Position numbers and translations under genes: made by a program | Assembly (NCBI GenBank): GCA_003577145.1 | Contig: QEUP01000003.1 | Span: 1-64,000, forward strand | DNA length: 64,000 nucleotides | Direction of reading: 5' to 3' | DNA from: Acidobacteriota bacterium | GTDB lineage: Bacteria; Actinomycetota; Acidimicrobiia; Acidimicrobiales; Microtrichaceae | Part shown: piece after piece, positions 1 through 64,000 of the stretch | Position numbering within the stretch: position 1 is the stretch's first letter | How the letters are laid out: every line of letters starts with the position of its first letter | Notes under the pieces: model-generated | Told to the model about the DNA's origin: nothing | The model's input: the letters and a program-made list of their open reading frames with translations, nothing else | Databases searched by the model: none

Positions 1-55
1 CGCGCCCAGCGGGTGGGACTTCCGGTTCGCGACCAACGACGCAGCGAAGGGGTGA
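1..55 (+). CDS. Possible 3' end of a gene cut by the window edge
   Basis: From base 2 a reading frame stays open for 17 codons and stops with TGA at 53-55. The last residues read WDFRFATNDAAKG, which looks like a natural protein end, but the piece is too short to identify. It could be chance, since open frames are common in high-GC DNA. Confidence 0.25.
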   Translation, partial: APSGWDFRFATNDAAKG

Positions 56-149
56 GACCAGGTGTGCGCGGCCGCGCCGGCCAACGCGCGGCGGGCGTGA
101 TGCGGAGGGTGTCTCGGGCTCAGGATCGGGGCCGGTCGTCGAAGCGGCT

Positions 150-292
150 TCCGGCGCGACGGTCGGGTCGCCGAGCACGATCACGGTGTGGCCGCGCTCG
201 ACGAGGCGCTTGGCCACCCCGAGCAGGGGCGGCACGACGCCGCCACCGTCCCGGAGTGCCAGCAGGATCGTCTTCGATTCGGGCTTGTCAGC
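150..292 (-). pseudogene. Remnant of a macrolide-type (MGT) glycosyltransferase N-terminus
   Basis: On the minus strand, straight after the alpha/beta hydrolase stop, the frame reads TILLALRDGGGVVPPLLG and then KRLVERGHTVIVLGDPTV. This is the standard N-terminal Rossmann segment of MGT/UGT family glycosyltransferases (a conserved D-G-G-G-x-V-P-P, then R-G-H-x-V-x-V-L-G). No start codon precedes it in frame, and after about base 160 the translation loses family resemblance and becomes low-complexity Pro/Arg. I read it as a decayed or truncated gene copy; a sequencing frameshift is the alternative. Confidence 0.5.
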
Positions 293-1043
293 TGAGGAAG
301 CGCAGCACGAGTGCGGCGAGTAGATCGGGGTGTTGCATGGGGAAGCCATGGTCCGCGCCGGGTACGACTGCCAGCTGCGCATTGGGGATCACTCGCTGCA
401 TCGCGAGCAGGTGTTCGACGGTTACGAGGTCGTGATCAGCGGCGGCGAGCAGTGTCGGCGGCGTCAGCGCCTCGAGTTCGTCGAGCGCCATCGCGGTGTC
501 GGTCCCCCACAGTTTCGAGACCTTGGCGAACACGACGTCGAAGTGCTCGGGCCCGTCGGGTGACACGGCCTGGTACAGCGGGCGGAGCGGGGGCGGAAGC
601 GCTTCCGGGGATATCCGGTCGAGCGTGGCGGCCACTTCTGGTGCCAGGCCGCTGTGGTTGACCGGCTGTCCGACGTAGACGAGCCGCTCCACCAGGTCGG
701 GCCGCCAAAGGGCGACGAGGAGCGCGACGGTTGCGCCGTCGCTCCAACCTACGAGGCCGGCCGCCTCGCTGACGGTATCTTCAAGGAAGGTCACGGTGTC
801 GGCGGCCATAGCCTCGTAGGTGATGGTGCCGGGGTCGGCGGTGCGACCGTGGCCTCGCCGCTCGGGGGTGAACACGCGGAACGATCCTGCCAAGTGCGGC
901 ACGAGGCCCCCCCAGGTCTCGATCGGACACATGCCGCCGTGGAGGAGCACGAGTGGGGGTCCGTCGCCGGTTGCTTCGTAGTAGGTGGCGAGCCCATCGA
1001 TGTCGGCGTACGCCTGGACGGTTGTTGTGGTGTCGTTGGTCAT
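288..1043 (-). CDS. Alpha/beta-fold hydrolase
   Basis: A 251-residue protein with the alpha/beta hydrolase layout. An oxyanion-hole HGG motif (VLLHGGM) lies near residue 35, a nucleophile elbow GWSDGA near residue 99 gives the catalytic serine, an acidic residue sits in AADHD near 205, and a late ADHGF supplies the catalytic histidine near 232. No signal peptide is visible, so it is probably cytoplasmic. The length fits small esterases and haloperoxidase-like hydrolases. It lies 47 bases downstream of the HD-GYP/LuxR regulator on the same strand and may share its transcript. The substrate cannot be inferred. Confidence 0.85.
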   Translation of the reverse strand: MTNDTTTTVQAYADIDGLATYYEATGDGPPLVLLHGGMCPIETWGGLVPHLAGSFRVFTPERRGHGRTADPGTITYEAMAADTVTFLEDTVSEAAGLVGWSDGATVALLVALWRPDLVERLVYVGQPVNHSGLAPEVAATLDRISPEALPPPLRPLYQAVSPDGPEHFDVVFAKVSKLWGTDTAMALDELEALTPPTLLAAADHDLVTVEHLLAMQRVIPNAQLAVVPGADHGFPMQHPDLLAALVLRFLS

Positions 1044-1090
1044 GCCGGCACCGTCCCATGATCCGGCGTCGCCGGCATGAGGAGATCTCC

Positions 1091-2671
1091 CTACGGATCG
1101 GTCTCCCAGTCGGGGAGGAGCCCGCTGCGCATGGCGAACATGGCGGCCTCGGCCCGGCTTCGCGACCCGGTCTTCTCGTAGATCCTCTCGATGTGGTTGC
1201 CCGCCGTCTTGTGGGCGATGCCGAGCTCGGAGGCGATCGCCTTGGTAGTCCGGCCGCGGGCGGCCAGCACGAGCACCTCGACTTCTCTAACGGTGAGGCC
1301 GGCAGGAGCGGCGGGCTTCTTCCGGGCCCGGTGGCCGTCGGCGGTGAGCACAGCGTCGACCGCAGCGGCGTCGAGCGTGCCGGCTCGGGCCGCGTCCCGC
1401 AGTTCCCCCGCTGCGGTGGCGCGGCCGAGGGCGGCGCGGTGGGGGCGATCCTCGAGCATGGCGTGGTAGCAGTCGGCGGCGGCGAGGATGCGGGCGAGTA
1501 GCGGTGACGCCGCGGCAGTGACGCCTTTCGGGTAGCCGCTGCCGTCGACCCGCTCGTGGTCGGCCGAGGCGACCGAGGCGAGGAGCGTCAGCTTGCCTGA
1601 CCGGTGCAGCACCCGGTCGGTGTAGTAGGCGTGCAGACGCACCCGTTCGGCCTCGGCCGCCGTGAGCGGGCCCGGCTTGTCCCAGATGGTGTTCGGCACA
1701 CCGAGGCGGCCTATGTCGTGCAGCAAGGCCGAGCGTCGGAGGGTGTCGAGATCGGCATCGGGCAGGCCGATCTGCCGGCCGGCGGCGACGGCGAGGGAGG
1801 CTACGGCCCGGGAGTGGCCGGTGAACGACGGCGCCTTGAGGTCGGCGAAGTCGGCCAGCAGCTCGAGCGCCTTGTCGAGCTCGGCCTGGGTCAGGACATC
1901 GCGCCCGGGGGACCGGTGGCCGACCACGCCGTCCCACGACGACTCGGCGTCCACGCCATCGAGCACTCGTGAGGCCATCCCGCACCAACGCTCCACCAGC
2001 TCGGCGTCGAGGTAGCCAACGTTCTCGCGAGCGACGGACAGGGACGCCTCCCACCCCTGTTCGCGGTCGGTGATCTCGACGAGGTTGGCGAGGTTGGCGA
2101 TCTGGATCGGGAGCAACACCTCGTCGCCCTTGAGCCCGAGTGGTATGCCCTTCCCATTGGGCTGCTCGAAGCTCTGGAGGAGGCACGCGACCACTCGTTC
2201 GCCGAGGCCGACGCGCTCTGCCATGTGGGCGCTCACCGCGCAGTGGGCGAGGAAGGTCTGCATGAACGAGCTGAGACCACCGAAGGCGAGACTGGCCTTG
2301 GCCCACCACTTCCCGAATCCGGTCTTGTTGCTGCCGGCCCGGCCGACGACGTAACGCAGCCGCTCGACCTTGCTCTCGCCGAGTTCGAATGCGTCGCGAC
2401 GGAAGGAGATGTCGTCGCCGAACATGGCCGACAGCTCAAAGCTGGTGCCGATACAGCCCGCACCGAAGAACAGCGTCGACCAGTACGTGGCGTCGACGTC
2501 CTCGTCGGGCAGTTCGAGGGCCTCGGCGAAACGCGTCGCGATCACACACGCGCGCAACACGTGCTCGAGCGGCATGCCCAGACCGAGGTCGGTGGCCATG
2601 GCGATCGAACCCACCACCTCCGCCAACCGCACGCCCGAGCTCGTCGATCGGTCACGGCCGTCTTCCCCCAT
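1091..2671 (-). CDS. Tandem HD-GYP domain protein with C-terminal LuxR helix-turn-helix
   Basis: A 526-residue protein. The second half has an intact HD-GYP phosphohydrolase core: LLHDIGRLG near residue 325 and DHERVDGSGYPKG near 380. The first half looks like a degenerate copy of the same fold, with FEQPNGKGIPLG where HERxDGxGYPxG would be and no HD pair in the expected helix. Residues about 460-522 form a LuxR/GerE helix-turn-helix (LTVREVEVLVLAARG, then KTAGNHIERIYEKTG). HD-GYP domains usually hydrolyse cyclic dinucleotides, so this may be a transcription factor that senses or degrades such a signal. It could equally bind another nucleotide. It starts the minus-strand pair with the downstream hydrolase. 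Confidence 0.85.
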   Translation of the reverse strand: MGEDGRDRSTSSGVRLAEVVGSIAMATDLGLGMPLEHVLRACVIATRFAEALELPDEDVDATYWSTLFFGAGCIGTSFELSAMFGDDISFRRDAFELGESKVERLRYVVGRAGSNKTGFGKWWAKASLAFGGLSSFMQTFLAHCAVSAHMAERVGLGERVVACLLQSFEQPNGKGIPLGLKGDEVLLPIQIANLANLVEITDREQGWEASLSVARENVGYLDAELVERWCGMASRVLDGVDAESSWDGVVGHRSPGRDVLTQAELDKALELLADFADLKAPSFTGHSRAVASLAVAAGRQIGLPDADLDTLRRSALLHDIGRLGVPNTIWDKPGPLTAAEAERVRLHAYYTDRVLHRSGKLTLLASVASADHERVDGSGYPKGVTAAASPLLARILAAADCYHAMLEDRPHRAALGRATAAGELRDAARAGTLDAAAVDAVLTADGHRARKKPAAPAGLTVREVEVLVLAARGRTTKAIASELGIAHKTAGNHIERIYEKTGSRSRAEAAMFAMRSGLLPDWETDP

Positions 2672-2744
2672 CAGGCGATCAGAGTACGAGACCTCCGTCA
2701 GACCGTCACGGCCGTCATCGGCTGGGGTGTCAACGAAGTGCAGA

Positions 2745-4235
2745 TCACGGGCAGAGCTGGCCGCTTTGCAGGGTGAGCGAAGCGCTCGAGCTCGAGGTGT
2801 TGCCGTTGCCGTCGGTTGCGCTCAGCGACAGGCTGAGCGTCTCGCTTTCCATCGCCGGGATCGTCCCGGCGCTGAACGGGCCCACGACGGCGCTGAACGC
2901 CCCGCCGTCGCCCGTGAAGCTCAGCTGCTGGGAGCCGAGCGACGGTGAGGACAGGGAACCGCCGACGGCGGGGACACCAGAGGGGTCGTCCACCTCGACG
3001 ACCACCGTGGCGCTGGTGGGACACGATGGTCCGAGCAGCTCCCAGATCGTGCCGGGATCGACGCTGACGGACAGGAACTGCGGACCGCTGGTGTCGGACG
3101 GCGGCGGGTCCTCCATGTCGGGCGCAGTCGTCGGGCTGGTGGTGGGTGGGTCATGGTCGTCGTCGGCGGTGTGCCCCTCGCTGGTGGTGGTGAGGTTGTC
3201 TTCGTCCGGCGGGGCTTCGTCCTCTGGATCGGGCTGGCCGCCGCCCACGCCGCTGGGCTCGTCGCCGGGCTCGTCGGGTGCGGTCACCGAGACCTCGTCT
3301 CCCGATTCGTCGGCGAGGAGCGCGAAGTTGCCGGGACGGCCGACGATGAGCCAGGCCACCAGGCTGATGGCGAGGACGGCCACGACGGCCACGGCCGCCG
3401 CCAGCACCGGTCGTGCCCATCCGGGGCGATCGGGGGACTTCGGGAAGCCCTTGGCATCGGCGGTGAACGACACCGGCTCGGCGTCGGAGATGTCCTCGAA
3501 CACCCGAGCCCGCAGGACTGCGGGTGCCGGGATCAGCGGCACAGCCGAGAGCAGGCCCAGCGCCAGGGTGCGGCGCCGCTGCGAGCACTCCTCGCAGCTC
3601 TCGATGTGACGGGTGACCTTGCTGCGGATGGCACGGGTGTAACGCCCGTCCCAGTCCTCGAGGATGCGTGCCAGCTCCTCGCAGTCCTGGGAGCCTCGGC
3701 GGGCCACCAGCAGCGAGCCGATCGAGGACTCCAGCCGCTCCTTCGCCCGGCTCATCAGCACGTGGCAGTGCTGGGTGGAGACGCCCATGGCGGCGGCCAG
3801 TTCCTCGGATTCGAGACCGTGCCGGAGGTTGAGGTTGAGCAGGGTCTGGTCGCGCTCGGTCAGCCCAGCGACGGCCTGCCACACCGTCTCGGCTGCCTGG
3901 AGTGCGTTCACCTGTTCCTCCGGTCCCCTGGACGGCGAGGCCGTCTCGGCGAGCTCAGCGGTGGGAGCGGCACGGTCTCGTCGGCGTATCCGCCGGTAGC
4001 AGTTGTGGCGGGCGATGGCATAGAGCCAGGCCCGCAGCCGAGACGGCTCCCGCAGGTTGTCGAGGTTCTGTAGCGCGGCCAGGAAGGTGTCCTGTGTCGC
4101 ATCTGCTCCCTCCTCGGTGTCCCGGAGGAGGGAGCAGCAGAAGTCGTGGATGCGGTCCGCGTAGGTGTCGTAGATGCCGGCGACCGCTGTGGCGTCGCCC
4201 GTACGGGCGGCGAGGACGAGCTCGGCGTCCTCCAT
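2745..4235 (-). CDS. Membrane-anchored ECF sigma factor fused to a zinc-finger anti-sigma-like domain and an extracellular tail
   Basis: A 496-residue fusion. Residues about 5-75 are sigma-70 region 2 (ATQDTFLAALQNL, RAWLYAIARHNCYRR) and 118-177 are region 4 with its helix-turn-helix. A zf-HC2-like motif follows: Cys185, then H-x3-C-x2-C at His210, Cys214 and Cys217, the ZAS pattern of anti-sigma factors. A single membrane helix spans about 277-299. Outside lie a Pro/Thr/Asp/Glu-rich linker and a beta-rich, Ig-like C-terminal domain ending with a Cys. Sigma and anti-sigma functions are therefore in one chain, as in known ECF groups with long C-terminal extensions. The ATG at 4235 is preferred; a GTG at 4259 is in frame. 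It lies just downstream of the LAFTG protein gene and is probably cotranscribed with it. Confidence 0.85.
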   Translation of the reverse strand: MEDAELVLAARTGDATAVAGIYDTYADRIHDFCCSLLRDTEEGADATQDTFLAALQNLDNLREPSRLRAWLYAIARHNCYRRIRRRDRAAPTAELAETASPSRGPEEQVNALQAAETVWQAVAGLTERDQTLLNLNLRHGLESEELAAAMGVSTQHCHVLMSRAKERLESSIGSLLVARRGSQDCEELARILEDWDGRYTRAIRSKVTRHIESCEECSQRRRTLALGLLSAVPLIPAPAVLRARVFEDISDAEPVSFTADAKGFPKSPDRPGWARPVLAAAVAVVAVLAISLVAWLIVGRPGNFALLADESGDEVSVTAPDEPGDEPSGVGGGQPDPEDEAPPDEDNLTTTSEGHTADDDHDPPTTSPTTAPDMEDPPPSDTSGPQFLSVSVDPGTIWELLGPSCPTSATVVVEVDDPSGVPAVGGSLSSPSLGSQQLSFTGDGGAFSAVVGPFSAGTIPAMESETLSLSLSATDGNGNTSSSSASLTLQSGQLCP

Positions 4236-4276
4236 GCCCACATGATACGAGACCGACACGACCGAAGGTCTCCGCC

Positions 4277-4915
4277 TCAGTAGGCGGAGACCTCCTCGGC
4301 GAGTTGTTCGTCAGCGGGACGACGCCGGCGGGCCAGGTACCAGATGCCGGCACCGGCTCCCAGCAGGGCGAGCCCAGCCGCCGCCAGGGGGACAGTACTC
4401 GATCCGGTGAAGGCCAACCCGGGCCCTGCTGCCTCGTCGCAAGGCGAATCACACGGTGGCTGGGTGGTCGGGGGCGTGTCCTCGGGTGTGTCCTCCGGGG
4501 TGTCCTCGGGGGTGTCCTCAGGCGTGTCCTGGGGTGTGCCCTCGTCCTCCCCGCCGTCGGGGTACTCCGGAGTGTCCTCAGGCGTGTCCTGGGGTGTGCC
4601 CTCGTCGGGGTACTCGGGGGTTTCCTCGGGGGTGCCCTCGCCGCTGCCGTCGTCGGGGACCTCTTCGTCGAACTCCTCGCCGGGCCAACCCATGTCACCC
4701 CCGCCGTCGGGGTATCCCTCGTCGGGCTCGGGATCGGGATCGGGATCGGGATCGGAGTAACCCTCGCCGCCCCCGTCGTCAGGGTATCCCTCGTCGGGTT
4801 CGACGAGGACGCCTTCGTCTGCCGGCTGCTCATCCGCCCAGGCCGCGGAGGCCAACGCGGGGAGGCTCAGGACGGCGATGGTGCCGGCGGCCATGAGTGC
4901 TCGGGTCTTGCGCAT
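4277..4915 (-). CDS. Acidic repeat-rich surface protein with LAFTG sorting-type anchor
   Basis: A 212-residue secreted protein. Residues 1-27 form a signal peptide (basic start, hydrophobic core, ASAAWA before DE). The middle is strongly acidic and repetitive: D-P repeats, then many D-T-P-E units. At 167-171 there is LAFTG, followed by a hydrophobic helix and an RRRR tail, the layout of a cell-wall sorting signal; LAFTG is a frequent variant in actinobacteria. A CDSPCD pair precedes the anchor. The extended acidic stalk suggests a spacer or metal-binding surface polymer, which is inference. No sortase is in the window. The membrane-anchored ECF sigma gene follows directly on the same strand. 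Confidence 0.8.
   Translation of the reverse strand: MRKTRALMAAGTIAVLSLPALASAAWADEQPADEGVLVEPDEGYPDDGGGEGYSDPDPDPDPEPDEGYPDGGGDMGWPGEEFDEEVPDDGSGEGTPEETPEYPDEGTPQDTPEDTPEYPDGGEDEGTPQDTPEDTPEDTPEDTPEDTPPTTQPPCDSPCDEAAGPGLAFTGSSTVPLAAAGLALLGAGAGIWYLARRRRPADEQLAEEVSAY
4512..4606. repeat. Two identical 35-bp direct repeats, 60 bp apart, inside the surface-protein gene
   Basis: Bases 4512-4546 and 4572-4606 are identical and exactly 60 bp (20 codons) apart, so gain or loss of one unit keeps the frame. They lie in a longer tract (about 4475-4610) of 12-bp units encoding D-T-P-E. Confidence 0.85.
4731..4754. repeat. Four tandem copies of the hexamer GGATCG
   Basis: Four perfect 6-bp units encode the alternating Asp-Pro stretch of the surface protein on the minus strand. 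Unit number can change without breaking the frame. Confidence 0.85.
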
Positions 4916-5005
4916 GTGATCTTCTCCTTCGGGGCTGGTGTCCGTCGTAGGAGAAGAGCGCTTCGAGGAGCCCTACTTACACCCCAGGGGAGGTTTTCTC
5001 GTCGG

Positions 5006-6127
5006 TCAGTCGCCCTGCCACAGATCGAAGACCGCCGACGCGAACCCGTCGGTGAACGCCTCGTCGATGTTGCACAACACGACCACGGCAAGCTCCTGTG
5101 CGGGTGCCACCAGCAAGGACGAGCTGTAGCCGAGCCAACTCCCGTCGTGGGCCACGATGAGCTCGTCCCCCTCACCTTCCACGATCAGTCCCGCGGCGTA
5201 GCCGGTGGGGCTGCCGTCCGCCAGGGTCCCCTCACGGAACATCTGTTCCCGCCATCTCGCCGAGCCGATCCCGTTGTCGGTTACGACCACACCCATGAGT
5301 GCGTCCGACCACCGCAGCAGGTCCGTGACGTTGGTGTTGACCGCGCCGTCGCCGACCTGCTCCCACTCCGACATGGCGACCTCCCAGACACCCGGTTCGA
5401 CCTCCTCGTAGCCGAGGGCCAGCCCTGGTACCGGCGTGGCGCGGTTGTCCCGGTAGAAGGTGTCATCCATGCCCAGCGGCTCGAAGATCTGCTCCTCGGC
5501 GTAGTTGGCGAGCGTCATCCCGGTGACCGACTCGACGATCTGGGACAGGAGGAAGTAGCCGGTGTCGCTGTAGGAGAAGCTCGTACCCGGCTCGAACTCG
5601 AGCTCGGGCTGTTCGGCCAGCCAGGCAAGGGCGTCCTCGTCGGTCGTCACCTCCTCGAGCTCGAACCCCTCGGCGGTGAGACCGTCTATGTACTCGGGAA
5701 GACCGCTGGTGTGGTCGATCAGGTTCTGCACGGTGACGGTCATGCCGTAGCCGGGGAGGGCGGGCAGGTAGGTGTGGATGTCGGCGCCGAGGTCGACGAG
5801 CCCCTCGTCGGAGAGCAGCAGGATCGCCGCGGCGGTCATCTGCTTGGAAAGCGACGCGATGTCGAAGAGCGTCGAGTCGCTGATCGGGGTTCCGGCCGCC
5901 AAGTCGGCCTCGCCGAACCCCTTCGCATAGGTGACTCGCCCGCCCTCGTCGACACCAATGGCACAGCCCGGTGTGCCGGCGCCGGCGAAGTCGAAGACCT
6001 CGGCGGTCTCAGTGGCCGGAGCCGGCGGGTCCCCGTCGCCGGCGGCCGACCCCGCCGAGGTGTCGCCACCCGAGCAGCCGAGGAGAACCGCACCGACGGT
6101 GAGCGCAGCCAGGGCAGATCTCAGCAC
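5006..6127 (-). CDS. Beta-lactamase-family (class C-like) serine hydrolase, lipoprotein
   Basis: A 373-residue protein with a lipoprotein signal: hydrophobic segment 5-16 and Cys18 in LLGC, then a Gly/Ser/Ala/Pro spacer. The active-site SxxK is Ser92-Leu-Ser-Lys95. The second motif is Y-S-D (in FSYSDTGY) where class C enzymes have Y-x-N, and HDGSWLG near the end stands in for the KTG/HxG motif. The family includes D-amino-acid peptidases, esterases and penicillin-binding-like proteins; true beta-lactamase activity is unlikely to be its main role. Probably anchored outside the membrane. It sits alone upstream of the surface-protein gene, with a 90-base gap. Confidence 0.85.
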   Translation of the reverse strand: MLRSALAALTVGAVLLGCSGGDTSAGSAAGDGDPPAPATETAEVFDFAGAGTPGCAIGVDEGGRVTYAKGFGEADLAAGTPISDSTLFDIASLSKQMTAAAILLLSDEGLVDLGADIHTYLPALPGYGMTVTVQNLIDHTSGLPEYIDGLTAEGFELEEVTTDEDALAWLAEQPELEFEPGTSFSYSDTGYFLLSQIVESVTGMTLANYAEEQIFEPLGMDDTFYRDNRATPVPGLALGYEEVEPGVWEVAMSEWEQVGDGAVNTNVTDLLRWSDALMGVVVTDNGIGSARWREQMFREGTLADGSPTGYAAGLIVEGEGDELIVAHDGSWLGYSSSLLVAPAQELAVVVLCNIDEAFTDGFASAVFDLWQGD

Positions 6128-6246
6128 TGACGACCCGTCGGCAACAGGTGGGGTGTCGTTAGTTGGATCCGATCGTTCACGGTGAGGACCCGAGCAATGT
6201 CAGGAGTGCTCACAAGAGGACGAACGCCGCAAGTGTCGTGGTCGGC

Positions 6247-7737
6247 TCAGGGGACGGGCGTCTTGGCCTCGTCGAGCCGCTCCAGCGGTTCGACGGCGGG
6301 TCCGGGGACAGGGTCGCTGGAGGCCGCCTCGTCGCCCCCGGCGTCACCGGCGGGTGTGACGCCGCCCGGCGCACGCTGCCCGGTGGCGGGGGCGGGGCCG
6401 TCCCGGAGCTGCAGTTCCTTGCACACCCGGAAGGTGATGAACGCCGACGCGATCGGCAAGACGATGCAGCCGACGCGCAACGCCCAGACCCAAGCGTTGA
6501 GGGAGAGGCCGAAGGCGACGGCGATCACGTCGTCGGCTCCAGCCAGCCCGAGAACCGTGTAGAAGACGAGGACGGCCACCCCCAGCGCAGTGCGCAACGG
6601 CCGGTCCCGCGGCCGGTCGAGGACGTGGTGCTCGCGCCGGTCGCCGCTGAGGCGGGCCTCGATCCAGGGCCAGGCATAGAGGATCGAAAAGGTCACACCC
6701 GGCAGCAGCACTCCCCCCCAGAAGGGGTTGGGGATCTCGTAGCCGAAGATCGAAAGCGTCCAGTTGGGCATCACCCGCAGCGCCCCTTCGAGCCAACCGA
6801 CGTACCAGTCGGGCTGTGACGCCGAGGACACGTTGGCGATGTCGAACGGGCCGTAGAGCCAGATGGGGTTTATCTGGAGGAGGCCGGCCATCAGCGCGAG
6901 GACACCGGCGGTGATGAAGAACAGCCCCAGCGCCTTGGCGGTGTAGGTGGGCCAGAGGCGCTGGCCGACGACGTTGTCGTCGCGTGCACCCTTGCCCGGG
7001 AAGTGGGTGTGCTTGTGGCGGATCAGGATCGTCAGGTGAGCGGCCAGGAGCACCGCGATGAGGAGAGGGATCACCAGGATGTGCAAGGAGTAGAGCCGCC
7101 CGATGATGGCGTCTCCGGGGAAGTCCCCACCGAAGAGGAACGACCCGATCCAGGTGCCGACCAACGGAATGGATATGACCGCGGCGTTGCCGATGCGCAG
7201 ACCGGTGCCTGAAAGCTGGTCGTCCAGCAGCGAGTAGCCGGCGAAGCCGTTGGCGAAGGCGAGCAGGAAGAGGCTGAGCCCGATGACCCAGTTGATCTCC
7301 CTCGGCCTGCGGAAGGCGCCGGTGAAGAAGACTCTCATCATGTGGACGATGATCGCCGCCATGAAGATGAGCGCCGCCCAGTGGTGCATCTGGCGGAAGA
7401 ACAGCCCGGCCCGGACGTCGAAGCTCAGGTCGAGGGCCGACTGGTATGCGGCGGACATCTCGACGCCTTGCAGCGGCGCGTAGCTGCCGTCGTAGGTGAC
7501 TGTCGTCTGGCCGGCGGTGAAGAACAAGGCCAGGAAGATCCCGGTGCCGACGAGGATCACGAAGGAGTAGAGCGCGATCTCGCCCAGCAGGAAGGACCAT
7601 TGGTCGGGGAAGATCTTGTCGAGAGCGGCCCGGGCAAGACGGGCCAGACCCAGGCGCTTGTCGAAGAAGTCGCCGAGGCGACCGAGCCTGGTCCGTGGCC
7701 CCTCCACCGGTGGTTCCGGGGTAGCTGCCCCGGTCAT
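6247..7737 (-). CDS. qcrB: Cytochrome bc1 complex cytochrome b subunit
   Basis: A 496-residue integral membrane subunit that carries both b haems and the quinol sites. Haem ligands are visible as His118/119 and His132 in the second helix (QMHHWAALIF, IIVHMMRVF) and His219 and His234 in the fourth (LHILVIPLLIAVLLAAHL). The N-terminal soluble part and long C-terminal extension are typical of actinobacterial QcrB. Its ATG overlaps the stop of qcrA, so the two are translationally coupled. It is the last gene of ctaE-qcrC-qcrA-qcrB, which encodes the bc1 half of a bc1-aa3 supercomplex. Confidence 0.96.
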   Translation of the reverse strand: MTGAATPEPPVEGPRTRLGRLGDFFDKRLGLARLARAALDKIFPDQWSFLLGEIALYSFVILVGTGIFLALFFTAGQTTVTYDGSYAPLQGVEMSAAYQSALDLSFDVRAGLFFRQMHHWAALIFMAAIIVHMMRVFFTGAFRRPREINWVIGLSLFLLAFANGFAGYSLLDDQLSGTGLRIGNAAVISIPLVGTWIGSFLFGGDFPGDAIIGRLYSLHILVIPLLIAVLLAAHLTILIRHKHTHFPGKGARDDNVVGQRLWPTYTAKALGLFFITAGVLALMAGLLQINPIWLYGPFDIANVSSASQPDWYVGWLEGALRVMPNWTLSIFGYEIPNPFWGGVLLPGVTFSILYAWPWIEARLSGDRREHHVLDRPRDRPLRTALGVAVLVFYTVLGLAGADDVIAVAFGLSLNAWVWALRVGCIVLPIASAFITFRVCKELQLRDGPAPATGQRAPGGVTPAGDAGGDEAASSDPVPGPAVEPLERLDEAKTPVP

Positions 7738-8654
7738 TTGTACATGTCCCAGAATCCGGGCCCGACGGGCTCGGCGAAATCACCACGCGCCACGATGTAG
7801 CCGTCGTCGTCGAGGTCGATGGGCAACTGCGGCAGTGGCCGCGAGGCTGGGCCGAAGACGGGTCGGGCGTGTTCCATCAGGTCGAAGGTCGACTGGTGGC
7901 ACGGGCACAGCATGAGCTGGGACTGCTCCTCGAAGAGGCCGACGGGGCAACCGGCGTGGACACAGACCTTCGAGATGGCGATGATCTCGGTCTCGCTGCC
8001 GTCGACGGACAGCTTGATGCCCCAGTCCTCCTGCCCGGGCAGGGGCTCCCGCATGGGCTCCCGGAGATGTATCACCAGGGTCTGGGCCTGCTCGTCGCCG
8101 ACGGAGCCCTCGGGGAACGCGGTGATCACCCCGTTCACGTTCGGCTCGGTGTGATGGATCGGGTTGCCGGACTCGTCCACCAGGCGGAGGCCGTCAGGGT
8201 CGTCGGTGGCCTTGCGGTACGGGGTCGACTTCAACCCCGGAACCGGGTTGGGGCCGAGGGACGCGATCGGGAAGATCGAAGCGAGGCCGAGGAACCCGAG
8301 GCCGCCGCCGAGCAGCCAGGTCAGGAGCCGGCGCCTCTGGAAGGTCCCACCACCGGCGGCGAGGTCGGCCTCGAAGGCGGCCCGCTCCTCCGGCGTCGAC
8401 TGCAGCGGAGCGCGGGGTTCGGATTCGTAGCGGACGGGCATGAAGCGCTTGGACCACATCACCACGCCCGTCCCGATCCCGCCCAGCGCCAGGGCCAGGC
8501 AGAGGCCCTCGAGCTGGTTCTGGCCGCCGAGGGCATAGGTGACGGCCAGCCCGGCTCCGCCGGCGATTGCCACGATGAAAGCAGCCGCGACGGGCGCCTG
8601 GCTGCCACCGGGCGGTGCCGGCCCGGCCGGCTCGGTCGTGTCCACGTCGGTCAT
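7734..8654 (-). CDS. qcrA: Cytochrome bc1 complex Rieske iron-sulfur subunit
   Basis: A 306-residue protein. The C-terminal domain has both 2Fe-2S ligand boxes, VCVHAGCPVG and LCPCHQSTFD. The N-terminal half has three hydrophobic segments, the actinobacterial three-helix Rieske form. The start at 8654 (ATG) overlaps the qcrC stop in an ATGA; an upstream in-frame start would only add residues lying within qcrC. It passes electrons from quinol to the cytochrome c domains of QcrC. Confidence 0.95.
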   Translation of the reverse strand: MTDVDTTEPAGPAPPGGSQAPVAAAFIVAIAGGAGLAVTYALGGQNQLEGLCLALALGGIGTGVVMWSKRFMPVRYESEPRAPLQSTPEERAAFEADLAAGGGTFQRRRLLTWLLGGGLGFLGLASIFPIASLGPNPVPGLKSTPYRKATDDPDGLRLVDESGNPIHHTEPNVNGVITAFPEGSVGDEQAQTLVIHLREPMREPLPGQEDWGIKLSVDGSETEIIAISKVCVHAGCPVGLFEEQSQLMLCPCHQSTFDLMEHARPVFGPASRPLPQLPIDLDDDGYIVARGDFAEPVGPGFWDMYK

Positions 8655-9475
8655 ACCCCGACCTCCGTCTCCTCGGTCCTTCGCTGCCACAACTTGGCCG
8701 TCACCCAGCGGATGCCGATCAACAGCGCGGCCATCCCGATGATCCAGGCGGCGAAGCCCTCGGTGACCGGCCCGATCCGTCCCAGGCTCAAACCGCCCGG
8801 ATCGTCGGGGTCCTTCAGGTAGTCCACGTATCGCACGATCGAGTTCATCTCGTGGTCGGAGAAGACGTCCTCGCCGAACACGGGCATCTCGCCGGGGCCG
8901 AAGCGCATCGCCTCACCGATCTGCTGGCCGGGAACCTCCAACAGGCTCGGCGCGTGCTGTCCGAAGCTCAATGCGCCTCCGATGGCCGAGGCGTTGTGGC
9001 AGGGAGCGCAGTTGGCGCGGAATAGCTCACCGCCGAGGACGAGGTCGCCCGCAGCGGCCTCGACGACCGGCAGGGCGCGGTCCTCCGCCAGGTCGGCGAC
9101 GTACGCGACCAGCGCATCGGTCTCCTCGTCGGAGAACGCTTGAGGCTTGGAGGGGGCCTGCGGCACAGGCGAGGCGAGCGGCATGCGGCCGGTGCGAAGC
9201 ATGAAGTCGGCACCGGTGGCGCCGTCGGACAGCAGCGACGGGCCGAAGTCGCTGCCCTGCCCGCCGTCGCCGTGGCAGCTGACACAGGCGCGCTCGAACA
9301 GGCTCCGCCCTTGCGCAATCACCTCCGGGTCGTCGAGTTTGTCGCTCAGGGCCCGGACGTCCTCGGGCTGTTGGTCGCCCGCCGCCGTGCCGACCAGCAC
9401 CAGCACCACACCGGCCACGACGCTGGCGCTGAGAAGGCCCACTGCCCACGAGCGGCGGCTGCTCATGCGCACCAC
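8651..9475 (-). CDS. qcrC: Di-haem cytochrome c subunit of bc1 complex
   Basis: A 274-residue protein with an N-terminal membrane helix (about 8-30), two c-haem sites (CVSCHG and CAPCHN) and a C-terminal membrane helix (about 240-262). Actinobacteria that lack soluble cytochrome c use this tethered di-haem protein to carry electrons from Rieske to the CuA site of the oxidase. It lies one base from the ctaE stop and overlaps qcrA. Confidence 0.95.
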   Translation of the reverse strand: MVRMSSRRSWAVGLLSASVVAGVVLVLVGTAAGDQQPEDVRALSDKLDDPEVIAQGRSLFERACVSCHGDGGQGSDFGPSLLSDGATGADFMLRTGRMPLASPVPQAPSKPQAFSDEETDALVAYVADLAEDRALPVVEAAAGDLVLGGELFRANCAPCHNASAIGGALSFGQHAPSLLEVPGQQIGEAMRFGPGEMPVFGEDVFSDHEMNSIVRYVDYLKDPDDPGGLSLGRIGPVTEGFAAWIIGMAALLIGIRWVTAKLWQRRTEETEVGV

Positions 9476-9476
9476 C

Positions 9477-10052
9477 TCACTGGAGCACGTAGAGGACTAG
9501 GAAGACGGCGATCCACATGATGACCAGGAAGAACCAGTAGTACGACGCGACCTGGACGGTGTGGCCCACCGGCGCCCTGGTCCGGCGGCCCCCCACCATG
9601 AATGCGACGGCCACGAGCAGCACGATCCCAGCGACCACGTGGAGCACATGGATGCCGGTGAGGAGGTAGTACATCGAGCCGAACGGGTTGCTCGAGATGG
9701 AGAAGTCCAGACCCAGCCATTCGAGCAGTTGAGCAGCGACGAGGATCACACCGAGCACGGTCGTCAGCAGCAGCCAGAGGAGCATTGCCGTGCGATCGCC
9801 ACGCCGGGCGGTCTGCACGGCCACCCACATGCAGGCACCCGACACGATGAAGACCACCGTGAAGATCGACGCCCGGAACGAGTCGAGTTCGCTCCCGGCA
9901 GGCGGCCAGGGATCGTTGTTCGCCGAGAGCACGAAGAAGGCGGCGAAGAGCCCGGCGAAGAACATCATCTCCGATGCCAGCCAGACGGTGACGCCGATCG
10001 TCAGCGGCGAACCCTTGGTTCGCACCGGTTGGATGGCCACCCCCTCGGTCAT
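9477..10052 (-). CDS. ctaE: Cytochrome c oxidase subunit III
   Basis: A 191-residue membrane protein with five hydrophobic segments and the subunit III signature YYLLTGIHVLHVVAG near residue 120, plus a C-terminal SYYWFFLVIMWIAVF. The ATG at 10052 gives the expected N-terminus for the short five-helix form. A much longer reading frame upstream runs antisense to ctaG and is not coding. It heads the leftward operon with qcrCAB, as in mycobacteria and streptomycetes. Confidence 0.95.
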   Translation of the reverse strand: MTEGVAIQPVRTKGSPLTIGVTVWLASEMMFFAGLFAAFFVLSANNDPWPPAGSELDSFRASIFTVVFIVSGACMWVAVQTARRGDRTAMLLWLLLTTVLGVILVAAQLLEWLGLDFSISSNPFGSMYYLLTGIHVLHVVAGIVLLVAVAFMVGGRRTRAPVGHTVQVASYYWFFLVIMWIAVFLVLYVLQ

Positions 10053-10069
10053 CACGGCCTGTTTTAGCC

Positions 10070-10086
10070 GAGGGGGGTTACCCCTC
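10070..10086. promoter_or_regulatory. Inverted repeat between divergent ctaE and ctaG
   Basis: GAGGGG and CCCCTC flank a 5-base centre in the 66-base gap between the two divergent start codons. It could be an operator or simply GC-rich chance; no known regulator site is recognised. Confidence 0.25.
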
Positions 10087-10118
10087 CGTTGGATCCTCCA
10101 GGGGATAGCTTCAGGTTC

Positions 10119-11051
10119 ATGGAGCCACCGCCGTTCTCCGCAGCCAGCGTCGTGGCCGACCCGGTCCTCGACGTCACCGCTGTGCTGCTGATCATCGGGG
10201 GCGGTGCTGGGTATGTCTCGGGGGTCGTTCGTCTCCGGCGCAAGGGACGCCGGTGGAACCCGTGGCGGACCGCTTCGTTCTCGGTTGGCCTCGCCGTGGT
10301 GGCCTTGGGCACCGTATCGGGAATCGCCGCCTACGACACGGTGCTGTTCAGCGTCCACACCGTGCAACACGTGCTCCTCGGGATGATGGCGCCGATCCTC
10401 GTGGCACTGGGTGCACCGGTGACGCTGGCGTTGCAGGCCTCCAGCCGACCGACCCAGGGGAACATCCTGCATGCCCTCCACAGCCGCCCCGTCGCCTACC
10501 TCACCCACCCGGTCGTCGTCCTGGCCGTCTACGTCGGCATGCAGTTCGTGGTCTACTTCTCCCCGCTGTTCGAACTGGCTCTCGGCAACGACGTGGTCCA
10601 CGCCTGGCTCCACGTGGTGTACATCTCGGCCGGCCTGCTTTTCTGCTGGCTCGTGCTCGGCCTGGATCCGACGACCACCCGCCTGAGCCATCCCGCCCGC
10701 CTCGGCCTGCTGCTGCTGGCGATGCCGGTCCACGCCATGCTCGGTGTGGCCATCATGAGCCGCGCCTCGCTGCTCGGTGGTGCTTGGTACGCCACGGTCG
10801 AGCGCTCCTGGGGGGCCTCGCCGCTGTCGGACCAGCGAACCGGTGGCGGGATCCTCTGGGTGGCCGGCACCATGCTCGGGTTCCTCGCCGTGGGGATCGT
10901 GCTGACGCAGTGGCTGAGACACGAGGAGAGACAAGCGATCCGCCTGGACCGCGCGGAGCAACCGCCGGACGAGCCGGTCCGGTTGGGCCGAGCAGCGGAG
11001 CAGCCGTCGCGTCGCCCACCATCACCGCCTGAGGGGGTGGGCCGGCCGTAG
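10119..11051 (+). CDS. ctaG: CtaG-family cytochrome c oxidase assembly protein (first copy)
   Basis: A 310-residue multi-spanning membrane protein of the caa3-type CtaG family, with conserved membrane His residues (VHTVQHVLLG, DVVHAWLHVVY) thought to help copper delivery to the oxidase. The ATG at 10119 is used, with AGGGG about 15 bases upstream; a TTG at 10089 is also in frame. The C-terminus is charged and proline-rich. It precedes ctaC by 40 bases and is divergent from ctaE, so both halves of the respiratory chain share one control region. A second, different copy lies at 60966-61895. Confidence 0.88.
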   Translation: MEPPPFSAASVVADPVLDVTAVLLIIGGGAGYVSGVVRLRRKGRRWNPWRTASFSVGLAVVALGTVSGIAAYDTVLFSVHTVQHVLLGMMAPILVALGAPVTLALQASSRPTQGNILHALHSRPVAYLTHPVVVLAVYVGMQFVVYFSPLFELALGNDVVHAWLHVVYISAGLLFCWLVLGLDPTTTRLSHPARLGLLLLAMPVHAMLGVAIMSRASLLGGAWYATVERSWGASPLSDQRTGGGILWVAGTMLGFLAVGIVLTQWLRHEERQAIRLDRAEQPPDEPVRLGRAAEQPSRRPPSPPEGVGRP

Positions 11052-11091
11052 AATCCCGCGTCGTGGCGACCGGACCGGGGGGATCCAGATC

Positions 11092-11889
11092 GTGACGGGC
11101 GAGCCGCACGAGCGGCGCCCGCGGTGGCTTGTGCCGTCGCTGTCGGCCTTGACCGCGGTTGTGATCTCCGGCTGCGACCTCGGGCTCCCGTCGCCCATCA
11201 CCCGAGAGGGTGAGAACGTCACCCGGCTGTGGTCGGTGTTCACGATCCTCGCCCTGGCGATCGTGGCGCTCATCATCGGTCTCATCGTGGTGGTCGTGAT
11301 CCGCTACCGCCGGGGGCATCGCGACGACATCCCCAGCCAGCGGCAGTACAACTTCCCGCTCGAGATCACCTACACGGTCATCCCGCTGGTCATCGTCGGC
11401 GTGCTGTTCGGTCTCACCATCCCGGTCCAGGAGAACCTCGGATCCAAGGAAGGTGCCGCCGACGTGTACGTCGAGGTGGTCGGCTTCCAGTGGCAGTGGC
11501 AGTTCCGCTACTTCGAGGACGAGAGCTACGAAGGTGATCCCCGCATAGTCGTGTCGGGGTCACCCGAACAGGTCCCCGTGCTCGTCCTTCCGGTGGATGC
11601 CACGGTGCGGTTCAGGCTGGTCGCCCAGGACGTGATCCACTCGTTCTGGGTCCCCGAGTTCCTCGAGAAGCGCGACCTGATACCCGGTGCCGAAACCGAC
11701 GTCAGCCCGGGCATCGACAACGTGGTCGAGGTGGAGACGACCGAGACCGGCGAATGGACCGGTCGTTGCGCCGAGTACTGCGGCCTCCAGCACGCGTACA
11801 TGGACTTCGAGCTGCGCGTCGTCGACGAAGCGGAGTGGCAGTCCTGGAGCAGCGAGGCGGCTGACGCCACCGGGGAGGAGGGGACGTGA
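11092..11889 (+). CDS. ctaC: Cytochrome c oxidase subunit II
   Basis: A 265-residue lipoprotein (ISGC near residue 26) with two membrane helices (about 43-65 and 90-110) and a CuA cupredoxin domain. The CuA ligands are in CAEYCGLQHAYM, with the earlier His in VIHSFWVPEF. There is no cytochrome c fusion, so it should receive electrons from QcrC. GTG start; its end overlaps the ctaD start by four bases. Confidence 0.95.
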   Translation: MTGEPHERRPRWLVPSLSALTAVVISGCDLGLPSPITREGENVTRLWSVFTILALAIVALIIGLIVVVVIRYRRGHRDDIPSQRQYNFPLEITYTVIPLVIVGVLFGLTIPVQENLGSKEGAADVYVEVVGFQWQWQFRYFEDESYEGDPRIVVSGSPEQVPVLVLPVDATVRFRLVAQDVIHSFWVPEFLEKRDLIPGAETDVSPGIDNVVEVETTETGEWTGRCAEYCGLQHAYMDFELRVVDEAEWQSWSSEAADATGEEGT

Positions 11890-13592
11890 CCGCAACCCGG
11901 GAGGTGCCCCCGACAGGCGTGGAGGCGCAACCGCTCGTCGAGGAGCCCGCTGCACCCGAGAGGCGGCTGTCGGGGTTCCTGCGCTGGACCACCAGCACCG
12001 ACCACAAAGACGTCGGGCTGAGCTACATGATCACAGCTTTCGTCTTCTTCCTGGCGGCGGGCTGCCTGGCGCTGCTGATGCGAGCCGAGCTGGCCGACCC
12101 GGGACAGGAGATGGTCGGGCCGGGGACGTTCAACGAGCTGTTCACGATGCACGGTTCGATCATGCTGCTGGTGTTCCTCAGCCCCTTCGCCTTCGGCATA
12201 GCGAACTACTGCGTGCCGTTGATGATCGGCGCGCGGGACATGGCCTTCCCGAGGATCAACCTGCTGTCCTACTGGATCTACCTCGGCGGCGGCCTCTCGA
12301 TGGTGTTCGGCTTCGTGACCGCCGACGGAGCCGCCGACTTCGGCTGGTTCGCCTACACGCCGTTGTCGGATTCGGTGCGCTCCCCCGGGCTCGGCGCCGA
12401 GCTCTGGCTGGTGGGTGTGGCGCTGCTCGGCATCTCCGGCATCCTCTCGGCGCTCAACATCGTCGTCACCGTGTTCACCATGCGCACGCGCGGGATGACC
12501 ATGTTCCGCATGCCGATCCTGGTGTGGAACTTCGTGGTCGTGTCGGTGATGGTCCTGCTCGTGTTCCCCGTGCTCACCGCGGCGGCGGCGATGCTGTGGA
12601 CGGACCGCAACCTGGGGTCGGTCGTTTACGACGCCACCGCCGGTGGCCAGCCCATCATCTGGCAGCACCTGTTCTGGTTCTTCGGGCACCCGGAGGTCTA
12701 CATCCTCGTTCTCCCGTACTTCGGAGTTGTCACCGAGGTCTTCGCTGTCTTCTCGCGCCGACCGGTGTACGGGTACAAGGGCCTGGTGTTCGCGACGTGC
12801 TCGATAGGGGCCCTGTCGCTGGGCGTGTGGGCCCACCACATGTACGCGACCGGTGCTGTCCTGCTGCCGTTCTTCGGGGTGATGACGATGCTCATCGCGG
12901 TCCCCACCGGCGTGAAGATGTTCAACTGGCTGGGCACCATGTGGCTCGGCCGGGTCCGGTTCAGCACCGCGATGACCTTCGCCATCGGCTTTCTGGCCGT
13001 CTTCGTGATCGGCGGGGTAACCGGGGTGATACTGGCCTCACCCGCCTTGGACTTCCACCTCACCGACTCGTACTTCGTGGTCGCACACTTCCACTACGTG
13101 CTCTCGGGGGGTGCGGTCTTCGGCGTGTTCGCGGCGATCTACTACTGGTGGCCGAAGTGGTTCGGCAAGAAGCTGCACGAAGGCTGGGGTCATGTCCATT
13201 TCTGGTTGAACTTCATCGGGTTCAACCTCACGTTCTTCGTGCAGTTCATCCTCGGGCTCGAGGGCATGCCCCGCCGCGTCGCCGACTACACCGAGGCGAG
13301 CGGCTTCCGCCCGCTCAACGTCGTCTCGTCCATCGGTGCGGCAGTCCTGGGCGTATCGGTGCTGCCGTTCCTGTGGAACGCGTACCGGACTTGGCGCAGG
13401 GGGGAACCGGCCGGAGACGACCCCTGGGACGGGCAGACCCTCGAATGGGCCACCTCATCGCCACCGCCGATTGGGAACTTCCCCGAGGGGCTACCCCCGG
13501 TCCGCTCCGAGAGGCCGCTCTGGGACCTCAAGTACCCCGACCGCAAGGCGACCACCGGAGCCGACCCAGCGGCACGGAAGGCGACGCGATGA
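11886..13592 (+). CDS. ctaD: Cytochrome c oxidase subunit I (aa3-type)
   Basis: A 568-residue, 12-helix catalytic subunit. All haem-copper ligands are present: TMHGSIM (haem a), FGHPEVY (CuB His and cross-linked Tyr), WAHHMYATG (CuB His pair) and HFHYVLSGG (haem a3 and haem a). The C-terminal LEWATSSPPP signature is also there. It is the core of the main aa3 oxidase, overlapping ctaC before it and ctaF after it. Confidence 0.97.
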   Translation: MTATREVPPTGVEAQPLVEEPAAPERRLSGFLRWTTSTDHKDVGLSYMITAFVFFLAAGCLALLMRAELADPGQEMVGPGTFNELFTMHGSIMLLVFLSPFAFGIANYCVPLMIGARDMAFPRINLLSYWIYLGGGLSMVFGFVTADGAADFGWFAYTPLSDSVRSPGLGAELWLVGVALLGISGILSALNIVVTVFTMRTRGMTMFRMPILVWNFVVVSVMVLLVFPVLTAAAAMLWTDRNLGSVVYDATAGGQPIIWQHLFWFFGHPEVYILVLPYFGVVTEVFAVFSRRPVYGYKGLVFATCSIGALSLGVWAHHMYATGAVLLPFFGVMTMLIAVPTGVKMFNWLGTMWLGRVRFSTAMTFAIGFLAVFVIGGVTGVILASPALDFHLTDSYFVVAHFHYVLSGGAVFGVFAAIYYWWPKWFGKKLHEGWGHVHFWLNFIGFNLTFFVQFILGLEGMPRRVADYTEASGFRPLNVVSSIGAAVLGVSVLPFLWNAYRTWRRGEPAGDDPWDGQTLEWATSSPPPIGNFPEGLPPVRSERPLWDLKYPDRKATTGADPAARKATR

Positions 13593-14011
13593 GCGACCCA
13601 GCGGCACAAGGCGTCGAGGTCGCCGATCGTCGCTTCCCGACCGAAGCGAAGTACTTCATGGCGATCGGCGTCTTCTTCGCCCTCATCGCCACGATCTACC
13701 TGATCTTCTCCGACGGCGAGTGGATCGGCGTGTCCCTGCTCTATGCGGCGGTGATCGTCGCGTTGGTGTGCGCCTGGTTCATGACGACGCGCGTGCAGGG
13801 TGCGCAGGCAGACGTCGAGCTCTACGAGGAGGGTGAAGGTGACCAGACGGTCTACCTCCCCACGAGAAGTCACTGGCCGTTCCTGCTCGCGCTGGGAACC
13901 GTCGTCACTGCCAACGGCTTCTCAGTTGGCATGTGGCTGTTCGTGCCGGGTGTGATCGTGTTCCTCTACGCGCTGGCCGGTTTCATCAGAGAGGGGAGAG
14001 ACCGGGCTTGA
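13589..14011 (+). CDS. ctaF: Cytochrome c oxidase subunit IV (actinobacterial CtaF type)
   Basis: A 140-residue membrane protein with two helices near the start, an acidic loop (ELYEEGEGD) and two more helices from SHWPFLLALG on. This is the CtaF subunit found with actinobacterial aa3 oxidases. ATG overlaps the ctaD stop (ATGA) and its own stop overlaps the TTG start of the next gene. Confidence 0.9.
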   Translation: MSDPAAQGVEVADRRFPTEAKYFMAIGVFFALIATIYLIFSDGEWIGVSLLYAAVIVALVCAWFMTTRVQGAQADVELYEEGEGDQTVYLPTRSHWPFLLALGTVVTANGFSVGMWLFVPGVIVFLYALAGFIREGRDRA

Positions 14012-15321
14012 CTGAGCCCTCCACCGGCCAACCTGACCGATGGCCCGTGGTCGTCATCGTGGGAGCAGGGTTCGGTGGGCTCTCTGCTGCCGGTGCCCTG
14101 GCTCGAGGGGCCGTACGCGTCTGCCTGATCGACCAGCGGAACTTCCAGACCTTCCAGCCCCTGCTCTACCAGGTGGCGACCGCCGGCCTCGACCCCAACG
14201 ACGTCTGTTCGAGCGTGCGCGGGATGATGTTTCGCCAGGCCAACCTCGAGTTCGTGATGGGGCGGGTGGATCGTGTCGACACACGGTCCAGGCAGGTCGT
14301 GCTCGACGGTGGTTCGACGATCGAGTTCGACTACCTCGTCATAGCTGCCGGGGCGGTCAGCAACGACTTCGGCGTGGAAGGTGTCGAGGGGTACGCGCTA
14401 CCGCTCTACACACTCGACGACGCCCTGAAGATCCGCACCCGGATCCTCCTCAACTGGGAACGTGCCAACCGGTCACCGCACCTCATCGGTCAGGGACTCC
14501 TCGACGTGGTGATAGCAGGCGGGGGTCCGACGGGTGTGGAGGTGGCCGGGGCGCTCGCCGAGCTCTACGGGCTGCTCCGGCGGCGCGACTATCGCAACCT
14601 GGACACCAGCGAGGTGCACCTCACGCTCGTCGAAGGTGGCGACGACCTCCTGGCGCCGTTCCACCGTGCTTCTCGGCGGGCGGCTCTGGCGACGCTGCGC
14701 GAGAAGGGCGTCGACGTGGTCCTCTCGGACATGATCACCGGGTACGAGCCGGGCCGAGTCCAACTCCGCAGCGGGAGGGTGCTCGCCGCGCGAACCCTCG
14801 TGTGGGCAGCGGGTGTGAAGGCCAGCCCGCTGGCCGCTGCTTGCGGAGCCGAGCAGACGAGGGGAGGGCGCATAGTCGTCAACGACGATCTGTCCGTCGC
14901 CGGCCTGCCCGAGGTCTTCGCCATCGGTGACGTCGCCGCGGCTGTCGGGGCCAGTGGCGAGCTGTTGCCTCAAGTCGCCCAGGTTGCCATCCAGTCCGGT
15001 AAGCACGTCGCTCACCAGATCCTTCGCCGGTCGTCTGGCCTACCGGCCGAGCCGTTCCGCTATCGGGACCGGGGATCCATGGCGACGATCGGGCGCAACC
15101 AGGCCGTGGTGGAGCTCCCCTTCGGCTTGCGCATCTCCGGTCGGCTCGCCTGGCTCACCTGGCTTGTTCTCCACCTGCTCTACCTGGCCGGTGTCCGCAA
15201 CCGGTTCCACGTGCTGGTCAACTGGTCCTGGAGCTACCTCACCTACGACCGCGGCGCCCGCCTCATCCAGGACCGCGACCGTGACCAGCTCGAGAGGCGT
15301 CTCACCAAGCATGATTTGTGA
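14008..15321 (+). CDS. ndh: Type II NADH dehydrogenase (non-proton-pumping)
   Basis: A 437-residue FAD enzyme that oxidises NADH and reduces quinone at the membrane. The FAD Rossmann motif is VVIVGAGFGGLSAAGAL near residue 15; the NADH-binding GGGPTGVEVAGAL lies near residue 170; FAIGDVAA near 300 contacts FAD. A C-terminal amphipathic membrane-binding stretch follows. I chose the TTG at 14008 because it overlaps the ctaF stop (TTGA) and gives a normal N-terminus. Coupling to the oxidase operon suggests it feeds quinol to bc1-aa3. Confidence 0.92.
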   Translation: MTEPSTGQPDRWPVVVIVGAGFGGLSAAGALARGAVRVCLIDQRNFQTFQPLLYQVATAGLDPNDVCSSVRGMMFRQANLEFVMGRVDRVDTRSRQVVLDGGSTIEFDYLVIAAGAVSNDFGVEGVEGYALPLYTLDDALKIRTRILLNWERANRSPHLIGQGLLDVVIAGGGPTGVEVAGALAELYGLLRRRDYRNLDTSEVHLTLVEGGDDLLAPFHRASRRAALATLREKGVDVVLSDMITGYEPGRVQLRSGRVLAARTLVWAAGVKASPLAAACGAEQTRGGRIVVNDDLSVAGLPEVFAIGDVAAAVGASGELLPQVAQVAIQSGKHVAHQILRRSSGLPAEPFRYRDRGSMATIGRNQAVVELPFGLRISGRLAWLTWLVLHLLYLAGVRNRFHVLVNWSWSYLTYDRGARLIQDRDRDQLERRLTKHDL

Positions 15322-15360
15322 ACGCCTGGGGCCCCTATAGGGGCCCCGGCGGTTCACAAA
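15315..15360. repeat. 46-bp long inverted repeat with a 20-bp perfect palindromic core
   Basis: The arms TTTGTGAAC-GCC and GGC-GTTCACAAA pair around a core of GGGGCCCC-TATA-GGGGCCCC (15328-15347), with one unpaired base on each arm. It overlaps the stop codon of the NADH dehydrogenase gene. No T-run follows on either strand, so it is not a classical intrinsic terminator. It may be a REP-like element or a factor-dependent 3'-end hairpin. Confidence 0.75.
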
Positions 15361-15410
15361 ACGCGTTCGGGAGGTTGTGGTGGGGCCGGTTCGGCCGGAA
15401 GGCTTGGGGC

Positions 15411-16562
15411 ATGCAGATCCACGGGGACTGCGATCCGGCGTTCGCACCGGTCCGCGAGGCGTTCGCTGTCTGCTTCGACGATCTCGGCGAAGTCGGAGCA
15501 GCAGTTTGCGTGCACGTCGAAGACCGCAAGGTCCTCGACCTCTGGGGAGGGTTCGCCGATGCCGAGGGAGCGCGACCGTGGCAACGCGACACCCTCGTGG
15601 GCTTCTACTCGGTGGGCAAACCCCTGGCTGCCCTATGCCTCCTCCAACTCATCGAGCAGGGCAGGGTCGAACTCGACGCCCCGGTCTGTCGCTGGTGGCC
15701 CGAGTACGCGGCGCAAGGGAAGCAGGACACGACGGTTCGCCAGTTGATGTGTCACCGAGCCGGCCTGCCCGCCTGCCGTCGACGTCTGCCCGAGGGGGCG
15801 ATGCTGGACTGGGACCTGATGACCGGTGCGCTTGCCGCCGAGCGACCGTGGTGGGAGCCCGGTACCGCCCACGCCTACCACACCAACACCTACGGCTTCC
15901 TCGTCGGGGAGCTGGTGCGCCGCTGTACCGGAGTGAGCCTCGGGCAGCGGTTCCGCTGCGAGATCGCCGAGCCGCTCGGCGCGGACCTCGGCTTCGGCCT
16001 GGCCGAGAGCGAGCTGGCGCGCTGTGCGGAGATCCTGTTCCAGCCGACGGGCGACGCGCTCGATCCGGCCCTGCTCGACCTCCCGATGTCGGATGAGGAG
16101 AGGATGATCCGGCATTCGTACGTGAACCCGTCAGGCCTGTCCGGCCTGGGGGTGATGAACACCAGGGAGTGGCGGATGGCCGAGGTGCCCTCGACCAACG
16201 GCCACGGAACCGCACGCGGCGTCTCGCGGGTCTATGCCGCGCTGGCAGCGGGTGGGGAGCTCGACGGCGTGCGCATCCTCGGCCCGGAGATGCTCCGCGA
16301 GGCCGCCTCGCCCCAGTCCGTCGGGCCCTGTCCGATACTCGAGCGTGAGGTCAGCTTCGGACTCGGCTTTCAGCAGACCCGTCCCGAGCGGTCCTTCGGG
16401 CCGAACCCCACGAGCTTCGGGCACTTCGGCACCGGTGGCTCGGTCGGTTTCGCCGACCCCGATGCCGGGGTCGGGTTCGGCTATCTGCTCAACCACATCA
16501 CGCCCAGGTGGCAGAGTCCCCGCAACCGCATCCTCATCGACTCGCTCTACGAGTGCCTCTGA
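15411..16562 (+). CDS. Beta-lactamase-family serine hydrolase (EstA/family VIII esterase-like)
   Basis: A 383-residue protein without signal peptide. SVGK near residue 67 is the SxxK active-site pair; HAYHTNTYGFLVGEL near 155 matches the Y-containing second motif; HFGTGGSVGFADP near 345 is the C-terminal HxG-like motif. The layout is that of cytoplasmic esterases/6-aminohexanoate hydrolases of the beta-lactamase clan. ATG at 15411 chosen; an earlier in-frame start would run back through the inverted repeat. It stands alone, separated from the respiratory operon. The substrate is unknown. Confidence 0.85.
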   Translation: MQIHGDCDPAFAPVREAFAVCFDDLGEVGAAVCVHVEDRKVLDLWGGFADAEGARPWQRDTLVGFYSVGKPLAALCLLQLIEQGRVELDAPVCRWWPEYAAQGKQDTTVRQLMCHRAGLPACRRRLPEGAMLDWDLMTGALAAERPWWEPGTAHAYHTNTYGFLVGELVRRCTGVSLGQRFRCEIAEPLGADLGFGLAESELARCAEILFQPTGDALDPALLDLPMSDEERMIRHSYVNPSGLSGLGVMNTREWRMAEVPSTNGHGTARGVSRVYAALAAGGELDGVRILGPEMLREAASPQSVGPCPILEREVSFGLGFQQTRPERSFGPNPTSFGHFGTGGSVGFADPDAGVGFGYLLNHITPRWQSPRNRILIDSLYECL

Positions 16563-16618
16563 GTCGTGTCCGCCAACTGGGAGACCAGCTGTTCGCCCAC
16601 CGCAAGATCGTGAGGTAG

Positions 16619-16666
16619 TTGACACGACCGACCACTTGACACGTCCTTGGGGGGGGGGTTTACGGT
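16619..16666 (+). promoter_or_regulatory. Promoter-like tandem TTGACACG boxes before the metzincin gene
   Basis: TTGACACGACC at 16619 and TTGACACGTCC at 16636 are direct repeats 17 bases apart. The second could serve as a -35 box, with TTTACG/TACGGT at 16659-16666 after a G-run. The gene starts at 16687. Confidence 0.4.
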
Positions 16667-16686
16667 CACGCGCGGGTGTAGGTGTC

Positions 16687-17319
16687 ATGACGAAGTGGTT
16701 GAGTTCGGCGATCGTGATCCTCGCGGCCGTAGCTGTGCTCGCAGGTTCCGTGGGCACCGCCGGGGCCGAAGATGATTACGGTGTTCAACCTGGTGGCCCG
16801 GGGTACATGCCAGACAGCAGTGATCACTGGTACTGCTTCGCCTATGTGGCCTCCGGCAGCCGACAGCGGTACCACGACGCGATGGCGTATCTGGACTACG
16901 GCACCGTCATGACCGACCACTACAGCTCCACGTGCGGGCCTTCGACGGATGTCTGGTCCTATGAGATCAGCCCAATCCCGAATGCGCCCGTCGAGTACCC
17001 AAGGGGATATGCGCCCTGCATGGTCAGAACAGGCCTCTTCGGATGGTTCTGTGAAGCGGGGAATCTCGAGATCGATCCTGTTGTCATCTGGCTCGAGACG
17101 CTCGCGGCCGGGGGCGGAGCGTGGGATCTCGAGTTGAACCTCAACAAGACGATCCGGCATGAGACGGGACACACGGCCGGCTTGGCGCACTTCGAGCTGG
17201 GGAGCCGACCGAACAGTGCGATGGCCAGCGGGCATGTGCCCCTAAACTTCGCCTTCCTCGCGTACTCCCCACATGAGGTGTGCCACATCTACAACCGTTT
17301 CGGAGGCCCGCCATGTTGA
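16687..17319 (+). CDS. Small secreted metzincin-like zinc protease
   Basis: A 210-residue exported protein. Residues 1-27 are a signal peptide (hydrophobic core, GTAGA before EDD). HETGHTAGLAH near residue 158 is a full HExxHxxGxxH metzincin zinc motif, and NSAMASGH about 20 residues later could give the Met-turn. Six cysteines suggest disulfides, fitting an extracellular location. The fold is small for the clan and I cannot place it in a named family. A lipoprotein gene starts 15 bases after its stop, so the two probably work together. Confidence 0.75.
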   Translation: MTKWLSSAIVILAAVAVLAGSVGTAGAEDDYGVQPGGPGYMPDSSDHWYCFAYVASGSRQRYHDAMAYLDYGTVMTDHYSSTCGPSTDVWSYEISPIPNAPVEYPRGYAPCMVRTGLFGWFCEAGNLEIDPVVIWLETLAAGGGAWDLELNLNKTIRHETGHTAGLAHFELGSRPNSAMASGHVPLNFAFLAYSPHEVCHIYNRFGGPPC

Positions 17320-17333
17320 GTTGGGAGCGCGGC

Positions 17334-18128
17334 ATGGATGAGACGACGGCGAAGGGCCGGCTGAGCCTCAAGTTGGACCGGATGCTGGCGGGTCTGTTGG
17401 TTGGCGCAATCTTTCTTGCAGGCTGCGGCCAAGGTGAGGTGAGGACTTCCGGGGGTGAAGGCGAAGGTGACGGAGGTGAATCCTCCGCGGGCATCGACAC
17501 CACCACCAGCACCACCATCGGCCAGCAGGAGGCTACGGCAGCCGTGGCCGAACAAGACGCCAGGGTCGAAGTTGCGCTGACCGCGTTGGCCTCGTTGCCG
17601 GTGCTGGGAGTACTGGATGTCGGCGCAGTGAGCAGCGATTTCCTCGTGCGCGTCTCGGACGTGCTTCTCGTAGGTCAGGTGAAGCGGGTCGTCGATGGTG
17701 GTGAGGTCGTTACGATGACTACGGCGGTCCCGTGCCTCGATGAAGCAACTCACGAGCCCACAGGAGACACCTGCGGTGTTCTTCAGCACCGGATGCAGTA
17801 CTTCAATCTGCAGATCGAGGAACAGGACGGGACTGAGGTGGCCCTGAAGATCCCTGTGATGAACCTGTACTCGACGTCGCTTGCAGAGCTGGACTTCGAG
17901 GTAGCAAGGTCGCAGGCAGCCGAGCTCTTGAAAGAGCTGGACGCAGCGGTGTCAGGGGTGAACATCGCGGCTTACGCAGTAAGGGAGGGGGATGTGTTCA
18001 CTCTCGCGCACGCCTGCGGGCTCGCGGTTGTAGATGCTGACGGTCTGCTTCGCCAGGCCCTCTTTCCTGGCCTGACCATCGGACTCGGCGGGATCACTGA
18101 GGTCAGCGAGCTCCAAGAACCGAGTTGA
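17334..18128 (+). CDS. Lipoprotein of unknown function
   Basis: A 264-residue protein with a basic start, a hydrophobic segment and a lipobox Cys (FLAGC near residue 28), then a Gly/Glu/Ser-rich linker. The rest is soluble with two Cys in VPCLDEATHEPTGDTC and a late ACGLAVVDADG. No family recognised. The ATG at 17334 is used because GGGAG lies six bases upstream; ATGs at 17313 and 17382 are alternatives. It follows the metzincin gene closely and may be its substrate, inhibitor or membrane partner (inference only). Confidence 0.65.
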   Translation: MDETTAKGRLSLKLDRMLAGLLVGAIFLAGCGQGEVRTSGGEGEGDGGESSAGIDTTTSTTIGQQEATAAVAEQDARVEVALTALASLPVLGVLDVGAVSSDFLVRVSDVLLVGQVKRVVDGGEVVTMTTAVPCLDEATHEPTGDTCGVLQHRMQYFNLQIEEQDGTEVALKIPVMNLYSTSLAELDFEVARSQAAELLKELDAAVSGVNIAAYAVREGDVFTLAHACGLAVVDADGLLRQALFPGLTIGLGGITEVSELQEPS

Positions 18129-18137
18129 GGTGACGGG

Positions 18138-19115
18138 TCAGGTCCGCAGTCGTGAGAGGCTCAACGCGAAGTCACCGCGAGGGTCGGTGAGCCAGTGGGT
18201 CATCTCCAAGCCGGCGCCGGCGAGCTCGGAGTCCACTCCCTCCTTGCGGAACTTGGCGCTGATCTCGGTGAGCATCAGCTCGCCTGTGCCGAAGGCGACC
18301 TCCAAGCCGAGGTCGGCGACCATCACCTGCTGGTCGACCTTCGACCGGAGATGCATCTCGATCCACTCCTCGTCGGTGTCGAACCTGGCCAGGTGCTCGA
18401 AAGCGTCGAGCGAGAAGTCCGCACCAAGCTCCCGATTGATGACACGGAGAACGTTGAGGTTGAAGTCGGCGGTCACGCCCTGGCTGTCGTCGTAGGCGGC
18501 CTCGAGGCGCCCCACGTCCTTCACCAGGTCGGTGCCCAGGAGGAAACAGTCGCCCGGATCCATGAGTGCAGCTATCTCGGTGAGGAACTCCTTGCGCTCG
18601 GCGGGCCGCTGATTGCCGATGGTGCCGCCGAGGAAGGCGATCATGCGCTGGCCCTCATGCGGCAGGTGCCGGAGGTGATGCTCGAAGTCACCGCAGACGC
18701 CATGGACGTCGATGTCGTACTCGGCTCCTACACGGCGCGCGGTGTCCCGCAGGGTCCCCTCGCTGATGTCGAAGGGGATGTAGCGGGTGAGCTGACCTCG
18801 CGACGCCATCGCGTCGAGGAGGACGCGGGTCTTGTCGGCTGTGCCTGCGCCCAGCTCCACGAGCGTGTCGCATCCGGAGGCCTCGGCGATCAGCGCGGCA
18901 CGGTCGCGCAGGATCTGCCGCTCCCGCTCGGTCGGGTAGTACTCGGGCAGCCTGGTTATCCGGTCGAAGAGCTGCGAGCCGACGTCGTCGTAGAACCACT
19001 TCGGCGGCAGCTGCTTGGGGACCGAGGCCAACCCCTTGGCGGCATCGTCGCGCAGGGCAGCGATGATGTCGTCGGCATCCAGGTGGACGTCGACGCGGAG
19101 ATCGCGGTGTGACAC
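18138..19115 (-). CDS. egtD: L-histidine N-alpha-methyltransferase
   Basis: A 325-residue SAM enzyme that trimethylates histidine to hercynine, the first committed step of ergothioneine synthesis. N-terminal KWFYDDVGSQLFD and ITRLPEYYPTERE are EgtD hallmarks; LVELGAGTADKT near residue 88 is the SAM site and FLGGTIGN near 165 is a family motif. It is the last gene of egtABCD, nine bases after egtC. Confidence 0.95.
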   Translation of the reverse strand: MSHRDLRVDVHLDADDIIAALRDDAAKGLASVPKQLPPKWFYDDVGSQLFDRITRLPEYYPTERERQILRDRAALIAEASGCDTLVELGAGTADKTRVLLDAMASRGQLTRYIPFDISEGTLRDTARRVGAEYDIDVHGVCGDFEHHLRHLPHEGQRMIAFLGGTIGNQRPAERKEFLTEIAALMDPGDCFLLGTDLVKDVGRLEAAYDDSQGVTADFNLNVLRVINRELGADFSLDAFEHLARFDTDEEWIEMHLRSKVDQQVMVADLGLEVAFGTGELMLTEISAKFRKEGVDSELAGAGLEMTHWLTDPRGDFALSLSRLRT

Positions 19116-19124
19116 GTTGCCCTC

Positions 19125-19892
19125 CTATTGGCCGGTGGCATCGAATGGTCCGCTGACGAGCGAACCACGATCGAGCGTGACGATCGATCGGTCGGGCACC
19201 CGGATCCAATCCGGGTCGTCGTCGAAAGGCTCGGATACCACGAAGCGCCTGACTCCCTCCTCCGAGGGTCGCTCGACGGAGTAGAGCGTGTCGCCGCACG
19301 CCAGGCCGATGACGGTCTCCCCGTCGGAGGCGACGGCGTTGAGCCGCGCCTCGGTCAGGCCGAGGACCCTGTCGGCCATCTGGCGCAGCGCCTGGGCGAG
19401 GCCCAACCCCTCGTCGAGCGAATCGAGGACCATCGCGAACAGGACCTCACTGTCAGAGCCGCCTTCGATCCCGCCCTCACGTGTCTCTGACAGCGACCGG
19501 CGCAGCTTGGTGCCCACCCCTTCGCCGAAGCCGGCCACGGCTCCGTTGTGGGCGAACAGCACGCGCTCGTGCACGAAAGGAGGCGCCCCGCTCTCCTCGA
19601 TCGGTGCGGGCGGCGTGGCACTGCGTACGCCGGCCACCGCGATCGACGTCTCGACCACCCCGGCCACCGATTCGAACGCCGTGTCGGCCCACATGGGACG
19701 GGCCGTCCGGTAGCGGGCAGGCGCCTCCCGGATGCCCGGCGCGTACCACCCCACTCCCCAGCCGTCGGCGTTGACGGTCCCGTGACGCTGCTCACGCGGC
19801 TCCCACGACTGGCGCAAGAGCCCGAACGGCGGCGTGTAGAGCAGTTCGTGCAGCGTGGCCGGCGGGCCCATGTATCCGAGCAGGCGGCACAT
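19125..19892 (-). CDS. egtC: Gamma-glutamyl-hercynylcysteine sulfoxide amidohydrolase
   Basis: A 255-residue class II glutamine-amidotransferase-fold enzyme that removes the gamma-glutamyl group in ergothioneine synthesis. It begins MCRLLGYMG, so Cys2 is the N-terminal nucleophile after Met removal, which fixes the start at 19892. DGWGVGWYAPG and FAHNGAVAGFG are further family motifs. It lies four bases from the egtB stop. Confidence 0.93.
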   Translation of the reverse strand: MCRLLGYMGPPATLHELLYTPPFGLLRQSWEPREQRHGTVNADGWGVGWYAPGIREAPARYRTARPMWADTAFESVAGVVETSIAVAGVRSATPPAPIEESGAPPFVHERVLFAHNGAVAGFGEGVGTKLRRSLSETREGGIEGGSDSEVLFAMVLDSLDEGLGLAQALRQMADRVLGLTEARLNAVASDGETVIGLACGDTLYSVERPSEEGVRRFVVSEPFDDDPDWIRVPDRSIVTLDRGSLVSGPFDATGQ

Positions 19893-19896
19893 GGCG

Positions 19897-21225
19897 CTAT
19901 GCCTCCGGACTCCGCGCGCAACGGAAGCCGGCGAAGATCTGGCGGCGGATCGGGTAGTCCCAGTTCCGGAACGTCCCCCGTGTCGCGGTCGGATGCGTGG
20001 CCCACGAGCCTCCCCGGAGGACCTTGTACTCGCCGCCCCAGAAGACCTCGGAGTACTCGGCGTACGGGTAGGCCTCGAACCCCGGGTAGGGACCGAAGTC
20101 CGAGCTGGTCCATTCCCAGACATCGCCGATCAGCTGGTGGCAGCCGGAGAGGCTGATCCCCTCGGGATGGCTACCGACCGGCGACGGCCCGTCGAGGACC
20201 CCGCCGAGGTTGGCGAGCGCCGGTCGGTGCGGCTCGTCACCCCACGGGTAGAGCCGCTTGCGGCAGGCGGCATCGTCCCACGTCGCCGCCTTCTCCCACT
20301 CGGCCTCGGTGGGGAGGCGCTTGCCGGACCAGCGGGCGAACGCGTCGGCTTCGTACCAGCACACGTGCTCGACCGGTTCGCGAGGGTCGAGCGGCGCCCA
20401 GGTGCCGAAGCGGAGGCGCTCCCAGCCATGCGACGTTGCGCGCCAGAACAGCGGATGCTCCAGCCCTTCCTCTTGTCGCCACTTCCAGCCCTTCTCGGTC
20501 CACACCGCCGGGTCGTCGTAGCCGCCGCCGGCGATGAACCGCTCGTAGTCCTCGTTGGTCACGGGTGAGGCGTCGATGCAGAAGTCGTCCAGCTCGATGA
20601 TGTGGGCGGGCCGCTCGTTGTCGTAAGCCCAGGCGTCGGTGGAGGTCCCCATCTCGAACGGTCCTGCGGGCACGAGGACCTCGCCGCTGCCGGGAACCGA
20701 CCCCGGCTGGGGGGCCGGGGCGGGATCGACCAGAGCCGGGCATCGGTCCAGCATCAGCTGCCGCGTCGCGAGGAGGGTCTCGTCATGTTGGTGCTCGTGT
20801 TGGACGACCATCCGGTAGACGAAGCCGTCCCTGGTCAGGCGTTGCGAGGCGAGGTCGGTCTCGCTGAGCAGGCTCAGGACGCCGGCGCGGGTGTCGGCTG
20901 CATAGCGGCGAGCCTCGGCGGGCTCGAGGAGGGGCAGAGAAGGTCGTTCTGTGCGCGGGTGCTCGAAGGCGTTGTACATGTCGTCGAGCTGGGTATCAAC
21001 GGGTTGACGCCCGTCGATGGCGCGCAGGAGCCACAGCTCCTCGTAGTTGGCCACGTGCGCCAGGTCCCAGACCATCGGTGACATCAGAGGCGAGTGCTGG
21101 GCGCGCTGGTCGGCGTCGCTGATCGGATCCAACAGCCTGAGCGTTCTCGCCCTTGCCTCCTCCAGGTGACGGGCGAGCTCGTCGCGTTCGGCCGCGGGAC
21201 CACCCGCGCGGGAGTCGGTGCTCAC
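19897..21225 (-). CDS. egtB: Hercynine oxygenase (sulfoxide synthase)
   Basis: A 442-residue iron enzyme joining hercynine and gamma-glutamylcysteine. The N-terminal DinB-like domain carries the iron ligands QHEHQHDETLL near residue 140 plus an earlier His; the C-terminal formylglycine-enzyme-like domain runs from PAGPFEMG to VLRGGSWATHP and FRNWDYPIRRQIFAGFRCA. The GTG at 21225 overlaps the egtA stop (GTGA), giving a normal-length protein; the longer frame upstream is antisense noise. Confidence 0.94.
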   Translation of the reverse strand: MSTDSRAGGPAAERDELARHLEEARARTLRLLDPISDADQRAQHSPLMSPMVWDLAHVANYEELWLLRAIDGRQPVDTQLDDMYNAFEHPRTERPSLPLLEPAEARRYAADTRAGVLSLLSETDLASQRLTRDGFVYRMVVQHEHQHDETLLATRQLMLDRCPALVDPAPAPQPGSVPGSGEVLVPAGPFEMGTSTDAWAYDNERPAHIIELDDFCIDASPVTNEDYERFIAGGGYDDPAVWTEKGWKWRQEEGLEHPLFWRATSHGWERLRFGTWAPLDPREPVEHVCWYEADAFARWSGKRLPTEAEWEKAATWDDAACRKRLYPWGDEPHRPALANLGGVLDGPSPVGSHPEGISLSGCHQLIGDVWEWTSSDFGPYPGFEAYPYAEYSEVFWGGEYKVLRGGSWATHPTATRGTFRNWDYPIRRQIFAGFRCARSPEA

Positions 21226-22493
21226 ACCCACGCGCTCTCCATCTCTTCGAGGGGCAGCGGCGATTCCGGCGGAGGGTGGAGCCTTCCGTCGCGTCGCCAC
21301 GCGTCGAGGCGATCGTCGGCCGGGCAGCGACCGCGCCGTATGAAGTGGTCGAGGTACCGCGAGGCCAAGGCGACGGTTGCGCTGTCGGCGTGGTTCCGTT
21401 GCAGGCTCTCGATCGCCAGTTCGAAGCAGTCCGCCGCGGTCCTCTGCAGCGCAGGATGGGCCAATCCGCTCCTGGCGCTGTCGATCCACAGGCCTGCGCT
21501 CGGGGAAGTGGCGCGGTGCAGCGCATCCTCGAGATCGGCGTCGGCGAGCAGGGCGGTGGTAACGGCAACTGCGATGTGCCAGAACGGCGTGGGCAGTGCG
21601 TCGAGCACGCGCAACTCGAACCAGCCCCGCGGCCTGACCGGGGGGAACAGGGTCGTGAGGTGGTAAGCGAAGTCGTCCACCGTGGGCCACCCCAGATCGT
21701 GACCGTGCTCGAGCCACTGGCGAAAGGTCATGGATTCGCCGAGCGGCACGTAACGGGTGTCGCTCGCCCTCACCATCATCACTCTCGCGTCCAGCGCATA
21801 GTCGGCCCACACCTCCACCGGGTCTCGCCCGAACCGGATCGGGGGAGCGGTACGGGAGCTGTCGACGCTCCACCAGGTTCGCATTCGCGTGGAGACCCAG
21901 CCGCTGGGCCTGCCGAGCTCGAAGGGCGAGTTGGCGAACGTCGCGATGAGGAAGGGCCCCAGAAGGTGAGCGGTGTGCCAGCGGCGCGACAAGTTCTGCC
22001 TCCCGCCGAATCCGATGTTGAGCTGGATCGAGGCGGTGTTGCACATCATGGTCCGGCCCGCCGCCGAGCTCTGCGCGAAGTAGGCCTCCATGGCCTGGTA
22101 CCTGGGGTGCACGACTATCCGCTGCGGGGCCTTCAGCGGATCGACCCCGAGGGCGATCAGCTCCACGTCGCGCGCCCGGCAGCGCTGGTCGAGCACGAAC
22201 AGGTCAGTTGCCGCCGCGTCGCAGACCTCGGCGGCGGACTCGAAAGGAGTCGTTGCCAGCTCCAGCTGACCTCCGGGCTCGATGCTGAGCGAGCTCCCCG
22301 CGGGGAGCTCTGCCGAAAGCGCCGTGAGCTCCTCGGCCTCTGTCAAGGTGATCCGTCGTGCCCTGTCCTGCGGGAGTGACGTTATCCATTCGAGCTCGAG
22401 GCCGATGTCGGTCTCGGGACGCGGGGCGAAGACGTCCTCAGCGACGTGGCGGTAGATGGCGTCGGCGGAGATCTCCAGCCCCGGGCTAGGCAT
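21222..22493 (-). CDS. egtA: Glutamate-cysteine ligase EgtA
   Basis: A 423-residue GCS2-type ligase making gamma-glutamylcysteine for EgtB. Family features include IGLELEWI near residue 27, SIEPGGQLELAT near 65, and TASIQLNIGFG near 150. The ATG at 22493 gives the usual N-terminus; an upstream start at 22685 would run into the queF leader. It is the first gene of egtABCD and is divergent from queF across a 140-base gap. Confidence 0.92.
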   Translation of the reverse strand: MPSPGLEISADAIYRHVAEDVFAPRPETDIGLELEWITSLPQDRARRITLTEAEELTALSAELPAGSSLSIEPGGQLELATTPFESAAEVCDAAATDLFVLDQRCRARDVELIALGVDPLKAPQRIVVHPRYQAMEAYFAQSSAAGRTMMCNTASIQLNIGFGGRQNLSRRWHTAHLLGPFLIATFANSPFELGRPSGWVSTRMRTWWSVDSSRTAPPIRFGRDPVEVWADYALDARVMMVRASDTRYVPLGESMTFRQWLEHGHDLGWPTVDDFAYHLTTLFPPVRPRGWFELRVLDALPTPFWHIAVAVTTALLADADLEDALHRATSPSAGLWIDSARSGLAHPALQRTAADCFELAIESLQRNHADSATVALASRYLDHFIRRGRCPADDRLDAWRRDGRLHPPPESPLPLEEMESAWV

Positions 22494-22582
22494 GCGGTAG
22501 CAACAACCGCCCGGCAGCCACGATCCTTCCCACGATCCTGGATCGCCCCAGGTGCGACCGGTCGATCCAGCACACGGCATCG

Positions 22583-22617
22583 GCTGGGAGAGCTGCGTTT
22601 CGCAGCACGGCCCCAGC
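22583..22617 (+). promoter_or_regulatory. Nested stem-loop in the queF leader
   Basis: An outer stem GCTGGG/CCCAGC (22583-22588 with 22612-22617) encloses an inner hairpin GCTGCG-TTT-CGCAGC (22592-22606). It ends 16 bases before the queF start. It does not match a preQ1 riboswitch that I can recognise. It could fold on the egtA transcript as well, since the gap is shared. Confidence 0.45.
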
Positions 22618-22633
22618 TCGGTAGCTTTTGGGT

Positions 22634-22984
22634 GTGCCCGCCCTTCCATCTGCGGAGCTGGCGGTTCTGGACAATCCCCAGCCACTCCGCCACTACGAGA
22701 TCCGCTGCGAGACCCCCGAGCTCACCTGCCTGTGCCCCCGCACCGGCCAACCGGACTTCGCCGACGTCGAGATCGTCTATGTCCCCGCCGAGAAGATCGT
22801 CGAGTTGAAGTCGCTCAAGCTCTACCTGTGGAGCTACCGCGACGAGGGCGCCTTCCACGAGGATGTGACCAACCGGATACTCGACGATCTCGTGTCGGCT
22901 CTCTCACCCCGGTCGATGACCGTCACCACCAGGTGGAACGTGCGCGGTGGCATCACCACCACCGTCACCGCGCGCCACCCCTGA
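22634..22984 (+). CDS. queF: NADPH-dependent 7-cyano-7-deazaguanine reductase
   Basis: A 116-residue unimodular QueF that reduces preQ0 to preQ1 in queuosine synthesis. [18 protein letters not shown] holds the catalytic Cys (in C-P-x-T-G-Q-P-D-F) and the active-site Asp; the QueF motif E(L)[14 protein letters not shown] follows. GTG at 22634 chosen; a TTG two codons earlier is possible. It starts queF-queC-queE-queD. Confidence 0.94.
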
Positions 22985-22988
22985 GCCG

Positions 22989-23702
22989 ATGGGCCGGCTC
23001 GGTGAACCCGCCGTGGTGTTGTTGAGTGGAGGGCTCGATTCGACCACCACCCTGGCTGTGGCGGCCGAATCCGGCTACGTCTGCTATGCACTCACCTTCG
23101 ACTACGGGCAGCGCCACCGCCACGAGCTCACGTCGGCCCGGGCGGTGGCGGCGTCCTGCGGGGTGAGACGTCACGAAGTGGTGGAGATCGATCTTCGTGC
23201 CATCGGTGGGTCGGCTCTCACCGGTGACCTCCCCCTACCAAAGGGGAGAGATGTGGAGCAGATCGGAGCCGGCATTCCCGCCACATACGTGCCCGCCCGC
23301 AACACGATCTTCCTGTCGTTCGCACTGGCCTGGGCGGAGGTGCTCGGGTCATCCGACATCTTCATCGGGGTGAACGCCGTCGACTACAGCGGCTATCCCG
23401 ACTGTCGCCCCGAGTACATCGAGGCGTTCGCCAACATGGCTGGGCTGGCCACCAGAGCCGCTGTCGAGGGAGGGACCAGCATCACCATCCACACGCCCCT
23501 GATCGCCTTGACCAAGGCCGAGATCGTCGAGCTGGGCTCGAAGCTGGGCGTCGACTACAGCCTCACGTCGACCTGCTACGACCCCGACGCCGAGGGTCGG
23601 GCCTGTGGGGAGTGCGACGCCTGCCGCTTGCGCCTGCGGGGGTTCGCCGAGGCCGGTCTGGTCGATCCGGTGCCCTACCGGCGGGGCCGGCCAGAGCCAT
23701 GA
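22989..23702 (+). CDS. queC: 7-cyano-7-deazaguanine synthase
   Basis: A 237-residue ATP-dependent enzyme converting CDG to preQ0. [15 protein letters not shown] near residue 9 is the PP-loop; [13 protein letters not shown] follows; the C-terminal zinc site uses [21 protein letters not shown] (four Cys). ATG at 22989 is four bases after the queF stop; its stop overlaps the queE ATG. Confidence 0.96.
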
Positions 23703-24331
23703 GCTACCGGGTCAAGGAGATCTTCGCCTCTCTCCAAGGGGAGGGGATGAACCTCGGGCGCACCGCGGTGCTCCTGCGTTTCGCCGGCTGCAACCTGTGG
23801 TCGGGCCGGGAGGAGCATCGCTCGAGCGCGGTGTGCCGGTTCTGCGACACGGACTTCGTCGGTACCGACGGCATCAACGGCGGGACCTTTGGCGGCGCCG
23901 AGGAGTTGGCGCAGGCGGTGGAGGAGGTCTGGACCGCTGGTCGCCACGACCGCTTCGTCGTCTGCACGGGGGGTGAACCACTGCTGCAACTCGACGATCC
24001 TGCGATCGACGCTTTGCACGACCGCGGCTTCACCGTCGCAGTGGAGACCAACGGCACCCGCCCGGTCCCGCGACGTGTCGACTGGCTGTGCGTGAGCCCC
24101 AAGGCGGGCGCCGAACTGGTGGTGACGAGTGGCGATGAGCTCAAGTTGGTGTATCCCCAGGAGGGAGCCGATCCTGCCGCCTACGAAGCGCTGGATTTCG
24201 ACCACTTCCTCCTCTCGCCCATGGACGGCCCCGAGTTGGCGCTCAACACCAAGCGAGCCGTCGAGTTCTGCGCGGACCATCCCCGCTGGCGCCTCACCAT
24301 CCAGGCCCACAAGTACCTCGGCATCCGGTGA
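23699..24331 (+). CDS. queE: 7-carboxy-7-deazaguanine synthase (radical SAM)
   Basis: A 210-residue radical SAM enzyme making CDG from 6-carboxytetrahydropterin. [13 protein letters not shown] is the QueE N-terminal signature. The 4Fe-4S cysteines are spaced C-x14-C-x2-C (GCNLW then VCRFCD), a known QueE variant of the usual CxxxCxx[11 protein letters not shown] and VAVETNGT contact SAM and substrate. Overlaps queC and queD. Confidence 0.95.
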
Positions 24332-24684
24332 TGGAGATCTACAAGGAGTTCCGCTTCGAGGCAGCCCATCACCTGCCGGGCGCTCCCGAGGGGCACAAGT
24401 GCCGGCGCCTGCACGGGCACTCCTTTCGCGTCGTGGTGCACGTCGAGGGCGACGTCGACCCTGCTACCGGCTGGGTCATCGACTTCGCGGCGATCGGCGA
24501 GGCCTTCGCTCCGGTTCATGAGGATCTCGATCACCGCTACCTGAACGAGGTCGCCGGGCTCGAGAACCCGACCAGTGAGGTGCTGGCGGAATGGATCTGG
24601 AGACGCCTCGAGCCAGTGCTGGCGGGCCTCAGCGCAGTGGTGGTCCGCGAGACCTGCACGACAGGGGCGGTCTATCGCGGCTGA
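24331..24684 (+). CDS. queD: 6-carboxy-5,6,7,8-tetrahydropterin synthase
   Basis: A 117-residue T-fold enzyme converting dihydroneopterin triphosphate, an early queuosine step. Zinc ligands are FEAAHHL and RRLHGHSF; the catalytic Cys is in HKCRRLHGH; the late Glu lies in [11 protein letters not shown]. The ATG at 24331 overlaps the queE stop by one base (GTG three bases earlier is possible). Last gene of the que operon. Confidence 0.95.
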
Positions 24685-24719
24685 TCACGATCGGGGGCGG
24701 GAATACGGCGAGCCGACCC

Positions 24720-24746
24720 AAAGTTGATATGTGCGTTATCAACTTT
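24720..24746 (+). promoter_or_regulatory. Perfect 10-bp inverted repeat with 7-bp spacer upstream of clpB (HAIR-like operator candidate)
   Basis: AAAGTTGATA and TATCAACTTT are exact reverse complements separated by TGTGCGT, 92 bases before clpB. A -10-like TAAGAT follows at 24752-24757. The HspR site (HAIR) of actinobacterial clpB and dnaK operons has the same geometry, two 7-bp arms around 7 bases, but its consensus is CTTGAGT-N7-ACTCAAG, which differs in sequence. Confidence 0.6.
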
Positions 24747-24837
24747 GCTGAGTAAGATTCTCTGGTCCCGGTATCGGCTCTACTTTCGGCGTCAGCTGCC
24801 GATTGGCTGATCCGCGCGTCCCCCGAGGAGTTGACAG

Positions 24838-27345
24838 GTGCCCCTAGATCCCAACATGTGGACTCTCAAGACCCAGGAGGCGTTCAACCTCGCGGTCGAG
24901 TTGGCCAAGTCCGAAAGCAACCCCGAGGTCACACCCGATCACCTGCTGGCGGCTCTGGTGCGCCAGGAGGAGGGCGTCGTCTTGCCGGTGCTCCAGGTCG
25001 CCGGCCTTACCCCGCTACAGGTCCGCAACGCGGCCGACGAGGCCGTTGGCAAGCTCCCCAAGGCCTACGGGACCGAGCCCCGCATGGGCAGGGACCTCAG
25101 CGATCTGCTAGAGGCGGCCGACGCCTTCCGCATCGAGTTGGGCGACGAGTACCTCTCGACCGAGCACCTGCTCTACGCGCTGGCAAGAGCCGACGAGAGC
25201 CGAACCGACAAGCGGCTCGCCGGCGTGACCCCGGCGCAGGTCCTGGAGGCGCTCAGGGAGGTTCGCGGCTCTCACCGCGTGACGTCGCAGAACCCCGAGG
25301 AGCAGTACCAGGCCCTGGAGCGCTACGGCCGCGACCTGACCGAGGCGGCGCGCAGGCAGAAGCTCGATCCGGTGATCGGCCGTGACGACGAGATCCGGCG
25401 GGTGATCCAGGTGCTGTCCCGGCGCACCAAGAACAACCCGGTGCTGATCGGCGAGCCCGGCGTCGGGAAGACGGCCATCGCCGAGGGCCTGGCTCAGCGG
25501 ATAGTGGAGGGCGACGTTCCGGAGTCGCTGAAGAACAAGCGGATCATCGCGCTCGATCTGTCCGCCATGGTTGCAGGAGCGAAGTACCGGGGCGAGTTCG
25601 AGGAGAGGCTCAAGGCGGTGCTCAAGGAGATCGCCGACTCCGAGGGTGAGATCATCACCTTCATCGACGAGATGCACACCGTCGTGGGCGCGGGGGCGGG
25701 CGGCGAGGGAGCCATGGACGCCGGCAACATGCTCAAGCCCATGTTGGCGAGGGGCGAGTTGCGCATGATCGGTGCCACCACGCTCGATGAGTACCGCAAG
25801 TACATCGAGAAGGACGCGGCGCTCGAACGCCGCTTCCAGCAGGTGTTCGTGGGCGAGCCCTCCGTCGAGGCGACCATAGCCATCCTGAGGGGGCTGAAGG
25901 AACGCTACGAGGTCCATCACGGCGTACGCATCCAGGATGCCGCCCTCGTCGCGGCGGCGGTCATGTCCGACCGCTACCTGACCGGTCGGTTCCTGCCCGA
26001 CAAGGCGATCGACCTGGTGGACGAGGCAGCCAGCAAGCTCCGCATCGAGATCGACTCGATGCCGACCGAGATCGACGTGGTCGAGCGCCGCATCCGTGAG
26101 CTGGAGATGCAGCGCATGGCGCTCGCCAAGGAGACCGACGAAGCCTCCAGGGAGCGGCTGAGCAACCTCGACGAGGAGATCGCCAACCTCCAGGAGGACA
26201 CGGCTGGGATGAAGGCGCACTGGCAGTCCGAGAAGGAGGCCATCACCGCCATCCGCGACCTCAAGGAACAGCTCGAGGCACTGCGGATGCAGGTCGAGCG
26301 CGAAGCAGATCTCGAGAAGGCCTCGCAGATCCGCTACGGAGAGATCCCCGAGCTCGAGCGGCAGATCGACGCCGCAACCGGCAAGCTCGCCGCTCTCCAA
26401 GCCGACCGGAAGATGCTGAAGGAGGAGGTCGACGAGGAGGACGTGGCAGAGGTCGTCAGCAAGTGGACCGGTGTTCCGGTGTCGCGCCTGATGGAGGGCG
26501 AGGTCGAGAAGCTGATCCGCCTCGAGGACCATCTCCATGAGCGGGTCGTGGGTCAAGACGACGCAGTGTCGGTTGTCTCCAACGCCATTCGAAGGAGCCG
26601 CGCCGGGCTATCCGACCCGAACCGCCCGATCGGCTCGTTCCTGTTCCTCGGTCCCACCGGAGTGGGCAAGACCGAACTGGCCCGCGCCCTCGCTGAGTTC
26701 CTCTTCGACGACGAGCGGGCGATGGTACGGATCGACATGAGCGAGTACATGGAGAAGCACTCCGTGAGCCGGCTCATCGGCGCGCCTCCGGGCTATGTCG
26801 GCTACGAGGAGGGCGGGCAGCTCACCGAAGCGGTGCGTCGGCGACCCTACTCGGTGGTTCTGCTCGACGAGATAGAGAAGGCCCACAACGACGTGTTCAA
26901 CGTGCTGTTGCAGTTGCTCGACGACGGTCGTCTCACCGACGGGCAGGGCCGAACGGTCGACTTCTCCAACGTCGTGCTCATCATGACGTCGAACCTGGCC
27001 GGGGAACCGGCTGACTTCTTCAAGCCGGAGTTCATGAACCGCATCGACGACGTCGTTCGCTTCCGCGCCCTGGAGCCCGGTGATCTGAGGAAGATCGTCG
27101 ACATCCAGCTGCGCGAGTTGAAGAAGCGCATGGCAGAGCGTCGGATCGATCTCGAGGTCACCGACTCGGCCAAGGACCACCTCGCGACGGAGGGGTACGA
27201 CCCGGCGTTCGGCGCCCGCCCCCTCAAGCGCCTGATCCAGCGTGAGATCGGTGACAAGCTCGCGCTGGCGCTGCTCGAGGGCAAGGTCGCCGACGGCGAC
27301 ACGGCTACCGTCGAGGTGGTCGACGGGATGCTCGAACTGGTCTGA
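24838..27345 (+). CDS. clpB: ATP-dependent disaggregase ClpB
   Basis: An 835-residue Hsp100 chaperone that, with DnaK, resolubilises aggregates. In order: N-terminal Clp repeat domain (1-150), first AAA+ module with Walker [10 protein letters not shown] near 205 and FIDEMHT, coiled-coil middle domain (about 410-530), second module with GPTGVGKTE near 608 and [14 protein letters not shown], then a D2 small domain. Between TSNLAG and [10 protein letters not shown] it is shorter than in most ClpB proteins, by an estimated 10-25 residues, which accounts for its slightly low length. GTG start with GAGGAG upstream. Confidence 0.95.
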
Positions 27346-27354
27346 GAGCGGCGG

Positions 27355-27855
27355 TCACGACCTCGATGTTCGCGACCTCGGTCGCTTCTCGCGCCGGGCC
27401 CGTTCGCGTCGACGGCGGTCGGTGAGGTAATCGCGGTTGCGTTGTGCCCTGGCGGCGTCGAGCTCCTGCTGGTGCTCGTCGGATCTGGCTCTGCGCTTAC
27501 GTGCCACCGCGGCGCGCTTGGCCTCCCAGGTCCGGGCTCGCTCGTCCGCCTGGCGGCGCTTCTCCCGGACCCGCTCCTCGTCTTGCTCTTCCACCCACCC
27601 GCGTGAGGAACGACCGAGCCAGAGCGTGGCACCTACGGCAATGACCACAGCCATGCCGATGAGGATCGGGAAGGCGCCCTGCTCGCTCGGGCCGGCTCCC
27701 TGCCGGGCGTCGTCGGCCTCGGCGGTTGTCCCCTCAGCTGTCGTCCCCGGTTCGGGCTCGTCCTGGCCCAGAGCCGGCGCGGGGTTGGCGAGCATGACGG
27801 CCAATGCCGCCAGCAGAACCGCCAGCAGGTATCTGCGCACGGAGCGTGGTGTCAC
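27355..27855 (-). CDS. Membrane protein with charged coiled-coil tail, unknown function
   Basis: About 166 residues. A first hydrophobic segment (signal peptide or helix, ending near NPAPALG) is followed by a Glu/Thr/Ala-rich linker, a single helix around FPILIGMAVVIAVGATLWLG, and a long Arg/Glu/Lys-rich stretch likely to form a cytoplasmic coiled coil that ends very basic. No family recognised. Start uncertain: GTG at 27855 or 27864, or TTG at 27873. It converges on clpB with a nine-base gap. Confidence 0.6.
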   Translation of the reverse strand: MTPRSVRRYLLAVLLAALAVMLANPAPALGQDEPEPGTTAEGTTAEADDARQGAGPSEQGAFPILIGMAVVIAVGATLWLGRSSRGWVEEQDEERVREKRRQADERARTWEAKRAAVARKRRARSDEHQQELDAARAQRNRDYLTDRRRRERARREKRPRSRTSRS

Positions 27856-27878
27856 GTCGCCCACACGAACCAAGGTAG

Positions 27879-29279
<1,401 letters not shown>

Positions 29280-29283
29280 GCAG

Positions 29284-30519
29284 ATGAAGGTCTGCGTAGT
29301 CGGGAGCGGCGGCCGAGAGCACGCTCTCGCCGATGTGTTGGGCCGGTCCTCGGACGTCGTCGTGACCCCCGGCAATGCCGGGATCCCCGGGTCGGTGAGC
29401 GAAACCCCCGAGGAGATCGACGCCGATCTGTTCGTGATCGGGCCGGAGGCACCCCTGGTCGAAGGCCTGGCCGATCGCTTGCGGGCTGCCGGCCGGCTGG
29501 TGTTCGGTCCCGGGGCCGACGGTGCCCGACTGGAGGGATCCAAGGCCTGGATGAAGGATCTGCTCGTGGAGGCGGGTGTGCCCACGGCACGCCACGCCAC
29601 CTTCACCGAGGCCGATCCTGCGCAGCGCTTCCTCACGACCATGGCACCGCCATACGTGGTGAAGACCGACGGTCTGGCGGCCGGCAAGGGAGTGGTCGTG
29701 ACCGACTCGGAGGAAGAGGCCCGCCACACGGTCGAGGACTACCTGTCGGGCGCTGCCTTCGGCGATGCGGGGCGAACACTTGTGATCGAGGAGGGCCTCA
29801 CCGGTCCCGAGCTCTCGGTGCTCGCGGTGTGCGACGGCACGCAGGCGGTGCTGCTGCCGCCTGCCCAGGACTACAAGCGGATCGGCGAGGGCGACACCGG
29901 GCCCAACACCGGTGGGATGGGTGCCTACTCGCCGGTTCCCTTCGCCGGTCCCGACGTGCTCGGGGCTGTGATGGGCGAGTTCATCGAGCCGACTCTTGCG
30001 GCCCTGCGGCGCCGGGGGATCGATTACCGGGGGGTCCTCTACGCCGGTCTGATGGCGACACCTGAAGGGCTGCGCCTCCTCGAGTTCAACGTCCGCTTCG
30101 GGGACCCCGAGTGCCAGGTGGTGATCACCCGGCTGGCGTCGGACCTGGTGGATCTGCTCGCCCAGGCTGCCGCGGGCCGGCTCACCGCGGACCCGGTCGT
30201 AGCCCTCGAACCGGCTGTCACGGTCGTGTGCGCCAGTGCCGGCTATCCCACCTCACCGCGGACCGGCGATGTGATCGCGGGTCTCGCAGAGGCCGGCGCC
30301 ATGCCGGGCGTGAAGGTCTACTGTGCCGGCGTCAGGCGTGACGAGGAAGGGAACCTCGTTACCGGGGGCGGTCGAGTGCTCAACGTGACCGCGCTTGGCT
30401 CGACACTGGCCGAGGCGCGCCGGCGAGCGTACGAGGCTGTGGATGTGATCGAGTGGAAGGGCAAGTATGTTCGTCGCGACGTGGCCGCCGTTGCGGCCAC
30501 CGGGGAGGAGCAGGCATGA
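29284..30519 (+). CDS. purD: Phosphoribosylamine-glycine ligase (GAR synthetase)
   Basis: A 411-residue ATP-grasp enzyme of purine synthesis. GSGGREHAL near residue 7 starts the N-domain; YVVKTDGLAAGKGVVV is the ATP-grasp nucleotide loop; NTGGMGAYSP and LEFNVRFGDPECQ are the C-terminal motifs. Four bases after purA; its stop overlaps purE (ATGA). Confidence 0.96.
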   Translation: MKVCVVGSGGREHALADVLGRSSDVVVTPGNAGIPGSVSETPEEIDADLFVIGPEAPLVEGLADRLRAAGRLVFGPGADGARLEGSKAWMKDLLVEAGVPTARHATFTEADPAQRFLTTMAPPYVVKTDGLAAGKGVVVTDSEEEARHTVEDYLSGAAFGDAGRTLVIEEGLTGPELSVLAVCDGTQAVLLPPAQDYKRIGEGDTGPNTGGMGAYSPVPFAGPDVLGAVMGEFIEPTLAALRRRGIDYRGVLYAGLMATPEGLRLLEFNVRFGDPECQVVITRLASDLVDLLAQAAAGRLTADPVVALEPAVTVVCASAGYPTSPRTGDVIAGLAEAGAMPGVKVYCAGVRRDEEGNLVTGGGRVLNVTALGSTLAEARRRAYEAVDVIEWKGKYVRRDVAAVAATGEEQA

Positions 30520-30989
30520 AGGTCGCGGTGTTGATGGGCTCACCCAGCGACCACGAGAAGATGACTCCAGCCGCTGAGGTCCTCGAGCGATTCGGCATCG
30601 AGGCCGACGTGCAGGTCGTGTCGGCGCACCGTTCACCCGATCGGGTCGTCGCCGTGGCGTCGCGTGCACGGGAGGAGGGCTATGTCGCGGTGATCTGCGG
30701 CGCAGGCATGGCGGCGCACCTCGCCGGGGTGGTCGCGGCCCACACGACGCTGCCCGTTGTGGGGGTTCCCCTCTCGGGCGGCGCACTCGGTGGCATCGAC
30801 GCGCTTCTCTCCACCGTGCAGATGCCCACGGGTGTACCGGTCGCCACGGTAGCCATCGACGGTGCTGCCAACGCGGCGCTGCTCGTGGTCCAGATGCTCG
30901 GCATCCATGACGAGGATCTCGCCTCGAAGCTGGCGGATCACCGAGATGAGCTGTCAGGACGACTGGATCGGTTCGTACCCCGGTCCTGA
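30516..30989 (+). CDS. purE: N5-carboxyaminoimidazole ribonucleotide mutase
   Basis: A 157-residue enzyme of the PurE fold. [11 protein letters not shown] and VSAHRSPDR form the active site, and [16 protein letters not shown] and GVPLSGG are conserved. The sequence resembles class I PurE, which normally needs PurK, but no purK lies in the window. Its last 36 bases overlap the convergent zinc-ribbon gene. Confidence 0.93.
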
Positions 30990-31301
30990 AGCGCTGATGC
31001 CGTCCCCGAACGGGGCGTTCCAGTCGATGGCAGGGACGTGTGGTTCAGCGGGAAGCCGCGCGTCGTGCAGGCCGGCCTTCTTGCGAGCCTTCTCGAGTCG
31101 TCGCAGTTCCCGCCTCGACACTCTCGGAGGGCGGGGATTCTGATGGCTCACACCCGCGACGGCGAGGGCGCAGGCGACACAGTACGGGGGCTTGTTCGCA
31201 CCGAAGGAGTACACCAGGCACTCGTTGCAGAACACGAGGCCGCAGTCACGGCAGGCGTCGACCGCCGGCTCGAACTGATGCTTGACACATTGACTATCCA
31301 T
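30954..31301 (-). CDS. Small B-box/zinc-ribbon-like protein
   Basis: A 115-residue protein. The first 45 residues carry paired zinc ligands: CVKH, CRDC, CNEC and CVAC, the spacing of a B-box-like double zinc site. The rest is basic (RRELRRLEKARKKAG) and then Pro/Gly-rich. No catalytic motif and no signal peptide. Its 3' end overlaps purE on the opposite strand by 36 bases. Function unknown; such domains often bind protein or membrane partners. Confidence 0.7.
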   Translation of the reverse strand: MDSQCVKHQFEPAVDACRDCGLVFCNECLVYSFGANKPPYCVACALAVAGVSHQNPRPPRVSRRELRRLEKARKKAGLHDARLPAEPHVPAIDWNAPFGDGISASGPGYEPIQSS

Positions 31302-31433
31302 CCCTGCCGCCCTTTGTGGTTCCCTCTGTTGTGTGTACCTGCAACGAAGCCAGCGGGAGGATCCCGGCCTGGGGGCTCGTCGGTGATCCTGGCCCTACCT
31401 TCGGCACTCGATGTGGCCGCCTTTACCAAGAAG

Positions 31434-31450
31434 GACCACAAGGAGTGGTC
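31434..31450. promoter_or_regulatory. Short inverted repeat upstream of purB
   Basis: GACCAC and GTGGTC flank a 5-base loop, 27 bases before the purB start. It may be an operator or a small leader hairpin; the 175-base gap from the zinc-ribbon gene holds nothing else clear. Confidence 0.3.
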
Positions 31451-31476
31451 AAATAGGGCGATGGACGGAGGCAATT

Positions 31477-32913
31477 GTGACTAGTCCGCTCGACCCGGTA
31501 CCCAACGTCCTGGCGGCCAGATACGCCAGCGCGCCGATGAGCGGCATCTGGTCCCCCGTCGCCAAGGTCAGGCTCGAGCGGGAGCTGTGGGTAGCTGTCC
31601 TGTCGGCCCAGCGAGACCTGGGGGTGGAGATCCCCGACGGAGTGATCGAGGCCTATCGGGCGGTGCTGGACCGGGTCGACCTCGAGTCGATCCACCGGCG
31701 GGAACGTGTGACCCGACATGACGTCAAGGCCCGGATCGAGGAGTTCTGCGAGCTCGCCGGTCACGAGCACATCCACAAGGGGATGACCAGCAGGGACCTG
31801 ACCGAGAACGTCGAGCAGCTGCAGATCCGCCGTTCACTCGTGCTGATCCGCGATCGCATGGTCGCGGCGCTGGCAGCTCTGGCGCGTCTGGCAGCCGAGC
31901 ACGAGACGCTGGTGATGACCGGCCGCAGCCACAACGTCGCGGCGCAGGTGACGACCCTGGGCAAGCGGTTCGCCAACGCCGGTGAGGAGATGCTGATCGC
32001 CTTCCGGCGGATCGAAGCCGTCATCGGCGACTACCCGCTCCGGGGCCTGAAGGGACCCGTCGGCACCCAACAGGACCAACTCGATCTGCTCGGTGGTGAC
32101 GTCGAGCGCGTGGCCTCGCTGGAGCAGGCGCTGGCGGAGCACCTCGGTTTCGCCACGGTGCTCACCAACGTCGGTCAGGTCTACCCGCGCTCGCTCGATC
32201 TGGAGGTGGTGGCCACGCTTCTCCAGGCGTCGAGCGCACCCTCGAGCCTGGCGAAGTCCATTCGGCTCATGGCAGGTCACGAGCTCGTGACGGAGGGCTT
32301 CAAAGAAGGGCAGGTCGGCAGTTCGGCCATGCCCCACAAGATGAACACGCGGTCGTGTGAGAGGATCTGTGGTCTGGCGGCGGTGCTCACCGGTCACCTC
32401 GCGATGGTGGCTTCCATAACCGGCGACCAGTGGAACGAAGGAGACGTCTCCTGCTCGGTGGTCCGGCGGGTGGCCCTCCCCGACTCGTTCTTCGCTGCGG
32501 ATGGCCTCTATCTGACGTTGCTCTCTGTGCTCAGCGAGTTCGGTGCCTACCCGGCGGTGATCCAACACGAGCTGGAGCGGTACCTCCCCTTCCTCGCCAG
32601 CTCCAAGATCCTCTTGGCTGCGGTTGCGAGGGGTGCCGGGCGAGAGGAGGCTCACCAGGCGATCCAGGAGCATGCGATCGAGGTGGCCAAAGCGATGCGC
32701 GAGAAGGGCCGGACGGCAAACGATCTGCTCGACAAGCTCGCAGCCGACTCGCGCCTGCGGCTCGGCCCCGCTGACCTGTCCGACCTGCTCGACGAGCCGC
32801 TCTCCTTCGTGGGCAACGCGCTCGCGCAGACCAGGGCATTCGTCGCCGAGGTCGAGACGATCGTCGAGCGGTACCCGGATGCCGCCGTCCACGAGCCCGA
32901 GCCCATCCTTTGA
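31477..32913 (+). CDS. purB: Adenylosuccinate lyase
   Basis: A 478-residue fumarase/aspartase-superfamily enzyme acting twice in purine synthesis (SAICAR and adenylosuccinate cleavage). HKGMTSRDLTENV and TGRSHNVAAQ carry catalytic residues; GSSAMPHKMNTRSCE near 285 is the superfamily signature loop. The GTG at 31477 has GGAGG six bases upstream. Followed by purC after 62 bases. Confidence 0.95.
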   Translation: MTSPLDPVPNVLAARYASAPMSGIWSPVAKVRLERELWVAVLSAQRDLGVEIPDGVIEAYRAVLDRVDLESIHRRERVTRHDVKARIEEFCELAGHEHIHKGMTSRDLTENVEQLQIRRSLVLIRDRMVAALAALARLAAEHETLVMTGRSHNVAAQVTTLGKRFANAGEEMLIAFRRIEAVIGDYPLRGLKGPVGTQQDQLDLLGGDVERVASLEQALAEHLGFATVLTNVGQVYPRSLDLEVVATLLQASSAPSSLAKSIRLMAGHELVTEGFKEGQVGSSAMPHKMNTRSCERICGLAAVLTGHLAMVASITGDQWNEGDVSCSVVRRVALPDSFFAADGLYLTLLSVLSEFGAYPAVIQHELERYLPFLASSKILLAAVARGAGREEAHQAIQEHAIEVAKAMREKGRTANDLLDKLAADSRLRLGPADLSDLLDEPLSFVGNALAQTRAFVAEVETIVERYPDAAVHEPEPIL

Positions 32914-32975
32914 CCCGCCGGCAAAGAAGTACCCTCTCGAGCTGCAAGACTGGAGCGGTGCCGAGAGGAGTCGAG

Positions 32976-33860
32976 GTGACCATCGATCTGCCCCACGTCT
33001 ACTCGGGCAAGGTCCGCGACATCTACGACGCCGGCGAGGGCCGGTTGTTGCTCGTGGCGAGCGACCGCATCTCCGCCTTCGATGTGGTGATGGCAGAGCC
33101 GATACCCGACAAGGGCCGGGTCCTCACCGCCATGTCGGCGTTCTGGTTCGACCATTTCGCCAACATCGTGCCCAACCATCTCATCTCCACCGACCTCGAG
33201 GATCTGCCGCCGCACGCTGATGATCCCCGACTGGCCGGGCGGGTGATGCTGTGCCGCCGGGCCGAGATGCTCCCCATCGAATGCATCGTCCGGGGTTACC
33301 TGAGCGGGTCGGCGTGGAAGGAGTATCGCAGCTCGGGAACGATGCACGGCTCGCCGCTGCCGGGAGGGCTGCTGGAATCCAGCCGCCTGCCCCAGCCGGT
33401 CTTCACGCCGTCCACCAAGGCCGGGGAGGGACATGACCTCAACATCTCCTTCGAGGAAGCGGTTGAGCTCGTCGGCAAGGAAGTGGCGGTCAAGGCTCGC
33501 GACCTGAGCCTCGAGCTGTACGGCCGTGGCGCCGACCTTGCGGCCGGGAAGGGCATCATCATCGCCGACACCAAGTTCGAGCTCGGCTTCATCGAGGGTG
33601 AGCTGGTGGTGGCCGACGAGATCCTCACCCCGGACTCCTCCCGCTTCTGGCCGGCCGAGGCGTGGGAGCCGGGCTCAGTCCCGCCGTCGTTCGACAAGCA
33701 GCCGGTGCGGGACTACCTCGACGGTCTCGACTGGGACAAGCGGCCCCCACCCCCGGCTCTGCCCGCTGCGGTCGTGAGCGCGAGCAGCGCCCGCTACCGG
33801 GAGGCCTACGAGCGGATCACCGGTCGCGATCTCGCCGACTGGCCGGGTGGGCGGGTATGA
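32976..33860 (+). CDS. purC: Phosphoribosylaminoimidazole-succinocarboxamide synthase (SAICAR synthetase)
   Basis: A 294-residue enzyme adding aspartate to CAIR. VYSGKVRDIYD is the nucleotide loop; VASDRISAFDVV, ECIVRGYLSGSAWKEY and ADTKFELGF are SAICAR synthetase signatures. This is the longer type of the family. The GTG at 32976 has GAGAGGAG five bases upstream; other in-frame starts lie at 32910 and 32958. Overlaps purS (ATGA). Confidence 0.95.
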   Translation: MTIDLPHVYSGKVRDIYDAGEGRLLLVASDRISAFDVVMAEPIPDKGRVLTAMSAFWFDHFANIVPNHLISTDLEDLPPHADDPRLAGRVMLCRRAEMLPIECIVRGYLSGSAWKEYRSSGTMHGSPLPGGLLESSRLPQPVFTPSTKAGEGHDLNISFEEAVELVGKEVAVKARDLSLELYGRGADLAAGKGIIIADTKFELGFIEGELVVADEILTPDSSRFWPAEAWEPGSVPPSFDKQPVRDYLDGLDWDKRPPPPALPAAVVSASSARYREAYERITGRDLADWPGGRV

Positions 33861-34120
33861 GGTACGCGGTCCGAGTCGAGGTGAGGCTTCGTGACGGGAT
33901 CGCCGACCCGGAAGGAGCGACCATCGAGCGGTCGCTGCCCGCACTGGGCTTCGACGGCGTATCGGAAGTCCGAGTCGGAAAGAGCATCCGGTTCGTCCTC
34001 GACGCCGACAGCGAGGAGTCCGCTCTGGGCGAGGTCGACGACTTGTGCCGCCGGTTCCTGACCAACCCGGTCATCGAGGACGCAACGATCTCCATCGAGG
34101 CCGCGGAGGTGCTGCAGTGA
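33857..34120 (+). CDS. purS: FGAM synthase accessory subunit PurS
   Basis: An 87-residue small subunit that bridges PurQ and PurL. VEVRLRDGIADPEGATIERSL and VRVGKSIRFVLD are typical of the family. ATG overlaps the purC stop and its own stop overlaps the purQ GTG, so the three genes are tightly coupled. Confidence 0.94.
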   Translation: MRYAVRVEVRLRDGIADPEGATIERSLPALGFDGVSEVRVGKSIRFVLDADSEESALGEVDDLCRRFLTNPVIEDATISIEAAEVLQ

Positions 34121-34809
34121 GCACTCGCGTCGGCATCGTGCTCTTTCCCGGTTCGAACTGCGAGCTCGACGTCGCCGAGGCCGTGCGGTCGCTCGGCGGT
34201 GACGCCGAGATCCTCTGGCACGACGAACCGTCGCTGCGGGGCGTCGACGTGGTGGTCCTGCCCGGGGGGTTCGCCCACGGCGACTACCTGCGCCCGGGTG
34301 CGATAGCCCGTTTCTCGCCGGTGATGGAGAAGGTGGTCGCTTTCGCTGAGGCAGGCGGTCCCGTGGTGGGGATCTGCAACGGTTTCCAGGTCCTGACCGA
34401 AGCGGGCATGCTCCCTGGAGCGTTGCAGAAGAACGCCGGCTTGAAGTTCGTCTGTCAGATGGCGCAACTCCGGGTGGAGTCCGTCGACAGCGTGCTCACT
34501 GCGGGTCTCACAGTCGGCGATATCGTGAAGATGCCGATCAACCATTTCGAGGGGAACTACACTTGCTCTGAGCAGACATTGACTCGGTTGCGGTCCAACG
34601 ATCAGGTCATCCTGCGATACGTGGGCAACCCGAATGGGTCACTCGACGACATAGCCGGCATCTGCAATGAGGGACGCAACGTCGTCGGTTTGATGCCCCA
34701 CCCCGAACGTGCCTCACACGAATTGCTCGGCTCGCTGGACGGCGTCCCACTGCTGCGCTCGCTGCTGGCGCCGGCAACACCAGGCTGCGCCGATCCCCTT
34801 AGCGGCTAG
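34117..34809 (+). CDS. purQ: FGAM synthase glutaminase subunit
   Basis: A 230-residue class I glutamine amidotransferase that supplies ammonia to Pur[15 protein letters not shown] at the start, [16 protein letters not shown], the nucleophile Cys in [13 protein letters not shown], and the His-Glu pair in MPHPERAS complete the triad. GTG start overlaps purS. Its last bases overlap the convergent basic-protein gene; purL lies beyond that. Confidence 0.95.
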
Positions 34810-35221
34810 TCCGGGTTCGCGGGATGCCCGCGTCCTTCAGCACTGACGCAGGGACGCCTACGGCCCTCCAGGCTGCGTAGCTGATCCCCTTGCGTTGGCT
34901 GTACGCCCCGGCGGCCTCGATGAAACCCTCCTCCAGGAGGGTCATGTCCACCTTGGCTTCGAGGCTTTCCAGTTCGCCCTGGAGATCCATCTGTTCCTGC
35001 AGCAGACCCAGTCGTTTCATCGGGTGGGCCTCGGGGATTTCGGCGTCGAGTGTTTCGAGGCGCTTCTGGATCGATTCGGGGGTGCGCTTCCGCCCCCGTT
35101 TGGGCTTGTGCGCTTCGAGTGCTTCGAGATAGCGCCTTATCGCTCTTCCCTGAGAACGCCCCTCGGCAAGAGCTGCCTTGTGGTCGGCACTGAGATTTCT
35201 GGTCGATTTCCGAGGACTCAT
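34799..35221 (-). CDS. Basic KRGRK-containing protein of unknown function
   Basis: About 140 residues. The N-terminal half is basic, with [19 protein letters not shown], an AT-hook-like G-R-K patch leading into a helix; the middle is a predicted coiled coil ([19 protein letters not shown]); the C-terminus reads [20 protein letters not shown], resembling a short helix-loop DNA-binding end. It may be a small nucleoid or regulatory protein (inference). ATG at 35221; a GTG at 35245 is in frame. It sits opposite in strand between purQ and purL, splitting the purine operon. Confidence 0.65.
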
Positions 35222-35226
35222 CCCGC

Positions 35227-35244
35227 TGATTTCAGCAGAAATCA
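35227..35244. promoter_or_regulatory. Perfect 7-bp palindrome at the start of the basic-protein gene
   Basis: TGATTTC-AGCA-GAAATCA covers the start region of the minus-strand gene, just before its ATG. An AT-rich perfect dyad in such GC-rich DNA suggests an operator, perhaps for autoregulation. The rest of the gap to purL has a GTGACC direct repeat at 35361 and 35372. Confidence 0.45.
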
Positions 35245-35437
35245 CCTCGGTCTACAAACATGCCTGCGATTTGTCGAGCAATGCTTGGTTGCCTTGTGCT
35301 TCTTTGCCCGGTGCTAGCTGTGCTCACCACGCCCAATTCAACTCACCGCAATACTCGGGCGTGACCCGAATGTGACCTGTAGCACACAAGGCGGGCTTTC
35401 GGGCGACCTCAGCGAGCGCGGTAGGTTTCGTGTTGCC

Positions 35438-37642
35438 ATGTCCGAGCCGTTGCACCGTGCCCTGGGGCTCACCGATGACGAGGCGGCCGAGATCGAGAGG
35501 ATCCTCGGTCGCCGGCCCAACTCCCTCGAGTTGGCCATGTACGCGGTGATGTGGTCCGAGCACTGCTCCTACAAGTCGTCCCGCCTCCATCTCCGCCGCC
35601 TCCCTACTGCAGGCGAGGGCGTGCTCGTGGGTCCGGGCGAGAACGCCGGCGTGGTGGACGTCGGCGACGGCATCGCCGTGGCGATGCGCATCGAGAGCCA
35701 CAATCACCCGTCGGCGATCGAGCCGTATCAGGGGGCAGCCACCGGCGTCGGCGGCATACTCCGGGACATCTTCACCATGGGCGCACGCCCCATCGCAGTC
35801 ATGGATCCGCTGCGCTTCGGTCCGCTCGACGACCCCCGCAGCCGCTGGATAGCCGAGGGCGTCGTCAGCGGGATCAGCGGCTACGGGAACTCCGTGGGAG
35901 TGCCCACCGTCGGAGGCGAAGCAGAGTTCGACGAGACCTATCGTGACAACCCCCTGGTGAACGTCTTCTGCCTCGGCGTGCTGCCGGTGGAGAACCTGGT
36001 GCTCGGCCGGGCCACAGGTGTGGGAAACCTGGCCGTGCTGGTGGGGGCGGGCACGGGCCGTGACGGCATCGGCGGAGTGAGCGTCCTGGCATCGGCCGGG
36101 TTCTCCGAGGGCGAGGACGAATCGGCCAAGCGTCCCAGCGTCCAGGTCGGTGACCCCTTCGAGGAGAAGCGGCTCATCGAGGCCTGCCTGGCCCTCTACG
36201 ACGCCGGGCTGGTCGTAGGCATCCAGGACCTCGGCGGTGCCGGGCTGACCTGCGCCACCAGCGAGACCGCCTCACGCGCCGGGATGGGGATGGACGTGGA
36301 CATATCCGCCGTGCGTCGCCGCGAGCCGGACATGGAGCCTTTCGAGGTCATGACCAGCGAGTCCCAGGAGAGGATGCTGGCCATAGTGACGCCCCAGGAC
36401 CTCGACGAAGTGCTGGCGGTGTGTCGCAAGTGGGAGGTATCGGCCGGCGTGATCGGCCGGGTGACGAGCGGCGGCTCACTGCGGGTCCTGGACGGCTTCG
36501 GCGGTGAGGTCCTCGCCGACATCCCGGCGGCGTCGCTCCATGACGACGCACCCTGCTATGACCGGCCCCGAACCCCGCCTGCCCGCGACGCGCAAGGTGA
36601 CGATCACGTCGCGACCACCGAAGGGGTCGACCTCGGCGAGGATCTGTTGGCCATGCTGTTGGACACCTCCTGGGTGTGGCGCCAGTACGACCACCAGCTC
36701 TTCCTCAACACCGTCCTCGGCCCCGGTTCCGACGCGACCCTGCTGCGCCTCAAGCACCCGCTCACGGGACGCGACACCGGTCGCGGGCTGGCTCTCACGA
36801 CGGACGGCAACCATCGCTGGTGCTCAGTGGATCCGCGCCAGGGGACGGCGATGGTGGTGGCCGAGGCGGTGATGAACCTGGCCACGGTCGGCGCACGGCC
36901 GGTGGCACTGGTCAACTGCTTGAACTTCGGGAACCCCGAGCACGGGGAGGTCATGTGGCAGCTCTCCGAGGCCATCGACGGCATGGCAGAGGCCTGCCGT
37001 GCCTTCGCCATACCGGTGGTCGGCGGCAACGTGAGCCTCTACAACGAGTCGGGAGGCGCCGACATCGCCCCCACCCCGGTCGTCGGGATGCTCGGTCTGG
37101 TCGATGGACTGGACGTCCCGCCACCGACGACGTCGTTGGTGGACGGTTCCCGACTGATCCTCATCGGCGACCACGTCGCCGCACTGGGTGGGTCCCGCTG
37201 GGCATTCGAACGTGGTCAGCGCGGTGGGCCGCTGCCACCGCTCGATCTGCGGGCTCATTCGCGCGTTGCCACCGCGGTCCGCGATCTGGTGAACGGCGGC
37301 CTGGTGAACAGCGTCCATGACGTGTCCGCCGGCGGTCTCGGGTTGTGCCTGGCCGAGATGGCGGTTCGGTCCGGTGTCGGGTTCAACGTCGCCGGCATCC
37401 ACGGCCTGGCTGAGCTGTTCGGCGAGTCGCCCTCGCGCTGTGTCGTGGGCGCCGACCCGGAACTGGCCGGCACCGTTCTCAGGGTGTGCGAGAGCGCTGG
37501 TGCACCCACGACCGAGCTGGGCTTTGCCGGTGGCGCCCACCTCCATGTCGAGGACCTCCTCGAAGTGAGCCTCACGGAGGCCTCGAGCAGGTATCACGAC
37601 CGGCTACCGTCTGCTCTCGGAGCGGGCACCACCCAAGGCTGA
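35438..37642 (+). CDS. purL: FGAM synthase large subunit (small-type PurL)
   Basis: A 734-residue ATP-dependent enzyme. The length and lack of a glutaminase domain mark the PurS/PurQ-dependent form. [12 protein letters not shown] near 35 is the catalytic His region; [24 protein letters not shown] is the first signature; [11 protein letters not shown] and [13 protein letters not shown] match the two nucleotide-binding halves. ATG at 35438 chosen; the frame opens earlier but without PurL likeness. Confidence 0.95.
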
Positions 37643-37709
37643 CCGGGCTTGCTGCGAACGGCGGCCCCGTCAGCAGGAGTCCCCCACCCTCAGGAGCGTC
37701 ACCCCCCAG

Positions 37710-37931
37710 ATGGAAACCACCCGCACCCGCCGGTCCTCACTCGACAGCTGGCGCCTCACCCCCTACCTGCTGGCTGCCCTGATCCTGGTCCCGGCTCTTC
37801 TCCTCGTGGCCATAGCCCTCTTCGGAACCGAGGACAGCAGCGAGCAGCCGCCTGCTCCCGAGCAACCCGTGGCCACCACCGCCACCCCCCCCAGTAGTGA
37901 AGCCACCACGAGCGGAGAGATGTTCGGCTAA
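37710..37931 (+). CDS. Small single-pass membrane protein
   Basis: 73 residues: a short basic start, one hydrophobic helix (about 18-40) and a Pro/Thr/Ser/Glu-rich exported tail. No family recognised. It lies 67 bases after purL on the same strand and could be on its transcript. Codon-periodic GC looks acceptable, but small ORFs in this DNA can arise by chance. Confidence 0.45.
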   Translation: METTRTRRSSLDSWRLTPYLLAALILVPALLLVAIALFGTEDSSEQPPAPEQPVATTATPPSSEATTSGEMFG

Positions 37932-38134
37932 CATCAGCTCAGCAGATGACGGCTATCTGAGACCGAGAGATCTGGAGGGCGATCTCAAGGCAAGCGGCGG
38001 ACCGACCGATGGGGAGATCACCGTCGGTTGGTCGGGTCAATCGGGAACCTGGAGCAACCGGAGGGCATCCAAACCAAGCAGAGCAGCAACAACGAAGCCA
38101 CCCCGCGAGGGCGGGGGAGAGAGGGTGATCATCG

Positions 38135-38323
38135 ATGACGGCTCATGTTGGAGACGTAGGGCGGGCCGGAATCGAAGGGCTGGCCGCATCACCTGGCGCA
38201 GTGGCGGAGTGCCGGGAGCAGATCGCGGTGCCCCGCGGTGGGGCAGTGGCGGTCCTCGCTGCCGGCGTGGCACTCAGCTGGTTGGCCATCATCGCCACCC
38301 TCCTCGTGTACGTGCTGATCTGA
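38135..38323 (+). CDS. Possible small tail-anchored membrane protein
   Basis: 62 residues with a soluble first half and a C-terminal hydrophobic helix (VAVLAAGVALSWLAIIATLL). A purine-rich GGAGAGAGG stretch lies just upstream of the ATG. No family recognised. The 200 bases before it hold only an imperfect inverted repeat around 38000-38034. Confidence 0.35.
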   Translation: MTAHVGDVGRAGIEGLAASPGAVAECREQIAVPRGGAVAVLAAGVALSWLAIIATLLVYVLI

Positions 38324-38351
38324 GGCGGCGGTCCCTCTTCGCCGATCGGCC

Positions 38352-40517
38352 TCAGCCGATCTCCAGCCGGGGCACCCAGCGCAACCACTTCGGGAACCAC
38401 CACGCCGCCCTCTTCACCAAATGGAGGGTCGACGGCACGATCATCAGCCGGACGAGCAGCGCGTCGAGCAGTATCGCCACCGCCAGGCCGAAACCGAGCT
38501 GCTTGATGGTGGGGGAAGGGTTGGTGGCGAAGGCGAGGAACACCGACGCCATGATCAACGCCGCAGAGGTGATCACGTGCCCGGTGGTTGCAAGCCCGCG
38601 CGTGACCGCCTCACCGGCATCGTCGAGGTCGTCGAACTCCTCCCGCACCCGGCTCACGAGGAAGACCTCGTAGTCGAGGGACAAACCGAAGAGGATCGCG
38701 AACAACATCAACGGCAGGAAGGACTCGATCGGGACCGTCTGCTGCAGCGCGATGACATCCCGCAGCCACCCCCACTGGAAGACGGCGACGACGACTCCGT
38801 AGGCGGCCAGGAAGGACAGGAGTGTCAGCAGCATGGCCTTGAGGGGCACGACGATCGACCTGAAGGCCACGAGGAGCAGGAGGAAGGCAGCAGCGAGGAC
38901 CGAGGCGACGAACATGGGCAGCCCGGCGCTGATCTTGTCGGTGAAGTCGATCAGTTCGGCGGTCTCGCCTCCGACGAGGACCTCCTCTTGCGCCAGGGTG
39001 GTTCCCTTGACGGCGTCGGGTAGCACGTCGTCGCGCAGCTTCTCGACCAGCTCGGTGGTTGCCGGATCGTCCGGCCCCGTGTCGGGGATGACTTCGATGA
39101 CGCCGATCTCCTTGTTCTGGCTCACGTCGGCCTCAGTTGCCGTCGATACGTCCTCGGTGTTTCGCAACGCCTCGGGGACGGTGATCTCGAGAGCTCGGAG
39201 CACGTCGGCTTCGTTGTCGGTGGTGAGCTCCGGTAGCTCGACCACGACCAGCAAGGGCCCGTTCTGACCTGGGCCGAACCCCTCGGCGAGGAGGTCGTAA
39301 GCCTGGCGTTGGGTGAGGTTCGTGGGCTGGCTGCCGTCGTCGATGATGCCGAGCTGGGCGCTGGTGAAGGGGATCGCCAGGACAACCAGGAGGGCTACCG
39401 GGAGGAGGAGGAAGACCCGGGGATGCCTGGCGTCGAGGCCCGCCCAGCGGGACCAGACCCCTTCCTTGCCGACCTGATCCAGCTTGCCCCACGGGAGGCT
39501 GAGCTTCTCTATGCGGCGTCCGATGAGCCCGAGCAGCGCCGGTAGGAGCGTCAGGGCGGCGGCGACGGTGATGAGGACGAACATCGCCGTGGTGAACCCC
39601 AGGGACGACACGTACGGGACCCCGATGATGAACAGAGCCGAAGCGGCAACCGACACCGTGATGCCGGCGAAGAGCACCGCCTTGCCCGATGTGGCCACGG
39701 CTCGCCCGATTGCGTCGTGTGGATCCTCTCCGGCGGCCAGCCGCTGCCGGAACCGGTTGGTGATGAGCAGCGAGTAGTCGATGCCCACCCCGAGGCCGAG
39801 CATCGTGCCGAGGATCGGGTTGACTGTGCCGATGGTGAAGAAGTGCTCGAGGACGGCCAGGGCCGAGAGGCTCGTACCGAGGGCGACGAGGGCGACGGTG
39901 AGGGGCATCAAGGTGAAGACGAGCGACCCGAACGAGAGCACGAGGATGAGCAGCGCCAGGCCGACGCTGATCTCGTCGGCGTACTCAGCGAGACCACCGG
40001 TGTCCGGGTTGAGGAAGTCCACGACCTCGCCTCCGTACTGGACCTCCAAGCCGGCGCCGGTGGCCGGATCGGCAGCCTTCTGCATCTCGTCGAAGGTCTC
40101 GGGGGTCAACACGTCGAAGTCCGTCACGTCGAAGGAGACGGTGACGAAGGAGATCGTCTTGTCCTTCGACACGTTGTTCGCCAGATAGGGGTCTCCCGTC
40201 GGGTCGGTCACCTCGGCGACGTGGTCGATCTTCTCGAGGTTCGCGACGGTCTCGCCGATCACCTGCGCGGTCGCTTCGTCGGTGACCTGCCCCGACTTCG
40301 CGTGGAACACGACCGTGGCTGTGGGGTCGGCGAATGCAGGTATGTCGTCCTCGGTGAGGTCGAGAGCCTCCTGGGATTCGGTTCCCGGGACCGTGAACAC
40401 GTCACGGGTCTGGTGGTCGAGGCGGCCGCTGAGGAAGATCAGGGCGGCGAGCAGGATGATCCAGAAGGCGATGACCCACCAGTGATGGCGGGCCATGAAC
40501 CGCGCGAAGCGCTCCAT
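38352..40517 (-). CDS. MMPL-family RND transporter
   Basis: A 721-residue membrane transporter with two repeats, each of one helix, a large extracytoplasmic domain and five further helices. GLGVGIDYSLLITNRFRQRLAAGEDP near residue 225 and LSLDYEVFLVSRVREE near 610 are the MMPL signature in each half, with Asp in the proton-relay helices. Such proteins export lipids, antibiotics or other hydrophobic molecules. ATG at 40517; the extra upstream frame overlaps purF and is rejected. Divergent from purF. Confidence 0.93.
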   Translation of the reverse strand: MERFARFMARHHWWVIAFWIILLAALIFLSGRLDHQTRDVFTVPGTESQEALDLTEDDIPAFADPTATVVFHAKSGQVTDEATAQVIGETVANLEKIDHVAEVTDPTGDPYLANNVSKDKTISFVTVSFDVTDFDVLTPETFDEMQKAADPATGAGLEVQYGGEVVDFLNPDTGGLAEYADEISVGLALLILVLSFGSLVFTLMPLTVALVALGTSLSALAVLEHFFTIGTVNPILGTMLGLGVGIDYSLLITNRFRQRLAAGEDPHDAIGRAVATSGKAVLFAGITVSVAASALFIIGVPYVSSLGFTTAMFVLITVAAALTLLPALLGLIGRRIEKLSLPWGKLDQVGKEGVWSRWAGLDARHPRVFLLLPVALLVVLAIPFTSAQLGIIDDGSQPTNLTQRQAYDLLAEGFGPGQNGPLLVVVELPELTTDNEADVLRALEITVPEALRNTEDVSTATEADVSQNKEIGVIEVIPDTGPDDPATTELVEKLRDDVLPDAVKGTTLAQEEVLVGGETAELIDFTDKISAGLPMFVASVLAAAFLLLLVAFRSIVVPLKAMLLTLLSFLAAYGVVVAVFQWGWLRDVIALQQTVPIESFLPLMLFAILFGLSLDYEVFLVSRVREEFDDLDDAGEAVTRGLATTGHVITSAALIMASVFLAFATNPSPTIKQLGFGLAVAILLDALLVRLMIVPSTLHLVKRAAWWFPKWLRWVPRLEIG

Positions 40518-40570
40518 CGGCGAGACGGTAGTCGCCGGTTGTTCTTCGCTGGTCGTTCTTTGCCTCGCGG

Positions 40571-42145
40571 ATGTGCGACCATGAAGCCGTGGGCAACCCC
40601 CGTATCCACCAGCCCGCCGGCCTCGGCTGCGACGCCGACACTCCGAAGGAGGCCTGCGGCGTCTACGGCGTCTACGCGCCGGGGCAACCGGTGGCACACT
40701 TGATCTACCTGGGTCTCTATGCGCTACAGCATCGCGGCCAGGAATCGGCCGGCATGGCCGTGAGCGACGGCGAGACCCTCACCGTCGTCAGGGACATGGG
40801 ACTGGTGTCCAACGCCTTCGACGACCGCACCCTTGCCGCGCTCGAAGGCCATCTCGGGATCGGGCACAACCGCTACTCGACTACGGGGTCGAGCACCTGG
40901 CGGAACGCTCAACCGGTCTACCGCGACGTCGGCGACGTGGAGTTCGCACTCGGTCACAACGGCAACCTCGTGAACACCGCCGAGCTGGCCGACCGGGCCG
41001 GCATGCTTCCCGGCACTGCCACCAGCGACACCGACCTCGTCGCCGAGCTGCTGAGCGCAGAGATCCTTGCCAGGGACGACCTGCGCAGCGACGGCCGCGA
41101 GCTCGAGCTGGCGCTCATGGAGGTCCTGCCGTGCCTGGAGGGCGCCTTCTCGTTCGTGCTGGCAGACCAGGCACACGTGATCGGTGTTCGCGACCCCCAC
41201 GGGTTCCGGCCGCTGTGCCTCGGACGCCTCGACAACGGCTGGGTGCTGGCTTCGGAGACCCCCGCCCTCGACACGGTCGGTGCGACCTTCATCCGCGAGC
41301 TCGACCCCGGCGAGATGGTCATGATCGACGCGACCGGCGTCAGGTCGGTTCATCCCTTCGCGGCGAGCAGGGTGGACCCGAGGCTTTGCCTCTTCGAGTT
41401 CGTCTACTTCGCCCGCCCCGACAGCACCCTCTATGGTCAGAACGTCCATCAAGCTCGGGTACGCATGGGTGGAAGGCTCGCCCAGCAGTCAAGCGTCGAT
41501 GCAGACCTCGTGATGGGTGTTCCCGAGTCGGGCATTCCCGCAGCCGAGGGGTACGCCCTCGAGAGCGGTATCCCGTTCGGGCACGGTCTGGTGAAGAACC
41601 GCTACATCGGCCGCACCTTCATCGCCCCCAGCCAGGAGATGAGGGCGCTGGGAGTGCGGATGAAGCTCAACGTCTTGAAGGACAACGTGCAGGGCAAACG
41701 CCTCGTCGTGGTCGACGATTCCATCGTCAGGGGCACCACGACGAAGGCGATGATAGGAATGCTGCGCCAGGCGGGGGCGTCGGAGGTGCACCTCCGGGTC
41801 TCCTCGCCTCCTTATCGCTGGCCGTGCTTCTACGGAATGGACACCGGGACCCGCGGGGAGCTCCTCGCGGCGAACATGGAGGTCGAGGAGATCCGCCGCT
41901 ACCTCGATGTCGACACGCTGGCGTACCTGACGCTCGATCGGTTGATCGAAGCGACCGGTGCGGTGGGAGCAGGCTTCTGCACCGCCTGCCTCACCGGCGT
42001 GTATCCCGTCGAGGTCCCGGTGGACCTGAGCAAGGGGGTGCTGGAGCGGGGAGAGGCTCAGCAGGTGGAGGGCGGCAGGTCCGCTCCGCTGCTCCCCACC
42101 GAGCAGCGAGGCCTCCCCGCCGACCAGGCCCGTCGAGAGTCCTGA
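40571..42145 (+). CDS. purF: Amidophosphoribosyltransferase
   Basis: A 524-residue enzyme catalysing the first committed step of purine synthesis. A short propeptide precedes EACGVYGVYAPG, whose Cys becomes the N-terminal nucleophile after cleavage. GLYALQHRGQESAG is the glutaminase motif, VVVDDSIVRGTTTK the PRPP loop, and GFCTACLTGVYP suggests the Fe-S cysteines of the Bacillus-type enzyme. Start is ATG at 40571 or GTG at 40589. Thirteen bases before purM. Confidence 0.95.
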   Translation: MCDHEAVGNPRIHQPAGLGCDADTPKEACGVYGVYAPGQPVAHLIYLGLYALQHRGQESAGMAVSDGETLTVVRDMGLVSNAFDDRTLAALEGHLGIGHNRYSTTGSSTWRNAQPVYRDVGDVEFALGHNGNLVNTAELADRAGMLPGTATSDTDLVAELLSAEILARDDLRSDGRELELALMEVLPCLEGAFSFVLADQAHVIGVRDPHGFRPLCLGRLDNGWVLASETPALDTVGATFIRELDPGEMVMIDATGVRSVHPFAASRVDPRLCLFEFVYFARPDSTLYGQNVHQARVRMGGRLAQQSSVDADLVMGVPESGIPAAEGYALESGIPFGHGLVKNRYIGRTFIAPSQEMRALGVRMKLNVLKDNVQGKRLVVVDDSIVRGTTTKAMIGMLRQAGASEVHLRVSSPPYRWPCFYGMDTGTRGELLAANMEVEEIRRYLDVDTLAYLTLDRLIEATGAVGAGFCTACLTGVYPVEVPVDLSKGVLERGEAQQVEGGRSAPLLPTEQRGLPADQARRES

Positions 42146-42157
42146 GGGGCGGGGCGC

Positions 42158-43192
42158 TTGGGCGAGACCTACGAGAGGGCCGGAGTGTCGATCGCCGCCG
42201 GCGAGGAGGCGGTGGAGAAGATAAGGGAGCAGGTGCGGTCGACGTTCCGGTCCGAGGTCATCGGCGACATCGGTGGTTTCGGTGGTCTCTTCGCGTTTCC
42301 CCAGGACCGCTACCGCGAGCCGGTTCTCGTCTCGTCAACCGATGGTGTCGGCACCAAGGCGCTCGTGGCGCAGGCGACCGGCAGGTTCGAGACGATAGGG
42401 ATCGACCTCGTAGCCATGAGCGTGGACGACATCGTCTGCCAGGGCGCCGAGCCGCTGTTCTTCCTCGACTACATCGCCGTCGGGCGGCTCGACCCGAACC
42501 ACATCAAGCAGCTCGTCACCGGTGTCGCCGAGGGTTGCCGCCAGGCCGGGTGCGCTCTCATAGGAGGTGAGATGGCCGAGCACCCCGGCGCCATGGAACC
42601 GGGCGAGTTCGATCTCGTCGGAGTTGCCGTCGGTGTCGTGGAACGAGATCGGCTCATCACCGGCGACGCCGTCACCGAGGGAGACATCCTCATCGGCCTT
42701 CCCTCGCCGGGGCTGCGGTCCAACGGCTACTCACTGGCGCGACGCCTGTACTTCGACGTCGCCGGCCGTGGTCTCGACGACCCCGCCTTCGAGGGGGAGC
42801 GCGGCCACACCGTTGCCGAGGAGCTGCTTCAACCGTCGGTGATCTACGCGGCCTCGATCGTGCAGCTCGTCGGGGAGGTCGAGGTACACGGCGTCGCCCA
42901 CATCACCGGCGGTGGCATTCCCGCCAACCTCGAACGGCTGCTTGGCCGCCACGTCGACGCCGTGGTCGATCCCCGCAGCTGGGAGACACCCCGTGTCTTC
43001 CGGGAGTTGCAGCGGATCGGCGACGTTGACGACGACGAGATGCGGGCCGTGTTCAATCTGGGTGTCGGCATGATCGTGGTGGTACCGGAGAACGTCACCC
43101 ATCATGCGCTGGACCTCCTGCGCAGCGCCGGCCACCGCGCCGTGAGGATCGGCGAGATCACATCGGGAAGCGGCGGGGTTCGTTTCTCCTGA
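42158..43192 (+). CDS. purM: Phosphoribosylformylglycinamidine cyclo-ligase (AIR synthetase)
   Basis: A 344-residue ATP-dependent enzyme closing the imidazole ring. TYERAGVSIAAGEEAV starts the protein; FGGLFAFPQ, VSSTDGVGTKALVA, LIGGEMAEHPG and HITGGGIPANLERLL are the family motifs. TTG start at 42158, close behind purF, so likely one transcript. Confidence 0.95.
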   Translation: MGETYERAGVSIAAGEEAVEKIREQVRSTFRSEVIGDIGGFGGLFAFPQDRYREPVLVSSTDGVGTKALVAQATGRFETIGIDLVAMSVDDIVCQGAEPLFFLDYIAVGRLDPNHIKQLVTGVAEGCRQAGCALIGGEMAEHPGAMEPGEFDLVGVAVGVVERDRLITGDAVTEGDILIGLPSPGLRSNGYSLARRLYFDVAGRGLDDPAFEGERGHTVAEELLQPSVIYAASIVQLVGEVEVHGVAHITGGGIPANLERLLGRHVDAVVDPRSWETPRVFRELQRIGDVDDDEMRAVFNLGVGMIVVVPENVTHHALDLLRSAGHRAVRIGEITSGSGGVRFS

Positions 43193-43203
43193 CGCCCTTT
43201 TGT

Positions 43204-43227
43204 GGCAACTTGGTGCATGGAGGCGTC
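43204..43227 (+). promoter_or_regulatory. Possible ECF-type promoter before the sigma factor gene
   Basis: GGCAACTT at 43204 and CGTC at 43224 resemble the -35 and -10 boxes that many actinobacterial ECF sigma factors use to drive their own genes. The spacing is a little short, so support is weak. Confidence 0.25.
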
Positions 43228-43250
43228 GCCCTCGTGCGTCAGTAGATGTG

Positions 43251-43769
43251 ATGAGTCGACCTCGGGTCACAGCTGAGGAGAGAGTTGTCGAGCCGGACGC
43301 CGGTTCCGGCTTCGATCCGTTCTACCGATCTCAGTACGCCTCGATGGTGCGGCTCGCGTACCTGATGACCGGATCCGCCGCGACCGCCGAAGAGCTCGTA
43401 CAGGAGTCCTTCCTCAGGGTGCACCAGCGGTGGGCCACCGTGGCCCATCCGACTGCGTACACTCGCCGTGCTGTTGTCAACGCCTGCCGGAGTCACAACC
43501 GGCGGCGCCGGGTCGAGGAGCGGCACCGACGCCGGGTGGACGAGCAGGTGATCGATCTCGACGCCGACGAGCTGTCAGACGCCTTGGCGGCACTCTCCTA
43601 CCGGCAGCGTGCGGCGATAGTCCTGCGCTTCTACCTCGACCTCGGCGAGAAGGAGATAGCCGAAGCTCTCGGCTGCCGCCTGGGAACAGTCGGTCCTCTC
43701 ATCACCCGTGGCCTGGCCCAGCTCCGTGGCGCGTTGGCCGATGAAACCTCGACCGGGAGGACTCAGTGA
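43251..43769 (+). CDS. ECF-type RNA polymerase sigma factor
   Basis: A 172-residue sigma factor of the SigE-like actinobacterial type. Region 2 is FYRSQYASMVRLAYLMTG to EELVQESFLRVHQRW; region 4 is LSYRQRAAIVLRFYLDL with the helix-turn-helix KEIAEALGCRLGTVGPLITR. ATG at 43251 chosen. Its stop overlaps the start of the membrane protein gene after it, the usual arrangement for a sigma/anti-sigma pair. Confidence 0.9.
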   Translation: MSRPRVTAEERVVEPDAGSGFDPFYRSQYASMVRLAYLMTGSAATAEELVQESFLRVHQRWATVAHPTAYTRRAVVNACRSHNRRRRVEERHRRRVDEQVIDLDADELSDALAALSYRQRAAIVLRFYLDLGEKEIAEALGCRLGTVGPLITRGLAQLRGALADETSTGRTQ

Positions 43770-44515
43770 TGGCTCACGACGTCATCGACTTCGAGGACGA
43801 GCTGAGGGAACTGCTGCAAGCGAGGGCGAACAGCCTGGCAGTGGCCGATCCACCGCCGATCGATGCCGTCACCTTCGCTCGACCGGCCCCCACCCGTGTC
43901 AGCCGTCACCGCGTGCCGCTCCTCGTAGTGGCGGCGGTTGCCGCTGTCGCGCTCCTCGTCGTCGCGGCGGTCTTGTTCACGAGCGAGGACGGCGAGGTGG
44001 TCACGACGGACAACGCGGGAGAAACCGTCGAGGGCGACGGGAATGCGACACCGGAGAGCGCGCCCGAGCCGGTCATGGTGCCGGTGGAGGATGCCCCATT
44101 GGTCGGGGACGGGTATCCACTGGTTGAACAGATCTTCCCGACGCCCCCCTGCAGCGACTTGCTGCCTTTCAGCTACACGCTCCTGCCCGAGGGCTTCGGT
44201 AGCCAACTGCTGGGTTGGGACCCGGCGGAGAACGTGCTCGACGAGGCGGGCCTGGTCCTGCCGCCGGAGGGGTACGACTTCTCGGTGGTCCACGTTGCCG
44301 CCGGCCCCGACCGCCACATCGCGATGACAAGGGCAGGTGTCGGTGGAGGCAGCCCCACCGAAGTCGCTGATCCGGTCCTCACCGTGACCCTGGAGGGTGT
44401 CGACTACTTCCTGCGTGGAGTCGGCGTCACCGAGGCCGAGTTGGCGGCCTTCGGGGAGGGCCTCGTCGTCTGCGAACAGTCGGCACCGGCGACAGCCACC
44501 CGTCCCGGCAGTTGA
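43769..44515 (+). CDS. Probable membrane-bound anti-sigma factor
   Basis: A 248-residue protein with a cytoplasmic N-terminus (FEDELRELLQARANSLAV, an anti-sigma-like helix), one membrane helix around 50-72, an acidic linker and an external domain of about 150 residues with three Cys. No zinc-binding HxxxCxxC is present, so it is not a ZAS protein. Its role is inferred from overlap with the ECF gene. GTG at 43766 is an alternative start. Confidence 0.7.
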   Translation: MAHDVIDFEDELRELLQARANSLAVADPPPIDAVTFARPAPTRVSRHRVPLLVVAAVAAVALLVVAAVLFTSEDGEVVTTDNAGETVEGDGNATPESAPEPVMVPVEDAPLVGDGYPLVEQIFPTPPCSDLLPFSYTLLPEGFGSQLLGWDPAENVLDEAGLVLPPEGYDFSVVHVAAGPDRHIAMTRAGVGGGSPTEVADPVLTVTLEGVDYFLRGVGVTEAELAAFGEGLVVCEQSAPATATRPGS

Positions 44516-44539
44516 CCGACCGGGGTGACCTCCCCCTTG

Positions 44540-44848
44540 TCAGTCGAGCCAGCCGATACGGCACCAGCTGCGGCTGCGGCATTCCGGGCATCGCATCCAG
44601 CGGCTGTAGGTTCGCCCCGGCAACCACACGGAGAACATCGCCAGGCGAACACCGACATCGGCGAGTGATCGCCGGGTGCGCACCCCGCAACCCGAGCAGT
44701 CGACCACGACGGTGCCGGGCCGGCGCTTGGCTGCCGAGAACAGCGCCTGCCTGCCGTCCTCGGTGGGCCCGGCGCTGATGACGTCCGGTGGAGCGCTCAC
44801 CGGAGTCTCGAACAGCGCCCGCTTGCCCTGGGGGTCGCCGGAGGTCAT
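44540..44848 (-). CDS. Small zinc-ribbon protein coupled to ParA
   Basis: 102 residues. Two Cys pairs, VDCSGCGVRTRR and MRCPECRSRSWC, about 35 residues apart, form a likely zinc ribbon. The N-terminus is unstructured. Its ATG overlaps the parA stop (ATGA), so the two are translated together. It may adapt ParA to a DNA or protein target, in place of ParB; this is inference. Confidence 0.7.
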   Translation of the reverse strand: MTSGDPQGKRALFETPVSAPPDVISAGPTEDGRQALFSAAKRRPGTVVVDCSGCGVRTRRSLADVGVRLAMFSVWLPGRTYSRWMRCPECRSRSWCRIGWLD

Positions 44849-45600
44849 CACGCGACCTCGAGCGTGGATGCCAGGGCCCTGTAGGCCTCCGCCCCCTTCG
44901 AAGAGGGCGCATGTTCCAGCACGCAGCGACCGGTCTCGGGTGCCTCGGCGACCTTCACCGACTTCGGAACGGGTGGCTGCAGCACAGTCAGCCCGTAGCT
45001 TGATTCCACATCTGCGATGACACGCCTCGCGAGGTTTGTCCGGCTGTCGAACATGGTGGCCACCACGCCCCGTACCCGTAGCTCGGGGTTGGTGTAGGAA
45101 CGGACGTCGTCGATGGTCTCGAGCAGTTGGCCCACGCCTCGATGGCTCAGCGTCTCGCACTGGAGCGGGACGATCACCTCCCTCGCAGCGGTCAAGCCGT
45201 TGATCGTGAGGATGCCCAGCGAGGGCGGGCAGTCGATCAGGACCACGTCATAGCACGAGAGCAGAGGCTCGATGGCCCTCCGGAGCGCATACTCCCGTCC
45301 TGTCTTGGTGAGCAGGTGGACCTCGGCTCCGGCCAGGTCGATGGTGCTGGGCAGAACCGTCAGGTCGCCGACGGTGAGAGCGATCTGATCGGCGCCGGCC
45401 CGGCGCAGCATCACGTCGTGCAGCGACAGGTCGAGTCGCTCGGGGTCGATGCCGAGCGAGTAGGTGAGGCACGCTTGCGGATCGAGGTCGACCAGCAGGA
45501 CGCGCTTGCCCACCGACCCCAGGGCGGACCCGAGGGAGTGGACGGTGGTGGTCTTGGCGACCCCACCCTTTTGGTTAGCCACCGCGATGACCCGAGACAT
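44848..45600 (-). CDS. ParA/Soj-family partitioning ATPase
   Basis: A 250-residue MinD/ParA ATPase. ANQKGGVAKTTTVHSLG near residue 8 is the deviant Walker A with both lysines; LLVDLDPQACLTYSLG and LIDCPPSLGILTING complete the nucleotide site. It binds DNA non-specifically and positions cargo. No parB is adjacent; the partner is the zinc-ribbon gene. The chromosome's main parAB is normally near the origin, so this is probably an orphan ParA. ATG at 45600 gives the standard N-terminus. Confidence 0.9.
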   Translation of the reverse strand: MSRVIAVANQKGGVAKTTTVHSLGSALGSVGKRVLLVDLDPQACLTYSLGIDPERLDLSLHDVMLRRAGADQIALTVGDLTVLPSTIDLAGAEVHLLTKTGREYALRRAIEPLLSCYDVVLIDCPPSLGILTINGLTAAREVIVPLQCETLSHRGVGQLLETIDDVRSYTNPELRVRGVVATMFDSRTNLARRVIADVESSYGLTVLQPPVPKSVKVAEAPETGRCVLEHAPSSKGAEAYRALASTLEVA

Positions 45601-45774
45601 GTGGAGCGAGTCTACGCCTTGGAGTCGTGGCCCGAGCCAGCGAACGGGTATGGAATGCGTCACTCAGGCGCCTGGTGCACACACCTGTTCCGGTCCGAGT
45701 TGGCCCGAGCCGGCCCGAACTGGTCCGGGAAACCGAATCGTTGATGTGGCGGCGTCGCGTTAGCCTCGCAAGTG

Positions 45775-47181
45775 ATGGCCGACACCCCCACTGCCGCATA
45801 CTCGATACGTCTCCGTGTGCGCATGGAGAACCGGCCCGGCATGCTGGGGCAGCTTGCCATGGCCATAGGGGACGTCGAGGGCAACATCTCCGCACTGGAG
45901 GGGTTCGAAGTCAAGACCTCGCATCTGCTCGAGGACATCGTCGTCAACTGTCGCAGCGTCGCCCACCAGGAACAGGTGATCCAGGCCTGCCAGAGCCTCG
46001 AGGGCATCGAGGTGATCGAGCACGAGGACCGCACGTTCAAGATGCACGAAGGTGGCAAGATCGAGGTTCTCTCGCTGGCGCCGGTGGGCGATCGCGACGA
46101 CCTGTCGATGGCCTACACGCCCGGTGTCGCCCGCGTGTGCATGGAGATCGCCAAGAACCCGGCGGCTGCTCACGAATACACGATCAAGAAGAACACCGTC
46201 GCCATAGTCTCGGACGGAAGCGCCGTCCTCGGCTTGGGTGACATAGGTCCACAGGCCGCCATGCCCGTCATGGAAGGCAAAGCCCTCCTCTTCAAGGAGT
46301 TCGCGGGTGTGGATGCCTTCCCCATATGCCTCGAGGTCGACACCATCGACGAGATCGTCGAGACCGTCGAGCGTCTCGAGCCCGTATTCGGCGGAATCAA
46401 CCTCGAAGACATAGCAGCGCCCGGAGCGTTCGAAGTCGAGGAGCGTCTCGTCGAGAGCCTTGACATCCCGGTCTTTCACGACGACCAGCACGGCACCGCG
46501 ATCGTCGCGCTCGCGGCACTCGAGAACGCGCTGGAGATCGTCGACAAGAAGATGGAGGATCTCAAAGTCGTCGTCGCCGGGGTCGGCGCGGCCGGTGTGG
46601 CCGTGTCGCGAATCCTCATGAACGCCGGGGTGCGCAACATCATCGGGTCGGACCGGCAGGGCGCGGTGTACGACGGACGCGCCGGGCTCAACTCCGCTAA
46701 GCAGTGGTTCGCCGAGAACACCAACCCCGAGCGCTTGAGGGGCTCGCTCTCCGACGTGATGCCGGGAGCCGACGTCTTCATAGGGCTGTCGGGGCCCGAC
46801 CTGATCGGTGTCGATGACGTGAGAGCCATGGCATCCGACCCGGTTGTGTTCGCGATGGCCAACCCTGACCCCGAGATCCGTCCCGAGCTGATCCAGGACA
46901 TCGCCGCCGTCATCGCGACCGGCAGGAGCGACTTCCCCAACCAGATCAACAACGTCCTTGCCTTCCCAGGTGTGTTCCGGGGTGCGCTCGACGCCGGCGC
47001 CAAGCGGATTACCGAGAACATGAAAGTGCAAGCCGCAGGAGCCATCGCCTCGGCTGTCAGCTCCGACGAGCTTGCGCCTGATCACATCATCCCGTCCGTG
47101 TTCGACAAGTCGGTTGTCGAGTTGGTGGCGCGCGCCTCGTTCGAGGCGGCGATTGCCGACGGCGTGACCCGGGGGCGCTGA
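45775..47181 (+). CDS. NAD-dependent malic enzyme with N-terminal ACT domain
   Basis: A 468-residue enzyme converting malate to pyruvate and CO2. Residues about 10-85 form an ACT domain (MENRPGMLGQLAMAIGDVEGN), which usually binds amino acids and gives allosteric control. The catalytic domain has SMAYTPGVARVC, VSDGSAVLGLGDIGPQA (Tyr and substrate loop), VFHDDQHGTAIV (metal site) and the NAD-binding VVVAGVGAAGVAVSRIL. ATG at 45775; GTG at 45772 also possible. Confidence 0.92.
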   Translation: MADTPTAAYSIRLRVRMENRPGMLGQLAMAIGDVEGNISALEGFEVKTSHLLEDIVVNCRSVAHQEQVIQACQSLEGIEVIEHEDRTFKMHEGGKIEVLSLAPVGDRDDLSMAYTPGVARVCMEIAKNPAAAHEYTIKKNTVAIVSDGSAVLGLGDIGPQAAMPVMEGKALLFKEFAGVDAFPICLEVDTIDEIVETVERLEPVFGGINLEDIAAPGAFEVEERLVESLDIPVFHDDQHGTAIVALAALENALEIVDKKMEDLKVVVAGVGAAGVAVSRILMNAGVRNIIGSDRQGAVYDGRAGLNSAKQWFAENTNPERLRGSLSDVMPGADVFIGLSGPDLIGVDDVRAMASDPVVFAMANPDPEIRPELIQDIAAVIATGRSDFPNQINNVLAFPGVFRGALDAGAKRITENMKVQAAGAIASAVSSDELAPDHIIPSVFDKSVVELVARASFEAAIADGVTRGR

Positions 47182-47205
47182 CGCTTCGTGCGGCACGCCA
47201 CTGCC

Positions 47206-47946
47206 ATGGCACCTCCCGTAGCCGTGACCTTCGACTACTGGGACACGCTGGTCTGCGTCGGCGGGGACGAGGTCCAAGAGCGCCGCAAGGCGGCCTGGCT
47301 GGAGATGTTCGTCGAGGCCGGGCTCGACATCTCGATCAACGACCTCGATCGCATATTCGCCGGTGGTTGGGACGTCTTCCAGAGTCGCTGGCGTTCGAAC
47401 GAACCGGCAACCGCCCGCGAGATCTGCGAGGTCATGTTCGAGATGCTCGAGGTCGTCGTGCCCGCCGAACTTGCCGACGGGCTCGTGGAGGTCGTCGAGC
47501 GGGGAAGCGACCCCGACCTCGTGCCGCTCACACCGAACATCGAGGAGACGCTGCGCGCTCTCGCTGACGCAGGTGTGAGGTTGGGCATCATCTGTGACGT
47601 GGGCATGACCCCCTCGAGGCGGTTGCGCGAGTACCTCGAGCACCACGGCGTGCTGCGCCATTTCGCTCATTGGTCGTTCTCGGACGAGGTCGGCGTGTAC
47701 AAACCCCACCGGCTGATCTTCGAGCACGCCCTCGCCGGGCTGGAGGTGACGGACCCCGGTGCTGCGGTGCATGTCGGTGACCTCCGACGGACCGACGTGG
47801 CCGGCGCCCGAGCTGCCGGGATGGTCTCTGTGCGCTACGCGGGAGTCACTGACGACGCCGGTGACCCTGCTGATGGCACCCATGACGCCGATGCCGATCA
47901 CGTCGTGGTCGATCACGGTGACCTGCCGGGCCTCCTGGGTGTTTGA
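47206..47946 (+). CDS. HAD-superfamily hydrolase
   Basis: A 246-residue protein with HAD motifs: VTFDYWDTL (nucleophile Asp near residue 9; the usual acid/base Asp at +2 is a Trp-Asp arrangement, D-Y-W-D), IICDVGMTPSRR (motif II), EVGVYKPHRLIFEHAL (motif III Lys) and VHVGDLRRTDVAGARAAGM (motif IV). The helical cap is of the C1 type. Substrate unknown. It follows the malic enzyme by 24 bases. Confidence 0.85.
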   Translation: MAPPVAVTFDYWDTLVCVGGDEVQERRKAAWLEMFVEAGLDISINDLDRIFAGGWDVFQSRWRSNEPATAREICEVMFEMLEVVVPAELADGLVEVVERGSDPDLVPLTPNIEETLRALADAGVRLGIICDVGMTPSRRLREYLEHHGVLRHFAHWSFSDEVGVYKPHRLIFEHALAGLEVTDPGAAVHVGDLRRTDVAGARAAGMVSVRYAGVTDDAGDPADGTHDADADHVVVDHGDLPGLLGV

Positions 47947-48018
47947 GCGCCGGCCGGATCCCTATCCGACACATGTGCGACCAGGCCAGATCCGACTGCC
48001 GGTCTGACCTGGTTCGTG

Positions 48019-48094
48019 TGGTGGTCGGGCCCGGCGTCGATCCGGGGACCTTCCGCTTTTCAGGCGGACGCTCTGCCAACTGAGCTACCCGACC
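48019..48094 (-). tRNA. tRNA-Phe (GAA)
   Basis: Minus-strand cloverleaf: acceptor GGTCGGG pairs with CCCGACC, D-arm GCTCAGTTGGCAGAGC, anticodon stem CCGC/GCGG with loop CTGAAAA (GAA), T-arm around GATCGAC. The 3' CCA is encoded. Confidence 0.95.
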
Positions 48095-48112
48095 CTCGGA
48101 TTCTCCTCAACG

Positions 48113-48187
48113 CGGTCCCGACGGGATTTGAACCCGCGACCTCCGCCTTGACAGGGCGGCGTGCACTCCAAACTGCACCACGGGACC
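48113..48187 (-). tRNA. tRNA-Asp (GTC)
   Basis: Minus-strand cloverleaf: acceptor GGTCCCG pairs with CGGGACC, discriminator G, anticodon loop CTGTCAA between CCGCC and GGCGG, T-loop GGTTCAAATCC. No CCA encoded. Confidence 0.95.
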
Positions 48188-48436
48188 TCTGATCGATTGA
48201 CGGTGAGACTCCGCCCGGGTGCACCTTGTTCCCGGGCAGGTGCCACATTACCCCGATTGCTCATGCACCCGAACCAGTAGGGTGCGCGCAGAAGCAGCAT
48301 GCGCCTGAAGGTCGTATCCCTGGTGGTTGCTCGGCGGGTGGCGCGCAAGCCGGCTCTGCGGCGTCGAGGGGATCGTTTGGGCCCTCCGGACACCGCGTCT
48401 GCGTGGAGCACCCGCGCAGGATTCGGGCTGAGCGAG

Positions 48437-48509
48437 CACCCCCAACGGGATTCGAACCCGTGTTACCGCCTTGAAAGGGCGGCGTCCTAGGCCTCTGGAC
48501 GATGGGGGC
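48437..48509 (-). tRNA. tRNA-Glu (TTC)
   Basis: Minus-strand cloverleaf: acceptor GCCCCCA pairs with TGGGGGT, anticodon loop CTTTCAA between CCGCC and GGCGG, T-loop GGTTCGAATCC. Glu-Asp-Phe in this order is a common actinobacterial tRNA cluster. The 249 bases between it and tRNA-Asp hold nothing I can support. Confidence 0.95.
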
Positions 48510-48644
48510 TCGTGTCCCCTGGGAGATACCCGCGAGGGACATTGCACGATAGCAACGGTATGGGAACCAGCCCCGGCGCCACCAGCGACGAGCCAATCGC
48601 CGTGCCCGGCCCTACGCTACAAGCGTGAGCCACGAGCCGGCCCC

Positions 48645-50192
48645 GTGACCGGACCCACCCCCGAAGACGCACCCCTTCCGCCTCCGCCCCCCCGCCCCCC
48701 GCCGTCGGGTTGGTCGACCCATCCCTACCTTCAGCAACCGCTTCCGCTTCCGCCCCCCCACCCTCCCCGGTACTCGTCGCAGCCGCGAGCCCGGCGGCGC
48801 TGGTGGCCGGTCGTGGTGGGACTGGTGCTGCTCCTCGGTGCTGTCGGCGCGGGCTTCTACCTCTACGGATACGACAGCGGACCATCGCACCCCGCAGAGT
48901 GGGACTCTCGAGTTGCCGAGCTGGCGGTGTTCGTGGAACAGGCAAGGGGGCTCGAGTTCGACCGGCCGATCTTTGTCGACTTCCTCGACGAGCAGGAGTA
49001 CAGCGAGTTCGCGCGGGTCGAGGAGAGCGAGTTCAGCGACGCCGACCGCGAGTACGCCGACGATCTGGTCGCGATGAGCCGTGCCCTCGGCCTCATGGAG
49101 GGCGAGGTCGACCTGTTGACCGCGGAGAACGAGCTGTACGACGCCGGTACCCTCGGCTTCTACAGCTCCGACACCGAACGGATCACGGTCAGGGGCGACG
49201 AGCTCACTTCTGCTGTCAGGGTCACGCTGGTTCACGAGCTGACACATGCGTTGCAGGACCAGAACTTCGATCTCGACCGGCTCGAGGACACCGAGGACCC
49301 TGCCGTCGCAGGCAACCTGCGAGCCGTCGCCGAAGGGGACGCGATCCGGATCGAAAACGAGTACATAGACGAGCTGCCGGCCGACGAGCAGGAGGAGTAC
49401 TACGCCCAGACCGAGGCCGACGTCACCCAGACCGAGCAAGACCTCTCCGATGTGCCCGACGTGATGTCGACGCTGTTCGGGTCCACCTACCTGTTCGGGG
49501 AGTCCTTCGTGCAGGTGTTGTACGAGGACGGCGGGACCGCCGGTGTGAACGGTGCCCTCGAGGACCCGCCGCTGGCGGACGAGCAGCTCCTCGATCCGCT
49601 GACCTACTTGCAGGGAGACGCGCCGGAGCAGCCAGAGCTCGCCGGGGACGAATTGGGTGACGAGGTGATCGAAGAGGGGACCTTCGGCGCGGTCTACTGG
49701 TATGTGGTTCTGTCCGAACGGATCGATGCCCACGAGGCGCTCGACGCAGTTGAGGGCTGGGCGGGCGACGCCTACGTGGCTTACCGGAGCGGAGGCGAGG
49801 TGTGCGTCAGTAGCCGCTACCTGGCCGAGACCGACGAGGATGCCTCCGAGATGGAACGCGCCCTCGGGTCCTGGCTGGCGACGATGCCGGGAGAGGTAGC
49901 TTCGGTGGAGCGTGACGGGAACGAGATCGCGTTGGATGCCTGCGACCCGGGCCCGGATGCCGAGATCGGAGTGACCGGCAATTCCGGCGATGCGCTGATC
50001 CTCCCGTACGCGCGAAGCATCTGGGCAGCGTCTTATCTGGGACAAGGCATCGACCTGGAGACTTCTTTCTGTGCCGCCGACCAGGTGGTCGAGCAGGTGG
50101 GCGTCGAGGAACTTGTGAACGGCGACGAGGAGTACTTCACCAGCCCCGAGTTCCAGAGCTACTTCCTCGATGCCCTAGAGGCCTGCCGGTGA
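48645..50192 (+). CDS. Membrane-anchored putative zinc metallopeptidase
   Basis: About 515 residues. A proline-rich cytoplasmic N-terminus (PLPPPPPRPPPSG and more) is followed by one membrane helix (WWPVVVGLVLLLGAVGAGFYL) and a large acidic external domain. LVHELTHALQDQNF near residue 205 has the HExxH zinc motif, with nearby Asp/Glu (AEGDAIRIENEY) as the probable third ligand. Internal cysteines sit near the end. Substrate unknown. GTG at 48645 is chosen since earlier starts lie in or near the tRNA-Glu gene. Confidence 0.75.
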   Translation: MTGPTPEDAPLPPPPPRPPPSGWSTHPYLQQPLPLPPPHPPRYSSQPRARRRWWPVVVGLVLLLGAVGAGFYLYGYDSGPSHPAEWDSRVAELAVFVEQARGLEFDRPIFVDFLDEQEYSEFARVEESEFSDADREYADDLVAMSRALGLMEGEVDLLTAENELYDAGTLGFYSSDTERITVRGDELTSAVRVTLVHELTHALQDQNFDLDRLEDTEDPAVAGNLRAVAEGDAIRIENEYIDELPADEQEEYYAQTEADVTQTEQDLSDVPDVMSTLFGSTYLFGESFVQVLYEDGGTAGVNGALEDPPLADEQLLDPLTYLQGDAPEQPELAGDELGDEVIEEGTFGAVYWYVVLSERIDAHEALDAVEGWAGDAYVAYRSGGEVCVSSRYLAETDEDASEMERALGSWLATMPGEVASVERDGNEIALDACDPGPDAEIGVTGNSGDALILPYARSIWAASYLGQGIDLETSFCAADQVVEQVGVEELVNGDEEYFTSPEFQSYFLDALEACR

Positions 50193-51107
50193 TGCGGGGA
50201 GGTACTGCTGGAGGTTGCCGGCACTCAGGCCCTGGGAGCGCATCTGGTCGAGCAGGACCTGTAGATCCCATACCAGGCCGGGCTCGAAGTGCAACAGCAC
50301 GATGTCGCCGGGCCTGAGCCGGTCTGACGCCGCGTAATGGATCCGTCCGGCCGCTACCTCCGCTGACCAGTGGATCAACGCGGTGTGGCCGCAGCTCTCG
50401 GCAATGCGCCTGATGTTGTCGTCGTACTCACCGTAAGGAGGCCGAAACAACGTCGGTCTGATGCCGAAGTGATGCTGGATGCGGTCGGCGTTGCCGCAGA
50501 TCTCACGCTGCTGCTGCTCCCGTGGCAGCGTCGTCAGGTGGAGGTGGTTCTCCGAGTGGTTCTGGATGTTGCCCCCCGCGGCTACGAAGCCGCGCCAGAG
50601 GTCCGGGTTGGTGTCGAGTGGCCATCCGATCAGGAAGCCCGTCGTCGGGAGGCCCTGCGATCGCAGGAACCCGTAGAGGTCGGGGGCGACATGAGAGCCG
50701 TCGTCGATTGTGATGAACACGACCGGGTCAGCGGTTTCGATCCTGTGGACGACCGGCAAGGTCGGCGGAGGCGGAGTCGTCGTCGTGGTTGGCGCAGTCG
50801 TGGTGGTCGTCGGCGCGGTGGTCGTCGTCGAGGGGGGCGAGGTCGTGGAAGGCGGCACCGAATCGTCGCCGGAAGGAATCGTCTCGACCACGTCGTCACC
50901 GTCGAGGGCGGCACCGGCGAGCCCGACAGCGCCGAGGGCGATCACTGCCGAGCAGCCGACAACCCCTGCCATGGTTCCGCGGAGGCCACCCCGCCGACCC
51001 GGAGAAGCGAACACCTTGCGGCGCGGCAAGACCCGCCGGAGAGCGGCGCGCACCGGGCGGCGGCGGCGCCGGGGAACATCGATGGCAGAGGTTTCCGAGG
51101 AGTCCAT
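50175..51107 (-). CDS. Polysaccharide deacetylase (NodB-like), membrane-anchored
   Basis: A 310-residue CE4-family enzyme. A basic cytoplasmic start is followed by a membrane helix (about 45-68), a Thr/Pro-rich stalk and the NodB domain: FITIDDGSH (catalytic Asp), QNHSENHLHL (metal His pair), LFRPPYGEYDD and a C-terminal ILLHFEPG (HF instead of the usual L-H motif). Probably deacetylates cell-wall glycans. Overlaps the metallopeptidase gene end by 18 bases. Confidence 0.9.
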   Translation of the reverse strand: MDSSETSAIDVPRRRRRPVRAALRRVLPRRKVFASPGRRGGLRGTMAGVVGCSAVIALGAVGLAGAALDGDDVVETIPSGDDSVPPSTTSPPSTTTTAPTTTTTAPTTTTTPPPPTLPVVHRIETADPVVFITIDDGSHVAPDLYGFLRSQGLPTTGFLIGWPLDTNPDLWRGFVAAGGNIQNHSENHLHLTTLPREQQQREICGNADRIQHHFGIRPTLFRPPYGEYDDNIRRIAESCGHTALIHWSAEVAAGRIHYAASDRLRPGDIVLLHFEPGLVWDLQVLLDQMRSQGLSAGNLQQYLPASPAGL

Positions 51108-51219
51108 GCGCCCTTCCGCGGCGCCAGGCAGGCTGGCTTCTTCTGCACCGCGACGACAAGCACTCTATGTGACGGTGGCCGGCCGGGTCCAAGGGCCTGA
51201 TGAGGGCCGACGGGGCAGA

Positions 51220-52158
51220 TCAGAGCGTGGTGCGGAGGGCCTTGACGATGTTGGAGAGCAGATAGCCCAGCCTCGCGTAGACGATGAACATGCCGGCTGA
51301 GGGGTGGGCGGGATCGGGTGGCACCATCTCCTCGGTCACATCGAGTCGGGTGCCCAGGACCAGCCGGATGTCGTTGAGGGCCTGCATCCATCGGAGGAGC
51401 CCTTCCTCGTCGACCGTCTCCTCGTCGAGGGTCCCCTCGACGATGTCGAGCGAAGCGAGCCGGTGTTCGAGCAGGTCGTCGTGAACCAGCGCGTCGTATT
51501 CGGCATTGCGCTTGTCGTCCGTGCCGTACGCCGGTGGGAACAGGCGACGCAGGGACGGATCGCCGGCGAGGAGGAGGTCGCGCATCTCGGGGATCATCGA
51601 CCGGATGAGGTCGCGGTCGCCCTCACCCAGCCGTAGCCGGAACGTCCCGTCGCGGTTGGGCTGGATCAGCCTCACTACGGCGTCCAGGGTCTCTTCCAGG
51701 AGTCGCTCGAGCAGTTCCTGGCCCACCAGCAGGTCGGCATCCGTTGACCCTTCCTCTTGCTGGTCGCTGATCTGGAGGTGCGCCCCGAGCACGGTCGTCG
51801 CGGTCTCCAGCGCGTTCGCAAACCGTGCGAGCTCTTCTCGACCGAGCGAGGGCAAGCCGCTGAGCCGGCTGATCTGCGCCACTGCCTCCAGGCCGATCGA
51901 GTCGAGAGTGTCGTTGTCGACGACGCGCGGTTCCCCCGGTGCCTCGGGGTCGTCCGGGTCGGCACCCGCAACCAGGGTGATCTCGAAGCCGGGTAGGTCC
52001 TTTCGGGTGAACTCCCGTGGCAGACGGAACAGGGTCCACCGGAGCTGCTCGGCGGCCTCCGCCGGGAAGTTGAGCTCGTACTCGTCGGCGTCGTTGCGGA
52101 GTACCCATGGCTCATCGGAGCTGCTCCAGGAAGGCTCGCTGGGGACGACGTCTGACAT
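51220..52158 (-). CDS. DUF2017-family protein next to ClpS
   Basis: A 312-residue soluble acidic protein. Residues around VRLIQPNRDGTFRLRLGEGDRDLIRSM and PEMRDLLLAGDPSLRRLFPPAY and the end VLGTRLDVTEEM match DUF2017, a family that lies beside clpS in actinobacteria. Here the protein is longer than the usual roughly 190 residues, with an inserted acidic N-terminal half. Function unknown; the position suggests a link to ClpS/ClpCP adaptor activity. Confidence 0.75.
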   Translation of the reverse strand: MSDVVPSEPSWSSSDEPWVLRNDADEYELNFPAEAAEQLRWTLFRLPREFTRKDLPGFEITLVAGADPDDPEAPGEPRVVDNDTLDSIGLEAVAQISRLSGLPSLGREELARFANALETATTVLGAHLQISDQQEEGSTDADLLVGQELLERLLEETLDAVVRLIQPNRDGTFRLRLGEGDRDLIRSMIPEMRDLLLAGDPSLRRLFPPAYGTDDKRNAEYDALVHDDLLEHRLASLDIVEGTLDEETVDEEGLLRWMQALNDIRLVLGTRLDVTEEMVPPDPAHPSAGMFIVYARLGYLLSNIVKALRTTL

Positions 52159-52185
52159 CGTTGGCTGACGGTGGCGGGTTGCCGG

Positions 52186-52479
52186 TCAGTCCTGCTCCAT
52201 GGTGGCCCACAAGCCGTGCTCGTGGAGACGCGCGACATCCATCTCCGCCTTCTCCCGGGATCCTCCGGAGACGACCGCCTTGCCCTTGTGGTGCACGTCC
52301 AGCATGAGCTTGGTGGCCTTGGCCTTGGAGTAACCGAAGAGCTTCTGGAAGACGAAGGCTACGTATTCCATCAGGTTGATCGGGTCGTTCCAGACGATCA
52401 CCACCCAGGGCAGGTCGGGTTCGACGACTATCTCGTCGACGGGTTCGCGGATCTCGGTGGGAGCGGTGGACGGGCTCAT
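52186..52479 (-). CDS. clpS: ATP-dependent Clp protease adaptor
   Basis: A 97-residue N-degron adaptor that delivers substrates to ClpC/ClpA. The conserved [28 protein letters not shown] and [16 protein letters not shown] form the binding pocket for N-terminal bulky residues. An unstructured N-terminal extension of about 20 residues is normal. Upstream of the DUF2017 gene on the same strand; divergent from ctaB. Confidence 0.95.
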
Positions 52480-52595
52480 CTGATCACCAGAGACGAGGGT
52501 ACGCCCTCGTTCCCGACCTGAGAAGGTTCTCGGTGCGCCAGATCGTGTTCGGGTATTGGGCCCACCCGCCGGTCACCAAATAGGCTCTTGCAGGG

Positions 52596-53492
52596 ATGCG
52601 TCAGACGATCCGCCCTCCGTTCGTCGAGCGGGTCAGCGCCTACGTGGCGCTGACCAAGCCGCGAATCATCGAGTTGCTGCTCGTGACCACCGTGCCGACG
52701 ATGATCGTGGCTGATCGCGGGTTGCCCTCCTTGTGGCTCATGGCGGCGACGGTCATAGGTGGGTCGCTGGCAGCGGGCGGGGCCAACGCCTTCAACATGT
52801 ACGTCGACCGTGACATCGACGCGCTGATGGAACGGACCAAGAGCCGGCCCCTGGTCACCGGAGTGATCGAGCCGCCCCAGGCCCTGGCCTTCGCGTCGAT
52901 CCTCGAGGTCGTCGCCTTCTTCTGGCTGTGGGGCTGGGTGAACTTCACGAGCGCCGCACTGGCTGTGGCAGCGTGCCTGTTCTACGTGTTCGTGTACACC
53001 CTCTGGCTGAAACGCACGTCGACCCACAACATCGTCATCGGTGGGGCAGCAGGGGCGGTACCGGTTCTGATCGGTTGGACGGCGGTGACGAACTCGCTGT
53101 CCTGGGTGGCGATACTGCTCTTCGCCATCATCTTCTGCTGGACGCCGCCGCACTTCTGGGCCCTGGCGATCAAGTACAAGGAGGATTACTGCCGGGCCGA
53201 GGTTCCGATGCTACCCAGCGTCGCCGACTTCAGGACCGCCGCCAACCGCATCGTCGGGTACACCATCCTCGTGTGGTCACTGACCATCGTGCTCACACCC
53301 GTGGCCGGCATGGGGTACCTCTACACCGGCTCGGCGGTTGTGCTGGGTGGTGTGTTCTCCTATCTGGCGCTCAGGCTGCGCCGTCAGGAGTCCGCGGTTG
53401 CGGCCATGCGTGTGTTCTCGTTCTCGATCACCTACATAGTGCTGCTTTTCGGTGCGATGGCGGCCGATCGGTTGCTGCAGTACGGGCTCTGA
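52596..53492 (+). CDS. ctaB: Protoheme IX farnesyltransferase (haem O synthase)
   Basis: A 298-residue UbiA-superfamily enzyme making haem O for the oxidases. NAFNMYVDRDIDALMERTKS is the prenyl-diphosphate motif (N-x3-D-x3-D type) and YKEDYCRAEVPMLP the second Asp/Glu-containing loop; about nine hydrophobic helices. It opens the second oxidase locus and presumably serves both oxidases. The haem A synthase gene ctaA is not in the window. Confidence 0.95.
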   Translation: MRQTIRPPFVERVSAYVALTKPRIIELLLVTTVPTMIVADRGLPSLWLMAATVIGGSLAAGGANAFNMYVDRDIDALMERTKSRPLVTGVIEPPQALAFASILEVVAFFWLWGWVNFTSAALAVAACLFYVFVYTLWLKRTSTHNIVIGGAAGAVPVLIGWTAVTNSLSWVAILLFAIIFCWTPPHFWALAIKYKEDYCRAEVPMLPSVADFRTAANRIVGYTILVWSLTIVLTPVAGMGYLYTGSAVVLGGVFSYLALRLRRQESAVAAMRVFSFSITYIVLLFGAMAADRLLQYGL

Positions 53493-53585
53493 GGATCGCA
53501 GGTTCCGCAGTTCGTGTCCTTGGCGTGCGCGCAGTAAGGTGCCGGGCCGCAACCGCGAATCGGCCCGACAAGGCATCCCCACGAC

Positions 53586-55166
53586 ATGACCATCACCGAG
53601 ACTCGACCCGAATCCGGCGAGGTAGCGGGTAGGACCGCCGAGGAGACAGCGGGCCCCTCTGGCCTGTACCGCCTGCTCGGGACGAGCGACCACAAGACGC
53701 TCGGGCGCCTCTACATCGGGTTCTCGCTGATGCTGCTGGCGGGGGTGTTCACAATGGGCGCGCTATTGGCCGTCGATGCCGTAGACGTCGAGGGCAACCC
53801 GGTGTTCGGCGCCGCCATCGGACCGGCCTCGAGCAGCTACCTCCTCGGGACGGTCTTCTTCGCTCTGTGGCCGCTGTTGCTCGGGTTGGCCACCTACGTC
53901 GTGCCATTGCAGGTCGGATCCAGCACCATCGCCTACCCCCGAGCGGCCGCGCTGGCGCTGTGGACCTGGGTGGTGACGACGGGTGTCTACATCGCTTCAG
54001 TCGTCTTCGGCGGCGCCTACGGCGGTGCTGACGACGAGGCGGTCGCGCTCAGCAACGTGGCCTTCGGTGCGCTCGTCCTTGCGCTCCTCTTGGGCACGCT
54101 TTGTGTCATCGTCACCATCATCAGCCTCCGCCCGCGGGGAATGAAGCTCAATCGCGTTCCGCTCTTCAGCTTCTCGTTCCTCGCAGCCGGCTCGCTGGCA
54201 ATGCTCACCTGGCCCGTCGTGCTGGCCAACGTCGCACTCGCGCAGGTGGCGCAGTTCGGCCCCGATGTGGTCAGCGAGACCTACCTCAGCGGGATTCGCT
54301 GGGCGCTGGACGTGCCGGCCGTGTACATCGTGGCGCTACCGGCTCTGGGCATCATCGGCGAGGTCGTGCCGGTGTTCGCCAGGCGCCGGCAGGCGCACTA
54401 CGGCGTGATGCTCACAGGCCTCGGCCTCTTCGGCGCCTTCTCGTTCGGCGCATGGGCCCAGCCGGCTTTCAACATCGAGGTCCAAGAGCAGCTGCTGTTC
54501 GCCTTCATGGCGTTCCTGGTGGCACTGCCCCTGCTGCTGCTCCTCGGCGGCTGGTTCGGCGGGACGTTGCGCAGCGGAGAGCTCTGGTGGAGGTCGCCGC
54601 TCCTGCTGGCCCTGGCGGCGATCCTGCTGCTGTGCCTGGGTGTCCTCACCGGCGTTCTCCGTGTGCTGAATCCAGTCGACATGGCGCCCGAGCGCGCGTT
54701 CCTGGCCCAGAGCTCCTTCGTCGTGACAGCCACTGCCGCCGCCGCTGTGGCCGGACTCATCTACTGGGTTCCCAAGATCTACGGGGGGCTCTTCGCCGAG
54801 TGGCCGGCGCGAGTCGTCGTGGTCGTCTTCGTCTTGGGGAGCCTGCTGTACACGGTGCCGACGGGTATCTCGGCGCTGCTCGAGAACAACCTGTCGAATC
54901 CCACGGGACCGCTGCGCGCACTGGACGCGATCGTGATCGTGGGAGGCCTCGTCTTGACCGTCGCGGTGGCGGTGAGCGTGGGCGCCGTCATGAACGCCGC
55001 CAGGCGCAAGGATGGCTTCATCCCTGACAACCTCTGGAGGGCGTCCACCCTCGAGTGGGCGGTCGGCTGTCCCCCACCGCCGGGGAGCTTCGTGTGGGAC
55101 CTCGCACCAGTCACCTCTGAAGCCCCGCTGGTCGACTTCTACGAGGAAGAGGAGGCGAGCAGCTGA
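53586..55166 (+). CDS. Haem-copper oxidase subunit I homologue lacking all six metal-ligand histidines
   Basis: A 526-residue, 12-helix protein that aligns end to end with CoxI: GTSDHKTLGRLY at 32-43, YVVPLQVG at 104-111, VPAVYIVALPALGIIGEVVP at 243-262, YWVPKIYGG at 393-401 and a C-terminal TLEWAVGCPPPPGSF. Every haem and copper ligand is replaced. The haem-a His of the MH motif is Tyr85. HPEVY is VPAVY, with the Tyr kept (Tyr247). The CuB pair HH is Gln292-Pro293. HFHY is Ala374-Gln-Ser376-Ser. It therefore cannot bind haem a, haem a3 or CuB in the usual way. Canonical copies exist at 11886 and 57862. Perhaps a structural or regulatory subunit. Confidence 0.85.
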   Translation: MTITETRPESGEVAGRTAEETAGPSGLYRLLGTSDHKTLGRLYIGFSLMLLAGVFTMGALLAVDAVDVEGNPVFGAAIGPASSSYLLGTVFFALWPLLLGLATYVVPLQVGSSTIAYPRAAALALWTWVVTTGVYIASVVFGGAYGGADDEAVALSNVAFGALVLALLLGTLCVIVTIISLRPRGMKLNRVPLFSFSFLAAGSLAMLTWPVVLANVALAQVAQFGPDVVSETYLSGIRWALDVPAVYIVALPALGIIGEVVPVFARRRQAHYGVMLTGLGLFGAFSFGAWAQPAFNIEVQEQLLFAFMAFLVALPLLLLLGGWFGGTLRSGELWWRSPLLLALAAILLLCLGVLTGVLRVLNPVDMAPERAFLAQSSFVVTATAAAAVAGLIYWVPKIYGGLFAEWPARVVVVVFVLGSLLYTVPTGISALLENNLSNPTGPLRALDAIVIVGGLVLTVAVAVSVGAVMNAARRKDGFIPDNLWRASTLEWAVGCPPPPGSFVWDLAPVTSEAPLVDFYEEEEASS

Positions 55167-55747
55167 TGTCGATCATTCCCGTCGAATCGCCGGCGCCGGT
55201 GCTTCCCCGGCGACGCAAGCAGCTCTTCGCCACCGCCTATGCATCTGCGGGCGTGGTGATGTTCACAGTCGCCCTCCTGGGTTCCTATCTGGTCCAGCGA
55301 GCGGCCGACATCGAGACATGGCTGGCGGACAACTCGATACCGCTGCTCCAGCCCACCATGGGCTTGTTCACCCTGGTTCTGTCCGCGGCGGCCATGCAGT
55401 GGGCCGTTTACGCCATCTCCCGTGACATGCGCAGCCACGCGCTCCTCGCCACCGGGCTCACGGGCTTGCTGGGCATCGCGTACATCAACTCGATCGCTTT
55501 CCTCTACTCGCAGGTCGGGCTGGAGATGGCCAACCACTCCGAGGCACCCCTCTTCTACACCCTCACTGCTTCTCACCTGGTCTTCGTTGCCATAGGCGTC
55601 TTGTACCTGGCGGTGATGGCCTTTCGGGCCCTGGGAGGCCAGTTCTCTGCCCGTTACCCCGAAGGCATCTCTGCAGCTGCTGTCTACTGGTACGTCGTGG
55701 TGGGGCTGTACGGAGTCATCTGGTACGCCGTGTACGTGACGAAATAG
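55166..55747 (+). CDS. Cytochrome c oxidase subunit III-like membrane protein
   Basis: A 193-residue protein with five hydrophobic helices and a short basic-Pro N-terminus. APLFYTLTASHLVFVAIGVLYLAV aligns with the CoxIII signature (x-x-F-Y-x-L-T-G-x-H-x-x-H-V), with the second His replaced. The C-terminus AAAVYWYVVVGLYGVIWYAV matches the CoxIII ending. Its ATG follows the CoxI-like gene directly. I infer that it pairs with that protein. Confidence 0.75.
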   Translation: MSIIPVESPAPVLPRRRKQLFATAYASAGVVMFTVALLGSYLVQRAADIETWLADNSIPLLQPTMGLFTLVLSAAAMQWAVYAISRDMRSHALLATGLTGLLGIAYINSIAFLYSQVGLEMANHSEAPLFYTLTASHLVFVAIGVLYLAVMAFRALGGQFSARYPEGISAAAVYWYVVVGLYGVIWYAVYVTK

Positions 55748-55754
55748 GTCAGAC

Positions 55755-56597
55755 ATGTTCACCACCGGATCGAAGTTCTTCTACGGACTGGCCATACTCG
55801 GCTTCATCGCGGCGGGCTTCTATGCCGTCCTGACCGCATCTCACCCGGAGGGGATCTGGGACACGCTGACCGGTGAGGGCATCATCGACGTGCTCATCGG
55901 TCCTCTCACACTCGGTTACAAGGGCACTGTCGGCGATCAACTCGGCTTCTCGGTCCTGGTCGGCTTTGCCGCGACATGCGCCTCGCTTGGCTTCTTCCAC
56001 ACCGCGTTCCGCGATGCCGACCCGGAATCGGTCGCCGAGTTGGTTCACGCCGAGACGGTGCCCGTATCGGAACCGACGGGGTTGTCGCCCTGGCCGATCG
56101 TGGGAGCCTTCGGTGTGGCGGTGCTGCTGATCGGATGGGCTGCCAGCGAGGTCCTGTTCGTGGCCGGGATGGTGGCGTTGGTTCTCGTCGGAATCGAATG
56201 GGTCGTGCAGGCGTGGTCGGACCGGGCCACCGGAGATCCCGAGGTCAACCGCACCATCCGCAACCGGGTGATGGTCCCGATCGAGATACCCCTGGCGATC
56301 GTGATCGGCATCGGCGTCGTCGTGCTGTCAGTCTCCCGTGTCCTGCTCGCGGTCAGTGCCACCGCCGCGGCAATCATCGCGATCGTCGTTGCCACACTCG
56401 TGCTCATCGTTGCCTTCACCCTCGCTTCGTTCCCCAAGCTGAGGCAGGGAATCATCGCCTCGGCACTGCTCGTCGCGGGGGTCATCATCGTGGGCGCCGG
56501 TATCGGGAGCGCCCTTTCGGGTGAGCGCGATTTCGAGACGAACGACAGCGGGCAGGAGGAAGGTATGGCGGTCGTCGATCACGTGGCGGACTCATAG
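55755..56597 (+). CDS. CtaF-like membrane protein with an added C-terminal membrane domain
   Basis: A 280-residue protein. Residues 1-165 follow the order of CtaF at 13589: FFYGLAILGFIAAGFYAV, then a second helix, a charged loop, and a third part from SPWPIVGAFGVAVLLIG that lines up with SHWPFLLALG. About 75 further residues carry two or three more helices (IEIPLAIVIGIGVVVL onward), then an acidic tail. The likeness to CtaF is my reading by eye. It completes an I/III/IV-like trio without a subunit II. Confidence 0.6.
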   Translation: MFTTGSKFFYGLAILGFIAAGFYAVLTASHPEGIWDTLTGEGIIDVLIGPLTLGYKGTVGDQLGFSVLVGFAATCASLGFFHTAFRDADPESVAELVHAETVPVSEPTGLSPWPIVGAFGVAVLLIGWAASEVLFVAGMVALVLVGIEWVVQAWSDRATGDPEVNRTIRNRVMVPIEIPLAIVIGIGVVVLSVSRVLLAVSATAAAIIAIVVATLVLIVAFTLASFPKLRQGIIASALLVAGVIIVGAGIGSALSGERDFETNDSGQEEGMAVVDHVADS

Positions 56598-56628
56598 CCA
56601 GAGGCAACCCAGGAGCACTCGACCAGAC

Positions 56629-57849
56629 ATGACCCGGCAAGGCGAGATGAGCTATCCCCGACACAAGAGGAACCGATGGCTCGCGCTCGGCCTCGGTGGG
56701 CTGGTGCTGTTGCTGATCACAGCCTGCAGCAACAGCGGTCGTCCGCTCACGACGCTCGACCCGCAGGGGCCCGAATCCACCAAGATCCAGGACCTGGCCG
56801 GGCCGGTCTTCATCGTCGCCGGCGTCATCTTCATCTGTGTCGAGTTCGGGGTGCTGTTCATCGTGTCGCGATTCCGGCGTCGCAACACCGACGTCGACGG
56901 TGTCGACGAGCCCGAGCAGGTCCACGGCAACTTCCGGCTCGAGATCGTGTGGACGCTGATCCCCACCCTCATACTCTGCGGGATCGCGGTGTTCACCGCG
57001 CAGACGATCTTCGCTCTCGAGGAAGTGCAAGAGGACGCCCTACCTGTCGAGGTGATCGGCCAGCAGTGGTGGTGGGAGTTCCGCTACGACTTCGACGACG
57101 ACGGCGAGCCCGACATCATCAGCGCCAACCAACTGGTCATTCCCGCGGGACGCCAGATCGATCTCTCCATTCGATCGAACGACGTGATCCACAGCTTCTG
57201 GATTCCCGCCCTCAACGGCAAGAAGGACGCAGTACCGGGCCGGACCCACAGCCTGCTCATCCAGGCGAACGAGCCCGGCGTATACGAGGGCCAGTGCACC
57301 GAGTTCTGCGGCATCTCCCACGGCTACATGCAGATGCAGGTCCGTGCCGTCCCCGCCGCCGAGTTCGAGGCTTGGAAGCAGAACCAGCTGGCACCTCCCG
57401 TCGAGCCGACAAGCTCGGCCGAATTGGCCGGCTACGAGATCTTCAAAGCCCAGTGCGCCCGCTGCCATCAGGTCAACGGCATCGACACCGAGGCCGAGGG
57501 CTATTCGAACACGGGACCGACGCCCGATCCCGACTACGGGGCCGACCAGGTGGCGAACAACGCGCCCAACCTGACCCATCTGATGAGCCGGTCGACCTTT
57601 GCCGGGTCGATGTTCGACCTCTATGCCGACACCGGAGACGGTGTCTGTCCCGTAGTCTCGGATTCACCGACGGCCGAGGAGCAACATTCTGCGGGCTGCA
57701 CTCCCAACCTCGTCGATCTCGAGTCCTGGTTGCGTGACCCACCTGCCATGAAGCCCATGGCACCCGACGGGAACCGGGGCATGCCCAACCTGGGCCTCAG
57801 TGAAGAACAGGTCAGCGCGTTGATCGCCTACCTCACGATCCTGGAGTAG
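56629..57849 (+). CDS. Cytochrome c oxidase subunit II with fused cytochrome c (caa3-type)
   Basis: A 406-residue lipoprotein (ITAC, Cys33) with two helices (about 60-85 and 107-130), a CuA domain with CTEFCGISHGYM and VIHSFWIPALNG, and a C-terminal cytochrome c domain with CARCHQ near residue 274 and a late Met in the AMKPMAPDG region. caa3-type oxidases accept electrons through this haem c. It differs from ctaC, which lacks the fusion. ATG at 56629 or 56647. Confidence 0.93.
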   Translation: MTRQGEMSYPRHKRNRWLALGLGGLVLLLITACSNSGRPLTTLDPQGPESTKIQDLAGPVFIVAGVIFICVEFGVLFIVSRFRRRNTDVDGVDEPEQVHGNFRLEIVWTLIPTLILCGIAVFTAQTIFALEEVQEDALPVEVIGQQWWWEFRYDFDDDGEPDIISANQLVIPAGRQIDLSIRSNDVIHSFWIPALNGKKDAVPGRTHSLLIQANEPGVYEGQCTEFCGISHGYMQMQVRAVPAAEFEAWKQNQLAPPVEPTSSAELAGYEIFKAQCARCHQVNGIDTEAEGYSNTGPTPDPDYGADQVANNAPNLTHLMSRSTFAGSMFDLYADTGDGVCPVVSDSPTAEEQHSAGCTPNLVDLESWLRDPPAMKPMAPDGNRGMPNLGLSEEQVSALIAYLTILE

Positions 57850-57861
57850 CGGAGAACCGAA

Positions 57862-59874
57862 ATGGCTGTCACCGAGGAGCGACCTCTAGAGCTCGAGGCA
57901 AGCGAAGCGCCCGAAGTGGTCGAAGAACCGATGGGCGTGTTCACGCGTCCACGCGGTGGGCGCGGGTGGCGCTCGTGGGTCACCACCGTCGATCACAAGA
58001 AGATCGGTGTCATGTACGGCGCGGTGGCGCTGTTCTTCCTGGTCGTGGGCGGCGTGGAGGGCTTGCTCATACGGGTTCAACTCGCGACGCCCAGCTCCAG
58101 CCCCGACGAGCTGTTGATGAGCGCCGAGACCTACAACCAGATGTTCACCATGCATGCGGTGACGATGATCTTCCTGGTTGTCATGCCTCTGGCGGCCGCG
58201 TTCGCCAACTACCTGCTTCCCCTCCAGATCGGGGCGCGTGACGTGGCGTTCCCCAGGCTCAACGCCTTGAGCTTCTGGCTGTTCCTCTTCGGTGGCCTGT
58301 TCTTGAACTCGAGTTGGCTGCTCGGTGGTGGCCCCGACGGCGGATGGTTCATGTATGCGCCCAACAGCAGCGTCGTCTTCTCACCCAGCCACGGGGTCGA
58401 CTTCTTCGCCCTCGGCCTGATCATCGCCGGTGTCGCATCGCTCATCAGCGCCATCAACCTGGCCATCACAGTCATCAACATGCGTGCTCCGGGCATGACC
58501 CTGATGAAGATGCCGATGTTCACCTGGATGGTCCTGGTGACCCAGCTGCTGCTCATCTTCGCCCTTCCGGTGATCACCGTGGCGTTGTTCCTGCTGATGT
58601 TCGACCGGCTCTTCGGAGCCAACTTCTTCAATCCCTCGGCAGGCGGCGATGCACTGCTGTGGGAGCACCTGTTCTGGATCTTCGGCCATCCGGAGGTGTA
58701 CATCATCGTCCTCCCGGCCTTCGGGATCGTGTCGGAGGTTGTCCCGACCTTCTCCCGCAAACCCATCTTCGGCTACCCGTTCATGGTCTTCTCCGGTATC
58801 GCCATCGGTTTCATGGGCTGGGGGGTCTGGGCCCACCACATGTTCGCTTCCGGAATCGGCCCTGTGTCGGTGGCCGCTTTCTCGTTCGCGACGATGTTCA
58901 TCGCGGTTCCCACCGGCGTGAAGATCCTGAACTGGCTGGCGACCATGTACGGGGGTCGCTTGCGGTTCACGACACCGATGCTGTTCGCGATCGGCCTGGT
59001 GGCCATGTTCACCATCGGTGGCCTCTCAGGCGTCACACACTCGATCGCTCCTGCCGACACGCAGCAGACCGACACCTACTACATCGTCGGGCACTTCCAC
59101 TACGTGCTCTTCGGTGGCGGTGTCATGGGCCTGTTCGCCGGCCTGTACTTCTGGTGGCCCAAGGTGTTCGGTTACAAGCTCAGCGAGGCATGGGGCAAGT
59201 GGAACTTCTGGGTCATGTTGATCGGCTTCAACTTGACCTTCGGTCCGATGCACATCCTCGGGTTGCAGGGCATGTCGAGGCGGATCGCCACCTATTCCGA
59301 AGGCTACGGCTTCAACTTCTGGAACATGGTCGCGACCATCGGCTCGTTCATACTTGCCGTCGGTGTCTTGCTGTTCTTCATCAACATCTGGGTCAGCGCC
59401 CTGCGTCAGCGACGACACCCCGTTGATGTAGGTCCCGACCCTTGGGATGCGCGCAGCCTCGAGTGGATGATCCCCTCACCGCCACCCGAGCACAACTTCG
59501 ACGAGATCCCCACCGTGACCGAGCTGGACGAGTTCTGGTACCGCAAATACGGTCACGACGAGCAGGGCCGGCTCGTTCGCATCGCCAAGACAGAAGATGT
59601 CGTCCAGAAGGGTGACCGAGCGGGTGTGCACCTGCCGTCGCCGTCGTACTGGCCGATCGTGCTCGCCTTCGGGCTTCCCTGGATCGCCTACGGCCTGATC
59701 TTCAATCTGTGGTTCGCAGTGTTCGGCGCAGCGTGCGTCATCGCCGGCGCCTTCGGTTGGGCGATGGAGCCACCCGACGATCCCGAGGCGCACCGCCATC
59801 CCGCCGGGCCCGAAGCCGACGCTCCCGAAGGCAAGTCGGCGGACGTCGAAGGAGAGGGGGCCCCCGTTGGCTGA
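57862..59874 (+). CDS. Cytochrome c oxidase subunit I (second, catalytically complete copy)
   Basis: A 670-residue catalytic subunit. All ligands are present: FTMHAVTM with His98, FGHPEVY, WAHHMFASG and GHFHYVLFGG. After the usual C-terminal SLEWMIPSPPPEHNF it carries about 110 more residues with two extra helices and an acidic tail, longer than the other copy. It belongs to the caa3-type operon and follows subunit II by 12 bases. Confidence 0.97.
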   Translation: MAVTEERPLELEASEAPEVVEEPMGVFTRPRGGRGWRSWVTTVDHKKIGVMYGAVALFFLVVGGVEGLLIRVQLATPSSSPDELLMSAETYNQMFTMHAVTMIFLVVMPLAAAFANYLLPLQIGARDVAFPRLNALSFWLFLFGGLFLNSSWLLGGGPDGGWFMYAPNSSVVFSPSHGVDFFALGLIIAGVASLISAINLAITVINMRAPGMTLMKMPMFTWMVLVTQLLLIFALPVITVALFLLMFDRLFGANFFNPSAGGDALLWEHLFWIFGHPEVYIIVLPAFGIVSEVVPTFSRKPIFGYPFMVFSGIAIGFMGWGVWAHHMFASGIGPVSVAAFSFATMFIAVPTGVKILNWLATMYGGRLRFTTPMLFAIGLVAMFTIGGLSGVTHSIAPADTQQTDTYYIVGHFHYVLFGGGVMGLFAGLYFWWPKVFGYKLSEAWGKWNFWVMLIGFNLTFGPMHILGLQGMSRRIATYSEGYGFNFWNMVATIGSFILAVGVLLFFINIWVSALRQRRHPVDVGPDPWDARSLEWMIPSPPPEHNFDEIPTVTELDEFWYRKYGHDEQGRLVRIAKTEDVVQKGDRAGVHLPSPSYWPIVLAFGLPWIAYGLIFNLWFAVFGAACVIAGAFGWAMEPPDDPEAHRHPAGPEADAPEGKSADVEGEGAPVG

Positions 59875-60511
59875 AGCCGCGGCCATGCCGAGTGTCACCG
59901 TGACGGCGTCTGCTCGAGACGCGGAGCACCGCACCGCGACGGGCCTGTCGAACGAGAAGCTGGCGATGTGGGTGTTCCTCGCCTCGGAGTGCCTGCTGTT
60001 CGGCGGACTCATCTCCACCTACCTGCTCTACAAGAACAGGCCGGGTGAGGTCGTGGACCTGGCGGGTAACCCCGTGAAGGTCTCCGAGTTGTTCGACATC
60101 CCGTTCACCTCGGTCAGCTCGTTCGTGCTGCTCATGAGCTCGATGACCATGGTGCTGGCCCTGGCTGCCATCCGGCGGGGTGATCACAGCCGCTTCCGCC
60201 TCTGGATCGTGTCGACGGCGGCCTTCGGGATGCTCTTCATCAGTGGCCAGGTCTACGAGTTCACCGCCTTTGTTCGGGAGGGCCTCGGCTTCACCTCCAA
60301 CGTCTCCAGCTCAGCCTTCTACACGCTCACCGGCTTCCACGGTGCTCACGTGACTATCGGCATCATCATGCTGTTCTCGCTTCTCGCCCTTTCCCTCAGG
60401 GGAGTCCTACCCAGCCGCAAGTCCGAGACCGTCGAGATAGTCGGCCTCTACTGGCACTTCGTCGACATCGTGTGGATTGTCATCTTCACGGTGGTCTACC
60501 TGATCCCTTGA
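59867..60511 (+). CDS. Cytochrome c oxidase subunit III (second copy)
   Basis: A 214-residue five-helix subunit III: KLAMWVFLASECLLFGGLI, AFYTLTGFHGAHVTIGI with both conserved His, and VGLYWHFVDIVWIVIF at the end. The TTG at 59867 overlaps the subunit I stop and has a strong AAGGAGAGG seven bases upstream; an ATG at 59885 is an alternative. Confidence 0.95.
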   Translation: MAEAAAMPSVTVTASARDAEHRTATGLSNEKLAMWVFLASECLLFGGLISTYLLYKNRPGEVVDLAGNPVKVSELFDIPFTSVSSFVLLMSSMTMVLALAAIRRGDHSRFRLWIVSTAAFGMLFISGQVYEFTAFVREGLGFTSNVSSSAFYTLTGFHGAHVTIGIIMLFSLLALSLRGVLPSRKSETVEIVGLYWHFVDIVWIVIFTVVYLIP

Positions 60512-60522
60512 GGTTCGACCCG

Positions 60523-60969
60523 ATGAGCACTGACACGCTTGACCCCCGATCCGAGCAGGCAGAAGAAGAGCGCGCCGCCCACGAGCACCCACCGGACAGC
60601 ACCTACATCAAGGTGGCGATCGTCCTGGCCGTCCTCACGGCCATCGAGGTGTCGACCTACTTCGTGGAGGACGAGGTCTTCCAGAACAACAGCACTGCCA
60701 TCGTCATAACCCTGGCGATCATGATGGTCTTGAAGTTCGCGATCGTCGCTTTGTTCTTCATGCACCTGAAGTTCGACAGCAAGGTCTTCGGCAGAACCTT
60801 CGTCTTCGGGATAATCCTGGCCGGAGCCGTGTACATAGCCACCCTCACGGCCTTCGTGTTCTGGGACAACTCGGGTCTCGACAGCTATGACGATCCGCCC
60901 GACACCGATGTGCGGGAATCGCTCGAGCGGCAGGACGACCAACAGGACGGGTCGACGTCGCAGGGATGA
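60523..60969 (+). CDS. Cytochrome c oxidase subunit IV (caa3-type)
   Basis: A 148-residue protein with three helices and FFMHLKFDSKVFG, the signature of prokaryotic subunit IV. It is unrelated to CtaF, consistent with a different oxidase type. Its stop overlaps the ctaG copy (ATGA). Confidence 0.88.
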   Translation: MSTDTLDPRSEQAEEERAAHEHPPDSTYIKVAIVLAVLTAIEVSTYFVEDEVFQNNSTAIVITLAIMMVLKFAIVALFFMHLKFDSKVFGRTFVFGIILAGAVYIATLTAFVFWDNSGLDSYDDPPDTDVRESLERQDDQQDGSTSQG

Positions 60970-61895
60970 GCATGCTCGCAGCGTACGAGTTCTGGCGTTT
61001 CCAGCCTCATGTGGAGATCTGGGTGCTGGTGGCGGGGCTCGTAGCACTCGGCTTCTATGTCACCCGGGTGATCCAACCGAAGGCGGTTGCTGTTGGCGAA
61101 CCGCCGGTCAGCCGCGCACAGAAGGCGTGGTTCGCTCTCGGGGTGGCGACGTTGTGGATCGCGACCGACTGGCCGATGCACGACATCGCCGAGGAGTACC
61201 TGTACGCGGTGCACATGGTGCAGCACCTCCTTCTGACCTTCATCATCGCCCCGATGTTCCTGATGGCCTGCCCGACGTGGCTGGCTCGTCTGATCCTCGG
61301 CGAAGGTCGCGTGAGAAGGGTCATCTACTGGCTCGCCAGGCCCATCGTTGCCGCCATCATCTTCAATGCCGTTGCCGCCTTCACTCACTGGGCCCCGGTG
61401 GTGAACCTCTCTGCCGACAACGGCTTCTTCCATTACGGCGTCCATACGACAATGGTCTTCAGTGCTCTGTTGATGTGGATGCCGGTGGTCGGGCCTGTTC
61501 CGGAACTGCGCATCTCACTGCCGGCTCAGATGGTCTACCTCTTCTTCATGTCGGTGATCCCGACGGTGCCGGCGGCCTGGCTCACCTTTGCCGAGGGCAC
61601 GTTGTACAACGCCTACGACGTTCCTCAGCGCCTCTGGGGAGTCTCGGTGGCCGAGGACCAACAAGCGGCCGGCCTCATCATGAAGATCGGCGGGGGTCTA
61701 TACCTGTGGGCCATCATCACGGCGCTGTTCTTCCGCTGGAGCTCGGGGCAGGACAGGCGCAGGTACCGCGGCAAGCTGGTCACAGCCGCGGGGTCGGTGG
61801 TCGACACAGAGGACGACCTGCTCACCTATGACGAGGTCGCGCGGGAGTTCGACCGCCTGGGACCGGCACCGGAGGAGGACCGGAGTCCCAACTGA
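60966..61895 (+). CDS. CtaG-family oxidase assembly protein (second copy)
   Basis: A 309-residue seven-helix CtaG protein. Conserved membrane His motifs include MHDIAEEYLYAVHMVQHLLL and FFHYGVHTTMVFSA. It is clearly diverged from the copy at 10119, with different lengths of loops. It ends the second oxidase operon, so each oxidase has its own assembly factor. Confidence 0.9.
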   Translation: MSMLAAYEFWRFQPHVEIWVLVAGLVALGFYVTRVIQPKAVAVGEPPVSRAQKAWFALGVATLWIATDWPMHDIAEEYLYAVHMVQHLLLTFIIAPMFLMACPTWLARLILGEGRVRRVIYWLARPIVAAIIFNAVAAFTHWAPVVNLSADNGFFHYGVHTTMVFSALLMWMPVVGPVPELRISLPAQMVYLFFMSVIPTVPAAWLTFAEGTLYNAYDVPQRLWGVSVAEDQQAAGLIMKIGGGLYLWAIITALFFRWSSGQDRRRYRGKLVTAAGSVVDTEDDLLTYDEVAREFDRLGPAPEEDRSPN

Positions 61896-62014
61896 CCTCG
61901 CGAGCGGGGTCAGGACGCGGCGAGACCCCCGACCCGGGTGGTGCGGCGGAGTAGGACCCACCCGAGCCGGGAGCCCGGTTCCCGGAGTCGCACGGGCGGC
62001 GGTTCGACTCCGGG
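61892..62014. terminator. Structured convergent intergenic region with competing hairpins
   Basis: Stems: CTGACC/GGTCAG over the ctaG stop (61892-61913); CGGGTGG/CCACCCG (61935-61964); CCGGGA/TCCCGG (61967-61985); and a perfect 10-bp CCCGGAGTCG/CGACTCCGGG (61981-62014). The last two share bases and exclude each other. No T-run, so factor-dependent or bidirectional termination is the likely role. The rest of the 287-base gap to the permease gene holds nothing clear. Confidence 0.5.
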
Positions 62015-62182
62015 TCGTTCCCCTGGGCCCAAGGACCCACTCCGCCTGGTTCCCGTCACTAGTCCGTTCGGCCTATGTGTCGGCCAACCGGGCCGAGGAC
62101 TTGAATGGCTCCTCGTTCCCCGAGCTGATCTCATCCCCCACGAGAGCTGCGAGGTCCCGGGTGGCGCACGACCCGACCGCGG

Positions 62183-62908
62183 TCACTCCCAGCGGAAACA
62201 GGCTGCCGCGGCGGCCGGAAGAGCCACAGCCCAGATCACGAGCACGATCCAGGCCCGCCCCGCCACCTCCGCGCCCGCCTTGAGCGAGCCCACGACCACC
62301 TCCGAAAGAGCCGCCGCGGGAAGGAGGCGGGAAAGCGCGGCGAGCCAGTCGGGCAGTTCGCTGAGGGGAAAGACCATGCCTCCGGTGAGCAGGAACAGGA
62401 GCCAGAGCCCGTTCGCCAAGCCAAGCGTGACGGTGCCGGGAAGGGTGCCCGCCAGCAGCAGCCCCAGTCCGGCGAACGCCAGCGTGCCGAGGAGGACGCC
62501 CGCCGCGGCAGAGGGCCAACCGGTGCTGTCCGGCGACCACCCGAGCAGGTAGGCGACCGGTATGAGCACCGCGAATTGCACCGCCTCGATACAGACAACT
62601 GTCGATGCCTTGGCAGCCACCAGTCGCGGTCGACCCAGAGGCGTCGTCCCGAGCCGCTTCAGCACCAGATACTGACGTTCGAAACCGGTGCTGATGCCGA
62701 GGCTGACCATGGCACTCGACATGACCGCCAACGCGAGGATGGCTGGGGCGAGGAAATCGACGGGATCGGTCGTACCCGTCGGGAGAACCTCGACCATCGA
62801 GAAGAACACCAACAGCATCACCGGGATGACGACGCTGACGAGCATCTGCTCGCCCTGGCGCAAAGTGAGGGTCAACTCTGTGCGGACCTGGGCCAGGTAT
62901 GCGCTCAC
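62183..62908 (-). CDS. ABC-2 type exporter permease
   Basis: A 241-residue permease with six hydrophobic helices. It has the ABC-2 layout: a polar start, LVSVVIPVMLLVFFSMV, GFERQYLVLKRLGTTPLGR in the cytoplasmic loop and LLFLLTGGMVFPLSELPDWL near helix 5. Partner of the ATPase gene upstream, whose stop overlaps its start. Drug or lipid export is likely. Confidence 0.9.
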   Translation of the reverse strand: MSAYLAQVRTELTLTLRQGEQMLVSVVIPVMLLVFFSMVEVLPTGTTDPVDFLAPAILALAVMSSAMVSLGISTGFERQYLVLKRLGTTPLGRPRLVAAKASTVVCIEAVQFAVLIPVAYLLGWSPDSTGWPSAAAGVLLGTLAFAGLGLLLAGTLPGTVTLGLANGLWLLFLLTGGMVFPLSELPDWLAALSRLLPAAALSEVVVGSLKAGAEVAGRAWIVLVIWAVALPAAAAACFRWE

Positions 62909-63870
62909 GGGGGAGGCCCCTGCGCTCTCTCCTGCGAGTTGGTCGAGTTGCCTCGGGCGGTGCCCTCGACGGGCCTGCTACGGGTCAGCCGTAGGAAGAC
63001 GTCGTCGAGCCGCTGCCTGCCGGCACGGAGGTCGGCGATCGCCAGGTCCCTTGCGGCGAGCCAGGACGTGACGGCTGCCACGTTCGCGGGGTCCGGCGCG
63101 ATCTCCACGCGGTACTCGCCCACGCTGAGCTCGACGACCTTTCCTCCCACCGCCGCACCCAAGCCCTCGAGGTCAAGGGTGCTCGGACCGCTGAAGAGGA
63201 TGTGGTCGGTCTCGCCGGCCACGAGCTCGAGCGGCCGGCCGGCGGCGACGACCTCGCCGTGGTCGATGATGATCACGTGGTCAGCCAGCTTCTCCGCCTC
63301 CTCGAGGTCGTGGGTGGCAAGCAGGACGCAGACGCCGCGGTCGACGAGGTCGCGCACGATCTCGCGGATCAGCAGCCGTCCTTCGACGTCGACACCGGCT
63401 GTCGGCTCGTCCAGGAAGGCGACCGAAGGTCGCCCCACCAGAGCCAGCGCCAAGGAGAGTCGCTGCTGTTCACCGCCTGACAACCGCCGCCAGGTCGTAC
63501 GGGCCTTGCTGCTCAGCCCGACGCGATCGACCAGCTCCCCGGGGTCCAGGGGGTCCCGGTGGTAGGCGGCGAAGAGCTGCACGACTTCGCCCACGCGGAT
63601 CCCGGTGTAGACGCCTCCCTCCTGGAGCATGACGCCGATCCGGGGCAAGAGTCGCGACCGGTCCGAGAAGGGATCGAGGCCGAGAACTCGCACCGACCCG
63701 CTCGTCGGCCGCCGGTAGCCTTCGAGGCACTCGATGGTCGAGGTCTTGCCGGCCCCGTTTGGACCGAGAACCACCGTCACCTCTCCTGCTTCGGCGGTGA
63801 ACACGACCTGGTCCACCGCTGTCAGGTCGCCGTAGCGGATGGTGAGGTCGTTCACCTCGATGGCAGGCAC
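62905..63870 (-). CDS. ABC transporter ATP-binding protein (exporter)
   Basis: A 321-residue ATPase of the DrrA/NodI type. Walker A LGPNGAGKTST near residue 40, Q-loop IGVMLQEGGVY, signature RLSGGEQQRLSLALAL, Walker B VAFLDEPTAGVD and switch LLATHDLEEAE. An extra C-terminal domain of about 90 residues follows, as in DrrA. GTG at 63870; earlier starts lie in the serS leader. Overlaps the permease. Confidence 0.93.
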   Translation of the reverse strand: MPAIEVNDLTIRYGDLTAVDQVVFTAEAGEVTVVLGPNGAGKTSTIECLEGYRRPTSGSVRVLGLDPFSDRSRLLPRIGVMLQEGGVYTGIRVGEVVQLFAAYHRDPLDPGELVDRVGLSSKARTTWRRLSGGEQQRLSLALALVGRPSVAFLDEPTAGVDVEGRLLIREIVRDLVDRGVCVLLATHDLEEAEKLADHVIIIDHGEVVAAGRPLELVAGETDHILFSGPSTLDLEGLGAAVGGKVVELSVGEYRVEIAPDPANVAAVTSWLAARDLAIADLRAGRQRLDDVFLRLTRSRPVEGTARGNSTNSQERAQGPPP

Positions 63871-63928
63871 TGCGTGACCGTAGCAATGCGTTCGGTCCGC
63901 GGGCGATCTCCGGCTACCGTGCTCTCCC

Positions 63929-64000
63929 ATGCTCGATGTGCGCCTGCTTCGCACTGACCTCGAAGCAGTGGAGGCCGGCATAGCCCGCCGGGGGGGCGAC
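63929..64000 (+). CDS. serS: Seryl-tRNA synthetase (5' end, cut by window)
   Basis: Twenty-four codons from ATG to the edge. The sequence MLDVRLLRTDLEAVEAGIA is the start of the long coiled-coil tRNA-binding arm of SerRS. Divergent from the ABC exporter genes across a 58-base gap. Confidence 0.8.
   Translation, partial: MLDVRLLRTDLEAVEAGIARRGGD

Follow-up and report, generated by a model that had tools for sequence, protein, structure and literature searches.

In the window analysed here, i.e. the whole stretch of 64,000 nucleotides of contig QEUP01000003.1, a caa3-type oxidase operon is preceded by the gene of a CtaD-like subunit I, CoxI', which is a pseudo-oxidase: the architecture of subunit I is kept while every haem and copper ligand is gone. 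Proteins encoded in the same slot by sister lineages of the same Acidimicrobiia order display a graded loss of these ligands. Together with its two accompanying proteins, CoxI' would, on balance and with modest confidence, serve the caa3 oxidase as a scaffold or docking module devoid of cofactors, a mechanism that we infer from the data presented below.

The CoxI' protein and its operon

Both the fold of a haem-copper oxidase subunit I and the Pfam COX1 profile are found in CoxI', whose ORF starts with ATG and encodes 526 amino acids in an unbroken frame; a frameshift artefact as the source of the protein was considered and rejected. The COX1 match (3.8e-37) covers residues 39-432, the closest solved relatives are the mycobacterial CtaD proteins (6adq), to which CoxI' aligns end to end (E 6e-44), and the identity to the canonical CoxI of the neighbouring operon is 28%. 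An AF2 model built from 31 homologues (pLDDT 89, pTM 0.92) has the twelve-helix CoxI fold and superposes on bo3, aa3 and caa3 oxidases over about 450-500 residues, with Z of about 34-41.

The ligand sites were read, in Rhodobacter numbering, against the two canonical proteins of the window, CoxI (57862-59874) and CtaD (11886-13592). The two haem a histidines, the haem a3 histidine and the three CuB histidines required of a haem-copper oxidase enzyme are all absent from CoxI': H102 and H421 (haem a) correspond to Tyr85 and Ser377, H419 (haem a3) to Gln375, H284 to Val243 and H333/H334 to Gln292/Pro293 (CuB). Besides, the D- and K-channel positions D132, E286 and K362 are occupied by Thr, Ala and Leu, and R481/R482 are missing too, so that channel and propionate residues are lost. 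The whole protein contains only two histidines, neither at a metal site: His36 falls within the DHK motif, and His271 lies in or beside the loop joining helices 6 and 7. The preliminary description of a full-length CoxI paralogue with all six haem/copper histidines replaced is thereby confirmed by the Pfam match, the AF2 model and the ligand-site alignment, as is the retention of the cross-link Tyr of HPEVY (Tyr247). Among the residues it had placed at the ligand positions, Tyr85, Val243 and Gln292-Pro293 stand, whereas Ala374 and Ser376 were one residue off in our alignment, which has Gln375 and Ser377 there, with no histidine in either case. The structure comparison named there as a way to overturn this reading did not restore any ligand histidine, and the sequence holds no suitable one. 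A nitric oxide reductase (NOR) identity was also rejected, since the haem ligands are absent and the profile and PDB matches are all oxidases and none a NOR.

The gene belongs to a cluster with the conserved order ctaB-CoxI'-CoxIII'-[CtaF-like]-CoxII-CoxI-CoxIII-CoxIV-CtaG (Table 1), in which the CoxIII' start shares one base with the CoxI' stop, as read from the sequence. Pfam COX3 is matched by 30/30 aligned CoxIII' homologues, and CoxIII' contains no Cys. The next protein gives no good Pfam match when taken alone; however, its family profile aligns with CtaF over the CtaF length (hhalign prob 96.4, E 1.4e-9), the top PDB profile match is mycobacterial CtaF (E about 0.002, i.e. 0.0021), and Pfam Cyt_c_ox_IV is found in 7/30 family members. 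When its model was compared by VIA-align, CtaF chains ranked near the top, with Z of only 7.4-8.1 and hence weak support for the fold, and Foldseek with this model returned nothing significant. Since the second and third genes are CoxIII-like and CtaF-like, the three proteins appear, judging from sequence, to be a whole CtaD-E-F-like module without its own subunit II.

Table 1. Positions in the window of the conserved cluster and of the second oxidase cluster.
Feature	Position	Strand	Basis or remark
ctaB (haem O synthase), first in conserved cluster	52596-53492	+	NCBIfam 1.3e-116, synteny
CoxI' (CtaD-like pseudo-oxidase subunit I)	53586-55166	+	no haem/copper ligands
CoxIII' (CtaE-like, 193 aa)	55166-55747	+	Pfam COX3 2.3e-10
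CtaF-like membrane protein (280 aa)	55755-56597	+	profile match to CtaF
CoxII of partner caa3-type oxidase, with CuA domain and a cytochrome c at its C-terminus	56629-57849	+	start codon chosen by analyst
Canonical CoxI of partner oxidase	57862-59874	+	all ligands present
Canonical CoxIII of partner oxidase	59885-60511	+	
CoxIV of partner oxidase	60517-60969	+	
CtaG (caa3 assembly factor), final gene of conserved cluster	60966-61895	+	Pfam Caa3_CtaG 1.2e-41
Cytochrome b, bc family, second cluster	6847-7368	-	
Dihaem-like cytochrome c ORF, second cluster	8651-9475	-	by eye
CoxIII, second cluster	9486-10007	-	
CoxII, second cluster	11092-11889		
Canonical CtaD, second cluster	11886-13592		
CtaF, second cluster	13589-14011		

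Two further observations concern the oxidases of this genome. At its C-terminus, the partner CoxI is extended by a segment (residues 581-636) matching Cyt_c_ox_IV (PF12270), so that a portion of a CtaF-like domain is joined to subunit I. The second oxidase cluster, at 6247-14011, looks like a bcc-aa3 set, and elsewhere in the genome (G000:C53:133863-134246, +) the N-terminal part of cytochrome b is matched a second time, by a sequence containing one in-frame TAG.

Distribution, ligand loss and origin

As a search of genome contigs with CoxI' as a single protein gave no matches, the partner CoxI was used as query instead, and 80 named loci were gathered, besides thirty syntenic homologues fetched from other genomes of the same order; the 31-row CoxI' alignment was too divergent to derive patterns. 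Full-length CoxI' ORFs occur in 30/30 fetched family representatives, and CoxI' is found at 67 of the 80 named loci, nearly always between ctaB and coxII and with ctaG closing the cluster, whereas 12 of the other 13 loci are interrupted by contig ends. The remaining one (L136, a Microthrixaceae MAG) is the only named locus missing CoxI' alone with the module otherwise present: at 5899-7513, ctaB is directly followed by CoxIII' and CoxI' is cleanly missing, which may reflect a natural deletion, CoxI' then being dispensable, or an assembly collapse. Where the record titles name a lineage, this is mostly Acidimicrobiia or Acidimicrobiales, Microthrix and Ilumatobacter included. Five MAG contigs (L110, L138, L127, L148, L180) are titled Bifidobacterium breve, Acidobacteria or Ferrithrix thermotolerans; their oxidase operon is the same as in Acidimicrobiia, and they are probably mislabelled or misbinned.

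Among 296 genomes of the class searched with profile A2, 55 members were detected in the order, and the sole match from beyond the order (G103) is a canonical CtaD in which no ligand is missing. The partner CoxI is present in 62 sampled genomes of the order, and module genes in 62/62 of these, close to the partner except in G225, where they are several kb apart. Seven partner carriers fall below the profile threshold: two are contig-cut, two divergent and three have haem ligands. No module profile match was obtained in the 34 sampled genomes of the order without the partner (our own count of the listing). The homologues that the preliminary description had proposed to look for were thus found in Acidimicrobiia, within one order, whereas no CoxI' member was detected in the other classes of the Actinomycetota sample; nothing closely related to the window CoxI' itself was present in the sets searched. 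Of 98 CoxI' proteins, 66 have no histidine at the ligand sites, 21 one, 8 two and 3 three, and such a recurrent loss at the same syntenic position exceeds chance.

CoxI' evolves under constraint, albeit a weaker one than its partner. In 37 close pairs, the window not being among them, its dN/dS ranges from 0.05 to 0.31, about twice that of the partner CoxI in the same pairs (about 0.03-0.15), and orthologues are 26-39% identical to the window protein compared to about 63-74% for the partner. For the CoxIII' and CtaF-like genes, too, most values lie far below 1; a few of those for CoxIII' are inflated because the open frames used extend past the gene start. Given plentiful homologues and a dN/dS away from 1, CoxI' is therefore selected for a role that is not oxidase catalysis, which bears out the preliminary view that random decay does not explain the protein and supports the non-catalytic role proposed there. 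With sidedness assigned from the known topology of subunit I, the haemless clade is more conserved on the cytoplasmic than on the periplasmic side (loops 0.53 vs 0.41; transmembrane halves 0.55 vs 0.48), whereas canonical CtaD has no bias (0.75 vs 0.74), thereby suggesting that the electron-entry side is relaxed while another surface is still constrained. Invariant residues are mostly G, P and W, to which the cytoplasmic loops add R and Q; no conserved charged residue is found in the membrane core, and the former ligand sites differ between species with no conserved replacement ligand in the family.

The slot proteins, i.e. those encoded at the CoxI' position, form a single clade in an 84-row tree and in a smaller one that agrees with it, both being quick searches with SH-aLRT support only (SH-aLRT 100). 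In the larger tree, this clade is nearer to actinobacterial CtaD than to the adjacent partner CoxI. Grouping slot proteins and partner CoxI as one clade gives an AU p of 0.14 and was thus not rejected, so that an origin from the CtaD line rather than from the partner line is favoured by the tree without being compelled. Two slot lineages fall outside the haemless clade. The CuB triad is present in 0/65 slot proteins of the tree, which corresponds to one change; the haem a pair is kept in 25/65 (four changes) and the haem a3 histidine in 12/65, the alignment of H419 and H421 being less certain in the most divergent members. The f20 proteins (f-codes of families are group codes, not names) keep H102 and H421 but not H419, with Tyr or Thr, Ser, and Glu or Gln at the CuB positions, whereas f8, f10, f121, f123, f147 and relatives retain H102 and H421, often H419, and have mostly Arg, Ala and Gly at CuB. 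Within the haemless clade, L039, L124 and L147 also appear to retain H102 and H421. Because sister lineages retain haem ligands, the loss common to every sampled clade member is that of the CuB triad and not that of the haem ligands, and living sister lineages display intermediate steps of chemistry loss in the same slot. At six loci, the slot CoxI-like proteins have haem ligands and no CuB histidine (L184 9738-11405, -; L185 5402-7048, +; L195 3703-5427, -; L244, L245 and L248), which makes them candidate CuB-less haem proteins.

A further redox domain follows a similar pattern. In the two lineages outside the haemless clade, the CtaF-like protein ends in a cupredoxin in 17 of the 18 members with the haem a pair and complete genes, the exception being L240, and this tail carries a type-1 copper motif, e.g. 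CDFHPNM, whereas the CtaF-like protein of the window has no such C-terminal domain. Examples of the fusion are the genes at L195 2054-3034 (-) and L185 7629-8633 (+), with motifs CDVHPTQM and CDFHPNM. In a separate scan of 102 CtaF-like proteins, the cupredoxin was found only in G225, an f20 genome. That the cupredoxin and the haem a pair are perfectly coupled was nevertheless rejected: in L231 the copper motif occurs although haem ligands are missing, and L240 lacks the cupredoxin while keeping the pair. Other lineages of the class have membrane cupredoxins next to caa3 operons (L196, L197, L198), and these align with the C-terminal half of the profile of the CtaF-like family, so that a fusion of CtaF with such a membrane cupredoxin may have given rise to the fused gene. 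In f2 genomes (L052, L056, L060, L062, L072, L186, L187) and at L167, L175, L176 and L179-L181, the CtaF-like protein is lengthened at its C-terminus by roughly 110-130 residues; this extension, devoid of copper ligands, is possibly a degenerate cupredoxin.

Possible roles of the module

With neither ligand histidines nor D/K-channel residues, CoxI' is excluded from oxidase chemistry of a known kind, and the scaffold reading introduced above could have the following history. In the ancestor of the Acidimicrobiia order, or of most of it, a CtaD-E-F-like oxidase core would have been put ahead of a caa3-type operon. Its chemistry would then have been stripped, CuB first, as in all sampled members, and afterwards the sites for haem a3 and haem a as well as the cupredoxin fusion. 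The three module proteins would still assemble as a I-III-like subcomplex, which would be a permanent structural part of the adjacent caa3 oxidase, as scaffold or adaptor. In the Mycobacterium smegmatis supercomplex, CtaE and CtaF make the main contacts between complexes III and IV (PMC8361435); this makes it plausible that the module, without taking part in electron transfer itself, attaches the caa3 oxidase to cytochrome bcc or to some other partner. Such a scaffold is supported by the retention of CoxIII' and the CtaF-like protein, which are subunits packing against subunit I, by the kept nine-gene order and the presence of the module wherever the sample has the caa3 oxidase, by the low dN/dS and full-length frames, by the conservation biased towards the cytoplasmic face, and by the bc-family cytochrome b beside the second, canonical oxidase of the genome. 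It is weakened by L136, where CoxI' may be dispensable, and a permanent, tightly packed subunit is weakened by the much faster divergence of CoxI' relative to its partner.

A bolder form of this reading, a two-core respiratory complex in which the working caa3 oxidase is permanently paired with a second oxidase core, is conceivable but rather doubtful: in sister lineages, this second core would be a new redox protein with haem a, sometimes haem a3, and no CuB, to or from which the fused type-1 copper cupredoxin would pass electrons, while in the window lineage the emptied core would be a cofactor-less docking body tying the caa3 oxidase to its electron donor. Several other explanations have to be weighed against the scaffold. 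The position between ctaB, the haem O synthase gene, and the oxidase genes, with ctaG at the end, would also suit an assembly factor that binds caa3 subunits or their cofactors only while the enzyme is being built and is missing from its mature form, and fast divergence fits a transient partner. This is nevertheless unlikely, given that a whole I-III-F subunit set is kept rather than one chaperone domain, that the relatives resemble a redox complex with cupredoxin and that the cluster already has CtaG.

A new membrane activity, the emptied core acting as a channel, a transporter or a lipid- or quinone-binding protein near the oxidase, finds some ground in the retained twelve-helix fold with replaced haem and CuB sites and in the conserved cytoplasmic-side residues; a membrane core with no conserved charged residue and former ligand sites that vary between species make it quite improbable. 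As sister lineages retain haem ligands, the ancestral slot protein probably bound haem, and together with the three haemless-clade members that appear to keep H102 and H421 this could hint at a hidden cofactor, held by non-histidine ligands or by histidines supplied by a partner. However, the two histidines of the window CoxI' lie away from metal sites, the family has no conserved replacement ligand, Cys is absent from CoxIII' and the copper domain from the CtaF-like protein, so that this explanation has very little probability. Finally, the low orthologue identity and the loss of functional residues might be expected of a decaying duplicate heading for loss, yet the dN/dS values, the intact frames and a cluster that persists in many families of the order leave it hardly credible for CoxI', and decay at the family level is ruled out by dN/dS and synteny.

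Compared to known systems, the module is closest to CtaD/CtaE/CtaF of the actinobacterial aa3 oxidase (bcc-aa3, 6adq), with which it has in common the fold, the full-length alignment, the CoxIII and CtaF-like partners, the C-terminal LEW-PPP motif of subunit I and a neighbouring position in the tree. It differs from them in having no haem, no CuB, no proton-channel residues and no subunit II of its own, and in a CtaF-like protein that is longer than aa3 CtaF and cupredoxin-fused in sister lineages. The caa3-type oxidase (2yev and the window partner) shares the operon and the subunit I fold with CoxI', but the partner has every ligand and the slot proteins form their separate, fully supported clade. 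NORs and other divergent haem-copper relatives belong to the same superfamily and have altered active sites, like CoxI'; to our knowledge, though, these and known haem-copper enzymes generally retain haem ligands and a non-haem metal site, whereas the slot clade has no CuB triad and the window CoxI' no haem ligands either. ActC and ActF of alternative complex III are cofactor-free membrane subunits in a redox complex, as CoxI' would be; they have no known sequence kinship with it, and CoxI' derives from a catalytic core. No earlier description of such a protein was found in the open-licence literature. A clade spread across one order, in which the oxidase fold and partner subunits are kept and the chemistry removed, and whose living relatives are graded, with CuB absent in all, haem sites variable and the cupredoxin lost in nearly the same lineages, offers a natural test of the non-catalytic roles of an oxidase core. 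In these bacteria, annotation based on the CoxI profile only overcounts terminal oxidases.
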